Source: Thermus brockianus (GTDB lineage: Bacteria > Deinococcota > Deinococci > Deinococcales > Thermaceae). Taken from it: DNA of 64,000 nt. Both the position numbers and the translations under genes were made by a program. The stretch's first letter is position 1. Each line of letters starts with the position of its first letter. The stretch is from positions 434,001-498,000 of the forward strand of contig NZ_CP016312.1 of the NCBI RefSeq assembly GCF_001880325.1, read 5' to 3'. Shown piece after piece: positions 1-64,000 of the stretch. The notes beneath the pieces are model-generated. The model was not told the DNA's origin and did no database searches. It was given only the letters and a program-made list of their open reading frames with translations.

Positions 1-3
1 CCC

Positions 4-24
4 GGGCGGGATGGCCTCCCGCCC
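4..24. terminator. GC-rich hairpin beyond rpiA
   Basis: GGGCGGGA (4-11) pairs with TCCCGCCC (17-24) around a five-base loop. There is no T-run on either side, so it may be a weak terminator or a stabilising 3' hairpin for rpiA or for a gene left of the window. Nothing coding is apparent in 1-64. Confidence 0.4.
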
Positions 25-64
25 TAGCGCCGGGGCATGCCCTTCATGGGAAGGAGTTTACACC

Positions 65-1220
<1,156 letters not shown>

Positions 1221-1221
<1 letters not shown>

Positions 1222-1706
1222 TATAGCTTGTAGCCGAAGCGGCGGAGGAGGTCCTTGCGCCAGGCCACCTCGGCCTCGTCCTCCACCCCGAGGGGCTTAA
1301 ACCCGTCCATCACCCCCAGGATGGCCCGCTGCTCCCCTTCCTCCGCCACCACCACCTTGAGGGGGTTGGCGGTGGCGGCGAAGATGCGCACCACCTCGGG
1401 GCAGGCCTTCACCGCATGGAGGACGTTGATGGGGAAAAACCCCTCCCCCAGGACGATGAGGAAGGTGTGCCCCGCCGCCAGGTTCAGGAGGTTTTTCACC
1501 GCCAGCTCCACCAAGCCCTCGTTCGTGCCCGAACGGCGGATGAGGCGCTTGCCGCTCGCCTCGGAGAAGGCGAGGCCGAACTGGATGCCGGGCACGGCGG
1601 TCACCAAGGCCTCGTGCAGGTCCTCCACGGTCTTGATGAAGTGGGCCTGGCCCAGGATCACGTTCAGGTTGTCCGGCTTTTCAATGGGGATGAGCTTGAG
1701 CTCCAT
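1221..1706 (-). CDS. COG1839/PF04008 protein, 'adenosine-specific kinase' family
   Basis: The 161-residue protein matches the small family annotated as adenosine-specific kinase; the enzymatic role is weakly established. Family features seen are the LKLIPIEKP start, the FGLAFSEASG stretch and the LGEGFFPINVL region. It lacks a P-loop, so it is not a classical kinase. The ATG at 1706 is preceded by TACAAT six bases upstream, which makes this the leaderless first gene of the unit that continues into bcp and rpiA. Pairing with redox and pentose phosphate genes does not reveal its job. Confidence 0.82.
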
Positions 1707-1712
1707 GGGGCC

Positions 1713-1718
1713 ATTGTA
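1713..1718 (-). promoter_or_regulatory. -10 box of COG1839-bcp-rpiA unit
   Basis: TACAAT on the minus strand ends six bases before the ATG at 1706 with no Shine-Dalgarno, the leaderless arrangement. No convincing -35. Confidence 0.6.
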
Positions 1719-1757
1719 CCCGTGGGCCAGGCCCCCATGCCGGGGGGCTCTCCGGTG

Positions 1758-1763
1758 TAGCAT
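1758..1763 (+). promoter_or_regulatory. -10 box of mqnC
   Basis: TAGCAT ends seven bases before the mqnC ATG (1771). It lies 40 bp from the divergent -10 box at 1713-1718. Confidence 0.55.
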
Positions 1764-1770
1764 AGGGGGC

Positions 1771-2904
1771 ATGGACGTCCTGGAGAAGGCCGTGGCCGGG
1801 GAGAGGCTTTCGGAAAGGGAGGTCCTCGCCCTCTTTGACCTCCCCCTTCCCGAACTGGCCGCCGCCGCCCACGAGGTGCGGCTCAAGAAGACCGACCCCG
1901 AGGTGGTCACCTTCCTCATAGACCGCAACATCAACTACACCAACGTCTGCACCGTGGCCTGCGCCTTCTGCGCCTTCTACCGCACCAAACGCCAGAAGGA
2001 CGCCTACACCCTAAGCTACGAGGAGATCGCCAGGAAGGTGGAGGAACTCTACCAGGTGGGGGGAAGGCGCATCCTCATGCAGGGCGGGGTGAACCCCGAC
2101 CTCCCCCTGGAGTGGTACCTGGACCTCCTCCGCTACCTCAAGGAACGGTTCCCCGACCTCCGGATTGACGCCTTTAGCCCCGAGGAGATCCTGGGCCTGG
2201 AGCGCCTCACGGGCCTTAGGGCCGAGGCCATCCTGGAAAAGCTCAAAGCGGCGGGGCTGGACGGGATGCCGGGGGCGGGGGCGGAGATCCTGGTGGACGA
2301 GGTGCGGCACAAAGCGGCCCCCGCCCGCATCAAGACAGCGGACTGGTACCGCATCGTGGATGCCGCCCAGGCCCTGGGCCTCTACACCCTGGCCAGCATG
2401 GTGATCGGGTTTGGGGAAGGCACCAAGGAGCGCACCGCCCACCTCCTCGGCCTCCGCGCCCAGCAGGATCGGGCCCAGGAGCGCTACAAAAACGGCTTTG
2501 CCGCCTTCGCCCTTTGGACGTTACAGGTGGAACACACCCGCCTCAAGGGCAAGGCGCCCGGGGCCACGGCCCACGAGTACCTGAAGACCTTGAGCATCGC
2601 CCGGCTCGCCCTGGACAACTTCGCCCACTTCCAAGCCTCCTGGCCCACCCTGGGCTTCAAGGTGGCCCAGGCCGCCCTCTACTACGGGGCAGACGACTTC
2701 GGGAGCACCATGCTGGAGGAGAACGTGGTCTCGGCCGCTGGGGGGCACGGCCGCACCCACGCCACGGTGCGCCAGATCGTGCGCCACATCGTGGATGCGG
2801 GCTTTAGGCCGGCGGAGCGGGACCCCCTTTACCGCATCCTCCGCTACCCCGACCCCGAGGCCATCCTGAGGGAGCCCGAGCCCCTGGAGCTACCCCTGGC
2901 CTAG
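1771..2904 (+). CDS. mqnC: Cyclic dehypoxanthinyl futalosine synthase (radical SAM)
   Basis: Radical-SAM enzyme of the futalosine route to menaquinone, cyclising dehypoxanthinyl futalosine. The 377-residue product has the cluster motif CTVACAFC (CX3CX2C) near residue 60, followed by AFYRTKRQKDAYTLS. The glycine-rich stretch PGAGAEILVDEVR and the ENVVSAAGG segment near the C terminus are typical of MqnC rather than MqnE. The start at 1771 follows a -10 box by seven bases. It shares a CTAG with the convergent ABC permease, so both stop codons overlap. No other mqn gene is in the window. Confidence 0.93.
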   Translation: MDVLEKAVAGERLSEREVLALFDLPLPELAAAAHEVRLKKTDPEVVTFLIDRNINYTNVCTVACAFCAFYRTKRQKDAYTLSYEEIARKVEELYQVGGRRILMQGGVNPDLPLEWYLDLLRYLKERFPDLRIDAFSPEEILGLERLTGLRAEAILEKLKAAGLDGMPGAGAEILVDEVRHKAAPARIKTADWYRIVDAAQALGLYTLASMVIGFGEGTKERTAHLLGLRAQQDRAQERYKNGFAAFALWTLQVEHTRLKGKAPGATAHEYLKTLSIARLALDNFAHFQASWPTLGFKVAQAALYYGADDFGSTMLEENVVSAAGGHGRTHATVRQIVRHIVDAGFRPAERDPLYRILRYPDPEAILREPEPLELPLA

Positions 2905-3728
2905 CCCGTGCGCTTGAGCTTTCCGGTGCGCTTGGCCCAGCGCTCCGCCAGACCGAACACCCAAAGGCCCAAGGGGATGAAGGCAACCCCCATGAGGAGG
3001 AGGACCACGAGCTCCGGGAGCACCGCCCCCAAGGGGGCCCCTACCAGGTGGCCGGGGGCGGAGTCCGGGTGCTGGATGCCCAGGAGCTTGCGGCTGGCCT
3101 CGAGGGCGTAGGTGGCGGGGGAGATGTAGGCCAAGGGCTGGAGCCAGGTGGGCAAGACGGAAACCGGGTAGTAGATGCCGGACACCAAGAGCAAGACCCC
3201 CTGGAGGATGTTGGTGGCCTGGGCCCCGTTTTCTGGGCTCATCACCGGCAGGATGGCGGCCATGAGCCCTAGGCCCATGAAGGCCAGGCTCCCCACCAAA
3301 AGCACCACCAACACCCCCCAAAGGTTGGCCCCGGCAAGGTCCAGATCCACGAAAAGTGCCAGACCCAACAGGATCACCCCGGTGCGCACCACGCTGTAGA
3401 AGGTGGCGAAGAGGCTCACCCCCAAAAGGTGGACCAGGCGGGACACCGGGGCCATGAAGGTGTACTCCAGGGTGCCCTCCCAACGCTCGTAGGCGATGGA
3501 GTTGGCGATCTCCTGGTACATGGCGGAAAGGTAGCTCCAAAGGAGCGCTCCTAAGATCAAAGTGAGGGTGAGGCGGAAATCCCCCTGGGCCACCCCGATG
3601 AGGGCGATGGTGGCGGCGTTGACGATGGTGTAAAAGGTGAAGACCACCACCCAGGAGAAGTAGCGCCGCGTCAGGTGGAAGTCGCGGAAGACAAAAGCCC
3701 ACATGGGCAAGAGATACCTACGAAGCAT
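2901..3728 (-). CDS. ABC-2 type exporter, permease subunit
   Basis: Membrane half of an ABC-2 exporter. The 275-residue protein has about six hydrophobic segments, starting after the basic N terminus MLRRYLLPMWAFVFRD. The conserved ABC-2 patch IAYERWEGTLEYTFMAPVSR is at about residues 78-97, and GIYYPVSVLPTWLQ sits before the fifth helix. The ATG at 3728 has a Shine-Dalgarno (GAGGAGGG) inside the end of the ATPase gene and overlaps it by 11 bases, which indicates coupled translation. The substrate cannot be told from sequence. Confidence 0.88.
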   Translation of the reverse strand: MLRRYLLPMWAFVFRDFHLTRRYFSWVVVFTFYTIVNAATIALIGVAQGDFRLTLTLILGALLWSYLSAMYQEIANSIAYERWEGTLEYTFMAPVSRLVHLLGVSLFATFYSVVRTGVILLGLALFVDLDLAGANLWGVLVVLLVGSLAFMGLGLMAAILPVMSPENGAQATNILQGVLLLVSGIYYPVSVLPTWLQPLAYISPATYALEASRKLLGIQHPDSAPGHLVGAPLGAVLPELVVLLLMGVAFIPLGLWVFGLAERWAKRTGKLKRTG

Positions 3729-4497
3729 CGGTTCCCTCCTCGAGGCCTTCCCCCGTCATTCGCAAGAAGGCTTCCTCCAGGTTCCCAGCCCCGGCCATGG
3801 CCTTAAGCTCCTCCACCGTCCCCTCCGCCACCAGCCTTCCCCGCACCAGGAAGCCCACCCGGTGGGCCAGGCGCTCCGCCTCGGCCATGTCGTGGGTGGT
3901 GAGGAGGAGGGTGGTGCCCTCCTCCCGCCTGAGTTCCTCCAGGAAACCCTGCACGTCCCGGCGGCTTCGCGGGTCTAGGCCCGTGGTGGGCTCGTCCAGG
4001 AGGAGGAGGGGCGGGCGGATGAGGAGGGCGCGGGCGATGGCCACCTTCTGTTGCATACCCCGGCTCATCTCCTCTAGGGGGTCGTCAAAGCGCCGGGTTT
4101 CCAAGCCAAGCCGCTCCAAGATGGCCATGGCCCGCCGCTCCGCCTCCTTGGGGGAGATGCCGTAAAGCTGGGCGGCGAAGAGGAGGTTTTCCCGGGGGGA
4201 GAGTTTCTTGTAAAAGGCGGCGTCCACGCTCACCCGGCCAATCCTTTCCCGCACCCGCCGTTCCCCCTCGGGCAAGGGATAGCCCAGGATGCGCACCCGA
4301 CCGGCATCGGGCACGAGCAAGGTGGAAAGGATGCGGATCAAGGTGGACTTGCCGGAACCGTTGGGCCCCAAGAGGGCGTAGGTCTCCCCTTCCGCCACCC
4401 GGAAGGAAACCCCTTTCAGGGCCCACTCCTCCTGCCTACGGCCGAAGGTGGTCTTGCGGAATACCTTGGAAAGGTTTTCTACTTCAATGGCCCACAC
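3718..4497 (-). CDS. ABC-2 type exporter, ATP-binding subunit
   Basis: Cytosolic ATPase for the permease encoded next. The 259 residues contain Walker A GPNGSGKST near 44, a degenerate signature EEMSRGMQQKVAIARAL near 145 in place of LSGGQ, Walker B LLLLDEPTTGLD and the switch histidine in LLTTHDM. The start is a GTG at 4497 with a strong AAGGAGG (4503-4509) directly upstream. The gene follows trpA across 108 bases of hairpin-rich leader, so it may be read from the trp transcript or from its own start. Multidrug, antibiotic or envelope-component export are all possible. Confidence 0.88.
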   Translation of the reverse strand: MWAIEVENLSKVFRKTTFGRRQEEWALKGVSFRVAEGETYALLGPNGSGKSTLIRILSTLLVPDAGRVRILGYPLPEGERRVRERIGRVSVDAAFYKKLSPRENLLFAAQLYGISPKEAERRAMAILERLGLETRRFDDPLEEMSRGMQQKVAIARALLIRPPLLLLDEPTTGLDPRSRRDVQGFLEELRREEGTTLLLTTHDMAEAERLAHRVGFLVRGRLVAEGTVEELKAMAGAGNLEEAFLRMTGEGLEEGTDAS

Positions 4498-4502
4498 GCA
4501 CG

Positions 4503-4581
4503 CCTCCTTAAGGGGTAACCCCTGAAACTAGCGCACCAGCGAAGGAGGCTAGCGGGAAACCCGGGTACCCTCCAAGGTACC
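4503..4581 (-). promoter_or_regulatory. Structured leader between trpA and the ABC exporter
   Basis: Three inverted repeats lie in a row. GGTACC/GGTACC (4564-4569, 4576-4581) has a six-base loop. CTAGC/GCTAG (4528-4532, 4548-4552) follows. AGGGG/CCCCT (4511-4515, 4519-4523) touches the Shine-Dalgarno at 4503-4509. No T-run follows any of them. It could end the trp transcript or control access to the ribosome binding site. I recognise no known riboswitch or T-box consensus. Confidence 0.4.
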
Positions 4582-4605
4582 AGGGCGGGCCCTCGGGCGC
4601 AAGTC

Positions 4606-6599
<1,994 letters not shown>

Positions 6600-6605
6600 C
6601 TTCAC

Positions 6606-6778
6606 TCTCCAAAAGGCGCCAAGCGCCCAAAGCCCATTTATCCTATCGCCTTAAACCGACAGGGAAAAGGCCAGGGCCTCGGTAGCGCCCGTGCTTCCTT
6701 TTGAAGGCGAAGGGGGTTCTTACCCGCATAGGCCTAGGGTAGAGGGTCTTGCCCCGCCCTGCAAGTAGACTGGGGAAC
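6606..6778. other. Divergent intergenic region trpB/thyX
   Basis: 173 bases without a gene. On the minus strand TAGGAT/GATAAAT at about 6636-6646 is a possible -10 for trpBA, leaving a leader of roughly 40 bases. On the plus strand TAGACT at 6766-6771 serves thyX. No convincing -35 hexamers or attenuator peptide rich in Trp codons were seen. Confidence 0.4.
6766..6771 (+). promoter_or_regulatory. -10 box of thyX
   Basis: TAGACT ends seven bases before the ATG at 6779; leaderless arrangement. Confidence 0.55.
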
Positions 6779-9614
<2,836 letters not shown>

Positions 9615-9622
9615 CCGCTGGG

Positions 9623-9628
9623 TATAAT
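9623..9628 (+). promoter_or_regulatory. -10 box of the BMP binding-protein gene
   Basis: A perfect TATAAT followed by a leader of about 25 bases with AGGAGG just before the ATG at 9660. No clear -35. The full -10 and Shine-Dalgarno fit strong expression of a binding protein. Confidence 0.65.
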
Positions 9629-9659
9629 AGCCCCTGGCGAATAGCCGTAGGAGGTGAGC

Positions 9660-10784
9660 ATGAAACGTGTACTGGCGCTTCTTGGGGTTCTGGCCCTGGG
9701 CCTAAGCCTGGCCCAGGTGCGGGTGGGCATCGCCTTTGACGCCGGCGGCAAGTTTGACCGCTCCTTCAACCAGTCCGCCTGGGAAGGGGCGCAGAAGGCG
9801 GCCAAGGACTTTGGGGTAAGGCTCTTTGACTTTGAGCCCGCCGACCCCTCCCAGGTGGGGCAGGGCATCCGCACCTTCGCCGAGGAGGGCTTTGACCTGG
9901 TGATCGGCGTGGGCTTCGCCAACGAGCCCGCCATCACCGCCACGGCCAGGGAGTTCCCCAGGGTGAGGTTCGCCGTGATTGACGCCGTGCCCGGGGAGGG
10001 GAAGCTGGCCAACGCCGTGGGGCTCGTGTTCCGCGAGCACGAGGGGAGCTTCCTGGTGGGCTACATCGCCGGCAAGCTGAGCCGCACCGGGGTGGTGGGC
10101 TTCATCGGCGGCATGGACATCCCCCTCATCCACAAGTTTGAGGCGGGCTTCCGCGCCGGGGCGGAGTACGCCTTCAAGGAGGACAAGATCCAGGGCAAGG
10201 TCCTGGTGGGCTACGTGGGGAACACCCCCGCCGCCTGGAACGACCCCGCCAAGGCCAAGGAGATCGCCGCCGCCCAGGTGCGCCAGGGCGCCGACATCAT
10301 CTACGCCGCCGCCGGTGGGTCGGGGCTCGGGCTCATTGACTACGTGAAGCAGACCAAGTGCCTCAAGGAGGGCGGCAACGTCCGCTTCGTGCGCAAGGCG
10401 GACCCCTACGCCAAGGTGGCCAAGTACGCCGACTACACCCGGGCCTGTGGCACCGACGGCACCAAGGCCACGCCCCTCTTCTTCATCGGCGTGGACGCCA
10501 ACCAGAACTACCTGGGCGACACGGACAACAACCCCGCCACCCTCAACCACGGCCTCACCTCCATGATGAAGCGGGTGGACGTGGCCACTTACGAGGTCAT
10601 CAAGAGCGTGGTGCAGAAGAGCTTCAAGGGCGGGGTGCGGGAGTTCGGCTTGAGCAACAACGGGGTAGGTTACGCCCTGGACGAGTACAACAAGGCCCTG
10701 ATTCCGGCGGGCGTGGTGAGCCGGTTGGAAGTGCTCAAGCAGCAGATCATCAAGGGCCAGCTCAAGGTGCCGGAAACCCGCTAA
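9660..10784 (+). CDS. BMP-family ABC transporter substrate-binding protein
   Basis: Extracytoplasmic binding protein of the basic membrane protein (PnrA/Med) family, whose known members bind purine nucleosides. The 374 residues start with signal peptide MKRVLALLGVLALGLSLAQ with a probable Ala-Gln cleavage. There is no lipobox cysteine, unlike many BMP lipoproteins. Family motifs are DAGGKFDRSFNQSAWEG, GFIGGMDIPLIHKFEAGFRAGAEY and AAGGSGLG. The ATG at 9660 is chosen over a GTG six bases upstream by its spacing to AGGAGG. An intrinsic terminator separates it from its ATPase gene. Confidence 0.92.
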   Translation: MKRVLALLGVLALGLSLAQVRVGIAFDAGGKFDRSFNQSAWEGAQKAAKDFGVRLFDFEPADPSQVGQGIRTFAEEGFDLVIGVGFANEPAITATAREFPRVRFAVIDAVPGEGKLANAVGLVFREHEGSFLVGYIAGKLSRTGVVGFIGGMDIPLIHKFEAGFRAGAEYAFKEDKIQGKVLVGYVGNTPAAWNDPAKAKEIAAAQVRQGADIIYAAAGGSGLGLIDYVKQTKCLKEGGNVRFVRKADPYAKVAKYADYTRACGTDGTKATPLFFIGVDANQNYLGDTDNNPATLNHGLTSMMKRVDVATYEVIKSVVQKSFKGGVREFGLSNNGVGYALDEYNKALIPAGVVSRLEVLKQQIIKGQLKVPETR

Positions 10785-10800
10785 GGCGGGGGGACTTGCG

Positions 10801-10825
10801 AGCCGGGGCTTGCCCCCGGCTTTTT
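10801..10825 (+). terminator. Intrinsic terminator after the BMP gene
   Basis: AGCCGGGG (10801-10808) pairs with CCCCGGCT (10814-10821) around a five-base loop and runs into TTTTT. The next gene's -10 box begins directly after the T-run. Confidence 0.8.
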
Positions 10826-10826
10826 G

Positions 10827-10832
10827 TATACT
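10827..10832 (+). promoter_or_regulatory. -10 box of the nucleoside ABC ATPase
   Basis: TATACT ends six bases before the GTG at 10839, in the tail of the preceding terminator. Confidence 0.55.
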
Positions 10833-10838
10833 CCTCCC

Positions 10839-12329
10839 GTGAAGAAGGCCCTGGTCCTTAAGGACATCACCAAGCGCTTCCCCCTGGTCCTCGCCAACGA
10901 CCACATCTCCTTGGACCTGGAGTGGGGCGAGGTCCTGGCCCTGGTGGGGGAAAACGGGGCGGGAAAGTCCACCCTCATGAAGATCGTCTACGGCCTCCAG
11001 CCCCCGGACGAGGGGGAGATGTGGGTGGACGGCAGGCCCTACCGGCCGAGAAGCCCCCTGGACGCCATCGCCGCCGGCATCGGTATGGTGCACCAGCACT
11101 TCATGCTGGTGGAACCCTTTACGGTCTTGGAAAACCTGGTCCTGGGCCTGGAGCCCGGAAGCCCCCTTTACCTGGACCTCGAGGCCGCAAGGAAGCGCGC
11201 CCAACGCCTCATGGAGGAGCTCGGCTTCCAGGTTCCCCTGGACGAGCGCATTGAAAACCTTCCCGTGGGCCTGCAACAACGGGTGGAGATCCTCAAGGCC
11301 CTTTACCGTGAGGCCAAAATCCTCATCCTGGACGAGCCCACCGCCGTCCTCACCCCCCAGGAGGCGGAGGAGCTTTTCCGCTTCCTCAGGGCCTACGTGG
11401 CCCAGGGCAACGCCGCCATCTTCATCAGCCACAAGCTCAAGGAGGTGCTGGCCGTTTCCGACCGGGTCACGGTGATCCGGGACGGGAAGGTGGTGGGCAC
11501 GGTGCGCACCCCGGAAACCTCCCTGGAGGCCCTCGCCCGGATGATGGTGGGGAGGGAGGTGGTCCTACGGGTGCAAAAGGGCCCGGCCAGGCCCGGCGAG
11601 GTGGTCTTAGAGCTGGAAAACTTCGCCGCCCCGCCCCGGCTCAAGGGGGTGAGCTTCCAGGTGCGGGCGGGGGAGATCGTGGGCATCGCCGGGGTAGAGG
11701 GGAACGGCCAGACCGAGCTGGTGGAAGCCCTAACCGGCCTCCGCCGCCACCAGGGGGTGGCCCGCTACCTGGGCAAGCCCCTTCCCACCCTGGCCCGGGC
11801 GGTGCGGGAACTGGGCATAAGCCACGTCCCCGAGGACCGGCATGCCCGGGGCCTCGTGTTGGACTTCTCCGTGCGGGAAAACGCCATCCTGGGCGACCAG
11901 CACAGGCCCCCCTTCCGGGGCTTTTTGGGCTTTCTGGACGGCGACGCGATGGAAGCCCACGCCCAGGCCCTGGTGGAGGGGTTTGACGTGCGGCCCCGGT
12001 CCACGGAGCTTTCCGCCAGGCGCTTCTCCGGGGGCAACCAGCAGAAGATCGTGGTGGGCAGGGAGCTTCTGAGGAAGCCCCGCCTCCTCATCGCCGCCCA
12101 GCCCACCCGGGGAGTGGACGTGGGGGCCATTGAGTTCATCCACCAACGCCTCGTGGAAGCCCGGGACCAGGGGATGGGGGTGCTTCTGGTTTCCGCCGAC
12201 CTCTCCGAGGTGCTAAACCTCGCCGACCGCATCCTCGTCATGTACGAGGGGAGGATCGTGGGGGAGCTCTCCCCGGAGGAGGCCACGGAGGAGCGCCTTG
12301 GCCTCCTCATGGCGGGCATCCCCGCCTAG
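10839..12329 (+). CDS. Nucleoside-type ABC transporter, duplicated ATP-binding protein
   Basis: Fused two-domain ATPase of the NupA/RbsA type. The first domain has Walker [10 protein letters not shown] near residue 36, the [12 protein letters not shown] stretch and Walker [15 protein letters not shown]. The second has a degenerate Walker A ([10 protein letters not shown]), signature FSGGNQQK and a Walker B-like [13 protein letters not shown], typical of the asymmetric second half. The GTG at 10839 is preferred because TATACT lies six bases upstream; a TTG at 10824 would extend the protein by five residues. The expected two permease genes do not follow: a convergent gene starts at the next base. 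Confidence 0.92.
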
Positions 12330-13250
12330 CTACTCCCGGAACTCCCCCGCCACCTGCCCCAGGACCACCACCTCGCCCTTCTCCAGGGCGTAGCGCACCC
12401 TTTCCCCCCGGACGAAGCCCTTCTCGTCCCGGCTTTCCACGTTCCCGAAGAGGTAGGCGAAGCCCTCCTTCTCCCGCACCAAGGCCCTGTCCGCTTTGGT
12501 GGTGCGCCCGCCTTGGACGAACTCCACCCCAAATAGCCAAAGGGCCTCCTCGTCCAGAAGGTAGCGGAGGCGTTCCGCCTTGCCCGAAAGGGGCTTTTCC
12601 CCCTCCCGCTTAACCTCTAGGGGGCCTTCCAAAAGGGCCTCGCCGGTATCGTTTTGGTAGCGAAGCCTCCTCCCCTTTACCCGGGTGGCGCCCTCCTCCA
12701 CGTAGACCTCCCCGGGAACGGGGTTGGCCTCGAGGCGCCCCTCCTCCTCCAGGTACCGGGCGTTTCCCCCAGAAAGGGAAAGGGTCTCCTCGCTTCCCCG
12801 CTCCACCACGGCCAAGGGCCCCGAGGCCCGCACCGCTTCGCCCAGGCGCACCTCCACCCCCCTAGGGTCAAAGAGGACGAGGCGGAGGTACCTCTCCCCC
12901 TTCCCCTCCCCCGCCCGGCGCAGGCGAAGGAGGTGGGGAAGCCCCTCCCGGGTGAGGTCGGGGTTGTAGGCGGCCTCCACCCGGTCCCCCACCCGAAGCC
13001 CCTCCTCCACAGCGCTTCCCCCGTCGCGGAAAAAGGCCCGCCCCCCCACCGTCACCTGGGTCTCGCCCAACGCCTCCAACTCCCCCACCAGGAGGTCCCC
13101 GTAGTCGGCGTAGAAGAGGCTATCCTCCTCCCCGCTCACCCAGGCCACCACCTTCTTTTCCTTGCGGACGAGCTCCACCTCGGGGCGGAAGGCCTCCTGG
13201 GCCAGGGCGAGAAGGAGGGCCAGGGCGAGGCCCAGGAGGAAAGGGCGCAT
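12330..13250 (-). CDS. OstA/LptA-like exported protein (second copy)
   Basis: The 306-residue protein has a signal peptide (MRPFLLGLALALLLALAQ) and a beta-rich body. Its C-terminal half resembles OstA/LptA repeats: EVYVEEGATRVKGRRLRYQ, then GEALLEGPLEVKREGEK and RVRYALEKGEVVVLGQV, each 'write-out then cancel' strand pair being characteristic. In LPS bacteria such jelly-roll proteins form the periplasmic bridge for LPS. The ATG at 13250 shares its A with the upstream stop (TGATG). It is the third gene of the LptC-LptA-LptA-like set and ends against the convergent ATPase with no spacer. Confidence 0.75.
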   Translation of the reverse strand: MRPFLLGLALALLLALAQEAFRPEVELVRKEKKVVAWVSGEEDSLFYADYGDLLVGELEALGETQVTVGGRAFFRDGGSAVEEGLRVGDRVEAAYNPDLTREGLPHLLRLRRAGEGKGERYLRLVLFDPRGVEVRLGEAVRASGPLAVVERGSEETLSLSGGNARYLEEEGRLEANPVPGEVYVEEGATRVKGRRLRYQNDTGEALLEGPLEVKREGEKPLSGKAERLRYLLDEEALWLFGVEFVQGGRTTKADRALVREKEGFAYLFGNVESRDEKGFVRGERVRYALEKGEVVVLGQVAGEFRE

Positions 13251-14107
13251 CACTTCTCCCCGAGCTTCTTAAACTCCTCGGTGGGCAGCCGGAAGGCCCG
13301 GCCGTAGACCCGCACCTGGTGGCGGTTCACGTTGTGGAGGAGGGTGCTTCCGGAAAGCTTGAAGCCCTCCTTCTTGTTCTCGCTCAACGCCGGCCTTCCC
13401 AAGACGATGGCCTCCCCCGTGGTGTCGTCGTAGTAGAGGCTATCCCCCACCGTGACCAGGTCCCCGTCCACCAGGCGCACCCCCCCCGTGGCGATGAGGC
13501 GCTTGGGGCCGGTGAGGCTCCGCACCTCCTTGGCCCGGATGACCAGGTCCCCGTCCCGGCGCTTGCGGGTGAGGACCACCTCCTTGGCGTCCGTGAAAAC
13601 GGCGAGGCCCCTTTCCTCCTCGTAGTAGACGAAGCCCGCCCGCCCCTCCTGGTTGCCGCTTTTGAGGAGGGCGTTTTCGCTCGTGGAGGTGTCCGTGTCC
13701 ACCTGGAAGGCCATGCGGCCCGCCTCCACCTCCACGGGGTCCTCCCCGGGCTTGGGCTCCTGGCGCATGCGGGCAGGCCCCAAGAGCTCCCCCTCCCCCG
13801 TCTTCTCCCGGTAGACCAAGACGGGCCCCCGGGCCTCCACCCGGCCCCGGCGCACCACCACGCCCCCTTCAAAGCGGGCCTCCCTTTCCCCTTCCGCCTC
13901 CTGCATGGTCTTGCCCTTGGGGGCGGTGAGGGTGGCCTTGGGGGCCTGGATGGTGAGGTCCTTAACCCGCCCCCTCACCTCCCCCTCAAAGGTCCAGGGA
14001 CCATAGCGCAGGTCCCCCGAAAGCCTGCCCCCTTCCACCTGGATAACCCGCACATTGGAAGCCGCCAGCGCCAAACCGAGTAGGGCCAACACCCACGCTT
14101 TTTTCAC
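13250..14107 (-). CDS. OstA/LptA-like exported protein (first copy)
   Basis: The 285-residue protein begins with a short basic signal peptide (MKKAWVLALLGLALAAS). Repeated motifs such as ARFEGGVVVRRGRVEARGPVL and RLIATGGVRLVDGDLVTVGDSLYYDDTTGEA are the beta-jelly-roll units of the OstA N-terminal/LptA family. The start is a GTG at 14107 overlapping the LptC-like stop (GTGA) with AGGAGG upstream. Function is inferred as transport of an outer-membrane lipid or glycolipid across the periplasm, not shown for Thermus. Confidence 0.78.
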   Translation of the reverse strand: MKKAWVLALLGLALAASNVRVIQVEGGRLSGDLRYGPWTFEGEVRGRVKDLTIQAPKATLTAPKGKTMQEAEGEREARFEGGVVVRRGRVEARGPVLVYREKTGEGELLGPARMRQEPKPGEDPVEVEAGRMAFQVDTDTSTSENALLKSGNQEGRAGFVYYEEERGLAVFTDAKEVVLTRKRRDGDLVIRAKEVRSLTGPKRLIATGGVRLVDGDLVTVGDSLYYDDTTGEAIVLGRPALSENKKEGFKLSGSTLLHNVNRHQVRVYGRAFRLPTEEFKKLGEK

Positions 14108-14661
14108 GAGCTACCTCCTTCCACGGTGCAAGGACCAAAGCTTCCCCCGGCGGGGAAAGAGAACCGGGGGTTTTGCGCCTCGAGGCGCTCCAAGGCGAAG
14201 TCCGAGCGGAAAGCCTCCGCCTCGCCCCTTAGGTTTGGGGCCTCTATTCGCACCCAGGGGGCGAAGAAGCCCTCCTTCTGCCGGATGAGGACCTCCCCCT
14301 TGCCCGGGGCGGAAAGGGCCAGGCGGTAGCAACCCTTTAGGATCTCCACCTCGGCGTAGGGGGCGCGCAGGTTGTCCCCAGGCTCCACCACCACCTCGGG
14401 CGCCTTGAGCCTAAGGTCCAGACGCCCCTCCACGTACCGCTCCCCGAGAAGCCCCCCCCGGATGCGGAACACCCCCCCCTCCTCCACCATCTCCTCCGCC
14501 CGGAAGCGCCATTGCACCCCCTCCTCCTCGGGGAAGAGCCAAAACTCCACCCCCTGAAGGCGCACCCCCGGGACCGGGGGAGGCGCGGCAGGCCCGGGGC
14601 GCAGCCAAAGGAAGAGGAGAAGAGGGAGGAAAAGGGCGAGGGGGAGGAGGTACCGCGCCAC
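14104..14661 (-). CDS. LptC-like membrane-anchored protein
   Basis: The 185-residue protein has one N-terminal membrane anchor (MARYLLPLALFLPLLLFLWL) and a beta-rich periplasmic part beginning VRLQGVEFWLFPEEEGVQWRFRAEEM. That layout is typical of LptC and fits its place before two OstA-like genes. I chose GTG at 14661 because TAGGGT ends seven bases upstream and the membrane anchor follows at once; an upstream in-frame start at 14721 would add 20 polar residues and run into femX. Two cysteines (in KGCYRL and GPCTVE) could form a disulfide. Confidence 0.72.
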   Translation of the reverse strand: MARYLLPLALFLPLLLFLWLRPGPAAPPPVPGVRLQGVEFWLFPEEEGVQWRFRAEEMVEEGGVFRIRGGLLGERYVEGRLDLRLKAPEVVVEPGDNLRAPYAEVEILKGCYRLALSAPGKGEVLIRQKEGFFAPWVRIEAPNLRGEAEAFRSDFALERLEAQNPRFSFPAGGSFGPCTVEGGSS

Positions 14662-14668
14662 GTCCCTT

Positions 14669-14674
14669 ACCCTA
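14669..14674 (-). promoter_or_regulatory. -10 box of the LptC-like gene
   Basis: TAGGGT ends seven bases before the GTG at 14661 on the minus strand, in the 46-base gap after femX. Confidence 0.45.
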
Positions 14675-14707
14675 AGGGAATACCCTTGAGAAAGATGACA
14701 GGGGCCT

Positions 14708-15730
14708 TCACCCCAGAACATCCCGCGGGTTTCCCCGCACCCTTAGGTTCACCCAGGTCTTGCGCAGGCGGAGCAGGGCTTTCAAAGGGCGGTAGAGGGG
14801 GGAAAGGGGCAGGGTGTAGGCGGGAAACTGCACCCTCTTCCCGCCAAATCCCTCCTTGAAGCGCCAAATCCCCTCGGCGTGGCTCCCTTCAGGGGTCCGG
14901 GGGACGCCCCACAGGTCGTAGATGCGGTAACCCTGGGCGATGCCGTGGCGGATGGCCATAAGGTGCATGCCCATGGGGGCCTTGGCCTCGGGGTGGTGGC
15001 GGCTACTTCCCCCGTAGAGGTAATCCACCTTTCCGGCAAATCCCACGAAAAGCCCCGCCGCCAAGGGCTCGCCCTCCTTGAGGGCCAAAGCGATGAAGGC
15101 TTCCCCCAAAGGCTGGTTCATCTCCCTTAGGACCGCCCGGTAGTACGCTTCCGAATGTTGCAAGAGCTTCGCCCGCCGGTTCGTTTCCTCAAAGAGGCGA
15201 AAGAACTCGGGGAAGGCCTCCTCCCCCGCCACGAGGAGTTCGGTGCGCTTCTGCGCCAGGCGGGCGTTGCGGCGGTGCATCTCCTTCATGCCCTTGAGGA
15301 GAGCCTCTTCCCCCTGGGTGAGGTCCAGCCAAAGGGAGTAGCCGGGCTGGATGGGTTCCTCCGGCAAAAGGCCGGCAAAGGCGGGGGGCGCCTCCTCCGC
15401 CGAAAGGCCCGCCTCCGGCTCCAGGACGAGGTGGGTGCCCCTCACCCCTTTGGCCAGGGCCCGGGCCACCTGGGGGAGGTCCACAAGGCGCCCTAGGGCC
15501 GGGCCCCTGGGGGCGTAGGCCAGATGCAGCCCACCGGGCAGGCGTTTTAGGAGGACCTGGGCCGCCCCCAAAAGCCTATCCCCCTCGTACACGGCAAAGC
15601 GCTTGGGCTCCCAGCCGGAAAGCCGCTTCACCTCCCCCCAGCCAAAGGACTGCAGGGCGCTCGTGATGGGGAGGCCCGAAACCAGCCGGTTCCAGGCCTC
15701 GGGTTCGTGAACCTCCGCTAGCTCGGCCAT
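14708..15730 (-). CDS. FemABX-family peptidoglycan interpeptide transferase
   Basis: The 340-residue protein shows two GNAT-like subdomains of the FemABX family, with LQSFGWGEVKRLSGWEPKRFAV at residues 26-47, GMKEMHRRNARLAQKR near 150 (the helical arm region) and GAYPMHLMAIRHGIAQGYRIYDLWGVP-like text near 255-280. FemX enzymes add amino acids from aminoacyl-tRNA to the muropeptide side chain. Thermus peptidoglycan is reported to carry a Gly-Gly bridge on L-ornithine, so a glycyl transferase is a reasonable inference. It starts three bases after the response regulator stop. Confidence 0.85.
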   Translation of the reverse strand: MAELAEVHEPEAWNRLVSGLPITSALQSFGWGEVKRLSGWEPKRFAVYEGDRLLGAAQVLLKRLPGGLHLAYAPRGPALGRLVDLPQVARALAKGVRGTHLVLEPEAGLSAEEAPPAFAGLLPEEPIQPGYSLWLDLTQGEEALLKGMKEMHRRNARLAQKRTELLVAGEEAFPEFFRLFEETNRRAKLLQHSEAYYRAVLREMNQPLGEAFIALALKEGEPLAAGLFVGFAGKVDYLYGGSSRHHPEAKAPMGMHLMAIRHGIAQGYRIYDLWGVPRTPEGSHAEGIWRFKEGFGGKRVQFPAYTLPLSPLYRPLKALLRLRKTWVNLRVRGNPRDVLG

Positions 15731-15733
15731 CCC

Positions 15734-16474
15734 TTAAGCGTAAAGGGTTTCCGCCAGCTCCTCCAAGAGGCCGTCCCCCTCCAAGGGGAGGCGCCCCGCC
15801 TTCAGGTACTCCTGGAGAAGCGGGGCAAAACGAGGGTCCCCTGCCCGGGCGGCCCGCTCCTTTAGGGAAACGAGGGGCCAGCCGTAGGCCAGGTGGCCCA
15901 GGATATCGTAAAGGTCGTACTCCCCCGGCACCAGACGGCGCAAAAGGGCCTCGGTCCAGCCCTTGGCCACCAGGTTGGCGAGGAGGGCGCGGCGGCTTTG
16001 CCCCTTGCGCCAAAGGAGGCGGAAGCGCTCCTCCTCCGGCAGGGCCTGCCGTAGCCTCTCCCCCACCTCCGCCAAGGTGCCCACCCGCTCGCCCCCGGGG
16101 AGGAGGTAGCCCTCCCGGGAGAGGAGGCTTTCCACCGCCTGCTTGAGCCGGCGTCCGCTGATGGGCTTTTCCAGGAAGAGGTCCGCCCCCAAGGCCCGGC
16201 TTGGGCCCTCCAGCTCCTTTCCCCCTCCGGTGAACATGATGACGGGCACCCGGCTCAAGCGGCGCACGGCCCGGATGCGGCCTAGAAGGGTAAGGCCGTC
16301 CATGTCCGGCATCATGATGTCCAAAAGGATGAGGTCAGGGGTTTCCCTCCGCAAAAACTCCAAGGCTTCCTTGGCTGAAACCGCCAGGACCACCTCGTGG
16401 CCCGAGCCGGAAAGGACCACCTCGAGGAGGTGGCGGATGCGGGGGTCATCGTCCACCACGAGAAGCCGCGCCAC
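15734..16474 (-). CDS. Response regulator with an uncharacterised C-terminal domain
   Basis: The 246-residue protein has a receiver domain at 1-120: acidic pocket DDD at 8-10, phospho-acceptor Asp52 (LILLDIMMPDMDG), Thr in MFTGGG and Lys in FLEKP. The remaining 125 residues are helical and match no DNA-binding output domain I know; EYDLYDILGHLAYGWP is a recognisable core. GTG at 16474 is preferred over the ATG at 16483 because TAGCAT ends exactly seven bases before it and receivers start close to the DDD. No histidine kinase gene is near. Confidence 0.85.
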   Translation of the reverse strand: MARLLVVDDDPRIRHLLEVVLSGSGHEVVLAVSAKEALEFLRRETPDLILLDIMMPDMDGLTLLGRIRAVRRLSRVPVIMFTGGGKELEGPSRALGADLFLEKPISGRRLKQAVESLLSREGYLLPGGERVGTLAEVGERLRQALPEEERFRLLWRKGQSRRALLANLVAKGWTEALLRRLVPGEYDLYDILGHLAYGWPLVSLKERAARAGDPRFAPLLQEYLKAGRLPLEGDGLLEELAETLYA

Positions 16475-16481
16475 GAAGGCC

Positions 16482-16487
16482 ATGCTA
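16482..16487 (-). promoter_or_regulatory. -10 box of the response regulator gene
   Basis: TAGCAT on the minus strand ends seven bases before GTG 16474. Confidence 0.5.
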
Positions 16488-16520
16488 CGCCAGCCCTTTT
16501 TCCCTTGTCCAGGGTGCTTG

Positions 16521-16526
16521 TACCAT
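16521..16526 (+). promoter_or_regulatory. -10 box of pheA
   Basis: TACCAT ends seven bases before the ATG at 16534 and overlaps the alternative ATG at 16525, which argues for the downstream start. Confidence 0.5.
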
Positions 16527-16533
16527 GGAAGGC

Positions 16534-17355
16534 ATGAGGATTGCCTTCCAGGGCACCGAAGGGGCGTACAGCGAAGAGGCCCTCCTCAAAACCTTCCCCG
16601 GCGCCACCCCCGTGGGCTTCCCCACCTTTCATCAGGTCTTTGAGGCGGTGGAAACGGGGGAGGCGGAGCTGGGCGTGGTGCCCGTGGAAAACACCACCGC
16701 CGGCAGCATCAACCAAACCTACGACCTCCTCCTGGAAAGCGACCTCCACGTGGTGGGGGAGATCGTCCACCGGGTGGAGCACTGCCTCCTGGCCCCTAAG
16801 GGCACCGAGCTCAAAGACCTCCGGGCGGTGAAAAGCCACCCCCAGGCCCTAGCCCAGTGCGATGGCTTCCTGGCCCGGCTCCGCCTCACCCCCATCCCCG
16901 TGTATGACACCGCCGGGGCAGCGAGGGCCTTGGCGGAAAGCCCTGAACCCGGGGTGGGGGCCATCGCCTCGAGGCGGGCGGCGGAGCTCTATGGCCTCGC
17001 CATCCTGGCGGAGAACATTGAGGACTACCCCCACAACTACACCCGCTTCTTCGTCATCGGTCGCGAGGAGGCGCCGAGGGGAGAAGAACCCCACAAGACG
17101 AGCATCGTCTTCGCCGTGCGCCACCGCCCCGGAGGGCTTTTGGAGGCCTTGCAGGTCTTCGCCGAGGCCGGGGTGAACCTCACCAAACTGGAGTCCCGGC
17201 CCCGGCGGGACAAACCCTTTAGCTACCTCTTCTACCTGGACCTGGAAGGGCACCTGGAAGACCCCGGGCCCTCCCAGGCCCTTTTGGGCCTCCTGCGCCG
17301 GGCGGCCTTCCTAAAGGTCCTGGGCTCTTACCCCGCTTACAAAAACGGCACCTAG
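16534..17355 (+). CDS. pheA: Prephenate dehydratase
   Basis: Converts prephenate to phenylpyruvate in phenylalanine synthesis. The 273 residues comprise the catalytic domain ([25 protein letters not shown] near residue 54; NYTRF near 170 with the catalytic threonine) and a C-terminal ACT domain from about 190 containing [23 protein letters not shown], the site of phenylalanine feedback. It is monofunctional, without a chorismate mutase part. Start 16534 is favoured over 16525 by the -10 spacing. Its stop shares CTAG with the convergent CBS gene. Confidence 0.95.
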
Positions 17356-17984
17356 CCCGGGCGGACGTCCACCACCCTTTCCCCGGCGGCCTGCAGCCGC
17401 TTCGGCACTCCCTCCACATCCTCCCCCACCACCCGCATCACCAAGCGCTGGTAGCCCTGGAGGTGGGCGGCGGTGGCGATGGAAACGATGTTGGCTGGGG
17501 GCACCGCCTGGGCCATCTGGGCCAGGGCCCCGGGGACATCGGGGATGTCCACGGTGATGCGCAGCCCCCCCAGCTTAAGACCCAGCACCTCAATGAAGGC
17601 CCGGAGCACATCGGTCACGGTGATGATGCCCACCAACTTCGCACCCTCCATCACCGGAAGTCCCCCAATTTTCCGCTCCTCCATGATGAGGGCCGCCTTC
17701 TCCAAAGGCTCGTCCGCCCCCACTGTGACCACGGGCTTGGCCATCACCTCCTCCACGGTGAGCTTGGAGAGGAGGTAGTTCATCTCCCACACCGAGAGGG
17801 TGGTGGCCTTGGAGGGCATGGCGTCCTTGAGGTCCTTGTCGGTGACAAGGCCCACAAGCTTCCCCTCCTTCACCACGGGCAGGCGCCGGAAGCCCTTGTG
17901 CTTCAACAGGTTGATGGCCTCCAATACGGGGGTGTCGGGGCTTACGGTAAGGGGGTCCTTGGTCATCCAGTCGCGGACCAGCAT
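17352..17984 (-). CDS. CBS-domain pair plus ACT-like domain protein (AcuB type)
   Basis: The 210-residue protein has two CBS motifs ([23 protein letters not shown] and [27 protein letters not shown]) followed by an ACT-like module with [22 protein letters not shown] pairs bind adenosyl ligands and ACT domains bind amino acids, so it is probably a regulatory sensor. AcuB of Bacillus, tied to acetoin metabolism, has the same architecture, but nothing here supports acetoin. Good Shine-Dalgarno (GAGGAGG) upstream of the ATG at 17984. It lies convergent to pheA, whose product also ends in an ACT domain. Confidence 0.87.
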
Positions 17985-18034
17985 CTTTAACCTCCTCTCA
18001 TCCCCAGCTTACCCCAAGGACAAAGGAAAAATGT

Positions 18035-18053
18035 CCCCGCCTTGAAGGCGGGG
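18035..18053 (-). terminator. Terminator after the small exported protein
   Basis: CCCCGCC (18035-18041) pairs with GGCGGGG (18047-18053). Read on the minus strand it is followed by ACATTTTT, giving a usable if slightly offset T-run for the gene ending at 18070. Confidence 0.7.
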
Positions 18054-18069
18054 ATCATCGGGCATCCTC

Positions 18070-18507
18070 CTACCGCAGGCTAGCCCCGAGCACTACCCGG
18101 CTAAGGGAGTTGCCTCCCCCAAAGGGATAGAAGTACTCCCCGTCTAGGAAAACCCCCGTCCTGGGGTCTAGTAGCACCTCTACCCCAAGGGAAAGGTGAA
18201 GGCCAAGGTCGCTGCTCTGGGCAAACCACCCCGCAAGCCCCCCGCCAAAATAGGGCCTAATCCCCCGCAGGTCCCGGTCCACCTGGCCCAGATCGGGCTT
18301 GAAGAGGAGCTCGCCCCCTACCAGAAAGCTCGGCCCCCCAGGGAAGAGGTCGGCAAAGCCCCGGAAGGCCAGGTTCTGCTCCAAGGGGGCCTCGAGGCCA
18401 AACCCGAGCCCCGCCGGGGGCAAGGAAAGCCGGAAGGAAACCGCCCGTTGGGCAAAGGCCAAAGAACCTAACGCCAAGAGCAAAAGAAGCCCAATCGTCT
18501 TGCGCAT
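18070..18507 (-). CDS. Small exported, probably outer-membrane beta-barrel protein
   Basis: The 145-residue protein starts with a signal peptide (MRKTIGLLLLLALGSLAFAQ), then shows alternating hydrophobic strands rich in Gly and aromatic residues (FGLEAPLEQNLAFRGFADL; IRPYFGGGLAGWFA; GVFLDGEYFYPFGGG). It ends GASLR rather than in Phe. This pattern suggests an eight-strand barrel, but I recognise no family. The ATG at 18507 is set by AGGAGG eight bases upstream; a GTG at 18516 overlaps that site. It has its own terminator and lies divergent from the OmpH-like chaperone gene. Confidence 0.7.
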   Translation of the reverse strand: MRKTIGLLLLLALGSLAFAQRAVSFRLSLPPAGLGFGLEAPLEQNLAFRGFADLFPGGPSFLVGGELLFKPDLGQVDRDLRGIRPYFGGGLAGWFAQSSDLGLHLSLGVEVLLDPRTGVFLDGEYFYPFGGGNSLSRVVLGASLR

Positions 18508-18592
18508 GCCTATCACCTCCTAGGGCATCCTACCCCAGTAGCCCTCAAGGGGAAAGGAAGCCTTCTCTCACCCTGGCCTAACCCAAAGGGGA

Positions 18593-18598
18593 TAGGCT
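18593..18598 (+). promoter_or_regulatory. -10 box of the OmpH-like gene
   Basis: TAGGCT ends seven bases before the ATG at 18606. Confidence 0.5.
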
Positions 18599-18605
18599 TT
18601 GACCC

Positions 18606-19097
18606 ATGAAACGGCTTCCCCTAGCGGCCCTTTTCCTGGCCCTCGGCGCCCTCGTTACCCCCATGCTGGCCCAGAACAGGAACGTGGCCACCCGCATCGG
18701 CTTCGTGGACGCCGATGCCCTGGTCCAGGCCCACCCCGACTACAAAAAGGTCCAGGACGTGCAGGCCCAGGCCAAAAAGGAGCTTTCCCCCTTAGAGGAA
18801 AAGCTCAAGCCCCTGGACCAGAAGATGCGTGCCGGGCAAGCCTCGGCCAAGGAGCGCCAGGACTACGACGCCCTCCTCAAGACCTACCAGGACACCCTTA
18901 AGAAATGGCAGGACCGGCAGAACCAGGTCCTCAAGCCCATCCTCGAGGACGTGGACGCCGCCATCGCCAAGGTGGCCAAGGCCCAGGGCTTCGCCGTGGT
19001 CATGAGCCGGCAGGTGGCGGCCCAGTCCGGCCTGGTGGTCTACGCCGACGAGGACACGGACCTCACCCAAGCAGTGATCCGGGAACTCAAGCGCTAG
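18606..19097 (+). CDS. OmpH/Skp-like periplasmic chaperone
   Basis: The 163-residue protein has a signal peptide (to about residue 22, VTPMLAQ), then the family opening RIGFVDADALVQAHPDYKKVQ, a long charged coiled coil of about 55 residues (EEKLKPLDQKMRAGQASAKERQDYD...) and the closing strand GFAVVMSRQVAAQSGLVVYADEDTDLT. Skp/OmpH proteins hold unfolded outer-membrane proteins in the periplasm. BamA and TamB elsewhere in the window would be its logical partners. It ends with a strong bidirectional terminator. Confidence 0.88.
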   Translation: MKRLPLAALFLALGALVTPMLAQNRNVATRIGFVDADALVQAHPDYKKVQDVQAQAKKELSPLEEKLKPLDQKMRAGQASAKERQDYDALLKTYQDTLKKWQDRQNQVLKPILEDVDAAIAKVAKAQGFAVVMSRQVAAQSGLVVYADEDTDLTQAVIRELKR

Positions 19098-19109
19098 GGC
19101 AAACCCCCC

Positions 19110-19141
19110 TACCCCGCCTGGGCCTACTCCCAGGCGGGGTA
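19110..19141. terminator. Bidirectional terminator shared by ompH-like and DUF4258 genes
   Basis: A perfect 13-bp stem (TACCCCGCCTGGG / CCCAGGCGGGGTA) with a six-base loop. The right arm encodes the last residues (AYPAWE) of the minus-strand DUF4258 protein, and its stop codon lies in the loop. Confidence 0.8.
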
Positions 19142-19522
19142 AGCCTCTTTGGGCAAGCTCCAGCGCACCTCCTCTAAGGCCCCGTCAAAGCGGAGGATGG
19201 CGGCCAGGCGTTTTCGGGAATACACCCGGTAAGGCTCCTTGGGGATAAAGGCGGTGACGATGTCCACGTGCCGCGGCTTGGCGTACTCCAGGACCACGTG
19301 CAGGGGAAGGCGCAGGCGGGGCGGGAAGACCATGTAGCCCAAAACCAGCATCCGCTGGTCCTCGGGGTAGATGCAAAGCTCCCTGCCCCATTCCAGGGCC
19401 CTCAGGATGTCCAGCTCGGTGAACCCCTCCTGGAGCATGTGCTTGGCCACGTGGGGGCCCAAGCGGTAGCGCCCTTCCCGGAGGTGGGGGAGGAGGTCCT
19501 GAAGGCGGCGAAGCTTCCGCAT
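19124..19522 (-). CDS. DUF4258-type protein
   Basis: The 132-residue protein has the DUF4258 layout: LGPHVAKHMLQEGFTELDILRALEWGRELCIYPEDQRMLVLGYM in the first half and PLHVVLEYAKPRHVDIVTAFIPKEP in the second. The HVAKHM histidines and the strand-end aspartate/lysine positions resemble small RNase-like toxin folds, but no activity is assigned. The ATG at 19522 is preceded by GGGGG and, 19 bases further, TAGACT (19542-19547), which lies just beyond the end of comF. It therefore may be transcribed separately. Confidence 0.7.
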   Translation of the reverse strand: MRKLRRLQDLLPHLREGRYRLGPHVAKHMLQEGFTELDILRALEWGRELCIYPEDQRMLVLGYMVFPPRLRLPLHVVLEYAKPRHVDIVTAFIPKEPYRVYSRKRLAAILRFDGALEEVRWSLPKEAYPAWE

Positions 19523-19575
19523 GTCCACCCCCTTTCCCCCCAGTCTAGGGCCTATAGCCCAAAGGAGTGTGGCCC

Positions 19576-20190
19576 CTACCGGTAAGGCCCCAAGGCAGCG
19601 GGGTCCCGCACCGCCAGGAAGGCCCCGTAGACCCTTTCCGCCCCCGCCTGGAGCAAAGCCTCCTTGGCCCGGAGGAAGGTGGCCCCGCTGGTAAGGACAT
19701 CGTCCACTAGAAGCCAAGCCCCCTCCACCCTGCCCTTGGGCACAAAGAGCCCTGGGGGGAGCTTGGCCCTTCCCCGCCCCCGGGTGGGCTGGCTCGGGGC
19801 GTAGCGCACCCGCACGAGGACCCGGCGGTAGGGGAGGTGGAGGCGGCGGGCGAGTTCCTTGGCCAAGAGCTCGGGGGGGTTATACCCCCTCCGGAGAAGC
19901 CGGGGCAGGAGGGTGGGCACCGCCGTCACCCCCGAAAGCGCCCAGCCCTGGGCCAGGACGCCTTCCGCCAAGGGGCGGGCCAAGAGGGGCGCAAGGCCGA
20001 AGCGGCGCCCATATTTGAGCGCCCGGACCAAACCCCCCACCCGGCCGTAGAGCCCCAGGTAGACGCTATCCCCTTGGGCCCAGGCCCGAAGCCCCTCCCG
20101 GCAAGCGGCGCAGAGGAAAGGCTCGTCCAGCCTGCCGCCGCACCCCGGGCAGGCGTGGCCCAAAAGCGCTTCAAGAAAGGCCCAGGGCAT
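19576..20190 (-). CDS. comF: ComF-family phosphoribosyltransferase-like protein
   Basis: The 204-residue protein has an N-terminal zinc-binding part (HACPGCGG and LCAACREG) and the PRPP-binding loop VDDVLTSGAT near residue 165. YNPPELLAKELARRL and PTRGRGRAKLP are the usual ComF motifs. ComF is needed for DNA uptake in several competent bacteria; Thermus is highly competent. The ATG at 20190 overlaps the mtnA end by 20 bases; upstream starts would lengthen the overlap. No other competence gene adjoins it, though the pilus cluster lies 20 kb away. Confidence 0.88.
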   Translation of the reverse strand: MPWAFLEALLGHACPGCGGRLDEPFLCAACREGLRAWAQGDSVYLGLYGRVGGLVRALKYGRRFGLAPLLARPLAEGVLAQGWALSGVTAVPTLLPRLLRRGYNPPELLAKELARRLHLPYRRVLVRVRYAPSQPTRGRGRAKLPPGLFVPKGRVEGAWLLVDDVLTSGATFLRAKEALLQAGAERVYGAFLAVRDPAALGPYR

Positions 20191-21163
20191 GGCGCAGGGC
20201 CTCGTCAAAGGGGGGGTAGAGCACCCCCTTTTCCGTGACGATGCCCGTGAGGTAGCGGTGGGGGGTCACGTCAAAGGCGGGGTGGTAGGCGGGGAAGCCC
20301 TCGGGGGCGAGGCGCACCCCTTTAAGCTCCAAGACCTCCTCCGGGGAACGCTCCTCAATGGGGATACCCTCCCCGCTTTCCAGCCTGGGGTCCACGGAGG
20401 AAAGGGGCAGGGCGGCGTAGAAGGGGATGCCGTGGTGGTGGGCCAACACCGCCAAGGTGTAGGTGCCGATCTTGTTGGCGAAGTCCCCGTTTAGGGCCAT
20501 GCGGTCCACCCCCACGATGACGGCGTCCACCAGGCCCCGCTGCATGAGGAAGCCCGCCATGTTGTCGGCGACGAGGGTGGCGGGAACCCCCGCCTTCTTA
20601 AGCTCAAAGGCGGTGAGCCTGGCCCCTTGCAGGTAGGGCCTCGTCTCGTCCACCCAGACGTGGTTGACCCGGCCTTTGCGGTGGGCCTCGAGGATGGCCC
20701 CCAAGGCCGTGCCGTACCCCCCGGTGGCCAAGGGCCCCGTGTTGCAGTGGGTGAGGACCTGGCCCCTTAGGACCTTGGCCCCGTGGAGGCCAATGGCCCT
20801 CTCCGTCTCCTCCACCTCCCGCCAAAGGGCCTTGGCCTCCCTTAGGCTCCCCTCCAGGTCCCCCCAGTGGGGCCGCAGGCGGTCTAAGGCGTGGAAAAGG
20901 TTCACCGCCGTGGGGCGGCTTTGGCGGAGGAGGGCGTCCGCCTCCTTTGGGCTTTCCCCCCTCAGGTGGGCGAGGACCATGCCGAAGGCCGCCGAAACCC
21001 CGATGGCGGGCGCCCCCCGCACCACCATGGCCCGGATGGCCTCCGCCATCTCCCTCGCCGTGCGCACGGGCACCCAGACCTCCTCCAAGGGAAGCCGCCT
21101 CTGGTCCAAAAGCCAGAAGACCCCTTCTTCCTCGTCAAAGCGGAAAGGCAACAGGCGCTCCAC
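20171..21163 (-). CDS. mtnA: Methylthioribose-1-phosphate isomerase
   Basis: Converts 5-methylthioribose-1-phosphate to the ribulose form in methionine salvage. The 330 residues include VVRGAPAIGVSAAFG near residue 47, the catalytic cysteine region LTHCNTGPLATGGYGTALG near 137-155 and the catalytic aspartate region VGVDRMALNGDFANKIGTY, typical of MtnA within the eIF2B-like family. The start is a GTG at 21163, nine bases after the sugar dehydrogenase stop. No other salvage gene is adjacent. Confidence 0.94.
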   Translation of the reverse strand: MERLLPFRFDEEEGVFWLLDQRRLPLEEVWVPVRTAREMAEAIRAMVVRGAPAIGVSAAFGMVLAHLRGESPKEADALLRQSRPTAVNLFHALDRLRPHWGDLEGSLREAKALWREVEETERAIGLHGAKVLRGQVLTHCNTGPLATGGYGTALGAILEAHRKGRVNHVWVDETRPYLQGARLTAFELKKAGVPATLVADNMAGFLMQRGLVDAVIVGVDRMALNGDFANKIGTYTLAVLAHHHGIPFYAALPLSSVDPRLESGEGIPIEERSPEEVLELKGVRLAPEGFPAYHPAFDVTPHRYLTGIVTEKGVLYPPFDEALRHALGLS

Positions 21164-21172
21164 GCCCTAAGC

Positions 21173-22231
21173 CTATAGGAGGCGGAGGACCTTGTCGTCC
21201 CCAGGGCGCACCCGGCCCCGGCCATCCCGATTGGAGGTGGTGACGTAAAGGGCCCCGTCGGGCCCCGCCTGCACCTCCCGCAGGCGCCCAAAGCCGGAAA
21301 GGACGGTCTCCACCCCCGCCACCCGCCAAGCCCCCTTGCCCCCGCTGAGGGTGAGGCGCAAAAGGGCCTCCCCCCGAAGCCCAGCCAAATAGAGCGCCCC
21401 CCGCCAAAAGGCCAGGTTCCCCGGGGGAAAGCCCTGGGGGAAGAAGTGGAGGGGGTCCTGGTAGCGGGCATCCCCCAGGCGGCCCACCCCCCTGGGCCAG
21501 CCGTAGTTGCCCCCGGGGAGGATGAGGTTCACCTCATCGTGGCCGAAGCCCTGCTCCCCACTGGGCCCGTGCTCGCTGGAAAAAAGCTCCCCCGTCTCCG
21601 GGTGCCAGGCAAGGCCCTGGGGGTTGCGGTGGCCTAGGCTATAGATTTCGGGCCGGGCCCCCCGCCTGCCCAAAAAGGGATTCCCCGGGGCGGGCTCGCC
21701 CTCCGGGGTGATCCGCAGGATCTTGCCCCCCAAGGAGGCCAGGTCCTGGGCCATCTCCCGCTCGTACACCTCCCCCGTGGTCACGTAGAGCATCCCATCG
21801 GGACCGAAGGCGATGCGCCCGCCCGAGTGAAGGCCGTGGGGGCGGGCGGGGATGCCGTCCAGGATGACCCGGTCCAAAACCCCCCTTTCCCCCTCGTGCC
21901 GAAGGCGCACCACCTGGTTGCGAAGCCCTCCCTCCTCCACCGTGCGGTAGGCGTAGACGTAAGGCACCTGGGGAAAGCGGGGATGGAGGGCCAGGCCCAA
22001 AAGCCCCGACTCCCCCCGGTGGTAGACGGGAAGCTCGGCGTAGAGGCCCACCCTGCCACCCCTAACCAGCCGGACCCGCCCCGGCCGCTCGGAAACCAGA
22101 AACCCCCCTCCGGGCAAGAAGGCCAAGGCCCAGGGAGCCTCCAACCCCTCCGCCACCACCTCCGCCCTAAGGCCCTGGGCCCGGGCCAAGGCCAAGGCGG
22201 AAAGGGCCTGGAGGAAACGCCTCCTCGTCAT
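21173..22231 (-). CDS. PQQ-dependent soluble aldose sugar dehydrogenase
   Basis: The 352-residue protein has an N-terminal arginine-rich signal (MTRRRFLQALSALALARAQ), similar to a Tat signal, and a six-bladed propeller of the GSDH/sorbosone dehydrogenase family. Motifs seen are GLEAPWALAFLPGGGFLVSERPG, GESGLLGLALHPRFP, SLGHRNPQGLAWHP and HGPSGEQGFGHDEVN, with the active-site histidine in the third or earlier blade. It should oxidise aldoses in the periplasm with PQQ. The ATG follows a 9-bp hairpin directly, with no separate Shine-Dalgarno. Confidence 0.9.
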   Translation of the reverse strand: MTRRRFLQALSALALARAQGLRAEVVAEGLEAPWALAFLPGGGFLVSERPGRVRLVRGGRVGLYAELPVYHRGESGLLGLALHPRFPQVPYVYAYRTVEEGGLRNQVVRLRHEGERGVLDRVILDGIPARPHGLHSGGRIAFGPDGMLYVTTGEVYEREMAQDLASLGGKILRITPEGEPAPGNPFLGRRGARPEIYSLGHRNPQGLAWHPETGELFSSEHGPSGEQGFGHDEVNLILPGGNYGWPRGVGRLGDARYQDPLHFFPQGFPPGNLAFWRGALYLAGLRGEALLRLTLSGGKGAWRVAGVETVLSGFGRLREVQAGPDGALYVTTSNRDGRGRVRPGDDKVLRLL

Positions 22232-22256
22232 CCTCTTCCCCCCTTTCGGGAAGAGG
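22232..22256 (-). promoter_or_regulatory. Hairpin touching the sugar dehydrogenase start codon
   Basis: CCTCTTCCC (22232-22240) pairs with GGGAAGAGG (22248-22256) with a seven-base loop. On the transcript it ends at the base before the ATG and contains the only purine-rich stretch that could bind the ribosome. It could also terminate tdh transcription, but it lacks a T-run. Confidence 0.55.
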
Positions 22257-22271
22257 CTACCCTAGGGAGGG

Positions 22272-23303
22272 CTAGGCCTTCGGGTCCAAGATTACCTTCA
22301 CCCCTTGGCCTGAGGCCAAAAGTTGGAAGGCCTCCCGGTAACGGCTCAAGGGCAGCCGGTGGGTGATGAGGGGGGTGAGGTCCACCCGGCCCGAGTAGAC
22401 CAAGGCGGTGCCCTGCATCCAGGTCTGCCAAAGTCGCCTGCCGGCGATGCCGTAGGCGGTGATCCCCCGCATGACCAGTTCCCCCGCCAGGTCAAAGCGG
22501 ATGGGGTCCGAGGGGATGCCGAGGATCCTGGCCTCGCCCCCCGGGATGAGGGCCTTCAGGCCCTGGTGGATGGCGCTTTCGTTGCCGGAGAACTCCAAAA
22601 GAACCTCCACCCCGCTTCCCGTCACCTGCCGGACCACGGCCAGAAGGTCCTCCTCCAAGGGGTTGACGAGCCGGTCGGCGTAGGGCTTAGCGAAAGCCAG
22701 GCGGTAGGGGTTGGGGTCGGAGACCAAGATGGGCCCCGCCCCGCTCGCCCGGGCCACCATGGCCGCCATAAGGCCGATGGGGCCAGCCCCGGTGATGAGG
22801 ACGCTCTTGCCCGATACCCCGCTCCCGGCGTACACCGTGTGCACGGCGTTGCCAAAAGGCTCCAGGATGGCGGCCACCTCAAAGGGGAGGTCCTTGGGGT
22901 TGACCCAGGCGTTTTCCGCCGGCACCACCACGTACTGGGCAAACCCCCCGTCCCGGTCCACCCCCAGGATCTCCGTGTTCAGGCAGACGTGGTAGTTGCC
23001 CGTGCGGCAGGCAGGGCAGACATGGCAGACGATGTGGCTTTCCACGCTCACGTGGTCCCCCACCTGGGGGCGCTTGACCCCGGGGCCCACCTTCTCCACC
23101 ACCCCGCTGAACTCGTGCCCGGTGATGAGGGGGGGACGGACCCTCCCCTGGGCCCAGGCGTCCCATTTCCAGATGTGGAGGTCGGTACCGCAGATGCTCG
23201 CCGCCTCCACCCGCACCAGGATCTCCCCAGGCCCCGGCTCGGGCACGGGGCGTTCCACCAGGGTTAGGCCTTCTTCAGGGGCCAGCTTGGCCAAAGCGCG
23301 CAT
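22272..23303 (-). CDS. tdh: L-threonine 3-dehydrogenase
   Basis: Zinc- and NAD-dependent medium-chain dehydrogenase that oxidises threonine to 2-amino-3-ketobutyrate. The 343 residues show the catalytic zinc ligand Cys38 ([11 protein letters not shown]), TGHEFSG with the second ligand, structural zinc cysteines [15 protein letters not shown], the Rossmann motif GAGPIGLMA and the C-terminal [14 protein letters not shown]. The TDH-specific [13 protein letters not shown] fits threonine rather than generic alcohols. The start lies 12 bases after the tamB stop; TAGCAT at 23313-23318 could be a promoter inside that stop region. Confidence 0.94.
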
Positions 23304-23315
23304 ACCGGGGCCATG

Positions 23316-26300
23316 CTACCACCGGTAAAGGGCGCCGATGCTAAAGCGCACACTCTCCCCACTTTCCATCCCCAGGGAAAGGCCCAAGGCAGGTGTCAGC
23401 TCATACCCTAGCTGAAAGGTCAGCGTTTGGTAAGTCCCTTCACCCACCGGGAAACGAGAGCTCAAGGAAACGGCTAACCGGTCCTGCCGGTACTGGGCAA
23501 ACACGCTTTGGGTCCCTCGCAGGTCCACTTCGTAGCCTAAAAACAAGTTGGGCATCACATATTTGCCCACCGAAAGGCGGGTGTCCTCTAACTGCCCACC
23601 CTGGAAAAGAGGCGTACGGATCTGAAACTGATCTAGGCCCAGAACCCGCGCAAGCTCCCGTTCCAGCTGACCCACCAGCAGGCTTTCCAAGGCGGCACTT
23701 AAAATAGCTTGCGGTAAGACATCCAAAACCTGGCCAAGATCCTTGGTGCCCAGGATTAAAAGCGAATAAGCCTCTACCTCGGGTAACTCAGGTTCTGTGG
23801 TTAACTTGGGCTCCAAGCGGAGCTTTATCCGGCCGTTCTCTCGGAAAAAGCTGCCCTCAGCTTTCAGGTGCAGGGTATAGCCGCGCGCCTCCCCAGTGGC
23901 CTGGAGAGTGAACTCGGGCAAAATACCTCGGCTAGGGGTAAAGCGTATCGCGCTACCCTCAGGTAGCACGTTGAAAAGCACGTCCCGCAGGCGGAAACTC
24001 CCCCTAAGGGGACGAGCCTCCCCTGAGAGGTACGGATCCTGGTAAGAGCCGCCCAAATAGAGCTCTCCGCCTACCTCACCTTGAACCAAGCTCTCCTGGA
24101 TAAGGACCCCCTTCTCAGCGTAAAGGCGAATGTTTTCAAACACCAGGGGAAGAGGCTCTGCGGGAGCTGCTTCCTGTGGTTCTCTGCCTTGCTCAGCACC
24201 CGATGTGAAAGCTAGCCAAGCACGCAAAACCTCGGCGTTGGCCGTTAAGTGATAAGTTCCCCCTTCCTGGTACAAAAAGAAGCCCTTCACGTCCAAAAGA
24301 CCTTCCTGCAAGTAGAGGCGAGGATAACTTAGATTCAATCGGCCATAGCCCGCAAGCCGCAAGGGGAAAAGGGTCCCCTGGGCTTCTAGTCCCCCCAGGC
24401 GAACCTCCACCAAGCCCGTGGGGTAGCGGAAGACCACCTCGGCCGGGGTGGCCTCTTTGAGGCCGGGAAGGGAAACCTCCCCCTTGGCGCTCACCCGGAA
24501 GTCTTCCAGCCGGCCCTCGAGGCCAAGCCGGGCCCGCCCGGGGAAGGGCGCCGTTAGGGTGAGTTCCCCCTCCGCCCTGGCCCCCCCGTTCAGGGAAAGG
24601 AGCCCTTCGGGGAGGTACCCCGCCACCGGGCCCAGGCGGAAGCGGAAGTCCTGGAACCCCACCTGGAAGCTATCCCCCTTGAGCCGCAAGGCCAGGCTCC
24701 CCGACCCCTCAGGGCGGTAGGGCTTCAGGGCGGGCACCACCTGCAACACCGGGGTGAAGACCGTGTCCTTGAGGCTCAAGTAAAGGTCGCTTCCCTCCGG
24801 GCTCCAATACCCCCCACCCTCCCAGACACCCCGGCCCGTCAGGCGGAGGTGGTCCACCTCCACCCGCCCCCGGCCGAGGCGGAAGGCCGCCTGGCCCCTA
24901 AGCTCATCCCCCCCGCCCCTAAAGACGAGGCTTTCCCCCACCAAAACCCCTTCCCCCCGCAAGGGGTCGGCGAGGGGCAGCTTGAGCCGCACCGCCCCCG
25001 TCCAGTAGGCCTCCCCCTCCAACGGCCCCGCCACCGCGGCGAGGAGGAGGTGGAGGGGGAAGCCCCGGGGGCTTGCCCGAAGGTCCAGCCTCCCGCCCTC
25101 CAGGGCCACCTGGAAGGGGGTTTCCCCGAGGCGCCCTTCCCCAGCGAAGCCCGCCCCCTGGAGGCGCCCCTGGAGGCTTAGGGGAAGGGATCTGTCCGCC
25201 ACCCTTACCTCCCCGGAAACCGCCCCTTCCGCCCTCCCCCCTTTCAGGACGAGGCTTCCCGAAACCCGCCCCTGGAGGTACGGGGCATAGCGGCCCAAGA
25301 AGTCCTCCAAGGCGGTTTCCTTCAGGGTGAGGTCCAAGGCCAAGGGCAGGAGGCTCCCTTGGGCCTCCACCCGGCCTACGCCCCCCACCAACACCCCTTC
25401 TACCCCGTACCCCTCCCCGTACACCCGGCCCTGGAAGCGGCTCTCCAAGGGGGGAAGGGGGAGGTCCACCCTAAGCTCCCCTCCAGGTGGGTAGGCGAGC
25501 TCCCCTTGGAGGTAGGGCCCCTTGGCCCAAAGCCGGGCGGTAAGGAGCTTCCCCTCAAGCCGCACCTCCTCCTCCCCCGCCCGGTAGGCCAGGCGGTAGG
25601 CCCCGTCCAGCCCCACCTCCCCCTCCAGGCGCCCCGCCCCCGCCGCCCACCAGGCCCATGCGGGGTGCTCCCCTTCCACGGCCACCTTCTCCCCTTCCCC
25701 CCTAAGCCGCAAGGCGAAGCCCCGGAGGTCCAGGCCCAGGCTCCCCGCCACCCGTCCCCCCTGGTAGACCAAAGCCCCTTCCCCTTCCGGGCTCGTGAGG
25801 GTGAGGGCGAGGGCCCTGAGGTCAAGCCGCCCCTCCAAAGGAAGGCCGAGCCCCGGCACCCGGTAGGCGAGCCGGACCCCTTCCCCTTCCCCCCTGGCCT
25901 CGAGGCCGCCCGGGAGGAGCCCTTCCCAGAAGGTCCCCTCCCCCGAGGCCTCCCGGGCGGCGAGGTCCACGCTAAGCCCGCCCAGGAGCAGCCTCGGCCA
26001 GGCGAAGGCCACCTCCTCCCCCAAGACCTCCCCCCGGAGCCGGGGAAGCCCCTCCCCTTCCAGGGCAAGCCTCCCCTCCCGGAAGACCACCTCCCCCCGC
26101 CAGGCCCCGTCCCAGGCCACCTCCCCCTCCAGGTCCCCCTTGAGGCCAAGGCGGAGGCCCCCTTCCCCATAGACCCCTTCCGCCTCCGCCTCCCGGCCAA
26201 AGGCGGCGAGGCGGAGGCTTAGGGCCACCCGCCGCCAGGGGCCCTTCACCTCCCCCAAAAGGCGCAAGGGCCCAAGGGCGAAGTCCGAAAGGGCAAGGAC

Positions 26301-29300
26301 CAGCCCCTCCGGCCCCACCTCCCCCCTCACCCCTGCCCCGGAAAGGGCCACCCTAAAGCCCGAAAGCCCCTCCAGGCCCAGGCCCACCTCCCCGTAGGCG
26401 TACCGCCCCGAAAGCCACTTCCCGGGGTAGACCCCCTCGGCCCAGAGCTCCCCAAGCCCCCGGGGCAGAGGCCCCCCGTAGCGGTAGGCCAGGCGGAAGG
26501 GGAAGAGGTCTAGCCTCCCCCTTAGGGGGAGGCCCTCCCCCAGGAGGTCAAAGCCCCCCTCCCGCCCCAGGAAGCGCACCCCGCCGTAGGGGCTTTCCAC
26601 CCTCCCCTCCCCGGACCAGGCCCCCAGGTAGCCCTCCGCCGCCCGGTAGCGGTAGGCCCCCTGGAAGGCGAGCCCCCGGTAGGCCAGGTCCAGGGCGAAG
26701 GCGGCCTCGAGGCCCGGGCAGGCCCCCAAGGGCCCGGGCAGGCAGAAGGTGCCCTCCCCCTTCCCCGCCAAAGCCCCTTCACCCCAAAGGGCAAACCGCC
26801 CCGCCCCCAGGTCCGCCTCGGCCAAAAGGGCCCCGTCGGCAAGAGGGTAGCGGACCCGGACAAGCCCCGAAAGCCCCTTCCCGTACCGGGCCTCCCCCGA
26901 AACCCTGGGCCCCTGGAAGCGGAGGGAAAGCCCCTCCGCCCCATACGTCCCCCCAAAGCCCTCCCCGTAGGCCTCCCCCTGGAACTCCGCCCGCAGGGGG
27001 GAAAGCCAGGCCCGCCCCGCCACCGTCCCCTCGGGCCTTTCCAGGCGGAAGGCCACCGGGCCCTGCCAAGGGCCCTCCCCTTGGGCTTCAAGCCGGGCGG
27101 GGAGGCCAAAGGGGGTGAGGTCCAGGTCGGCCCATAGGGAAAGCCTCTCCCCCTCCAAGCGAAGCCTTAGGCCCGGGGCTTCCGACGCCAAGCGAAGCCC
27201 CGCCAGGGAAAACCCCTCATGGGCGAAGCGGAAGGGAAGGCTTTCCCCCTCGCCCACCAGGGCCCCCTCCCCTTCCAGCCTGGGCCCAAGGAGCGTGCCC
27301 CCAAGCCGGGCCTCGGCCCCAAGGCGCCCCCGCCCCACCTCTAGGGCGTAGCGGAGAGCCCCGTCCACCGCTAGCCCCCGCACCTCCCCCTCCGCCCTAA
27401 GGCTTCCGGGAAGCCCCTCCCCCTGGAGGCGGAAGCGCAAGGGGCCCTCCCCTTCCGCCCAAAGGGCGAGGCCCCGCCCCTCGGCCCGAAGCCAACCCCT
27501 ATACCCCTCCTTCCCATAGCCCAGGTCCGCCTCCAGGGCGAAGCCCGCCACCTCCCCCTTCCCCTTGGCCGAAAGGCGCCACCCATCCCCGTAAACCGCC
27601 TCCAGGGCCAAGGGGGCTTGCCAGCGGACCTCCACCCTACCCCCTTCCCCCGAAAGCCCTAGGGGGCCTTCCTGGACCAGGTACTGGCGGCTTGTTAGCC
27701 ACCCCTCCCCCCGGTAGCGGGCGCCCTCCCAGGTGAGGGCAAGCTCCCCTTGGGCAAAGGAAGAGGCGTGGCGCAAAACCCCTTCCCCCCTAAGCGCCAA
27801 GAGGTCCAGGGTGGCCTCTAAGGCCGTCTCCCCCAAGGCCTCCCCTTCGTAAACCCCCCGCACCCTCAAGGCCCCAAAGGGCCCGGAAAGGCTTAGGGAA
27901 AGGCCCGGGTAGCGGAAGGAAGCCTCCACCCCTTTTTGGTCCAGCCGCCCCCCGCCCCCAAGGGCCCCAAGCCCCCTCAACGCCCCCCCCTCGGGCCGCC
28001 AGGCGAGGCCCACCTCCCGCTCGGGAAGCCAAAGGCGTACCTCCCCCCCGCGGTAGTCCAGGGCCAGGAGTTCCCCCCCGTAGGAAAGCGCCGCCTCCGC
28101 CTCCCCCCTCCCGTCCAAGCCCACCTCCCCCTCCGCCCGCCCGCTCAGGGCCACCCCCAAGGCCTCCGCCAAGGGGGCCACCTCCTCCAGGCGGAAGCGC
28201 ACCCTTTCCCCCTCCAGGGCCACCTCCCCCCCGGCATAGCGGAGGGTGAGGGCGAGGGCCTTCCCGTACCCCCCCTGGAAGGCGAAGGGAAGCCCCGCAA
28301 GCCGGCCTTCCCCTTCCCAGGCTAAGGAAACCCCCTCCCCCCGGAAGCGCCCCGCCACCTCCCCCTCCCGGCCCAGGGCCCGGAAGGGGAGGGCGAAGCT
28401 TCCCCGGTAGGTAAGCCCCTCCCCCTCGAGGCGCACGGGGCCCTCCAGGGCGTAGCGCACCAAGCCCTCCCGCCACACCCGGCCCCGGAAGGGCAAGGGG
28501 TCCAGGTAGGGCAGCCGGGCCTCCCCCAGCACCTCCAAGGCCAAGGCCGCCCAGGGACCCTCCCCCGAGGCCTCCCCCAGGACCTCCACCCCGCCCTGGC
28601 GGTAGTGGGCCCTCAGGGCGAGGCGGTAGCCTTCGGGGGAAACCTCTCCCTCCCCCTCCAGGTGGGGCCCGAGGAGGCGCACCCGGGCCCGGAGCATCTC
28701 CTCCCCTTGGATAAGGGCCTCCCCGTAAGGGCTTTCCAGGCGGAGCCTTCCCCCCCGGCTTCCCCAGGTCCCCGTGGCCCTTAGGGGAAGCCCCCATGGG
28801 GAGAGGTCCAGCCCCTCCGCCTGGAGGAGCAAGCGGAGCCCCTCCTCGTACCCCCCAAGGACCCGAAGCCCGGGCGCCCCGCCCCCAAGCCTAAAGGCCG
28901 CCCCCCGCCCCACCACGCCCAGGACAAGCCCCCCCTTGGGGAAGGAGGCCTCCCCCCGGTAGGCCAAAGCCAGGAGGTCCACCCTCCCCTCAAGCCTCCC
29001 CGCCCCCAGGAAGGGCACCTCCCCCTGGCCCTGGAGGCGGAGCCCTTTCCAAGGACCTTCCCCCGCCACCTCCCCGTAGGGGGTGGTGAGGCGTACCCTG
29101 CCCCCCTCCAGGTCCCCCCGGGCCCAAAGCCGCCCCTCCACCCCCCGGTAGCGGAAGGGGAGGTCCAGGCGGAAGGGGTACCGGCCCCGAAGCCCCACCT
29201 CCCCCACCCCCGGCACCCGGAGGGCCTCCCGGTCCAGGGTGAAGGCGAGGGGCGGAAGGCGGAGCCCCTCGGGGATGGGGGGAAGGAGCCTGCCCGCGAG

Positions 29301-31328
29301 GCGCAGGGTGGGGTAGACCTCCCCTTCCCCTTCCACATAGCCCCTTAGGCTCAGGGAAAGCCGCTTTCCCTCCCCAAGGAGCCTCCCCTCCACCCCGTAG
29401 GCCCGCACCTCGGCATAGCCCCTATAGCCCCCCTCGTAGGCCAGGTCCGCCCGCAAGGCCAAGGGCCCCAAAGCCGCCTCCCCCTTCAGGCTCAGGGCCT
29501 CCTTGTAAGCCAAGGTGAGGTCCCCGGCCCTTAGCCTTAGGCCGGGACCGGGGTCGTAGGCCCCGGAAAAGGGCACCTCCCCGAGGGGTGTCCGGACCCT
29601 TCCGGAAAGCTCCGCCCCCAAGCCCCTGAGGGAAGCGGCGGCCTCCAGGTAGCGCCCCTCGGCCCGAAGCCGCCCGGAGAGGGCCCCTTCCCGGTAGAGG
29701 GCATCCCCCCAGAGCCGCACCTCGTCCAGGGCCCGCACGGGAAGGCCCCTTAGGCGCAAGGAGAAAACCCCACCCCGGTACGCCCCCTCCCCGTAGGGGC
29801 TAAAGAAGCGGAAGCCCGAGGCCTCCTGCGCCACCGCCACGGGGAAGGCGGCGTAGGGGGAGGCGTAGCGGAGGGTGGCGGAAAGCCTGCCCCGCTGGAG
29901 GCGGCCTTCCCCCTCCAGGTCCCCCACCGCCAGGGGAGTGGGGGTGAGGCGGAGGGCGAGGTCGTCCCACGTCCCCGAAAGGGCCAAGGGGCCAAGCCGC
30001 CCGGAAACCCTCGCCCCCTCCCCCCGCACCTCCCCCGAGAGGTCCAAGGGGGCGAAAAGGGGAAGGGCCACCCCTGGGCTTCGCACCCCCACCCGGTAGC
30101 GGCCCCCTTCCAGGGCGAAGGCCACCTCCGCCTTCCCCTCCAAAGGCCTCGGCCAGGCCGCAACCCCGCCGCCCCGCAGCCGCCCCCCCTCCCCCGCCAG
30201 GCGGAGCCGGCTTCCTAAGGTATCGGCGAAGGTGGCCCGGTATGCGCTTCCCTCTAGGGCGAAGCCCAGGCGGTAGGTGCGGTCCAAAAGCCGCCCCTCC
30301 GCCTCCGCCTCCAGGGAGAAGACCCGGTCAAAGCCAAGCCGCCCCCAATGGCGGAAAGGCTCCCCCAAGAACCGCCCTTCCCCCTGGAAGCCGCCCTTGA
30401 GCTTCAGCTCCGCCCAGCCCTCCCCCGCCAGGGCCAGCCTCCCCTCCCCCTCCACGGGCAGGGATAGGCCAAAGTGGCGCGCCAGGGCGGGAAGCTGGGG
30501 CCTCCCCTCCAGCCGGAAGCGGTAGCGCTCCCCCTTGAGGTCCACCTCCGCCACCGCCTCTAGGGGGCCCTCGAGGCCCACCCCCTTTAGGTGCGCCTCC
30601 ACCCGGTCCTCCCGAAGGCGAATGGGGCCCTCCACCCGGGTGAGGGCAAAGCCCACGAGCTCCACCACCCCGCCCGCCACCTCGGCCTCCCCCGCCATGC
30701 CCCCGGGGCCAAGCCGGAAAACCCCCGAAAGCCTCCCCCCCTTAAGCCCCGGGTAGAAGAAGGAAAGCCCGGAAACCTCGCCCCCAAAGCGCACCTCCCA
30801 GGCGGAAAGGTCGGGCGCAAGCCCCCTCGCCTCTCCCTGGAAGCTCCCCCCGGGAAGCCTCACCAGGAAGCGGTAGGGGTTTTCCCCGGCGAGGGTGAGG
30901 CGCAAGGGGGGGAGGAAAAGCCTCTTCCCTTGGGGAAGTTCCACCTCGGTATCCTCCAGGACCAGGCTCCGGAAGACCACCTTGAGGGCGGGCGGTGGCC
31001 CCGGCTTCTCGGGGATGAGGGCCTCCCAGGTGGGCTTTAGGCGGGCCCCCTGGAGGCGGAGGCTTAGGGGAAGCTCCCGGCGCCAAAGCCCCAGGAGGTC
31101 GTAGCGGAGGCCCACCGCCTCCGCCTCCAGGGAAAGCCCCTCCCCCTTAAGCCGCACCCCCCGCAGCCTAAGGCCCAGGAGGAGGTGCCCCCGCACCTCC
31201 CCCACCTCCCCCTGGAAGCCCGCCAGGACCAAGCCCCGCTCCACCGCCCCCTTGAGGAGGGGGGGCCAGGCGAGGAGGCCCAAGAGGCCAAGGAACCCCA
31301 GGAGAAGGAAGAGAAGCCCCCGCCGCAT
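23316..31328 (-). CDS. tamB: Giant TamB/YtfN-like (DUF490) translocation-assembly protein
   Basis: At 2670 residues this is about twice the usual TamB length. An N-terminal membrane anchor (MRRGLLFLLLGFLGLLGLLAW) is followed by more than 2000 residues of repetitive beta strands of the form 'YEGEARLRGEGLPLRLEG', the long groove architecture of AsmA-like/TamB lipid-transfer proteins. The last 350 residues are the conserved TamB domain: ILGTKDLGQVLDVL, LSVGKYVMPNLFLGYEVDLR and a terminal aromatic (GALYRW). The start at 31328 has TATGCT seven bases upstream; in-frame starts at 31340 and 31364 are less likely. The 3' kilobase is visibly less GC-rich than the rest. Likely function: inner-to-outer membrane lipid transport or outer-membrane assembly. 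Confidence 0.9.
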   Translation of the reverse strand: MRRGLLFLLLGFLGLLGLLAWPPLLKGAVERGLVLAGFQGEVGEVRGHLLLGLRLRGVRLKGEGLSLEAEAVGLRYDLLGLWRRELPLSLRLQGARLKPTWEALIPEKPGPPPALKVVFRSLVLEDTEVELPQGKRLFLPPLRLTLAGENPYRFLVRLPGGSFQGEARGLAPDLSAWEVRFGGEVSGLSFFYPGLKGGRLSGVFRLGPGGMAGEAEVAGGVVELVGFALTRVEGPIRLREDRVEAHLKGVGLEGPLEAVAEVDLKGERYRFRLEGRPQLPALARHFGLSLPVEGEGRLALAGEGWAELKLKGGFQGEGRFLGEPFRHWGRLGFDRVFSLEAEAEGRLLDRTYRLGFALEGSAYRATFADTLGSRLRLAGEGGRLRGGGVAAWPRPLEGKAEVAFALEGGRYRVGVRSPGVALPLFAPLDLSGEVRGEGARVSGRLGPLALSGTWDDLALRLTPTPLAVGDLEGEGRLQRGRLSATLRYASPYAAFPVAVAQEASGFRFFSPYGEGAYRGGVFSLRLRGLPVRALDEVRLWGDALYREGALSGRLRAEGRYLEAAASLRGLGAELSGRVRTPLGEVPFSGAYDPGPGLRLRAGDLTLAYKEALSLKGEAALGPLALRADLAYEGGYRGYAEVRAYGVEGRLLGEGKRLSLSLRGYVEGEGEVYPTLRLAGRLLPPIPEGLRLPPLAFTLDREALRVPGVGEVGLRGRYPFRLDLPFRYRGVEGRLWARGDLEGGRVRLTTPYGEVAGEGPWKGLRLQGQGEVPFLGAGRLEGRVDLLALAYRGEASFPKGGLVLGVVGRGAAFRLGGGAPGLRVLGGYEEGLRLLLQAEGLDLSPWGLPLRATGTWGSRGGRLRLESPYGEALIQGEEMLRARVRLLGPHLEGEGEVSPEGYRLALRAHYRQGGVEVLGEASGEGPWAALALEVLGEARLPYLDPLPFRGRVWREGLVRYALEGPVRLEGEGLTYRGSFALPFRALGREGEVAGRFRGEGVSLAWEGEGRLAGLPFAFQGGYGKALALTLRYAGGEVALEGERVRFRLEEVAPLAEALGVALSGRAEGEVGLDGRGEAEAALSYGGELLALDYRGGEVRLWLPEREVGLAWRPEGGALRGLGALGGGGRLDQKGVEASFRYPGLSLSLSGPFGALRVRGVYEGEALGETALEATLDLLALRGEGVLRHASSFAQGELALTWEGARYRGEGWLTSRQYLVQEGPLGLSGEGGRVEVRWQAPLALEAVYGDGWRLSAKGKGEVAGFALEADLGYGKEGYRGWLRAEGRGLALWAEGEGPLRFRLQGEGLPGSLRAEGEVRGLAVDGALRYALEVGRGRLGAEARLGGTLLGPRLEGEGALVGEGESLPFRFAHEGFSLAGLRLASEAPGLRLRLEGERLSLWADLDLTPFGLPARLEAQGEGPWQGPVAFRLERPEGTVAGRAWLSPLRAEFQGEAYGEGFGGTYGAEGLSLRFQGPRVSGEARYGKGLSGLVRVRYPLADGALLAEADLGAGRFALWGEGALAGKGEGTFCLPGPLGACPGLEAAFALDLAYRGLAFQGAYRYRAAEGYLGAWSGEGRVESPYGGVRFLGREGGFDLLGEGLPLRGRLDLFPFRLAYRYGGPLPRGLGELWAEGVYPGKWLSGRYAYGEVGLGLEGLSGFRVALSGAGVRGEVGPEGLVLALSDFALGPLRLLGEVKGPWRRVALSLRLAAFGREAEAEGVYGEGGLRLGLKGDLEGEVAWDGAWRGEVVFREGRLALEGEGLPRLRGEVLGEEVAFAWPRLLLGGLSVDLAAREASGEGTFWEGLLPGGLEARGEGEGVRLAYRVPGLGLPLEGRLDLRALALTLTSPEGEGALVYQGGRVAGSLGLDLRGFALRLRGEGEKVAVEGEHPAWAWWAAGAGRLEGEVGLDGAYRLAYRAGEEEVRLEGKLLTARLWAKGPYLQGELAYPPGGELRVDLPLPPLESRFQGRVYGEGYGVEGVLVGGVGRVEAQGSLLPLALDLTLKETALEDFLGRYAPYLQGRVSGSLVLKGGRAEGAVSGEVRVADRSLPLSLQGRLQGAGFAGEGRLGETPFQVALEGGRLDLRASPRGFPLHLLLAAVAGPLEGEAYWTGAVRLKLPLADPLRGEGVLVGESLVFRGGGDELRGQAAFRLGRGRVEVDHLRLTGRGVWEGGGYWSPEGSDLYLSLKDTVFTPVLQVVPALKPYRPEGSGSLALRLKGDSFQVGFQDFRFRLGPVAGYLPEGLLSLNGGARAEGELTLTAPFPGRARLGLEGRLEDFRVSAKGEVSLPGLKEATPAEVVFRYPTGLVEVRLGGLEAQGTLFPLRLAGYGRLNLSYPRLYLQEGLLDVKGFFLYQEGGTYHLTANAEVLRAWLAFTSGAEQGREPQEAAPAEPLPLVFENIRLYAEKGVLIQESLVQGEVGGELYLGGSYQDPYLSGEARPLRGSFRLRDVLFNVLPEGSAIRFTPSRGILPEFTLQATGEARGYTLHLKAEGSFFRENGRIKLRLEPKLTTEPELPEVEAYSLLILGTKDLGQVLDVLPQAILSAALESLLVGQLERELARVLGLDQFQIRTPLFQGGQLEDTRLSVGKYVMPNLFLGYEVDLRGTQSVFAQYRQDRLAVSLSSRFPVGEGTYQTLTFQLGYELTPALGLSLGMESGESVRFSIGALYRW

Positions 31329-31335
31329 CTCCCTA

Positions 31336-31341
31336 AGCATA
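31336..31341 (-). promoter_or_regulatory. -10 box of the tamB-like gene
   Basis: TATGCT ends seven bases before ATG 31328 on the minus strand; no Shine-Dalgarno. Confidence 0.6.
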
Positions 31342-31375
31342 GGGAAGGGAGATGAAAGCGGCATGGCATGCCCCG

Positions 31376-31381
31376 TAAAAT
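31376..31381 (+). promoter_or_regulatory. -10 box of acyP
   Basis: TAAAAT ends six bases before ATG 31388. ATGAAA 18 bases upstream is a weak -35 candidate. Confidence 0.55.
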
Positions 31382-31387
31382 GCCCTC

Positions 31388-31654
31388 ATGCCGCGCCTGG
31401 TGGCCTTGGTGAAGGGAAGGGTGCAAGGGGTGGGGTACAGGGCCTTCGCCCAGAAGAAGGCCCTGGAACTGGGCCTTTCCGGCTATGCGGAAAACCTACC
31501 GGACGGCCGCGTGGAGGTGGTGGCGGAAGGCCCCGAGGAGGCGCTTCAGGCCTTCCTCCACCACCTCAAGCAAGGCCCCCGCCTCGCCCGGGTGGACGAG
31601 GTGGAGGTGCAGTGGGCCGAGGCGACCGGGCTAAAGGGGTTTTACGTGTACTGA
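31388..31654 (+). CDS. acyP: Acylphosphatase
   Basis: Hydrolyses carboxyl-phosphate bonds in acyl phosphates. The 88-residue product has the complete family signature: [18 protein letters not shown] holds the catalytic Arg and phosphate loop, [20 protein letters not shown] holds the catalytic Asn. It ends GFYVY as expected. Its 3' end overlaps hflX on the other strand by 13 bases. Confidence 0.95.
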
Positions 31655-33291
31655 GCCCAGGCCTGGGGCCTGGCCCCGGCCTGAAGGAGCGCCTCGGCCA
31701 AGGCCGCCTTGAGTTCGGGAAGCCCCGTGCCCTTCAGGGCGGAAACCGGCACCCCCCCAAGCCGCTCCTTTAGGTAGTAGAGGTCGTAAGGGGCCGCCCG
31801 GTCCGCCTTGGCAAGGGCGAGAACGCGCGGGGCCTCCACCCCAAGCTCCCCGAGGAGGGCCTCCACCACCCGGTACCGCTCCAAAGCCCCCTCCTCGGAA
31901 GCGTCCAGGACGTGGACCAAGAGGTCCGCCTCCCGCACCTCCTCGAGGGTGGCCCGGAAGGCCGTGAGGAGCTCCTCCGGCATCTTCCGGATGAAGCCCA
32001 CGGTGTCCGTGAAGAGCACCTCCCCCACCCCGGGCAAAAAGCCCCGGCGGGTCAGGGGGCGGAGGGTGGCGAAGAGCTTGTCCTCCCCCGGCTCCCCGCC
32101 CCGGGCCAGGGCCTGGAGGAGGGTGGTCTTCCCGGCGTTGGTGTAGCCCACCACGGCGATGAGGGGCACCCCCCGGCGCTTCCTTTGCCTCCTTGCCTCC
32201 TCCCGCCTTTTGGCGTACTCCTCCAGCTTGCGGCTCAGGTGGGCGATTCGCTCCTGGAGGCGCCTCCGGTCCACCTCCAGCTTGGTCTCCCCCGGGCCCC
32301 GGGTGCCGATCCCACCCCCAAGCCGGCTCAACTCCTTCCCCTTCCCCACCAGGCGGGGCAGGAGGTACTTTAGCTGGGCTAGCTCCACCTGGGCCTGGGC
32401 CTCGGGGGTCTTGGCGTGGAGGGCGAAGATGTCCAGGATGAGCTGGGTGCGGTCCAGGACCTTAAGCCCCGTGGCCCTTTCTATCTCCCGGGCCTGGGCG
32501 GGGGAAAGCTCCAGGCCGAAGATGAGGGTGGAGGCGTTTTCGTGGTAGGCCAGGCTTTTGAGCTCCTCCAGCTTGCCAAGCCCCACCAGATAGCGCGGGT
32601 CCAGGGCCTTGCGGTAAACCAGGACCTTCTTCACCGGCACGCCCCCGGCGGTGCGGGTGAGCTCGGCAAGCTCCTTTAGGCCCGCCTCCGCCTCGGGGCC
32701 TTCCCCCAGGTCCACCCCCACCAGGATGGCCCGCTCCCCACTCCCGTCCTGAAGCTCCCGCACCCGGGCCTGGCGGGCGAGCTCCTCCTCCAGGGCCTCC
32801 ACCTCCTTGCGGTGATCCAAATCCAGGTACTGGAAGTAAGGCCTAGGGGGAAAGATGCGCCAGTCCTCCTCCAGCGCCTTGGGCGGGGAGAGGAAGGCCA
32901 GGTGAAGCGTGGTGGGCCTTCCCTCCTCCACCTCCAAGGCGGCGATGCTATCCAGCCGGTTTAGGAAGAGCACGGAAAGGTCGGGCCGGGAAAGCCCCCC
33001 GGGGGAGAGGTGGGTGTGGAGGAGGCGGAAGCCGGAAAGCCTGCGCTCCGCCCTCGCCCCCTCGGGGATGGGAAGCTCCTTGGCGTCCCCCACCCCCACC
33101 CGCACCACCCGGCCCTCCCGGTCCAGAAGGAGGCTTAGGGGGCGGCCCACCTCGGCCGAAAGGAGGGCCAGGGCCTGGGCCAGCTCAGGGGTAACAACCC
33201 GCTCCGGGGGTACCCGGCGGCGGTACAGGTTGGAAAGCTTTTTAAGCTCACTCTTCTTGAGCCCTTCCGTCCTACCGAAGATCTTCTCCAA
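31642..33291 (-). CDS. hflX: HflX-family GTPase
   Basis: Ribosome-associated GTPase that splits stalled ribosomes in other bacteria. The 549 residues include a long N-terminal domain, the HflX glycine-rich segment [21 protein letters not shown] near residue 325, a coiled region and the G domain: G1 [10 protein letters not shown]2 in [11 protein letters not shown]3 [10 protein letters not shown] and G5 VSALKGTG. The expected G4 NKxD reads AKAD ([12 protein letters not shown]). The start is a TTG at 33291 with AAAGGGG and TATACT upstream. Length exceeds E. coli HflX because of the N-terminal extension. Confidence 0.94.
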
Positions 33292-33300
33292 TGCCCCTTT

Positions 33301-33306
33301 AGTATA
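33301..33306 (-). promoter_or_regulatory. -10 box of hflX
   Basis: TATACT on the minus strand, nine bases before the TTG at 33291. Confidence 0.5.
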
Positions 33307-33328
33307 GCAAAACGTGGCCCTTCGGGCG

Positions 33329-33334
33329 TAGAGT
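33329..33334 (+). promoter_or_regulatory. -10 box of the DUF218 gene
   Basis: TAGAGT ends seven bases before GTG 33342. Confidence 0.5.
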
Positions 33335-33341
33335 AGGGCCC

Positions 33342-33908
33342 GTGCGCTGGCTTTGGCTCGCCCCTTTCCTCCTTCCCGCCCTAGCCCAAGGGGACTACGC
33401 CTGGATCGTGGTCCTGGGGGCGGCCCAGTACGGGGGCAGGCCCTCCCCCGCCTTGGAGCGCCGCCTCGAGGCCGCCCTCTCCCTCTACCAAAAGGGCCTC
33501 GCCCCCCGGATCGCCGTGGCCGGGGGCAGGGCCCCGGGGGACCGGTGGAGCGAAGGGGAGGTGGGCTGCCGCTACCTGAAGGCCAGGGGGGTGCCCGAGA
33601 AAGCCCTCCTCTGCGAGACGCAAAGCCAAAACACCTACGAGAACCTCCTCTTCCTGAGGCCCCACCTCACGGGCCCCGTCCTCCTGGTCACCGACGCCCC
33701 CCACCTTCCCCGGGCGCTCTTCCTGGCCCGGCTTCTGGGTATAAGGGCCCAGGGCCACCCCGTGCCCGGCCCCTACCCCTTGGGTTATTGGGCGCGGGAA
33801 GCCCTCTACCGCCTCTGGCTTTACCTGGGCCTAAGGCCCCTTCCCCGGAGGCTTAAGCCTCTTCCAAGCGCCGCAAGGATTCCAGATACCCTTCCAAAAG
33901 CCCCTTGA
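33342..33908 (+). CDS. DUF218/YdcF-SanA-like exported protein
   Basis: The 188-residue protein has a signal peptide or anchor (MRWLWLAPFLLPALAQG) and the DUF218 core: IVVLGAAQYGGRPSPALERRLEAAL, IAVAGGRAPGDRWSEGEVG, CETQSQNTYENLLFLRP and LLVTDAPHLPRALFLAR. YdcF/SanA/ElyC relatives act on envelope precursors, but no reaction is assigned. GTG start at 33342 by -10 spacing. The last 56 bases lie opposite the end of the divIVA-like gene, so the final residues (LPSAARIPDTLPKAP) may be only loosely constrained. Confidence 0.83.
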   Translation: MRWLWLAPFLLPALAQGDYAWIVVLGAAQYGGRPSPALERRLEAALSLYQKGLAPRIAVAGGRAPGDRWSEGEVGCRYLKARGVPEKALLCETQSQNTYENLLFLRPHLTGPVLLVTDAPHLPRALFLARLLGIRAQGHPVPGPYPLGYWAREALYRLWLYLGLRPLPRRLKPLPSAARIPDTLPKAP

Positions 33909-34302
33909 ACTGGGCGAGGAAAAGCGCCTTCTCCTGCTTGACCCGCTCCACCTCGGCCCGGATGCGCTTAAGCTCCTCCGCCGCCTCCCTCAGCACCTGC
34001 TCCTTGGCCGCATGGGCTTCCTTCTTGATAAGCTCGGCCTCCCGTTCCGCCTGGGCCTTGAGCTCGCGGGCGATCTTCTCCGCCGCCACCACCGCCCGCT
34101 TCAGCTCCCCTTCCGCCTCCTTGAGCCGGGCAGCCTCCTCCTCCAGGGCGCGCACCCGCTCCCTTAGGGCCTCGTTCTCCTGAACGAGGGCCTCCATCAC
34201 CTCCGCCACCCGGGCGAGGTAGCCCCGCACCGCCTCCTTCTGGTAGCCGCGAAGCCCCGTGGGGAACTCCTGGTAGCGCACGTCCAAAGGGGTTAGGTCC
34301 AT
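33853..34302 (-). CDS. divIVA: DivIVA-domain coiled-coil protein
   Basis: The 149-residue protein opens with MDLTPLDVRYQEFPTGLRGYQKEAV, the DivIVA membrane-curvature domain, and continues as a heptad-rich coiled coil from about residue 40 to 140. DivIVA proteins sit at division sites and poles and recruit cell wall or segregation factors. ATG at 34302 with GGAGG six bases upstream. It follows yggS by six bases; yggS(ylmE)-divIVA proximity also occurs in the division clusters of Gram-positive bacteria, which supports the assignment. Confidence 0.9.
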   Translation of the reverse strand: MDLTPLDVRYQEFPTGLRGYQKEAVRGYLARVAEVMEALVQENEALRERVRALEEEAARLKEAEGELKRAVVAAEKIARELKAQAEREAELIKKEAHAAKEQVLREAAEELKRIRAEVERVKQEKALFLAQFKGLLEGYLESLRRLEEA

Positions 34303-34308
34303 GCCTCC

Positions 34309-34944
34309 TCAGTCTACAAAAAGGGCCCGCCCAATCCGCACCAGGGTAGCCCCCTCCTCCACCGCCCAGACGTAATCGTCCGACATGCCCATGGAGCGCT
34401 CGGGAAGGCCAAAGCGGTCGGCAAGTTGGGAAAGCTTCCTGAAGAGAGGGCGCACCACCCCCTCAGGGCCTACAGGGGGCACGGTCATGAGGCCCAGGAC
34501 CTCCAGGTGCTCCAGCTCCCGCACCCGGGCGAGGAGCTCGGGCAGCTCCTCCTCCAAAACCCCGTGCTTCTGCGGCTCCCGGCCCAGGTTCACCTCCACC
34601 AAGACCCTAAGCCGCTTTCCCGCCTTGGCCCCCACCCCCTCCAGAGCCTCCGCCAGGCGAAAGGAGTCCAGGGAGTGGATGAGGGCGAAGCGGGGGGCGA
34701 ACTTGGCCTTGTTGCGCTGCAGGTGGCCGATGAGGTGCCACTCCGCCCGGAGAACCTCCATCTTCTTCAGGGCCTCCTGCACCCGGCTCTCCCCCAAGGG
34801 GAAGTCCCCGTAGCGGAGGACCTTCTCCCGGATCTCCTCCGGGGTGCGCCCCTTGGTCACCGCCACCAGGCGCACCTCGCCAGGGTCCCGCCCCGCCCTC
34901 CGGCAGGCGGCGGCGATCCGCTCCAGGACCTCGGGAAGCCCCAT
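34309..34944 (-). CDS. yggS: YggS-family pyridoxal phosphate homeostasis protein
   Basis: PLP-binding protein without known catalytic turnover that keeps PLP and amino acid pools balanced. The 211 residues form a TIM barrel with the PLP lysine at about 31 (VAVTKGRT), GESRVQEALKKM, HLIGHLQRNK and the C-terminal MGMSDDYVWAVEEGATLVRIGRALF. The ATG at 34944 follows the purine nucleoside phosphorylase TAA with no spacer, so the three genes PNP-yggS-divIVA form one transcription unit. Confidence 0.95.
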   Translation of the reverse strand: MGLPEVLERIAAACRRAGRDPGEVRLVAVTKGRTPEEIREKVLRYGDFPLGESRVQEALKKMEVLRAEWHLIGHLQRNKAKFAPRFALIHSLDSFRLAEALEGVGAKAGKRLRVLVEVNLGREPQKHGVLEEELPELLARVRELEHLEVLGLMTVPPVGPEGVVRPLFRKLSQLADRFGLPERSMGMSDDYVWAVEEGATLVRIGRALFVD

Positions 34945-35763
34945 TTAGAGCGCCGCCAGGATACCCCGCACGTAGCGGCGGAAAACGGGCCCCGTCTCCG
35001 CCGCCACCTTCAAGACCTCCTCCTCCGTGGCGTGGTGCTCCCGCTCGGGCACGGCCATGTCCGTGATGGTGGAAAGCCCGAGCACCCTCGCCCCCAGGTG
35101 CCTTAGGGCGATGACCTCGGGCACGGTGGACATGCCGATGGCGTCCGCCCCGAGCTCCCGGAGCATGCGAAGCTCCGCCCGGCTGGCGAAGCTCGGCCCC
35201 ATGAACCAGGCGTAGACCCCCTCAAAGAGGTGGAGGTCCTGCGCGCGGGCCACCCGGCGGGCCAGGTCCACCAGCCCGGGGTCGTAGGCCTCAAACATCA
35301 CGGGGAAACGGGGGCCCAGGCGCTCGTCGTTGGGGCCCCTCAAGGGGTTTGCCCCGGCGAAGTTGATGTAGTCCAGGTGGAGCATGATCCCCCCGGCGCG
35401 GAAGCGGGGGTTCAGCCCCCCAGCGGCGGAGGTGAGGAGGAAGGTCTTCGCCCCGAGGAAAAAGCCCACCCGCACGGGGAAGACCACCTCCTCGGCGCTA
35501 TACCCCTCGTAGTAGTGGACCCGGCCTTGGTAGACCAGGACCCGCTTGCCCTCGAGGTGCCCCAGAACAAGCCGCCCGGCGTGCCCGGGGGCGGTGGAGC
35601 GGGGGAAGTGGGGGATTTCCCCGTAAGGGATCTCCGCCACCTTCTCCACCTCCTCCGCCAAGGGCCCAAGCCCCGAACCCAACACCACCCCCACCTCGGG
35701 GGTGAAGTTCGTCTTGGAACGAATGTACGCCACCGCCTCTTGGATCTTCTCGTAGACGCCCAT
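34945..35763 (-). CDS. Purine-nucleoside phosphorylase (PNP-I, trimeric type)
   Basis: Phosphorolyses inosine, guanosine or their deoxy forms in purine salvage. The 272 residues show the phosphate loop VVLGSGLGPLAE, RSTAPGHAG, the GRVHYYEGY segment, TSAAGGLNPRF and GADAIGMSTVPEVIALRHLGARVLG, the trimeric PNP signature. ATG at 35763 rather than 35772, because TAGAAT ends exactly seven bases before it and spans the other ATG. The BMP-type nucleoside transporter at 9.7-12.3 kb would supply substrates. Confidence 0.93.
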   Translation of the reverse strand: MGVYEKIQEAVAYIRSKTNFTPEVGVVLGSGLGPLAEEVEKVAEIPYGEIPHFPRSTAPGHAGRLVLGHLEGKRVLVYQGRVHYYEGYSAEEVVFPVRVGFFLGAKTFLLTSAAGGLNPRFRAGGIMLHLDYINFAGANPLRGPNDERLGPRFPVMFEAYDPGLVDLARRVARAQDLHLFEGVYAWFMGPSFASRAELRMLRELGADAIGMSTVPEVIALRHLGARVLGLSTITDMAVPEREHHATEEEVLKVAAETGPVFRRYVRGILAAL

Positions 35764-35770
35764 CCCCGCC

Positions 35771-35776
35771 ATTCTA
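35771..35776 (-). promoter_or_regulatory. -10 box of PNP-yggS-divIVA
   Basis: TAGAAT on the minus strand ends seven bases before ATG 35763. Confidence 0.6.
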
Positions 35777-35804
35777 CTCTCACCGCCCCTTCACCGGCTT
35801 CCGG

Positions 35805-35810
35805 TATGCT
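35805..35810 (+). promoter_or_regulatory. -10 box of bamA
   Basis: TATGCT ends seven bases before ATG 35818; 29 bases from the divergent -10 box. Confidence 0.6.
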
Positions 35811-35817
35811 TTCCGCC

Positions 35818-38280
35818 ATGAAGCGCCTCCTTACCCTAGCCTTCCTAGGCTTTCTCGCCCTGGCTGCTCCCCTAAAGGACGTGGTGGTGGAGGGGGGAGA
35901 CCCCGTCCTCCAGGCCCTGGCCCGGGCCGCCCTGCCCTTTGGCGTGGGGGACGAGCCCGGGGACCTGGAGGAGGCCAGGAAGGCCATCCTGGCCACGGGC
36001 TACTTCCGGGACGTGACGGTGCGCCTCGAGGGGGACGTCCTCAAGGTCACCCTCACCCCCTACCCCCCCATCGCCGAGGTCCGGGTGGAGGGGAAGGCCT
36101 TCCCCCAAGAAAACCTCCTCCGCTTCCTAGAGGAGAACTTCGCCATCGGCAAGGAGGCCATCTACAACCCCCTGAGGGCCCAGGAGGCGGCCCAGGCCCT
36201 GGCGGGGGCCTACCGGCAAAACGGCTTCCCCTTCACCCCCAAGGTGACGGTGGAAACCAAGGAGCAGGGGGGCGGTATCCTCCTCACCTTCCGGGTGGAG
36301 GAAAGCCCCGAGGTGAAGGAGGTGCGCCTGGAAGGGGTTTCCCTCCTTTCCCAAACCGAACTCCTCAAGCTCCTGGAACCCTTGAAGGGCCCCTTTGACT
36401 TCGCCAAGTACCAGGAGGCCCTCGGGGGCATCGCCGGGCGCTACGAGCGGGCGGGCTACCGCTTTAGCGGCCCTGACCTCCAGGAAAGCCGCCTGGAAAA
36501 CGGGGTCCTAAGTGTCCGGGTGCGCGAGCTCAAGGTGATCCGGGTGGAAGGGGAAGGCCTGGACCTCTCGGCTTTCCCCCTAAAGCCCGGGGACTACCTG
36601 AACTATAACGCCCTCCTGGAAGGGGTGCAGGCCCTTTCCAAGGGGCTTTCCCGGGTGGTGAACTTCAACCTGGTGCCCGAGGGGGACGGGGTCGTCGTAG
36701 CCCTCCAAGTGGGGCCCGAAGGGGGGGTGATCCAACGGGTGGAAATTCGGGGAAACACTGCCTTCCCCACGGAAACCCTCCTCGGCCTCCTCCGCCTCAA
36801 GCCCGGGGAGGTCTACACCCCCGCCCTGGCCCAGGAGGACGCAAGGCGCCTCGCCGGCTTCTACCAGGAAAGGGGCTACGAGGTGGCGGACGTGCGCTAC
36901 CGCTTCCAGGAGGGTAGCTTCCAGCTGGAGGTGGTGGAGCTCAAGATCGGGGGCTACCGCCTGGAGTGGCAGGAAGGCCACCGCACCCAGGAGGAGGTGA
37001 TCCTGCGGGAACTCCCCAAGCCGGGAAGCCTCTTCTCCGTCCAAGCCCTCCGCCAAGGCATCGCCCGCCTCCTGGCCACCGGGCTCCTCGCCGAGCCCCC
37101 CGCCGTGCGCCTCTCGCCCGGGGATAAGGAGGACGAGATCACCGTGGTCCTTGGCCTCAAGGAAGCCCGCACCGGGCTCTTTCAACCCGCTATCGGCTGG
37201 AGCTCCTTGGAGGGGTGGTCGGGAAGCCTTACCTTCAAGGAGATCAACCTCTTCGGCCTAGCCCACCAGGCAGCGGTGGAGCTATCCTGGATACAGAACG
37301 ACGCCCGGGACAACCTTTCCTTCTCGGCCAGTTACACCATCCCCTGGCTTTACCTGGATGTAGCGGACTTAAAGGAGGTGCGCACCTCCCTCTCCTTCAG
37401 CGGTTATTCCATCCCCGTGGGCAACAACATCCTCTACGACGGCAGCACGGACACGGGATGGCAGTATACGGAAAGACGGAGTGGCTTCGGCCTGAGCGTT
37501 TCACGACCTTTCTCTAAAGATTTACCCAACTTACGGTTTTCTTTGGGAGTTGCCGCCCAAAGGCTTAGATACGGCCTGGAAATTTACGACGGTAGCGCCC
37601 CCTGCAACCCCTCCGCCGGCCCTTCGGACCCCGCCTACTGCGACGGAACCGGGTACAAGGACGTGAACCTCGCCCAAAGTCTCCTGCCCACACCTGCCTG
37701 GAACCTTCGCCTAGACACTGGCCTCTCCTACATCCAGGTGGACAACCCCCGCTTCCGTACCCAAGGGTACGAGCTAAGCCTCACCTCAGGTATCGGCCTC
37801 GCCTTCCCGGACACGGGAGGCCGGCAAGCCTATGTTCCTCTCGTGACTACGGGGAAGACCTATTTCCCCCTCTCGGAAGACCGGCGCCATGCCCTTGCTT
37901 TCCGCATCTCGGCTGGTACCTTCCTCGGATCCCCTCCCCAGAGCGAGCGCTTCTACCTTTCAGGCGGCGGAGCTGAGGCTTTCCTCCTTAGGGGCTATGA
38001 CGAGCGCAAATATAGCGGCCTCTCCTTCGCAACGGGCTCGGTGGAGTACCGCTACGACTTCAACCTTTCGCCCCAAGGAGGGACAAACCTTTACGGCATC
38101 GTGTTTGCCGACACAGGCCTTACCGATAACACCCAGGGCCTAAAGTGGGGGGTAGGGATCGGCCTGCAACTGGACTTGGATGTCTTGGGCGTTCTCCTCC
38201 CCTCCTTGCGGCTGGACTACGCCTTCAGCCCGGAGAAGCCCACGGGCATCCTGCACTTCCGCATCGGGCCCATGTTCTAG
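35818..38280 (+). CDS. bamA: BamA/Omp85 outer-membrane assembly factor
   Basis: The 820-residue protein inserts beta-barrel proteins into the outer membrane. A signal peptide (MKRLLTLAFLGFLALAAP) is followed by about six POTRA-like repeats, each opening with a strand such as IAEVRVEGKAF, VKEVRLEGVSL, VIRVEGEGLD and IQRVEIRGNTAF. The 16-strand barrel starts near residue 455. LLRGYDERKYSG corresponds to the conserved (V/I)RG(F/Y) lid-loop motif, and the chain ends in Phe (RIGPMF), the outer-membrane signal. The barrel half is less GC-rich than the POTRA half. Promoter is leaderless. Confidence 0.93.
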   Translation: MKRLLTLAFLGFLALAAPLKDVVVEGGDPVLQALARAALPFGVGDEPGDLEEARKAILATGYFRDVTVRLEGDVLKVTLTPYPPIAEVRVEGKAFPQENLLRFLEENFAIGKEAIYNPLRAQEAAQALAGAYRQNGFPFTPKVTVETKEQGGGILLTFRVEESPEVKEVRLEGVSLLSQTELLKLLEPLKGPFDFAKYQEALGGIAGRYERAGYRFSGPDLQESRLENGVLSVRVRELKVIRVEGEGLDLSAFPLKPGDYLNYNALLEGVQALSKGLSRVVNFNLVPEGDGVVVALQVGPEGGVIQRVEIRGNTAFPTETLLGLLRLKPGEVYTPALAQEDARRLAGFYQERGYEVADVRYRFQEGSFQLEVVELKIGGYRLEWQEGHRTQEEVILRELPKPGSLFSVQALRQGIARLLATGLLAEPPAVRLSPGDKEDEITVVLGLKEARTGLFQPAIGWSSLEGWSGSLTFKEINLFGLAHQAAVELSWIQNDARDNLSFSASYTIPWLYLDVADLKEVRTSLSFSGYSIPVGNNILYDGSTDTGWQYTERRSGFGLSVSRPFSKDLPNLRFSLGVAAQRLRYGLEIYDGSAPCNPSAGPSDPAYCDGTGYKDVNLAQSLLPTPAWNLRLDTGLSYIQVDNPRFRTQGYELSLTSGIGLAFPDTGGRQAYVPLVTTGKTYFPLSEDRRHALAFRISAGTFLGSPPQSERFYLSGGGAEAFLLRGYDERKYSGLSFATGSVEYRYDFNLSPQGGTNLYGIVFADTGLTDNTQGLKWGVGIGLQLDLDVLGVLLPSLRLDYAFSPEKPTGILHFRIGPMF

Positions 38281-38305
38281 GCCTGGCATACTGGTCTTAA
38301 CGCCC

Positions 38306-38614
38306 ATGAAGGCCTACCTGGGTCTTTACACGGCGCGGCTGGAAACCCCCGCCCGGAGCCTCAAGGAGAAGCGGGCCCTCATCAAGCCGGCCCTGGAGCG
38401 GCTTAAGGCCCGCTTCCCCGTCTCCGCCGCCCGGCTCTACGGCCTGGACGCCTGGGGGTTTGAGGTGGTGGGCTTTAGCGTGCTGGGCAACGACCCCGCC
38501 TGGGTGGAGGAAACCCTAAGGGAGGCCGCCCGCTTCCTGGCGCAAAGCGGGGGCTTCCAGGTGGCGCTGGAGGAGTTCCGCCTCGAGGCCTTTGAGCTGG
38601 ACGGCCTCCTCTAG
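38306..38614 (+). CDS. DUF503 (YlxP-like) protein
   Basis: The 102-residue protein matches DUF503: LGLYTARLETPARSLKEKRALIKPALERLKARFPVSAARL, then GFEVVGFSVLGND. The family is small and often encoded near rbfA/infB in Firmicutes; its role is unknown. It starts 25 bases after bamA, with a CATACT 13 bases from the ATG as a possible promoter. Its stop shares CTAG with the convergent thiolase gene. Confidence 0.85.
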   Translation: MKAYLGLYTARLETPARSLKEKRALIKPALERLKARFPVSAARLYGLDAWGFEVVGFSVLGNDPAWVEETLREAARFLAQSGGFQVALEEFRLEAFELDGLL

Positions 38615-39801
38615 ACGAGCTCCAGGGCGAAGGCCACCGACCCCCCGGTGCCGTGGCAGATGGCGGCGAGGCCCCTTTCCTCCCCCTTTACCCTGAGGGC
38701 GTTCAGGAGGGTGACCAGGATCCTGGCCCCGCTCGCCCCGATGGGGTGGCCCAAGGCCACCGCCCCCCCGAAGACGTTAAGCCGTTCGTAGGGCACCTTG
38801 AGGAGGCGGCTGAAGAGGACGTTGTTCAGGGCGAAGGCCTCGTTGTTCTCAAAGAGGCCAAAGTCCTCCACCCGCATCCCCAACCGGTCCAGAAGCCGCT
38901 TGGCCGCGGGGATAGGGGCCTCGGGGAAGCGCCAGGGCTCCCCGGCGGCCCACGCCCCCCCCAGGACCTTGGCGATGGGCTTAAGGCCGTGGGCCTTCAC
39001 CGCCTCCTCCGAGGCGAGGAGGACCGCCGCCGCCCCGTCGGAGATCTGGCTGCTGTTGCCGGCGGTGAGGACCCCGTCCTTGCGGAAGGCGGGCTTTAGG
39101 GCCGCCAAGGACTCCAGGGTGGTCTCGGGCCGGATGCCCTCGTCCTTGTCCACCACCACCGTCCCCTTCTTCCCCGGAAGCTCCATGGGGGCGATTTCCC
39201 AGGCGAAAAAGCCCTTCTCCGTGGCCTCGGCGGCCCGCTTGTGGGAGAGGTAGGCGGCCTCGTCCATCTCCGCCCGGCCCACCCCGTAGTCCTGGGCCAG
39301 GCGCTCCGCCTGCTCCCCCATGGCCTCCCCGGTGAAGGGATCGGAAAGCCCGTCCCTAAGGAGGATGTCCTGGAGGCTTTCCGGCGCGCCCAGGAGGAAC
39401 TTGTACCCCCACCTGGCCCGGTGGGAGAGGTAAAACCCCGCCTGGCTCATGGACTCCATCCCCCCCGCCAGGACCAGGTGGGCTTCCCCGGTGCGGATAA
39501 ACTGCACCGCGTTCAGCGCCGCCATCATCCCCGAGGCGCAGACCATGTCCACCTGGTAGCCGTCCACCTCCTTGGGGATGCCCGCCTTGAGGGCCGCCTG
39601 GCGGGGTAGGAGTTGCCCGTGCCCCGCCCTTAAGACGTTCCCGAAGACGTAAAGGTCCAGGTCCTTCCCCTCCACCCCGGCCCGCTCCAAGGCCGCCTTC
39701 ATGGCGTGGGCCCCGAGCTCCGCCGGGCTTAGGTCCTTGAGCGCCCCCCCGAACTTGCCGATGGGGGTGCGGGCGGCGGAAACGAGGTAAACCGGCTTCA
39801 T
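38611..39801 (-). CDS. Acetyl-CoA acetyltransferase (thiolase)
   Basis: Thiolase of 396 residues, catalysing thiolysis or condensation of acyl-CoA. The acyl-accepting cysteine lies in DMVCASGMMAAL near residue 88; the second active-site motifs ENNEAFALN, GGAVALGHPIGASGARI and ICHGTGGSVA are intact. The sequence is closer to biosynthetic acetoacetyl-CoA thiolases than to degradative ones, though the direction cannot be told. The ATG at 39801 is six bases from TATGAT. No other beta-oxidation gene is adjacent. Confidence 0.93.
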   Translation of the reverse strand: MKPVYLVSAARTPIGKFGGALKDLSPAELGAHAMKAALERAGVEGKDLDLYVFGNVLRAGHGQLLPRQAALKAGIPKEVDGYQVDMVCASGMMAALNAVQFIRTGEAHLVLAGGMESMSQAGFYLSHRARWGYKFLLGAPESLQDILLRDGLSDPFTGEAMGEQAERLAQDYGVGRAEMDEAAYLSHKRAAEATEKGFFAWEIAPMELPGKKGTVVVDKDEGIRPETTLESLAALKPAFRKDGVLTAGNSSQISDGAAAVLLASEEAVKAHGLKPIAKVLGGAWAAGEPWRFPEAPIPAAKRLLDRLGMRVEDFGLFENNEAFALNNVLFSRLLKVPYERLNVFGGAVALGHPIGASGARILVTLLNALRVKGEERGLAAICHGTGGSVAFALELV

Positions 39802-39807
39802 GGGCCC

Positions 39808-39813
39808 ATCATA
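39808..39813 (-). promoter_or_regulatory. -10 box of the thiolase gene
   Basis: TATGAT on the minus strand ends six bases before ATG 39801. Confidence 0.6.
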
Positions 39814-39867
39814 CCTCCCCCCTTTGGGGGATGCGAAAACCCCACCCCAAGCCCCACCCTAAAAGGC

Positions 39868-41428
39868 ATGATGAGGGTTAGAGGCATCGCCACACCCGTT
39901 ACCCTGGTGGTGCTCATGGTGGTGTTCGTGAGCCTCCTGGCGGCCACGAGCTACATGGCCTTGGGCGCCCTCAAGGGAAGCGCCACGGAGCGCGGGGCAT
40001 ACCAGGCCTTCCTGGTGGCGGAAAGCGCCCTGGACGCCTTTCCCCTCCTGGCCAAGTCCGCCGGGTGCGGCGGCGCCGCCCCCGCCTCGTACAGCCTCCC
40101 CACCGGGGGAAGCGCCGCCAGCGCCACCTACGTCTACACCAGCGGCGTCACGGAGGTAAACGGCCAGAAGAGGCTTCCCGCCTCGGGGGGGACCCTCGAG
40201 GTCCAGGCGGTGGCGGAGTGGGGCGGGGCCAAGGCCCGGGTGGCCAAGCGCTTCCAGGTGGGGTGCGGCATCGCCGGGGCCGTGCCCGCGGCCTTGACCT
40301 CGAGGCCCAGGGTGGAAGTTAGTGGCAATGCCCAGGTCATCGGCCAGGACTTCACGAACGCCACCGGCCTCCTCGAGGTGAGCCTCACGGGCACCACCTC
40401 CCTTGTCCTGCAAAGCGTGTTGACCCAGCAGGGCACCTTCACCCTTCCGGTGCAGGACGCAAGCCTCATCCCCGTGGGGGGCTACGTGCAGATCAGCACG
40501 GGCGGCACCCCCCAAGACCTACCGCGTGGAAGGCAAGAGCGGGAACACCCTCACCCTAAAGCCCCTCTTCACCCCTAGCCTGACCGATGTTATCCCCGCA
40601 TCCGCCCCAGTCCAGCTCGTGCAGTACGGGGTAAAGTCCTACACAAGCCCCAACACGCTCTACCTCGCCGACGCCCGGGGACTTGTGGTGGGTCAGGCGG
40701 TTCGGGTAGGGAGTGCCCAAGCTACGGTCACCAGCGTGGACCCGGCCACCGGGCAGGTCACCGTGAAGGACTGGTCCGGCACACCCCCCACCAGCATCCC
40801 TGAGGGCACCCCCCTGGTGGCCCAAGTGGTGGGCGCGGCCAGCAACCTTAGCATTGATACCAGCGGTCAAGGACAAGTACTGTATGGTTCCTTGCCCAAT
40901 AGCCCTCTGGTTCCCAGCGATCCCAACGAGCTCTTTCTGCGCGTCTTCGGCATGACGAAGGCGGATTTTTTAAGCCTCTACCCCCCCACGAGCGCCAGCA
41001 ACTTTAGCGGCACCCTCAGCAACTGGGAACTCAAGGTGGTCCAGGGGCCCCTGAACCTCACGGGCAGCTCCCGGCTCTGCGGCCAAGGGATCCTGGTGGT
41101 CATCGGCAACCTCACGGTAAACGGCTCCTGCGATAGCGGCTTCCAAGGGCTCATCTACGTGGCCGGCGACTACGACCAGCAAGGCAACGCCGTCCTCACC
41201 GGAAGCGTGGTGGTGGAGGGCGTGGCGAACCTTCAGGCCTGCAACGGTAACGAGTGCTGGACCCAGATCGCTGGCACCGACCAAGGCAACGGGAAAGGCA
41301 GCGGGAAAGGCAGCGGGCAAGACGGCGGGAAAATCACCTACGATCCCCTGGTCATGCAGAGGCTCCGCATGGCCACGCAGGGAGCGGTGGTCATCCGGGC
41401 ACTTGCGGGAAGCTGGAGGCGCCTGTGA
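39868..41428 (+). pseudogene. comZ: ComZ-like pilus/competence protein, interrupted by a frame change
   Basis: The N terminus (RGIATPVTLVVLMVVFVSLLAATSYM) is one membrane helix as in PilX/ComZ-type minor pilins, followed by a large Gly/Ser/Thr-rich exported region. From 39868 the frame runs into unrelated residues after GGYVQISTGGTP. At the C6 run 40508-40513 the other frame continues TYRVEGKSGNTLTLKP to a stop at 41428. Removing one C, or adding two, restores a protein of about 520 residues. ComZ is a DNA-binding minor pilin encoded with the pilA genes in T. thermophilus. The end overlaps the first minor pilin start (GTGA). Confidence 0.75.
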
Positions 41429-41844
41429 GGCGTGGGTTTAGCCTGCTGGAACTCCTGGTGGTCATCGCCATCCTGGGGGTCCTCTTGGCCCTGGTCCCGC
41501 CCAGTTACCTGCGCTGGCGGGCCCAAGCCCAGGTGGAGGAAGCAGCCCGCTCCCTGGCCTGGACCCTGCAGCAAGCCCGGGCCGAGGCCAAGCGCACCAA
41601 CACCGCCCAAACGGTGAGCATCACCGCCAACGGCTGGACGTACAGGGGAAGCACCGTTACCTTGCAGAACATCCAGATCAGCTCCAACTACACGGGCTTT
41701 CCCCCGCTTAGCGTCACCTTCAATCCCCCCTACGGCACCACGGACGCGCCCTTGAAGAAGCTCACCCTCACCCACCAGCGCTTTAGCGACCTACAGCGCT
41801 CCGTTCACGTGGTGGGCGTCATCGGAAAGGTGATCGTGCGATGA
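41425..41844 (+). CDS. Minor pilin / pseudopilin (GspH/FimT-like), PilA1-type
   Basis: The 139-residue prepilin has the type III leader MRRG^FSLLELLVVIAILGVLLAL, with Gly before the cleavage site and Glu at +5. The charged helix continues QAQVEEAARSLAWTLQQARAEAKRTNTAQTV, as in GspH/FimT. The start is a GTG at 41425 overlapping the ComZ-like stop by four bases, and its own stop overlaps the next ATG (ATGA). PilD would process it; it likely primes pilus assembly at the tip. Confidence 0.9.
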   Translation: MRRGFSLLELLVVIAILGVLLALVPPSYLRWRAQAQVEEAARSLAWTLQQARAEAKRTNTAQTVSITANGWTYRGSTVTLQNIQISSNYTGFPPLSVTFNPPYGTTDAPLKKLTLTHQRFSDLQRSVHVVGVIGKVIVR

Positions 41845-42263
41845 AAAAAGGCTTCTCCCTTCTGGAAATCCTGGTGGCCCTGGCCATCTTCGGCCTCCTA
41901 AGCGGCCTGGTGCTTTCCTCCCTGCTCGGGCTATTCCGCATCAACCGGAGCGGCAACCTCGAGGCCCGGGCGGTGGTGGTGGCCAAGGACTTCCTGGAGC
42001 GGGCCGTGAAGGAGGGCACCTACGCCAACAACACCTTGACCCTGCCCAAACCGAGCCAAACGGGCGGCTTCACCTGGCAGGTGGCGGCGGCGGGAAGGCC
42101 AAACGTTAACCAAAGCCTCTCCTTCCAAACCTGCGCCGCCACCACCAGCGCCTACACCTGTAACGTTTCCTGCTCGGGAAGCGCCTGCGCGCTGGTGGCC
42201 GTGCGGCTTACCCTAACGGCGGGGGGCAAAAGCTACGTTTTCTACCGGGAGTGGGCGCCATGA
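41841..42263 (+). CDS. Minor pilin / pseudopilin (PilV/GspI-like), PilA2-type
   Basis: The 140-residue prepilin has leader MKKG^FSLLEILVALAIFGLLSGLVLS with Glu at +5. Four cysteines occur in FQTCAATTSAYTCNVSCSGSACALV, probably two disulfides in the globular head. ATGA overlaps at both ends tie it to the flanking minor pilins. Confidence 0.9.
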   Translation: MKKGFSLLEILVALAIFGLLSGLVLSSLLGLFRINRSGNLEARAVVVAKDFLERAVKEGTYANNTLTLPKPSQTGGFTWQVAAAGRPNVNQSLSFQTCAATTSAYTCNVSCSGSACALVAVRLTLTAGGKSYVFYREWAP

Positions 42264-42874
42264 GAAAGGGTTTCACCCTCTTGGAAATCCTGGTGGCCTT
42301 GGCCGTTTTGGGGATCTTCACCGCCCTTCTTCTCGCCTTCACCCAAGGCACCCTTGCCAGCAACCGCACCGCCCGCCTCCAGGCCCAGCTTCTGGAGGAG
42401 CTAAAAGACGCCGCCGGGTACGTGGCGGATAACCTCCAAGGGGCCCAAACCCTCCTAGCTTCCGCCACCCTAAACGGCAATACCTGCGCCCCGCCCGGTT
42501 GCCTGGCGGCCCTGGTGCCCGAGGCCTCTGGGGGAAGTTGCGCCCTCCGCGCCTACAAGCTGGAGGCCCGAAGCGCCATCCCCGACGACTACAAAGCCAA
42601 AGACCCCTGGGCCGACGCCAACACCCGGATGCTCCGGGAGTACCGCCTAAGCGGGCTCTCCTGCGCCGCCACCGCCTACAGCAACGCCCAGCCCTACGTG
42701 GTCCTGGACCTGGTGGACAACGACCCCACCCTCCCCTTCTTCCAGCTTTCTCCAAGCCCCCTCTCCGTCACCCTGAATATCCGCCTGAAGGCCAAGGACG
42801 GAAGCCGCGTCATCTACGTCCCCTCCTCCACCCAGACCTACACCCTCCGGGTCTACCCCCGGAACGCCCCCTAG
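42260..42874 (+). CDS. Minor pilin / pseudopilin (PilW/GspJ-like), PilA3-type
   Basis: The 204-residue prepilin has leader MRKG^FTLLEILVALAVLGIFTALLLAF with Glu at +5. Its size and the LLEELKDAAGYVADNLQGAQTL helix fit the GspJ/PilW class. Four cysteines are present. ATG at 42260 overlaps the preceding stop; a GTG at 42251 is less consistent with the short basic leaders of the set. It is the last gene before the pilA4 promoter region. Confidence 0.9.
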   Translation: MRKGFTLLEILVALAVLGIFTALLLAFTQGTLASNRTARLQAQLLEELKDAAGYVADNLQGAQTLLASATLNGNTCAPPGCLAALVPEASGGSCALRAYKLEARSAIPDDYKAKDPWADANTRMLREYRLSGLSCAATAYSNAQPYVVLDLVDNDPTLPFFQLSPSPLSVTLNIRLKAKDGSRVIYVPSSTQTYTLRVYPRNAP

Positions 42875-43107
42875 GTTTTCACACCGCTTTCACACCCTTG
42901 GGTCATCTTAAGGGTGTCCCCCCAAAAGGGGGGGGTTGACAAGGCGAAAGGGCCCCGCCAAGAATAGGGCCTGAAAGGGGGTGAGACAAGGGTTAAGAGG
43001 AAGGAAAAAAGGTTAGAAGGGTACATGGGTTGAAAGGGCTTTTCGGCAACAGGCACTCATGGCCGCGCGATACATGAAGGCGCGGAAACCCTGAAGGAGG
43101 AAGAAGC
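42875..43107 (+). promoter_or_regulatory. pilA4 promoter and leader region
   Basis: 233 bases without a gene. TTTCACACC occurs twice (42877-42885 and 42888-42896), 11 bases apart. ACACCCTT/AAGGGTGT (42892-42917) is an inverted repeat that overlaps the second copy. CCCCCC-AAAA-GGGGGG (about 42918-42933) is a hairpin touching the -35. TTGACA (42936-42941), an 18-base spacer and AAGAAT (42960-42965) form the promoter. The transcript would have a purine-rich leader of about 135 bases with GGAGGAAG before the ATG. Confidence 0.65.
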
Positions 43108-43455
43108 ATGCGGAACGCGAAAGGTTTCACCCTGATTGAGCTCCTGATCGTCATCGCCATCATCGCCATCCTGGCTGCGGTGCTGATCCCCAACGTCCTG
43201 AACGCTCGTAGGCGGGCTATTGAAACCTCCGCGCAGGCTTACGCCCGCTCCGTGGCCACCTGGATTGCCGCTGCGGACACGGCTGGTGCCAACCTGTCCG
43301 GCCTAACCAGCTGCACTGACCAGAATTTGCAGAACGAAGGCGCACCCGCCTCCTTGCCGAACGGGGTGCAGAGCTGCGAAATCAACTACTCCAACGGCCG
43401 CTACACGGTCACGGTCACCACCGTCACGAACAAGACCTTCACCGCAGTTTATTAA
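43108..43455 (+). CDS. pilA4: Major type IV pilin PilA4
   Basis: The 115-residue prepilin has leader MRNAKG^FTLIELLIVIAIIAILAAVLIPNVLNARRRA, the textbook type IV pilin N terminus. The short head has two cysteines (LTSCTDQ and VQSCEIN), the disulfide seen in Thermus PilA4. It has its own promoter, a long leader, a good Shine-Dalgarno and an intrinsic terminator, in contrast to the overlapping minor pilin genes upstream; this fits high expression of the fibre subunit. Pili serve twitching motility, adhesion and, in Thermus, DNA uptake. Confidence 0.96.
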   Translation: MRNAKGFTLIELLIVIAIIAILAAVLIPNVLNARRRAIETSAQAYARSVATWIAAADTAGANLSGLTSCTDQNLQNEGAPASLPNGVQSCEINYSNGRYTVTVTTVTNKTFTAVY

Positions 43456-43472
43456 CTAGACCTCTAGCAGTT

Positions 43473-43505
43473 AGGGGGTCCGGGCCTGCACGGACCCCTT
43501 TTCTT
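43473..43505 (+). terminator. Terminator after pilA4
   Basis: GGGGTCCG (43475-43482) pairs with CGGACCCC (43491-43498) and is followed by TTTTCTTT. It may let part of the transcripts proceed into the downstream membrane protein gene. Confidence 0.82.
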
Positions 43506-43519
43506 TAATCAGGAGCAAG

Positions 43520-44905
43520 ATGGAACGAAGAGGTCAGCAAACACTCCTTTGGTTCTTTTTCTGGCTCATTGCCCTGTACCCCTGGGTCATTCTGCCCCCA
43601 CAAGCAGGGTTGCCCGGAAAGGAAGGTTTATGGATAACACCCAAGCTCCTTCTTTTAATCGGCTTGGTATCCCTTACGACTCCCCTTTGGTTAAGCCTGT
43701 CTTCCCACAAGATCCCAAAAACACTGGTTTTATTCCAAATTATTTGGATCCTGGCCGCATGCCTTCTTGCCCTCCCCCACTACGACGAAGCCACAGACAT
43801 CTGGCTAGGCCCCGAGAACCGCACGGACGGGCTCATATACCAGGTAAGCGTACTACTCCTTGCCCTTGCCCTATTCCGGTTGGAAACTCACCTACTTCAA
43901 AACATACTCCTTCCCCTCCTTATCCTGTCCGGAACCTACCAAGCCATCTTATGGCTCTGGCAAAGGAGCGGCCTTGATCCGATAAACTCAATCATTCCCT
44001 ACGCTATGGAGGGTCCCCCAGGAACCATAGGAAACCCGGGTATGGCCGCTGGCTTGGCCCTGCCGCTCATACCCTTGGCCCTGGTGCTCTGGATGAAGGA
44101 CAAGCGTCACTCCTGGCTTGCCGCCGCCTTTATCCTAGCCCTGGGCTTAGGCTCCCTTTCAAATAGGAGTAGCCTCCTGGCACTCGCCGTGGGGTTAGGG
44201 TTCCTGGTCCTAATAGCAAAGGATAGACGCCTAACCCTCATATCGGCGACGCTTCTCGCAACGAGCTTTGCCAGCCATGCCTACTGGCCCCGCATAGCAG
44301 CCCCAGCGAAGGATCTTACAAACACCAATACCCTAGCCACCCGCATTCAGTTGTGGAACTTAGGCCTTTCGGTCCTGTTCAAAGACCCTAAAACATTCGT
44401 TTTCGGTTTAGGACCCCGTGGTTTGCAACAAGCGACCGCTACTGAGCTTATACCCCTTAGCAAACAGCTTACCCTTTTCCACTTGGAGTACGGATGGCCA
44501 CCGCAAGATAGGCTCAAAACTGCGAAGCCGCTTTGGGCACCGGCAGATCCCGTGACGTCCAGGACATACCTCCTGGAGTACGACACCCGCGGCCTGCCCG
44601 CGTACGAGAAAAAATACGGCGAAACCCTCGTTGCACTCCAGAAGCTTGCGAATGTGGACCGAGCCCACAATGCATGGTTAGACAAAGCACTGGCTTTTGG
44701 CGTGCCTTTAGCTATGGTGTGGCTGCTTTTTTTTCTTACCCCTATACCCAAGCTGCTACTAGGTGCCCCTGACCCCCTAAAGATGGGACTGGCCGTAAGC
44801 CTCGCAACTCTCTTTGTCTATTACCTGACGTGGTTCGCAGTCCCGCAAACAGAGCCCTGGCACTATACTTTGGCCGTCCTTGCATGGAAGATAGCCGAAA
44901 AATAG
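43520..44905 (+). CDS. Wzy/O-antigen-ligase-superfamily membrane protein, candidate pilin glycan ligase
   Basis: The 461-residue polytopic protein has about 10-12 hydrophobic segments. It shows the Wzy_C/WaaL landmarks in order: EGPPGTIGNPGMAAGLALPL (GxxGN), SNRSSLLALAVGLG (arginine before a helix), ATRIQLWNLGLSVLFKDPKTFVFGLGPRG and the large-loop end DRAHNAWLDKALAFGVPLA. Such proteins polymerise glycans or transfer them to lipid A or to pilins (PilO/PglL/TfpW). Its position 15 bases after the pilA4 terminator suggests pilin glycosylation, an inference. ATG at 43520 with AGGAG. Codon use is less GC-rich than neighbours. Confidence 0.8.
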   Translation: MERRGQQTLLWFFFWLIALYPWVILPPQAGLPGKEGLWITPKLLLLIGLVSLTTPLWLSLSSHKIPKTLVLFQIIWILAACLLALPHYDEATDIWLGPENRTDGLIYQVSVLLLALALFRLETHLLQNILLPLLILSGTYQAILWLWQRSGLDPINSIIPYAMEGPPGTIGNPGMAAGLALPLIPLALVLWMKDKRHSWLAAAFILALGLGSLSNRSSLLALAVGLGFLVLIAKDRRLTLISATLLATSFASHAYWPRIAAPAKDLTNTNTLATRIQLWNLGLSVLFKDPKTFVFGLGPRGLQQATATELIPLSKQLTLFHLEYGWPPQDRLKTAKPLWAPADPVTSRTYLLEYDTRGLPAYEKKYGETLVALQKLANVDRAHNAWLDKALAFGVPLAMVWLLFFLTPIPKLLLGAPDPLKMGLAVSLATLFVYYLTWFAVPQTEPWHYTLAVLAWKIAEK

Positions 44906-45067
44906 GGTCTTGCAAACGAGTTCAGGGAAAACACCAACCTATGGCAGGAGATCGCCTGCCTGCGGCAGGAGATGAAGACCAAAATCAACACCGCCCTCCA
45001 TCGCCTGATGCTCTACTTCACCACCTTGGCCGCCGCTTTGGCACTCCCCACCCTCTTCGCCCGCTAG
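44906..45067 (+). pseudogene. Remnant of a coiled-coil/TM (DUF1640-like) protein
   Basis: The reading frame directly following the previous stop codes NEFRENTNLWQEIACLRQEM, then KTKINTALHRLMLYFTTLAAALALPTLFAR and a stop at 45065-45067. This is a coiled-coil end plus one membrane helix, as at the C terminus of DUF1640-like proteins. No start codon lies before the ATG at 44972, which would give a 31-residue membrane peptide. It is most likely a 5'-deleted gene; a functional small membrane protein is possible. Confidence 0.5.
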
Positions 45068-45070
45068 GCC

Positions 45071-45520
45071 TTAGGGGCTAAAGCCGATATAGTCCATGAA
45101 GTCAGGAAGGATCTCCTCGGCGAAGAGGCGCAAAAAGGCCGTAACCGCCCCCAGGCTCACCCCGCCCGTGAGGTCCAGGTCCGACTCCACCCAAAGGTCC
45201 CCCTCTTCGTCCACGTAGGCGCGGCTAAAGCGGTGCTCCCGGTTCCAAGCGTTCACGAGGTCAAGGGAAGGGGTCTCCTCTAAGGAAAACCCAGCGCTTA
45301 GGCTCAGGACCCCGCACCGCTCCTCTTGGCAAAAGTCCAGGTAGAGCCAGACCTTCTTAAGCCCCGCCATCTCCAGGCGGTACTCCCCTGGGCTTTGGCG
45401 CTCGTGAGGGATTTCCGCCCCCTTCAGCACCGTTTCCAGCTCCTTTTCCGTGAGGCCCTTCACCACCCCCTGGCCCAAGGCCAGGCCCAACCCCAATAAC
45501 ACCCAAGCCATTCTGCGCAC
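45071..45520 (-). CDS. YbjN-like exported protein
   Basis: The 149-residue protein has a signal peptide (MRRMAWVLLGLGLALGQG) and a YbjN-like domain, a type III secretion chaperone-like fold: LTEKELETVLKGAEI, VWLYLDFCQEERCGVLSLSAGF, SLDLVNAWNREHRFSRAYVDEEGDLWVESDLDL, ending LRLFAEEILPDFMDYI. Its function is unknown. GTG at 45520 gives the basic signal-peptide start; an ATG at 45511 is possible. Two cysteines may form a disulfide after export. It lies 34 bases after the FAD oxidoreductase gene. Confidence 0.75.
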   Translation of the reverse strand: MRRMAWVLLGLGLALGQGVVKGLTEKELETVLKGAEIPHERQSPGEYRLEMAGLKKVWLYLDFCQEERCGVLSLSAGFSLEETPSLDLVNAWNREHRFSRAYVDEEGDLWVESDLDLTGGVSLGAVTAFLRLFAEEILPDFMDYIGFSP

Positions 45521-45554
45521 GGCAAACCCCTTTCCGCCTTAAGGCCCCTCCATA

Positions 45555-46667
45555 CTACACGATGCCCCGCTCCCGCAAAAAGCGGCCTTCCCGGAAGCGC
45601 TGAGGGCGGAAGGGGCTTAGGTCCAAGCTCTTCGCCTTTCCATAGACCACCTCCTCCGCCATGAGCCGGCCCACCATGGCCGCCTGCTGCACCCCGTGGC
45701 CGGAAAACCCCGCCGCCACCAGAAGCCCCTCCTCCAGGGGGCCCAGGATGGGGTTGGCGTCCGGGGTCATCTCGTAGTAGCCGAACCAGCTGGCCTTCCG
45801 GTCCAACGCCAGGCCCTCCAGGAAGGGGAAGCGGAAAAGGCCCGCCTCCAAGGTTGGTCCAAGCCAGGCCCAGTCTACCCCCTCCCGGAAGCCCGGGGGC
45901 TCGTCCGGGTTGGAGCGGCCTAGGAGAAGCCTTTCCCCTTCCGGCCGGAAGTAAAAGCCCGTGGCCAGGTCCACCGTGAGGGGGTAGGTGGGGGCGTGCC
46001 CTAAGGGCGCGGTGGCGTAGACCATCCGCCGCGCGGGGTGGACGGGAAGGTCCACCCCGAGCCGCCTCCCCACCTCCCCCGTCCAAGCCCCGGTGCAGAG
46101 GAGCAGGTAGGGGGCCTCGTACCGCCCCAAGGGGGTCTCCACCCGCCACACCCCCCCTTCCCGTCTGGCGGAAAGGAACGCCTCCCCGAAGCGCACCTCC
46201 GCCCCAAGCCGCCGGGCCTCCCGCAGGAAAAAGCCCGTGGCCCCGTGGGGGTCAATGACCCCGTCCATGGGCCCGAAGGTGGCGAAGGCCAGGCCCTCCT
46301 CCCGGAAGGGCACGAAGCCCCTCGCCTCCGCCAGGCTCAGCCGCCGCACGGGCACCCCAAGGGCCTGCTGCGTCTTTAAGGCCCCTTCCTGGGCTTCCTT
46401 CAGGGCCTCCGGTACCAGGAAGAGGTAGCCGATGGGGCGGTAGCGGGCCTCCGCCATTTCCCGGTACTCCAGGATGGAGTGGTAGGAGAGGAGGACGTTC
46501 AAGGGCTCGGAGAACTGCACCCTAACCCCGCCCGCGCTCTTCCCCGTGGACCCCTGGGCGAAGGTGGCCTCCTTCTCCAGGACCAAGACCCTTAGCCCCG
46601 CCTCGGCCAGCCTGTAGGCGCAGGCCGCCCCCACGATCCCCGCCCCCACCACGATGGCCTCGGGCAT
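45555..46667 (-). CDS. FAD-dependent oxidoreductase, DAO family
   Basis: The 370-residue protein begins with the dinucleotide fold IVVGAGIVGAACAYRLAEAGLRVLVLEKE, then GSTGKSAGGVRVQFSEP, and ends with the FAD-binding TPDANPILGPLEEGLLVAAGFSGHGVQQAAMVG. This matches sarcosine oxidase beta/D-amino acid dehydrogenase/proline dehydrogenase-type amine oxidases. The substrate is unknown: no covalent-FAD cysteine is obvious and no partner subunit gene is near. The ATG lies six bases from TAGACT. Confidence 0.88.
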   Translation of the reverse strand: MPEAIVVGAGIVGAACAYRLAEAGLRVLVLEKEATFAQGSTGKSAGGVRVQFSEPLNVLLSYHSILEYREMAEARYRPIGYLFLVPEALKEAQEGALKTQQALGVPVRRLSLAEARGFVPFREEGLAFATFGPMDGVIDPHGATGFFLREARRLGAEVRFGEAFLSARREGGVWRVETPLGRYEAPYLLLCTGAWTGEVGRRLGVDLPVHPARRMVYATAPLGHAPTYPLTVDLATGFYFRPEGERLLLGRSNPDEPPGFREGVDWAWLGPTLEAGLFRFPFLEGLALDRKASWFGYYEMTPDANPILGPLEEGLLVAAGFSGHGVQQAAMVGRLMAEEVVYGKAKSLDLSPFRPQRFREGRFLRERGIV

Positions 46668-46673
46668 AGGAAG

Positions 46674-46679
46674 AGTCTA
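46674..46679 (-). promoter_or_regulatory. -10 box of the FAD oxidoreductase gene
   Basis: TAGACT on the minus strand ends six bases before ATG 46667. Confidence 0.55.
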
Positions 46680-46704
46680 GGACACTTTTCCCCTGGGCTA
46701 GCGG

Positions 46705-46710
46705 TATGCT
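46705..46710 (+). promoter_or_regulatory. -10 box of icd
   Basis: TATGCT followed by a leader of about ten bases with GGAGG (46718-46722) before ATG 46728; not leaderless. Confidence 0.6.
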
Positions 46711-46727
46711 AGGGCCCGGAGGTAGCC

Positions 46728-48005
<1,278 letters not shown>

Positions 48006-49793
48006 CTAGACCAGGGCAAACCGGGCCTCCAGGCCCGCCAGGTCCGCCTCCAGGAAGCGGAGGCGGGCCTCGGCGTTTGGGGGAAGGGGCTTGGGCAAGG
48101 CCACCTGGGCGGAAAGGCCGAGCTCGGGGAGGAGAAAAACCCCCTGCCCGCCCCGCCTTTCCACCAAAACCCCCACCCCTTCGTACCCTTTCTCCTTGAG
48201 GTACAGGAGGGTCCAGTGGAGCTTGCTCTTGCGCTCCGCCTCCCGCACCAGGTCGGCCACCGCCTCCGCCGCCCCCACCCGCTCCAGGAGTTCCGCTTGG
48301 GAAAGGGGCCTCTCCCCCTTGAGCCAGGCCCTGAGCTGCTGGTGGGCCACCAGGTCCAGGTAGCGCCTCAAGGGGCTCGTCACCTGGGCGTAGAGGGGAA
48401 GGCCCAGGCCCTTGTGGGGGGCGGGGGTGGCCTTGAGCTGGGCCCGCTTCAGGGCCTTCCGCTGCTCCCACATGGCGGCGAGGCCCTCCCCTTCCACCCT
48501 GCGGCTTGGGGCCTCCTGGGTGGCGTAGGGGAAGGAAAGCCCTTCCCTGAAGGCCAGGTGGGCGGCGGCGTAGCCGGCGAGGAGCATGGCCTCCCGAACC
48601 CAGATGCGGCTCTCGTGGGGGAGGAGGGGGGTGATGCGCACCCTCTCCCCCTCCACCCGGACCTTCACCTCGGGGAGGGAGATCTCCAAGGCCCCTTGGG
48701 CGAGGCGCCGCCTGCGGAAGGCCTCCGCCACCTCCCGCAAAGGGGCAAGCTCGGGCCGGCCCACGGCTTCGGCGTAGGTGAGCCGTTCCACCCGCACCCA
48801 GCTCGGGAAAATCCGCTCCTCCAGGAGCTCTCCTTCCTCGGAAACCCAAAGCTCAAAGGTGAGGGCCGGGGAAAGGGGCTTTAGCCCAAGCCCCAAAAGG
48901 GCCGTGGCCTCCGGGGGAAGCATGGGCACGGTGCCCTCGGGGAGGTAAAGGTTCGCCCCCCGGCGCAGGGCCTCCTGGTCCAAGGGGCTTCCCGGGGCCA
49001 CCAGGGCGGCCACGTCCGCCACGTGGACCAAAAGGTGGAAGCCCCCTTCCACCCGCTCGGCGTAAAGGGCGTCGTCGGGGTCCTGGCTCCCCTCGTCGTC
49101 TATGGCGTAGGCGGGGAGGTGGGTGAGGTCCTCCCGCGCCTCCTCCGGCAAAGGCGGAAGGGAAAGGCGGGGGGCCTCCAGGGGAAGGCCAAGGCGCCTC
49201 GGGTGGGGGTTTTCCCGCCGCCAAAGGCCAAGCCGCAGGAGGAGGCCGTGGGCGGCCTCGGGGGTTTCGGGAAGGCCAAGGGCCTTAAGCACCGGGCTTT
49301 CCCGCCGCTCCCCCCAGGCCACCGCCTCCACCTCGGCGAGGAGGGGGCGGTCCTCCGGGGCGGGGCTTCCCGCCCTGATCCTCGCCACACCCTCCTGGAA
49401 GGCCCTTCCCCGCGCCTCCTTCTCCCGCTGGGCCCGGAGCCAAGCGGCGAGCTCCTCCGCCGTGCGGGCCCTCACCCTTTCCCCTTCCAGGACGAAGCGC
49501 TCTCCCCGCTGCGCCAGGAGGTAGGCCCCGTAGGCCGCCTCCGGGGTGTAGGCCCCGTAGACGAGCTCGGCGAGCTCCTTCAGGCTCACCACCTCCCCCT
49601 GGAGGAGCTCCCAGGCCGCCTCCTCCTCCCCTTCCGGCACCCGTAGCGCCAGGCTCGCCGGGCCCGGGTGGAGGAGGAGGACGTCCTTGTGGCGCACCCT
49701 AAGCCTCTCCCCCGTGGCCAGGGTGAGCTCCAGCCGGTCGCCCTTTTCCTCGGCCAAGGCGGGCTTGCCTTTGTAGATGACGAGGGCCGCCAC
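48006..49793 (-). CDS. RNase II/R-family exoribonuclease (RNB domain)
   Basis: 3'-5' exoribonuclease of 595 residues. An N-terminal region of about 220 residues lacks clear cold-shock domains. It is followed by the RNB domain starting with the metal-binding AIDDEGSQDPDDALYAER and containing HVADVAALVAPGSPLDQEA, with TSPLRRYLDLVAHQQL at its end. A short S1-like tail follows. Shorter than RNase R (about 800) and near RNase II in size; cyanobacterial/plastid-type RNB enzymes have a similarly degenerate N terminus. GTG start at 49793 with TATCCT seven bases upstream. Confidence 0.9.
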   Translation of the reverse strand: MAALVIYKGKPALAEEKGDRLELTLATGERLRVRHKDVLLLHPGPASLALRVPEGEEEAAWELLQGEVVSLKELAELVYGAYTPEAAYGAYLLAQRGERFVLEGERVRARTAEELAAWLRAQREKEARGRAFQEGVARIRAGSPAPEDRPLLAEVEAVAWGERRESPVLKALGLPETPEAAHGLLLRLGLWRRENPHPRRLGLPLEAPRLSLPPLPEEAREDLTHLPAYAIDDEGSQDPDDALYAERVEGGFHLLVHVADVAALVAPGSPLDQEALRRGANLYLPEGTVPMLPPEATALLGLGLKPLSPALTFELWVSEEGELLEERIFPSWVRVERLTYAEAVGRPELAPLREVAEAFRRRRLAQGALEISLPEVKVRVEGERVRITPLLPHESRIWVREAMLLAGYAAAHLAFREGLSFPYATQEAPSRRVEGEGLAAMWEQRKALKRAQLKATPAPHKGLGLPLYAQVTSPLRRYLDLVAHQQLRAWLKGERPLSQAELLERVGAAEAVADLVREAERKSKLHWTLLYLKEKGYEGVGVLVERRGGQGVFLLPELGLSAQVALPKPLPPNAEARLRFLEADLAGLEARFALV

Positions 49794-49800
49794 GCTCCCC

Positions 49801-49806
49801 AGGATA
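49801..49806 (-). promoter_or_regulatory. -10 box of the RNB gene
   Basis: TATCCT on the minus strand ends seven bases before GTG 49793. Confidence 0.5.
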
Positions 49807-49825
49807 CCGAGCGGTCCCTCTAGGG

Positions 49826-49831
49826 TATAGT
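49826..49831 (+). promoter_or_regulatory. -10 box of pepF
   Basis: TATAGT ends seven bases before GTG 49839. Confidence 0.6.
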
Positions 49832-49838
49832 AGGCCCC

Positions 49839-51551
49839 GTGGAATGGGACCTTTCCGACCTCTATAGCGGCCCCGAGGACCCGGGGATCCCGAAGGACCT
49901 CGAGGCCGCCCTCGCCCTGGCAGAAGGGCTAGACCCCGAGGACCTCTTTTCCCCGGAAAAAGCCCTAGACCTTTTCCGCCGGTACGAGGAGGCCCTGGAG
50001 AAGGCCTACAAGCCCCTCAACTTCGCCAGCCTCTACTTTGCCACCCGCACCCAGGACCCCACGGCCAAGGCCCTTTTGGACCGGGTGCGGAACCGCTTCA
50101 CCGAGGTGCGCAACCGCCTCGTGCCCCTGGAGGTGGCCTTGAGGCGGCTTCCGGAGGAGGCCTTTAAGGCCCTCCTGGACCACCCAGGCCTGGCCGATCT
50201 CCGCCACTTCCTCCTGAGGCAGCGGGCCTACGCCCCCTTTACCCTTTCGGAAAGGGAGGAGGAGCTTTTGAACCTGAAGGCCCTGGTGGGCAGGAGCGCC
50301 TGGAGCCAGTTCTACACGGAGTACACGGGCCGCTTCCGCTTCCAGGTGGGGGGGAAGGAGCTCACGGAGATGGAGGTGCGCGCCCTCCGCCGCGACCCCG
50401 ACCCCGGGGTGCGGCGGGAGGCCCACGGGGCGCTTTACGGGAAACTTCTCGCCGAAGCCCCCACCCTGAGCGCCGTCTTCAACGCGGTCTATCTGGACTA
50501 CCTCCAGGAGCTAAGGCTCAGGGGCTACCGCCACCCCCTGGAGCCCGTGGCCCTAAGGGACGAGGTGGAGGTAAGGGACATAGAGGCCCTCCTCGCCGCC
50601 ACCGAGGCCCACTACCCCCTGGTGGAGGCCTACTACCGCTTCAAGGCCAAGCGGCTCGGCCAGGAGAAGACGCCAAGCCCAGACCTCCTCGCCCCCCTAG
50701 GGGAGAAGCCCAAGGTGCCCTTTGAGGAGGCGAAGGCCTTGGTCCTCGAGGCCTTCCGCCGCTTCTCCCCCGAGATGGAGGCCATCGCCCGGGAGTTCTT
50801 TGACAGGCGCTGGATAGATGTCTACCCCAGGCCCGGCAAGCGGGGCGGGGCCTTCTGCTCCGGGGGGCTCCCCTCCACCCACCCCTACGTCCTCCTCAAC
50901 CACACGGACGACCTGGACAGCGCCCACACCCTGGCCCACGAGCTCGGGCACGGGGTGCACTTCTACCTGGCGCGCCGGCAACGCCTCCTCAACTTCGGGG
51001 CCTCCACCCCTCTGGCGGAAACGGCCAGCGTGTTCGCCGAAATCCTCCTGGACGACCTCCTCATGGAAAGGCTCTCCGGGGAGGAAAGGACCCTCCTCCT
51101 GGCCGAGCGGGTGGAGGACGCCATCAACACCCTCTTCCGCCAGGTGATGTACACCTTCTTTGAACGGAAAAGCCTGGAGGCCAGGAAGGAGGGCGCCCTC
51201 TCCCCCGAGGCCTTCCACGAGCTTTGGCAGCGGGAGCAGGAGAGGCTTTACGGCGACGCCGTGGCCTGGACGGAGCTGGACCAAGCGGCCTGGGCGGGCA
51301 TCCCCCACTTCGTCCACTACCGGTTCTACACCTACAGCTACGCCCTCGGGTACCTGGTGGTCCTCGCCCTTTACGGCCGCTACCTGGAGGAGGGGAAGGC
51401 CTTCGTGCCCAAGTACCTGGAGGTCCTCAGCGCCGGGGAAAGCCAAGGCCCTAAGGAAATCCTCAGGCAAGCCGGGGTGGAGCTCGCCTCGGAGGACTTC
51501 TTCCGCTACGGCTTCGGGGTCCTGGAGGCTTGGCTAAAGGCCCTTTCTTAG
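49839..51551 (+). CDS. pepF: Oligoendopeptidase F (M3 family)
   Basis: Cytosolic zinc metallopeptidase that degrades oligopeptides. The 570 residues are largely helical with the zinc motif HELGH in TLAHELGHGVHFYLA and the downstream Glu ligand in ETASVFAEILLDDLL. The C-terminal substrate tyrosines in HYRFYTYSYALGYLVVLALYGRY are typical of M3B. The GTG at 49839 gives MEWDLSDLYSGPEDPG, the usual PepF start. Divergent from the RNB gene with 45 bases between starts. It ends 14 bases before truD. Confidence 0.95.
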   Translation: MEWDLSDLYSGPEDPGIPKDLEAALALAEGLDPEDLFSPEKALDLFRRYEEALEKAYKPLNFASLYFATRTQDPTAKALLDRVRNRFTEVRNRLVPLEVALRRLPEEAFKALLDHPGLADLRHFLLRQRAYAPFTLSEREEELLNLKALVGRSAWSQFYTEYTGRFRFQVGGKELTEMEVRALRRDPDPGVRREAHGALYGKLLAEAPTLSAVFNAVYLDYLQELRLRGYRHPLEPVALRDEVEVRDIEALLAATEAHYPLVEAYYRFKAKRLGQEKTPSPDLLAPLGEKPKVPFEEAKALVLEAFRRFSPEMEAIAREFFDRRWIDVYPRPGKRGGAFCSGGLPSTHPYVLLNHTDDLDSAHTLAHELGHGVHFYLARRQRLLNFGASTPLAETASVFAEILLDDLLMERLSGEERTLLLAERVEDAINTLFRQVMYTFFERKSLEARKEGALSPEAFHELWQREQERLYGDAVAWTELDQAAWAGIPHFVHYRFYTYSYALGYLVVLALYGRYLEEGKAFVPKYLEVLSAGESQGPKEILRQAGVELASEDFFRYGFGVLEAWLKALS

Positions 51552-51565
51552 GCGAGAATAAGGGG

Positions 51566-52644
51566 ATGGACCTCGTCTACCGGCCCGAGCGCTACCCCTT
51601 TCTCACCCGGGACCTCCCCGGGGTGGGTGGGGTCATCCGGGTGGAGCCGAAGGACTTCCAGGTGGAGGAGGTGCCCGCCTACCTGCCCCAAGGGGAAGGG
51701 GAGCACCTCTACCTCCTCTTGGAAAAGGAAGGCCGCACCACCCGGGAGGTCCTGGAGTTCCTGCGGGACGCGGTGGGGGTGCCGGAGAAGGAGATCGGGG
51801 TGGCGGGGCTTAAAGACAAGCACGCCCGCACCCGGCAGTGGTTTTCCATTCCCCGCAAGTACGAGGACGCCCTGTGCCTCCTGGAAAACCTCCAGGGGGT
51901 AAGGCTCCTCGCCGCCGACCTCCACACCAACAAGCTCCGCACGGGCCACCTCAAGGGAAACCGCTTCCGGATCCTCATCCGGGGGGCGCGGGACCGGGAA
52001 AGGGCCGAGGCCATCCTGCGCCGCCTGGAGGAAAAGGGGGTCCCCAACTACTACGGGCCCCAGCGCTTCGGCCTTGGCGGGCTCAACCCGGTGAGGGGGT
52101 ACGAGCTAGTGAAGAAGGGCAAGGGGCGGGGAAGCCCCTGGCTCAAGCGCTTCCTCATCGGCAGCCTGCAAAGCCTCCTCTTCAACGAGTGGGTGGCCCT
52201 CAGGATGGAGCGGGGGCTTTACGACCGGGTCGTCCCCGGGGACTGGGCCAAGAAGCACGCCACGGGGGGGAGTTCTTGGTGGAAAGGCCGGAGGAGGCGG
52301 AAAGGGCCCTGAGGTTGGAAATCAGCGCCACGGGGCCCCTTTTCGGCAAAAAGTACCCGGAGGCCCAAGGGGCGGCGCGGGCCCTGGAGGACGAGATCCT
52401 AGCCCGCTTTGACCTAAGGCGGGAAGACTTCCGGGCCCGCCGGGGGGCCCGGCGGCCCATCCGGGTACCCCTCACGGAGTGGCACCTCGAGGAAAGCCCA
52501 GAGGGCCTTTGGCTCGCCTTCTTCCTCCCCAAGGGGAGCTACGCCACGAGCCTCCTCCGGGAGGTGATGAAGGTGGAGGTGGACGCCCCCGAAGAGAACG
52601 AGGGGGAGGAAGAAACCCCTCCCCCTCGGGACCTTTCCGCCTAG
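51566..52644 (+). pseudogene. truD: tRNA pseudouridine(13) synthase TruD, interrupted by a frame change
   Basis: TruD converts U13 of some tRNAs to pseudouridine. From ATG 51566 the frame shows the catalytic aspartate motif GLKDKHARTRQWFS near residue 85, NYYGPQRFG and FNEWVALRMERG. After KKHATGG at a run of seven G (52264-52270) it goes out of frame. The shifted frame continues EFLVERPEEAERALRLEISATGPLFGKK to a stop at 52644, with RRPIRVP and FFLPKGSYATSLLREVM of the TruD C terminus. One added G would give a normal protein of 359 residues. Stop shares CTAG with the convergent gene. Confidence 0.88.
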
Positions 52645-53078
52645 AAGCGGTAGCCGAGCTTCATCTGGGCGGCTAAAACCCCGCCGGCAAGCCCCACATC
52701 CCCGCCCAGGAAGAGGGGAGCCCCCAGGGCCGCCTTCAGGTCGTACTCGGCGTGGGCGCGGAAGTAGAACTTGGCATCGCTAAACCCAGGGACGACCACC
52801 CCCAGGCCCACGCCGGCCCTAAGCCCCTCCGCCACGGGGTAGAGGTAGCGGAAGAGGAAGGCCCCGTTCCAGGCGCCGCTCACCGTATACGCCACGTCCA
52901 AAGCGGGCCGGACCTCCCCCACCGGGGGCTGGAAGAGGAGGCAGTGCCAGGAAAGCTCCGCCCCAAAGCCCTGGGTGCCGCCCAACACGGCCAGGGAGGG
53001 CTTCAGGTTCTCCACGGAGAACTGGGCCGAGGCCAGCCCCAAGGCCACTATCAAACAGTCAAGCCCATCAAACCTCAA
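52641..53078 (-). CDS. Small outer-membrane-like beta-rich protein
   Basis: About 145 residues, with a hydrophobic start (CLIVALGLASAQ, probably a signal peptide cleaved after Ala-Gln). The body has alternating strands such as VRPALDVAYTVSGAWNGAFLFRYLYP and AKFYFRAHAEYDLKAAL, and the chain ends MKLGYRF. The terminal Phe and amphipathic strands suggest an outer-membrane barrel. The start is uncertain: TTG at 53078 and TTG at 53054 are candidates and no ATG is in frame, so a small frame error near 53055-53070 (ATGGGCTTGACT in another frame) is possible. Confidence 0.6.
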   Translation of the reverse strand: MRFDGLDCLIVALGLASAQFSVENLKPSLAVLGGTQGFGAELSWHCLLFQPPVGEVRPALDVAYTVSGAWNGAFLFRYLYPVAEGLRAGVGLGVVVPGFSDAKFYFRAHAEYDLKAALGAPLFLGGDVGLAGGVLAAQMKLGYRF

Positions 53079-53430
53079 AGGCCTTTGCCAAGGCTGCTGG
53101 CAGGTTACCCCCAGGGAGCACCCGGTAGCCCCGCTCCCGCAGCACCCTTCCCACCGCCTCCCCCAGGCCCCGGGTGAGAATGGGGGGCGAGCCCAGGTTG
53201 AGCATGACCAGGAAGCCCACCACGTACTCGGCGAGCTCCTCCGGGGCCATGGGAGGGCCCCCCGTGCGCCCGTGGCCCGGGAGGTCCAGGAGGTAGAAGG
53301 TATACCCCTCGGGGAGGTCCTCGGGCCAGCGGGAAGCCTCCTCGGCGAGGAGGAGGACGGGCGGGCCCTGCCCCACCCGCTCAAAGACCAGGTGGAGCCC
53401 GTAGAGGTGGAGGTAGCCCCTCCGCCTCAT
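53068..53430 (-). CDS. Minimal alpha/beta-hydrolase-fold protein lacking the serine nucleophile
   Basis: The 120-residue protein begins MRRRGYLHLYGLHLVFERVGQGPPVLLLAEEASRWP, then YTFYLLDLPGHGRTGGPP, the oxyanion-strand region of alpha/beta hydrolases. The nucleophile elbow reads ILTRGLGEAVG where GHSMGG would be expected, so Ser is replaced by Gly. The lid and the second half of the fold are absent, but a small one-domain homologue of known structure exists in T. thermophilus, so this is probably not a truncation. ATG overlaps the upstream hydrolase stop (ATGA). Confidence 0.72.
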   Translation of the reverse strand: MRRRGYLHLYGLHLVFERVGQGPPVLLLAEEASRWPEDLPEGYTFYLLDLPGHGRTGGPPMAPEELAEYVVGFLVMLNLGSPPILTRGLGEAVGRVLRERGYRVLPGGNLPAALAKAFEV

Positions 53431-54053
53431 AGGGCAAGCCCCCCGGGAAGCCGGAAGCTTTCCCCCAGGAGGAAGTCCGCCACCAAGGAGCGCACCTCCT
53501 CCCAAGCCTCCCAGGGGACGAAGTGGCCCGCCCCCTCTAGGGTGAAGCGCAAGGCCTCCCCCTTGGCGAAGTCCGCCGCCTCTTGGCCATGGTGGGGCGG
53601 GGTGAAGGCGTCCAGGGCGCCTTGGACCACCAGGACCCGGGCCTTTGTGCCCCTAAGCCAGCGCCGCTCGTCCCCAAGGCCCTCTACCTGCTCCAGCCAG
53701 AGCCGCACCTTCTCCTCGTCAAGCCCCTCCCGCCAGGCCTGGAAGACCTCCTCGCTTTCCGCCGCCAGGGGGCCAAAGAAGAGGGCCCGCCCGATGGTGG
53801 CAAACCCCTCCACCCCACCCCTTTCCAAGCCGAAGCGGAGGGCCCTTAGCTTGGCGGTGAGGAGGGCGTCCCGCCGGAGGATGGGGGAAAGGAGGACCAG
53901 GCTTTTCGCCTCCTCCCGGAAAGCCGCCCGCAAGGCCTCGAGGGCCCCCTCCCCGAAGGCCACCAGGTGGAGCCCCTCCTCCGCCGGAAGCCTCAGGAAG
54001 TCCAGCCCCGCCGGGGGGGAAAGGAGGCCGGGAAAGAGCCGCACCTCGCCCAC
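53427..54053 (-). CDS. Alpha/beta-hydrolase family protein
   Basis: The 208-residue protein has the nucleophile-elbow position in HLVAFGEGALEALRAAF, where GxSxG reads GEGA (AFGEGAL), and C-terminal VLVVQGALDAFTPPHHGQEAADFA with Asp and GAGHFVPWEAWEEV with His. The acid and histidine are kept but the serine appears replaced. The start is a GTG at 54053, six bases from TATAAA. Translation is coupled to the mini-hydrolase that follows. The substrate is unknown. Confidence 0.78.
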   Translation of the reverse strand: MGEVRLFPGLLSPPAGLDFLRLPAEEGLHLVAFGEGALEALRAAFREEAKSLVLLSPILRRDALLTAKLRALRFGLERGGVEGFATIGRALFFGPLAAESEEVFQAWREGLDEEKVRLWLEQVEGLGDERRWLRGTKARVLVVQGALDAFTPPHHGQEAADFAKGEALRFTLEGAGHFVPWEAWEEVRSLVADFLLGESFRLPGGLAL

Positions 54054-54059
54054 GCCCCC

Positions 54060-54067
54060 TTTATACT
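54060..54067. promoter_or_regulatory. Overlapping divergent -10 boxes
   Basis: TATAAA on the minus strand (54060-54065) ends six bases before GTG 54053. TATACT on the plus strand (54062-54067) ends seven bases before ATG 54075. The two boxes share four base pairs. Confidence 0.65.
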
Positions 54068-54074
54068 CCAGGCC

Positions 54075-54479
54075 ATGGAGCTTCCCGCCTTCCTGCAAAG
54101 GGAAACCCTGGACCAGACCCTCGGGGTGCGCTACCTGAAGCTCACCCCCGAGGAGGTGGTGGCGGAGCTGGAGGTATCCCCCAGGGTCCACCAGCCCTTC
54201 GGCTTCCTCCACGGCGGGGCCACGGTGGCCCTGGCGGAAAGCGTGGCCAGCGTGGGGGGGTTCCTCCACTGCCCCCCGGGGCACGCCGCCTTCGGCCTGG
54301 AGATCAACTGCAACCACATCCGCAAGAAGCAAGGGGGGGTCATCCGGGCCGTGGGCCGGCCCCTGCACGTGGGCCGCACCACCCAGGTCTGGGAGGTGAA
54401 GGTCTACGATGAGGCGGAACGCCTCATCGCCGCAAGCCGTTGCACCCTGGCGGTGGTGCCCCTAAAGCCAGGAAGTTAG
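54075..54479 (+). CDS. PaaI-family hotdog thioesterase
   Basis: The 134-residue hotdog protein probably hydrolyses aryl- or acyl-CoA thioesters. The family motif FGFLHGGATVALAESVAS places the catalytic Asn/Asp-helix region near residue 45-60; GLEINCNHIRK and VIRAVGRPLHVGRTTQVWEVKVYD follow as in PaaI. Related T. thermophilus PaaI is a tetramer active on hydroxyphenylacetyl-CoA; no phenylacetate cluster is present here. Leaderless start at 54075. The 3' end overlaps the dipeptidase gene by 18 bases. Confidence 0.9.
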   Translation: MELPAFLQRETLDQTLGVRYLKLTPEEVVAELEVSPRVHQPFGFLHGGATVALAESVASVGGFLHCPPGHAAFGLEINCNHIRKKQGGVIRAVGRPLHVGRTTQVWEVKVYDEAERLIAASRCTLAVVPLKPGS

Positions 54480-55424
54480 CCAGGAAAGCCAGTTCCCGCC
54501 CAAAAAGCCCGCATCCCCTAGGGCCCGGAGGTCCCGGTGGCGCTCCAGGCCGAGGGGGGTGGCCTCGAGGCCAAACCCCCCGTCCCAGTCCGTGCCGAGG
54601 CCCACGCCCTTGGGCCCGAGGAGGCTTTCCGCATGGGCCTTGTGGCGGAGGAAGGCTTCCAAGGGAAGCCTCGCCATCCCCCGCCGCCAGCCGGGGTCCA
54701 GGAAGGCGTTGTAGGGCACGAGGCCCAAGACCCCGCCCCGCTCCCCCAAGGCCCTAAGGAGGGCGTCGGAGAGGTGCCGGGGGCTTGGGGAGAGGGCGCG
54801 GCAGTTGGCGTGGGTGGCGCAGACCGGCCCCCCATAGGCCCCAAGGGCCTCCCAGGCCGCCTCCTCCGCCAGGTGGGAGAGGTCTAGGGCCACCCCAAGC
54901 CGCTCCATCTCCCTGAGGAGGGCCTTCCCCTTTTCCGTGAGGGGCCCCTCCTCGGCGTTCCCCCCGGCGTAGGGGTTTCCCGTGGCCCAGGTGAGGGAAA
55001 GGAGCCTCAAGCCCCGCTCCCGAAGGGAAAGGAGGTCCTCCGGGGATTCCAGGGCGTGGGCGCCCTCCAGGAGGAGGATAAGCCCCAGGACGCCGTCTTC
55101 CGGGTAGCGGGCAAGGTGAAGGGCGAGATCCTTCCCCTCCCGTAGGAGGCGCACCAGGCCCCTTGCCTCCCAGGCCTCGTAGAGGGCGAGCTGGGCGTAG
55201 ACCTCCTCCAGCCAGTCCTCCCTTCCCCCTTCCCGGGGGTCGGCGAAGAGGGTGGCGAAGGCCACCGCCACCCCCGCCTCCTTCAGGCTCGGCAGGGTCA
55301 CCAAGGGGGTGTCGGGGTGGGGGTCCACCGCCCGAAGGGCCTCCAGGGGCAGGGTGAGGTCCCGGCCTAGGGCGCAGGCGTTATAGGCCAGGTCCAGGTG
55401 GGCGTCCACCATGACGGGCACCAT
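54462..55424 (-). CDS. Membrane-type (renal) dipeptidase, M19 family
   Basis: The 320-residue zinc peptidase of the amidohydrolase fold cleaves dipeptides, often with D-residues. Metal ligands are visible in MVDAHLDLAYN (DxH), LLLEGAHAL (bridging Glu), VALDLSHLAEEA (His) and VCATHANCRALSPSPRHLSD (His), with the closing GLGTDWDGGFG. No signal peptide. ATG at 55424 is supported by TAGAGT six bases upstream; an internal ATG at 55412 is the alternative. Confidence 0.92.
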   Translation of the reverse strand: MVPVMVDAHLDLAYNACALGRDLTLPLEALRAVDPHPDTPLVTLPSLKEAGVAVAFATLFADPREGGREDWLEEVYAQLALYEAWEARGLVRLLREGKDLALHLARYPEDGVLGLILLLEGAHALESPEDLLSLRERGLRLLSLTWATGNPYAGGNAEEGPLTEKGKALLREMERLGVALDLSHLAEEAAWEALGAYGGPVCATHANCRALSPSPRHLSDALLRALGERGGVLGLVPYNAFLDPGWRRGMARLPLEAFLRHKAHAESLLGPKGVGLGTDWDGGFGLEATPLGLERHRDLRALGDAGFLGGNWLSWLTSWL

Positions 55425-55430
55425 AAGGGC

Positions 55431-55440
55431 ACTCTACAAT
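55431..55440. promoter_or_regulatory. Overlapping divergent -10 boxes
   Basis: TAGAGT on the minus strand (55431-55436) ends six bases before ATG 55424. TACAAT on the plus strand (55435-55440) ends seven bases before GTG 55448. The boxes share two base pairs. Confidence 0.6.
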
Positions 55441-55447
55441 GGGGCTT

Positions 55448-57247
55448 GTGCGGCTTGAGGACCTTCCCCCCCTTCCCGAAGCCCCCGGGGTCTACCTCTG
55501 GAAGCGGGGGGAGGAGGTGCTCTATGTGGGCAAGGCCAAGAGCTTAAGGGCCCGGGTCAGGAGCTACTTCCACGCCGAGGGCAAGGCCCGGCGCATCGCC
55601 CAGGAGGCCACGGGGCTAGATTTCATCGCCACCCGGGACGAGGTGGAGGCCCTTCTCCTCGAGGCCAACCTCATCAAGGCCCACCGCCCCCCCTACAACG
55701 TCCTCCTCAAGGACGACAAACACTACCCCTTCCTCAAGCTCACCCGCGAGCCCTTCCCCACCCTGCTGGTGGTGCGGCGGGTGGAGGAGGACGGGGCCAA
55801 GTACTATGGCCCCTTCCCCGAGGCCGGCGCCCTAAGGCGCATCAAGACCCTCATTGACCGCCTCTTCCCCTTGCGCAAGAACTCGGGCTACCCCATGCGC
55901 CGGAGGCGCTACCCCTGCCTGAACCACAGCATGGGCCGCTGCCTCGCCCCTTGCGTGGGCAAGGCGGACCCCGAGGCCTACCGGGAGGTGGTGCGCCAGG
56001 TGGAGGCGGTTTTGGAGGGGAAGGTGGACTGGCTTTTGGCCCGCCTCGAGGCCCAGATGCGGGAGGCCGCCCGAAGGCTGGAGTTTGAGCGGGCGGCGGA
56101 GATCCGGGACCAGATGGAGGCCCTAAAGGCCTTCTTCGCCACGAGCCAGCAGGCCTTTGACCCGGAGCTTGGGGACTTGGACTTCCTGGGCCTGGCCCGG
56201 GCCGGGGCCTTGGCGGTGGTGCAGCTTTTCCAGGTGCGAAGCGGGCGGATCCTGGGCCGCATCAGCCGGGTGGTGGAGAAGGAGGAGGCCACGGACGAGG
56301 AGATCCTTTGGGCCTTCCTCCGGGACCACTACCTCGAGGCCTCCCCCCTCCCTCCCCTGGTCCTCCTCCCCTTTCCCCTGGAGGACCTCTCTGGGCTGGA
56401 GGCCCTCCTCCGCCGCCGCGCGGGGCGAAGGGTGGAGGTCCGGGTGCCCCAACGGGGAGAAAAGGCGAGGCTACTGGAGTTCGCCGAGAAGAATGCCCGC
56501 CTCACCCTGGAAACCGAGCTCAAGGCCCGGGAGCGCCGGGGGGACCACCCCGCCCTCAAGGCCCTCCAGGACCTCCTCGCCCTTTCCACCCGCCCCTTCC
56601 GCATGGAGGCCTACGACATAAGCCACCTCCAGGGCCAGGCCCGGGTCTTCTCCCTGGCGGTCTTTGAGGGGGGAAGGCCCAAGCGCCAGGAGTACCGCCG
56701 CATGCGCCTAAGGGCGGGGAACGACGACTACCAGGCCATGGAGGAAGGCGTCTACCGCCGCTACACGGGAAGCCTCAAGGAGATGCCCCTTCCCGACCTC
56801 CTCCTCATTGACGGGGGCTTGGGCCAGGTGCGGGCGGCGCAACGGGGGCTGGAGCGGGCCGGGCTTAGGATCCCCCTGGTGGGCCTGGCCAAGAAGGAAG
56901 AGGTCCTCGTCACCCCGGAAGGGCGGGAGATCCGCCTTCCCCTCACCCACCCCGCCCTAAGGCTCCTCATCCACCTGCGGGACGAGGCGCACCAAAACGG
57001 CCTCAAGCAGCACCAAAAGGACCGAAGCCGGGAGCTTTTCCGGGTGCTGGAGGGAATCCCCGGGATCGGGGAGGCCCGGCGGCGCCTCCTTTTGGAGCGC
57101 TACGGGGGCCTCAAGGCCCTCAAGGAAGCCCCCCTGGAGGAGCTCGCCCGCCTGCCGGGGATGAACCGCAAGGCGGCGGAGGCCCTCAAGGCCGCCTTAG
57201 GGGAGTTGCAGGCGGACGTGGAGCAAAAACAAACCACCTCCGCGTGA
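55448..57247 (+). CDS. uvrC: Excinuclease ABC subunit C
   Basis: Makes both incisions in nucleotide excision repair. The 599 residues contain the GIY-YIG 3'-nuclease (GVYLWKRGEEVLYVGKAKSL), a CLNHSMGRCLAPC cysteine cluster near 155-170, the UVR UvrB-binding motif (RRLEFERAAEIRDQMEAL), the RNase H-like 5'-nuclease (YDISHLQGQ; LLIDGGLGQV) and C-terminal helix-hairpin-helix pair (GIPGIGEARRRLLLERYGG; ARLPGMNRKAAEAL). GTG at 55448 is chosen over ATG 55439 because TACAAT ends seven bases before it and overlaps the ATG. Confidence 0.95.
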   Translation: MRLEDLPPLPEAPGVYLWKRGEEVLYVGKAKSLRARVRSYFHAEGKARRIAQEATGLDFIATRDEVEALLLEANLIKAHRPPYNVLLKDDKHYPFLKLTREPFPTLLVVRRVEEDGAKYYGPFPEAGALRRIKTLIDRLFPLRKNSGYPMRRRRYPCLNHSMGRCLAPCVGKADPEAYREVVRQVEAVLEGKVDWLLARLEAQMREAARRLEFERAAEIRDQMEALKAFFATSQQAFDPELGDLDFLGLARAGALAVVQLFQVRSGRILGRISRVVEKEEATDEEILWAFLRDHYLEASPLPPLVLLPFPLEDLSGLEALLRRRAGRRVEVRVPQRGEKARLLEFAEKNARLTLETELKARERRGDHPALKALQDLLALSTRPFRMEAYDISHLQGQARVFSLAVFEGGRPKRQEYRRMRLRAGNDDYQAMEEGVYRRYTGSLKEMPLPDLLLIDGGLGQVRAAQRGLERAGLRIPLVGLAKKEEVLVTPEGREIRLPLTHPALRLLIHLRDEAHQNGLKQHQKDRSRELFRVLEGIPGIGEARRRLLLERYGGLKALKEAPLEELARLPGMNRKAAEALKAALGELQADVEQKQTTSA

Positions 57248-57425
57248 GAGCGGGCATTCCGCCCTATATCCTTTGGCCCCCGACCCCTATAACAGGGGCA
57301 CCCCTCCTATTCTTGGGCCCCTCAACGCCACAGAGGCCCAATCCGGAGAGGCGTTTAAGGAATTTGTAAGGGGGCGGGTGCTACTGGTAAGGGTGAGCCT
57401 TCGGGCTCAGCGGAGGTGACAGGGT
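57248..57425 (+). promoter_or_regulatory. Leader region before the lipoprotein gene
   Basis: 178 bases without a gene. CCCCT-ATAAC-AGGGG (57284-57298) is a small hairpin beyond uvrC. TGAGCC-TTCG-GGCTCA (57394-57409) is a six-base-pair stem with a UUCG tetraloop lying two bases before GGAGG (57412-57416). No clear -35/-10 pair; TTTGTAAG near 57363 is the most promoter-like stretch. Confidence 0.45.
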
Positions 57426-58361
57426 ATGCAAAGGAAATTCTGGCTGAAGTGGCTTTGGAGCCTGCTGCTGGTTGGGTTGCTGACCATGCTCGCAGCATGC
57501 CAGCAAGGTGCGGGAGGCGGCAACGGTGCGGCCTTGGGTGATCCGGACTTTAGCCTGGTCCTCAGCAAAGCTCGGGTGGAGTTGCCGTTTGGCACAGGGC
57601 AGGAAGAAGTGTTGGTCCAGGTGGTGGCCAAGAATGGGTTTAACGGAGCCGTTTCTTTGAGCTTGGAGGGAGTGCCTCAAGGCCTAGAGGTAGCTTTTAA
57701 TGCTAATAGCGTCACTCCCCAGTCAACCCAGGTGGTAACCGGCATAGGAGCCACCACCTTGGTACTGGGAAGGGGCTCTGCTCCGTCAGGGGAATATACC
57801 GTCAAGGTGGTTGGAGTAAGCGGTGCCCTGCGCCGGGAAGCCACCCTGCACCTAAGCATCCCCTCCTCCCTGGTGCCGAACCGCGTCTACGACTTCTCCC
57901 AGGGCATTCCCAGCGACTGGACAGTCCTGGACCACACCGGCAATGGCGGTTGGACCACGGTAGACGAGTGCAACCGAAATAGCGATTATGGTCCCCTGGA
58001 CCCGATTGTGCCGCCTTTCGCCATTATTGACTCAGACTGCCTCGGTGAGGTAGATGTGGACACCGAACTCCGCACGCCACCCTTGAACCTCTCCGGCTAC
58101 GCCACCGTGAGGCTCAAGTTTGACCACTACTTCTACTTCAACGAAAACGAAATTGGCGACGTGGATGTCAGCACCGATGGGGGCAATACCTGGATAAACG
58201 TGGCCCGCTTTCAAGGAGAAGATGTGGGTCCGGAAACGCACACGGTAGACATTTCCAACATCGCCGCGGGGCAGCCCAACGTCATCATTCGCTTCCGCTA
58301 CTACGATGCCAACTATGACTGGTTCTGGATCGTGGACAACATCCTCATAGAGGCCCAATAG
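57426..58361 (+). CDS. Lipoprotein with a C-terminal jelly-roll (MAM/'choice-of-anchor J'-like) domain
   Basis: The 311-residue protein has a lipoprotein signal (MQRKFWLKWLWSLLLVGLLTMLAAC) with the acylated cysteine at 25. Residues 42-145 look like an Ig-like beta sandwich (FNGAVSLSLEGVPQGLEVAFNANSV). Residues 150-311 resemble extracellular jelly-roll modules: YDFSQGIPSDWTVLDHTGNGGWTT, GYATVRLKFDHYFYFNENEIGDVDVSTDGG and IIRFRYYDANYDWFWIVDNI. It is probably surface exposed. Codon use is less GC-rich than in the flanking uvrC and argS. Own hairpin leader and terminator. Confidence 0.82.
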   Translation: MQRKFWLKWLWSLLLVGLLTMLAACQQGAGGGNGAALGDPDFSLVLSKARVELPFGTGQEEVLVQVVAKNGFNGAVSLSLEGVPQGLEVAFNANSVTPQSTQVVTGIGATTLVLGRGSAPSGEYTVKVVGVSGALRREATLHLSIPSSLVPNRVYDFSQGIPSDWTVLDHTGNGGWTTVDECNRNSDYGPLDPIVPPFAIIDSDCLGEVDVDTELRTPPLNLSGYATVRLKFDHYFYFNENEIGDVDVSTDGGNTWINVARFQGEDVGPETHTVDISNIAAGQPNVIIRFRYYDANYDWFWIVDNILIEAQ

Positions 58362-58377
58362 CGTCCGCAACCGCATA

Positions 58378-58405
58378 GGAGGGAGGGTGACCCCCTCCTT
58401 TCTTT
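58378..58405 (+). terminator. Terminator after the lipoprotein gene
   Basis: GGAGGG (58378-58383) pairs with CCCTCC (58393-58398), followed by TTTCTTTG. Confidence 0.7.
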
Positions 58406-58463
58406 GCTTTAGCCTCGAACTACCCTTCCGGGGCATATTCCCCCCGAAACGGCATGAAGCCCT

Positions 58464-58469
58464 TATGAT
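58464..58469 (+). promoter_or_regulatory. -10 box of argS
   Basis: TATGAT ends nine bases before ATG 58479. Confidence 0.5.
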
Positions 58470-58478
58470 GAGGCCCTG

Positions 58479-60257
58479 ATGGTGCGCCGCGCCCTGGAAG
58501 AGGCCATACACGAAGCCCTGAAGGAGATGGGCCTGGAGCTAAAGCCCAAGGTGGCCCGGGCCCCCAAGGACAAACCCGGGGACTACGGGGTTCCCCTCTT
58601 CGCCCTGGCCAAGGAGCTCAAGAAACCCCCCCAGGCCATCGCCCAGGAGCTAAAGGAACGCCTAAAGCTTCCCCCCTTTGTGGAGGAGGCCGTCCCCGTG
58701 GGGGGGTACCTGAACTTCCGCCTGCGCACGGAAGCCCTCCTCCTCGAGGCCCTAAAGGAGAAGAAGCCCTTCCCCAAGCGGGAAGGCCTGGTGCTCATTG
58801 AGCACACCTCGGTGAACCCCAACAAGGAGCTCCACGTGGGCCACCTGCGGAACATCGCCCTGGGGGACGCCCTGGCCCGCATCCTGGCCTACGCCGGGCG
58901 GGAGGTCCTGGTCCTCAACTACATTGACGACACCGGCCGCCAGGCGGCGGAAACCCTCTTCGCCCTGAGGCACTACGGCCTCACCTGGGATGGGAAGGAG
59001 AAGTACGATCACTTCGCTGGCAGGGCCTACGTGCGCCTCCACCAGGACCCGGATTACGAAAGGCTCCAGCTGGGGATTGAGGAGGTCCTCCACGCCCTGG
59101 AACGGGGGGAGCTCAGGGAGGAGGTGAACCGCATCCTTTTGGCCCAGCTCGCCACCATGCACGCCCTGAACGCCCACTATGACCTTTTGGTCTGGGAGTC
59201 GGACATCGTGCGGGCGGGGCTTTTGGGGAAGGCTTTGGCCCTTTTGCAGCAAAGCCCTTACGTCTTCCGCCCGCAGGAGGGCAAGTACGCCGGGGCCCTG
59301 GTCATGGACGCTAGCCCCTTCATCCCGGGGCTGGAGGACCCCCACTTCGTCCTGGTGCGCTCCGGGGGCGCCGCCACCTACTACGCCAAGGACATCGCCT
59401 TCCAGTTCTGGAAGATGGGGCTTTTGGAGGGCCTCCGCTTCCGCCCCTACGAGAACCCCTTCTACCCCGGCCTAAGGACGAGCGCCCCCGAGGGGGAGGC
59501 CTACACCCCCAGGGCCCGGGAAACCATCAACGTCATAGACGTGCGCCAAAGCCACCCCCAGGCCCTGGTACGGGCCGCCTTGGCCCTGGTGGGCCACCCC
59601 GAGCTCGCCCAAGGGGCCTTCCACCTGGCCTACGAGACGGTGCTCCTCGAGGGCAAGCAGATGTCGGGAAGGAAGGGCGTGGCGGTGAGCGTGGACGAGG
59701 TGCTGGAGGAGGCGAAGCGCAGGGCCTTGGCCATCGTGGAGGAGAAGAACCCCGAGCACCCCGCCAAGGAGGAGGCGGCAGCGATGGTGGCCCTCGGGGC
59801 CATCCGCTTCGCCATGGTGAAGACGGAGCCCAAAAAGCAGATTGACTTCCGCTACAGCGAAGCCCTCTCCTTTGACGGGGACACGGGGCCTTACATCCAG
59901 TACGCCCACGCCCGGGCCCACAGCATCCTGCGCAAGGCCGGGATGTGGGGCGAGCCGGACCTCACCCAAGCCACCCCCTACGAAAGGGCCCTGGCCCTAA
60001 GCCTTTTGGACTTTGAGGAGGCGGTCTTGGAGGCGGCGGAGGAAAAGACCCCCCACGTCCTCGCCCAGTACCTCCTGGACCTCTCGGCGGCCTGGAACGC
60101 CTACTACAACGCCAAGGAAGGGGGCCAGCCCGCCACCCCCGTCCTCACCGCCCCCGAGGGCCTGCGGGAGCTACGGCTTGGCCTGGTGCAGCGCCTTCAG
60201 GAAACCCTTGAGGCGGGCCTCGGCCTCCTCGGCATCCCCGCCCCCGAGGTAATGTAA
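58479..60257 (+). CDS. argS: Arginyl-tRNA synthetase
   Basis: Class I synthetase charging tRNA-Arg. The 592 residues equal the T. thermophilus enzyme. In order: N-terminal Add-1 domain, HIGH-equivalent ELHVGHLRNIALGDA near residue 118, LNYIDDTGRQ, the KMSKS-equivalent GKQMSGRKGVAVSV near 400, and the anticodon-binding helical domain with DTGPYIQYAHARAHSILRKAG. Ends at PAPEVM. A short gap leads to the protease gene, so the following genes may be cotranscribed. Confidence 0.97.
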   Translation: MVRRALEEAIHEALKEMGLELKPKVARAPKDKPGDYGVPLFALAKELKKPPQAIAQELKERLKLPPFVEEAVPVGGYLNFRLRTEALLLEALKEKKPFPKREGLVLIEHTSVNPNKELHVGHLRNIALGDALARILAYAGREVLVLNYIDDTGRQAAETLFALRHYGLTWDGKEKYDHFAGRAYVRLHQDPDYERLQLGIEEVLHALERGELREEVNRILLAQLATMHALNAHYDLLVWESDIVRAGLLGKALALLQQSPYVFRPQEGKYAGALVMDASPFIPGLEDPHFVLVRSGGAATYYAKDIAFQFWKMGLLEGLRFRPYENPFYPGLRTSAPEGEAYTPRARETINVIDVRQSHPQALVRAALALVGHPELAQGAFHLAYETVLLEGKQMSGRKGVAVSVDEVLEEAKRRALAIVEEKNPEHPAKEEAAAMVALGAIRFAMVKTEPKKQIDFRYSEALSFDGDTGPYIQYAHARAHSILRKAGMWGEPDLTQATPYERALALSLLDFEEAVLEAAEEKTPHVLAQYLLDLSAAWNAYYNAKEGGQPATPVLTAPEGLRELRLGLVQRLQETLEAGLGLLGIPAPEVM

Positions 60258-60261
60258 GGCC

Positions 60262-61305
60262 ATGCGCCTCGCCCTCCTGGCCCTCCTCCTCCTCTTCGCC
60301 TTGGGGCAGCGCCTCACCTCCCCCGAGGAGGTGGCGCGCAGCCAGGTGATCAAGAAGGCCCTGCCCGCGGTGGTGCGCATCCAGGGCACCCCCACCGCCC
60401 CCGGGGAAGACCAGGTGGTGGGCACGGGCTTCTTCGTGAGCCCTTTCCGGGTGGTGACCAACTACCACGTGGTGCGGGACCTGGCCGACCTCACCGTGCG
60501 CTTAACAGACGGGCGCACCTTTCCCGCCGAAACCTTCGCCGTGGATCCGGGGATTGACCTGGCCCTCCTCACGGTGAAGGGGGTCCAGGCCCCGGGGATC
60601 CTCGCCTTCAGCAAGGCCCCGGCGGCCAGCCTCCCCTTGGGGATGGGGCTGGTGCTGGTGGGCTTCCCCTACGGCCAGGGGCCCTTGGCCTCCTACGGCA
60701 TCCTGGCCGGGTTGGGCCCCCTGGAGGTCCCCACCCCCGACCCCAGCATCGGGGCCGAGGTGGGGGAGTACCTCTTCACCGACGCCCCCCTCACCGTGGG
60801 GAACTCGGGAAGCCCCCTTTTGAACCTGCAGGGGGAGGTGGTGGGGGTGGTGGCGGACGTGGTGGGGGGGCCCTCCGGGGTGGGGGGGATTGGGGTGGCC
60901 ATCCCGGCGGAGCTCGCCGCCCAGAGCGTCCAGGACCTGGAGCGCTTCGGCATCCCCCAGCGGGGGTGGCTTGGGGCCAGCCTGGTGAGCCTGGAGGAGC
61001 TTCCCCCGGTCCTCCTCCGGGCCGTGGGCCTCACCACCACCCAAGGGGCCATGGTGGACCGGGTGGAGCCGGGTAGCCCCGCCGCCCGGGCGGGGCTTAG
61101 GGGGGCGCAGCGGGACGCCCAGGGGCGGCTTGTGGCCCTGGGGGACGTGATCCTGGCGGTGAACGGCAAGGCGGTGAAGGACAAGGCGGAGGTGGTGCGG
61201 CTCATCGCCCGCTACCGCCCGGGGGACCGGGTGCGCCTCACCCTGTGGCGGGAAGGGCGGCGCCTCGAGGCCACCCTGACCCTGGTGGCCCGGCCCAGGA
61301 GGTGA
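60262..61305 (+). CDS. HtrA/Deg-like S1C serine protease with one PDZ domain
   Basis: The 347-residue exported protease has a signal peptide (MRLALLALLLLFALGQ). The triad is visible as His in VVTNYHVVRDL, Asp in DPGIDLALL and Ser in TVGNSGSPLLN. One PDZ domain follows from about residue 245 with VDRVEPGSPAARAGLR and GDVILAVNGKAV. It should handle misfolded envelope proteins. Starts four bases after argS, too close for a separate promoter. Confidence 0.93.
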   Translation: MRLALLALLLLFALGQRLTSPEEVARSQVIKKALPAVVRIQGTPTAPGEDQVVGTGFFVSPFRVVTNYHVVRDLADLTVRLTDGRTFPAETFAVDPGIDLALLTVKGVQAPGILAFSKAPAASLPLGMGLVLVGFPYGQGPLASYGILAGLGPLEVPTPDPSIGAEVGEYLFTDAPLTVGNSGSPLLNLQGEVVGVVADVVGGPSGVGGIGVAIPAELAAQSVQDLERFGIPQRGWLGASLVSLEELPPVLLRAVGLTTTQGAMVDRVEPGSPAARAGLRGAQRDAQGRLVALGDVILAVNGKAVKDKAEVVRLIARYRPGDRVRLTLWREGRRLEATLTLVARPRR

Positions 61306-61308
61306 GGC

Positions 61309-61908
61309 GTGTACGTGGCCATTGAAGGCCCCATCGGCGTGGGCAAGACCACCCTGGCCCGGCTCCTGGCCGAGGCCCTGGGGGCGGAGCCCCTTCTGGA
61401 GGTGGTGGAGGAAAACCCCTTCTTGCCCCTCTTCTACCAAGACCCCAAGCGCTACGCCTTCAAGGCGCAGGCCTTCTTCCTCCTCTCCCGCTACCGGCAG
61501 CTTTCCCGCTTAAAGGAAAGGCCCCTCTTCGGCGGGGTGGTGGCGGACTACCTCTTTGACAAGGACGCCCTCTTCGCCAGCCTCACCCTGGAGGGCGCCG
61601 AGTGGGACCTCTACCTGGAGCTTTACCGGGAGCTTTCCCCGAGGCTTCCCGCTCCCGACCTCACCCTTTACCTAAGGGCCCCGGTCCCCGTGCTCCTTGA
61701 GCGCATCCGGAAGCGGGGAAGGCCCTTTGAGGCCGGGATAGACCCCGCCTACCTGGAAGCCCTTTCCGAGGCCTACGAGCGCCACTTCGCCCGCTATCCC
61801 CATCCCCTCTTGGTCCTCGAGGCAGACCAACTGGACTATTCCCAGGAAGGCCCCGACCGGGAGCGGGTGGTGGCCCTGGTGAAGGCCCACCTTTCCCTTG
61901 GGGTATAG
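61309..61908 (+). CDS. Deoxynucleoside kinase (dNK family), first copy
   Basis: The 199-residue kinase phosphorylates deoxynucleosides in salvage. P-loop GPIGVGKTT near residue 7, the ENPFLPLFYQD substrate region, ADYLFDKDALFA (DR[S/Y]-like position altered to ADY) and the lid RIRKRGRPFEAGI. GTG start at 61309 with AGGAGG. Adjacent to a paralogue of the same family; bacterial pairs can form dGK/dAK heterodimers, so division of substrates between the two is likely. Confidence 0.9.
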   Translation: MYVAIEGPIGVGKTTLARLLAEALGAEPLLEVVEENPFLPLFYQDPKRYAFKAQAFFLLSRYRQLSRLKERPLFGGVVADYLFDKDALFASLTLEGAEWDLYLELYRELSPRLPAPDLTLYLRAPVPVLLERIRKRGRPFEAGIDPAYLEALSEAYERHFARYPHPLLVLEADQLDYSQEGPDRERVVALVKAHLSLGV

Positions 61909-61909
61909 C

Positions 61910-62518
61910 ATGTACGTGGCCATCGCCGGCAACATCGGAAGCGGCAAGAGCTCCCTCACCGCCCTCCTCGCCGAAACCTTCGGGCTCAAGCCCGTGTACG
62001 AGGCGGTGAGCGAAAACCCCTACCTGGAGGACTTCTACCGGGACATGGGGGCCTACGCCTTCCCCTCCCAGGTCTTCTTCCTGGCCAGGCGGGTGCGGCA
62101 ACACCTCCTGGAGGTGAACGGAAGCCCCCGCGTGGTCCAGGACCGCACCCTCTACGAGGACGCCTTCGTCTTCGCGCAGAACCTCTACCTTGAAGGCCAC
62201 CTCTCCGAGCGGGACTGGCGGACCTACCTGGAGCTTTTCCACGGCGTGGCCCCCGCCCTGCGCAAGCCCGACCTCCTCATCTACCTCCGGGCAAGCCTCC
62301 CCACCTTAAGGAGGCGCATCGCCAAGCGGGGCCGCCCCTATGAGCGGGGCATCCCCGACGGCTACCTCCTCGCCCTCAACCGCCTTTACGAGGAGCTCGT
62401 GGCCTCTTGGGAACTCTCCCCGGTCCACGTGGTGGACGGGGACCAGGTGGACTTCGTGGAGGATGAGGGGGCCAAGGAGGCCCTCCTCAGCGCCCTAAGC
62501 CCCCTCTTGCGGCCATGA
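61910..62518 (+). CDS. Deoxynucleoside kinase (dNK family), second copy
   Basis: The 202-residue paralogue has P-loop GNIGSGKSS, SENPYLEDFYRDMGAYAFPSQVFFL, the canonical QDRTLYEDAFVFA with the catalytic-site DR, and lid RIAKRGRPYERGIP. ATG at 61910 lies one base after the stop of the first copy; its stop overlaps the murE start (ATGA). The intact DR motif contrasts with the altered one in the first copy. Confidence 0.92.
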   Translation: MYVAIAGNIGSGKSSLTALLAETFGLKPVYEAVSENPYLEDFYRDMGAYAFPSQVFFLARRVRQHLLEVNGSPRVVQDRTLYEDAFVFAQNLYLEGHLSERDWRTYLELFHGVAPALRKPDLLIYLRASLPTLRRRIAKRGRPYERGIPDGYLLALNRLYEELVASWELSPVHVVDGDQVDFVEDEGAKEALLSALSPLLRP

Positions 62519-63955
62519 CCCTGAAGGAGCTCTTCGCCCCCTTTGGCCTCGAGGCCCCGCCCCAGGAGGTGCGGGGCATCACCCTGGACTCCAGGCGGGT
62601 GGCCCCCGGCTTCGTCTTCGTGGCCGTCCCCGGGGTGCCCCTCCCCCACCGCAAGCCCCTGGACGGGCACGCCTTCATCCCCGAGGCCCTGGCCCGGGGG
62701 GCCATCGCCGTGGTGGGGGAAAAGGACCTATCCCTGCCCGTGCCCTACCTCCGGGTGAAAGACGCCCGCCTGGCCATAGCCCTCCTCGCCCGGCGCTTTT
62801 ACCGCGAGCCCGACGCCCTCCTCGCCCTCTTCGGCGTCACCGGCTCCAAGGGCAAGAGCACCACGGCAAGCCTCCTCCACCACCTCCTCCAGGCGGGAGG
62901 GGTGAAGGCGGCGCTCCTCTCCACCGTGGGCCTGAGGCTGGGGAGGAAGCAAGGCCCCCCTTGGGCCACTTCACCACCCCCGAGGCCCCCGAGGTCTACG
63001 CCTTCCTCCGGGAGGCGGCGGACCGGGGGCTAAAGGCGGCGGTGCTGGAGGTTTCCAGCCACGCCCTGGCGCTCAAACGGGTGGAGGGGCTTGCCTACCG
63101 GGTGGGGCTTTTCGTGAGCTTCTACCCCGACGACCACCTGGACCTCCACGGCACGGCGGAAAACTACTTCCGGGCCAAGGCCCTTTTGGTGGAGCGCTCG
63201 GAGGTGGCGGTGCTCCACACGAGCCTCCCCCACCTGGAAGCCCTAAGGAAGCGGCCCCACCTCCTGGTGGGCCCCGGGGGGAGGTGTGGGCGGAAGGCGT
63301 AAGGGAGGAGGCAGAGGGGCTTCGCTTTCGCCTCCAAAGCCCCTGGGGCCAGGGCGAGGCCTTCCTGCCCCTCCTGGGGCCCTACAACGTGGACAACGCC
63401 CTCATGGCCCTGGCGGCGGCCCTCCACTTTGGGATTTCCCTGGAAGAGGCCCTAGCGGGCCTTGCCACCTTCCCCGGGGTGCCGGGAAGGATGGAGGTGG
63501 TGCAGAAGGCCCCCTTCCGGGTGGTGATAGACTTCGCCCACACGGGGAAAAGCCTGGAAGAGGCCCTCAAGACCCTAAGGCGCACCACCCGGGGAAGGCT
63601 TCTCCTCGTGGTGGGGGCGGCGGGGGAGCGGGACCCGCAGAGGCGGGAGGACATCGGCCGGGTGGCGGCCCGCCTCGCCGACCTCACCTTCTTCACCGAG
63701 GAGGACCACCGCACGGAGCCCCTGGAGGCGATCCTTAGCGCCCTGGCGGAGGCGGCCCGGCGGGAAGGGGGGAGGTTCCGGATCGTGCCGGACCGCCGGG
63801 AGGCCATTCTCCAAGCGGTCCTCGAGGCCCAGGAGGGGGACACCGTCCTCCTCGCCGGCAAGGGGCACGAGAACAGCTTAGAAAGGGGCCAAGAAGCCCT
63901 CCCCTGGAACGAGCGGGAGGTGGCGGAGGAAGCCCTCAGGATGCGGGGGCTTTAG
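62515..63955 (+). pseudogene. murE: MurE UDP-MurNAc-peptide ligase, interrupted by two frame changes
   Basis: MurE adds the third amino acid to the peptidoglycan precursor. Frame 1 from 62515 shows GITLDSRRVAPGFVFVAVPG and the ATP loop GVTGSKGKSTTASLLHHLL. After a C6 run (62955-62960) the second frame continues HFTTPEAPEVYAFL and LEVSSHALALKRVEGLAYRVGLFV. After a G6 run (63276-63281) the third frame continues VWAEGVREEAEGL, LGPYNVDNALMALAAA, VVIDFAHTGKSLEEAL and KGHENSLERG to 63955. One added base at each run gives 480 residues. The signature is EEDHRTEP rather than DNPR. Confidence 0.88.
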
Positions 63956-64000
63956 CGGGCAGGGGGGGCGTGAGGGCCTGAAGCCAGCGGGCGAAGGCGG
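63936..64000 (-). CDS. C-terminal end of an unidentified minus-strand gene (partial)
   Basis: An open minus-strand frame enters from the right edge, reads AFARWLQALTPPLPAKAPAS and stops with TGA at 63936-63938, overlapping the murE end by 20 bases. Codons have G or C in third position throughout. Too little is visible to assign a family. Confidence 0.45.
   Translation of the reverse strand, partial: AFARWLQALTPPLPAKAPAS

Follow-up and report, generated by a model that had tools for sequence, protein, structure and literature searches.

Lpt exporters that persist in bacteria without LPS are already in the literature, and Thermus is among them. Retention of Lpt after LPS loss has been described as a repeated event (PMC11784454), and PMC10353723 refers to Putker et al. 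2015 on the Lpt orthologues of Thermus thermophilus. Borrelia burgdorferi, an LPS-free diderm, has a full Lpt set including LptD and a proposed glycolipid cargo, and PMC10353723 suggests a glycolipid cargo for LPS-free diderms. For atypical diderms, Deinococcus-Thermus included, PMC8871954 states that lptD has never been found, and from this supposed absence argues for a reduced Lpt system in the phylum, one that may function with no outer membrane.

We analysed a window of 64,000 nucleotides from Thermus brockianus (contig NZ_CP016312.1, positions 434,001 to 498,000) that contains an lptC-lptA1-lptA2 unit (Table 1). As in the Lpt system of Escherichia coli (LptB2FG-C-A-DE), lptC directly precedes lptA, the predicted folds of LptC and LptA match, the B, F, G, C, A and putative D parts are all present, and LptD has four cysteines that include a C-terminal CC pair. 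Unlike E. coli, Thermus has no lipid A genes, encodes two LptA-like proteins of which the first appears to be double-length, places lptB outside the lptCA unit, and carries its N-terminal LptD cysteines as CxxC; sequence identity between the two systems is near noise. Borrelia belongs to another phylum and has a single LptA, with the gene order lptC-lptA-lptB rather than the C-A-A order of Thermus.

Table 1. Positions of the Lpt-like genes and of other features in the window and at further loci
Feature	Sequence	Position	Strand	Description
lptC-lptA1-lptA2 unit	window	12330-14661	-	
lptA2	window	12330-13253	-	second exported LptA/OstA-like protein; additional N-terminal domain that other families lack
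LptA2 N-terminal segment	window	12870-13253	-	weak DUF5666 likeness; possibly a spacer or partner-binding domain
lptA1	window	13250-14107	-	exported, LptA/OstA-like; roughly double the length of E. coli LptA
lptC	window	14104-14661	-	inner-membrane-anchored beta-taco protein (predicted); ORF runs on to 14721
FemAB-family gene	window	14708-15730	-	peptidoglycan cross-bridge type; immediately upstream of lptC
OmpH/Skp-like gene	window	18606-19097		periplasmic chaperone; a small exported protein of unknown family is encoded divergently to it (region 18070-19097)
TamB-domain ORF	window	23316-31364	-	2682 aa, C-terminal TamB domain; very long candidate phospholipid bridge
Prepilin-like run	window	39868-43455	+	N-terminal methylation-type leaders; likely a type IV pilin cluster (sequence reading)
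Mur ligase gene	window	62515-63955	+	split over three ORFs/frames, which carry the N-terminal, the middle and the C-terminal Mur ligase domain
lptF-lptG	C1	1293-1295 kb		adjacent pair
Third LptF/G homologue	C1	172 kb		
Small exported protein	L046	3045-3530	+	immediately precedes LptD2; possibly a partner of the LptE kind
LptD2	L046	3549-5171	+	540-aa protein
OstA-like exported protein	L046	7226-7855	+	second Lpt-like line
Single LptF/G	L046	7852-8958	+	directly after the OstA-like gene

Architecture and identity of the lptC-lptA1-lptA2 unit

Neighbouring genes of the unit overlap by 4 bases each. The likely true start of lptC is the GTG at 14661, where its homologues begin and where the sequence-only reading had also ended the unit. 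LptC opens with a single hydrophobic helix, and LptA1 and LptA2 both open with signal-peptide-like segments. The overlaps and these N-terminal segments bear out the reading of one unit encoding a membrane-anchored LptC-like protein and two exported OstA-like proteins. We sampled 20 loci, which cover five families of the phylum Deinococcota. Every one of them has LptC and then LptA1, with LptA2 next in 19; at the remaining locus the contig stops there. LptA1 is encoded in 106 of 111 Deinococcota genomes. In several Thermaceae, as in one neighbouring family, a FemAB-family gene likewise adjoins the trio.

Both LptA-like proteins exceed the cut-off of 20.4 bits for PF03968 (LptA/LptD_N), LptA1 with 36.5 bits (E 6e-9) and LptA2 with 23.1 bits. 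The LptA2 profile also matches solved LptA (E 2.7e-7), and the two proteins are paralogues (hhalign E 2e-22). A single-sequence phmmer search of LptA1 against the PDB gave nothing useful. PDB LptA chains align to two separate stretches of the LptA1 profile, 34-129 and 133-241, and LptA1 therefore looks double-length; the match of its halves to each other (hhalign E 6e-6) lends this modest support. The N-terminal insert of LptA2 is present in Thermaceae-type rows of the alignment, and Trueperaceae-type rows have a gap in its place.

For LptC there is no match in Pfam, and its placement at the sequence level failed, with no significant hhalign result against the single E. coli sequence. We made AlphaFold2 models of LptC and LptA1 from alignments of 42-43 relatives. 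The LptC model (mean pLDDT 90) consists of one long helix followed by beta structure, and its top Foldseek matches in the PDB are the LptC chains of LptB2FGC (6mit_C, E 7e-6; 6mjp_C, E 1e-5). Against the LptC structure 3my2, Foldseek gave an rmsd of 2.1 Å and a TM-score by target of 0.79. The LptA1 model (mean pLDDT 93) has a signal helix and is otherwise all beta, and its PDB matches at a Foldseek probability of at least 0.99 are solely LptD, LptA, LptC and LptH chains. Predicted fold and synteny together identify LptC. The initial assignment as LptC-LptA-LptA is upheld by PF03968, the fold matches and the conserved synteny. Predictions lacking the LptA/LptC jelly roll would have refuted it, and the models of LptC and LptA1 both match that fold; the suggested profile searches succeeded for the two LptA-like proteins and failed for LptC, which Pfam does not recognise.

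The inner-membrane transporter and a putative outer-membrane gate

The other components sought elsewhere in the genome, LptB, LptF, LptG and LptD, were all found, the last only by profile-profile comparison. One LptB locus scores 332 bits, above the TIGR04406 cut-off of 240, and other ABC ATPases reach 176 bits at most. The members of the adjacent lptF-lptG pair score 170 and 266 bits against a cut-off of 27.9. In the T. brockianus assembly lptF is frame-broken; it is open in the nearest relatives.

Directly downstream of lptG are two ORFs in different frames, whose products are an N-terminal domain and a barrel-like protein that ends in a CC motif. The nearest relatives have a single open gene of ~820 aa or more here, LptD1. 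It occurs in 104 of the 111 genomes and in 20/20 sampled loci, and adjoins lptFG wherever lptFG is recognisable (18/20). The Pfam LptD barrel models PF04453 and PF19838 have no match in this genome, nor does the LptD1 profile match the PDB or hhalign give a significant result against the single E. coli sequence. The Pfam miss is a limit of the models, which miss a cyanobacterial control as well. When compared with an alignment of 15 proteobacterial LptDs built from plasmid-collection records, LptD1 matched with Prob 99.4 and E 5e-21 across 594 columns; with the alignment reversed E was 0.013, and five column shuffles gave E 0.4-0.75.

Four cysteines, arranged as CxxC ... CCWA, are invariant across 19 LptD1 rows and may form disulfides. 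The first motif, YxTPCxxCGQ, resembles alphaproteobacterial YTACxPC/YSPCELC, and the second, DRCCWAL, resembles gammaproteobacterial YESCCWAVR. The order lptF-lptG-lptD is shared with alphaproteobacteria such as Sinorhizobium meliloti (L173), whose LptD has the motif YT(A/P)CxxC; unlike Thermus, that locus belongs to an LPS producer, and most of the collected alphaproteobacterial LptDs have no C-terminal CC pair. Like cyanobacterial LptD (DUF3769; PMC4365693), LptD1 is divergent and falls outside Pfam's LptD model, and 2 of the 19 Deinococcota LptD1 sequences have a weak, at most suggestive DUF3769 match (E 0.06).

By sequence homology, LptD1 is the probable LptD of this phylum, and as such contradicts the statement in PMC8871954. 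The identification looks new within the literature searched, which consisted mostly of papers outside subscription. An Lpt system with no exit gate, the impression left by Pfam, was rejected in view of the profile-profile match. Decay was also considered as the cause of the broken lptF and lptD1 frames and was rejected, since both genes are open in the nearest relatives and the Mur ligase gene of the window is broken in the same way. The breaks instead point to assembly indels: a Mur ligase gene is normally essential, so the assembly probably carries such errors.

A second, compact Lpt-like line

LptD2 occurs in 61 of the 111 genomes, nearly all of them Thermaceae and one neighbouring family. 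Its cysteines form a TPCxC motif that follows the N-terminal domain and, towards the end of the protein, a CC pair, and its N-terminal region matches proteobacterial LptD (hhalign E 7e-7; reversed, 0.86). The accompanying exported protein was at one stage labelled LptC2. This label was dropped because the protein matches LptA2 (hhalign E 5e-7) better than LptC (0.007), and we refer to it as OstA-like. In several sister genera the genes of the second line constitute a single operon with a DegT-type aminotransferase after it; this neighbour was established at one locus directly and at other sister-genus loci by sequence. In Thermus, an O-antigen ligase (Wzy_C) sits between the genes, with genes for a flippase and UDP-galactopyranose mutase in the vicinity. 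The second line resembles the Lpt cluster of Negativicutes and Halanaerobiales, which has a single LptF/G and OstA-domain proteins (PMC5007114); unlike that of Thermus, this cluster adjoins LPS genes, and the authors found no LptD there.

No second LptB in the genome passes the TIGR04406 cut-off, so the one LptB is probably shared. We tentatively suggest that Thermaceae and the neighbouring family may run two parallel Lpt exporters from one LptB, a standard line (C-A1-A2/F-G-D1) and a compact line (OstA-like protein, short LptD2 and single LptF/G). The compact line would serve a different surface glycolipid, and both would have outlived the loss of LPS. We found no published report of the second line in the literature searched, which under-represents subscription papers, and within these bounds it looks new.

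Loss of LPS and retention of Lpt

No LPS gene adjoins the trio, as had been noted from the sequence, and neither LpxC nor LpxB has a match anywhere in the genome. LpxC is present in 61 of the 111 Deinococcota genomes. Within Thermaceae it occurs in 21/22 genomes of sister LPS-type genera, in 0/27 Thermus and in 0/1 of the nearest genus. Two other families have it in 4/4 and 35/39 genomes, and two more in 0/4 and 1/14. One LpxC locus also carries LpxA and an MsbA-like ABC exporter. The Lpt genes are about equally present on both sides: LptA1 and LptD1 occur in 48 and 46 of the 50 LpxC-negative genomes, and each in 58 of the 61 LpxC-positive ones, which indicates that LPS was lost and Lpt kept. 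The sample seems to contain no member of the genus Deinococcus. A control genome, Deinobacterium chartae, has PF03968 and LptF/G matches and no LpxC match.

The sequence-only reading had seen in the unit an ancestral form of the bridge, one that would predate LPS. An early-branching position of this diderm phylum and the absence of LPS genes from Thermus would fit that reading. However, LpxC is near-universal in the sister genera and found in most genomes of two other families, and one cluster unites LpxC, LpxA and an ABC exporter. We consider an origin before LPS very improbable. Since LpxC occurs in the sister genera and in other families, the LPS-free state of Thermus is most simply explained by loss, and an LPS-bearing ancestor of the phylum has been argued for previously (PMC5007114).

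Cargo of the bridge

Lipid A-based LPS does not qualify as the cargo, given a genome with no LpxC or LpxB. Because these genes are absent while Lpt is kept, another lipid or glycolipid is the best-supported cargo. T. thermophilus HB8 is reported to be without LPS and to contain Galf-containing N-acyl-glucosamine glycolipids (PMC3398001), in line with the initial expectation of glycolipids instead of typical LPS in Thermus. We think it probable that the trio forms the periplasmic bridge within a complete Lpt exporter, which outlasted the loss of lipid A synthesis in Thermus, with Thermus glycolipids as the best inference for its cargo. Homology and fold prediction provide the identity of LptC and LptA, the presence of LptB, LptF and LptG, the homology of LptD and the retention without LpxC. 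From these parts, LptB2FG would extract the lipid from the inner membrane. Membrane-anchored LptC, LptA1 and LptA2 would then assemble into one continuous open beta-taco groove for the acyl chains, and a disulfide-bonded LptD1, encoded beside lptFG, would deliver the lipid to the outer leaflet of the cell's outer membrane. A candidate cargo is a glycolipid such as Galf-Galp-(N-acyl)GlcN-Glc-diacylglycerol, which has three acyl chains and could stand in for LPS. Counting against a glycolipid bridge, the galactofuranose and ligase genes adjoin the second Lpt line and not the trio, the frames of lptD1 and lptF are broken in this assembly, and LptD1 is missed by the Pfam models.

The genes around the second line raise the question of whether the bridge carries an LPS-like glycan-lipid, that is, a polysaccharide on an anchor other than lipid A, served by the second line or by both. 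The neighbouring Wzy_C ligase, polysaccharide flippase and UDP-galactopyranose mutase in Thermus, and the DegT aminotransferase that follows the line in sister genera, speak for such a molecule, but these ligase, flippase and mutase genes are not near the trio, the ligase could act on protein or cell-wall glycans, and no such lipid is described for Thermus in the literature searched. We regard this cargo as unlikely. Ordinary phospholipids, whose acyl chains could fit a beta-taco groove and which might supply the lipid that an outer leaflet without LPS needs, are a quite improbable cargo: the TamB-like protein in the window is a more likely phospholipid route, as TamB-like proteins are now linked to phospholipid transport (PMC10665443), and an LptD-type gate to the outer leaflet exceeds the needs of bulk phospholipid flow. 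Extremely improbable, in our estimate, is the movement of surface lipoproteins, a role that has been proposed for LptD in Borrelia, which has no LPS. One Borrelia study favours it and a second disagrees, according to the summary in PMC11784454, and diderm Terrabacteria appear not to put lipoproteins in the outer membrane (PMC11784454). Outer-membrane lipoprotein partners, the class to which LptE belongs, are likewise described as not conserved in Terrabacteria (PMC11784454).

Implications

The finding of LptD1 removes, for Deinococcota, the argument for a reduced Lpt system made in PMC8871954. The co-occurrence of LpxC-positive and LpxC-negative relatives in one family provides a natural comparison of cargo. 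The role of Lpt in LPS-free diderms becomes testable in T. thermophilus, a laboratory species that is amenable to genetics and whose glycolipid structures are known; its Lpt route appears to be complete, up to and including the gate in the outer membrane.
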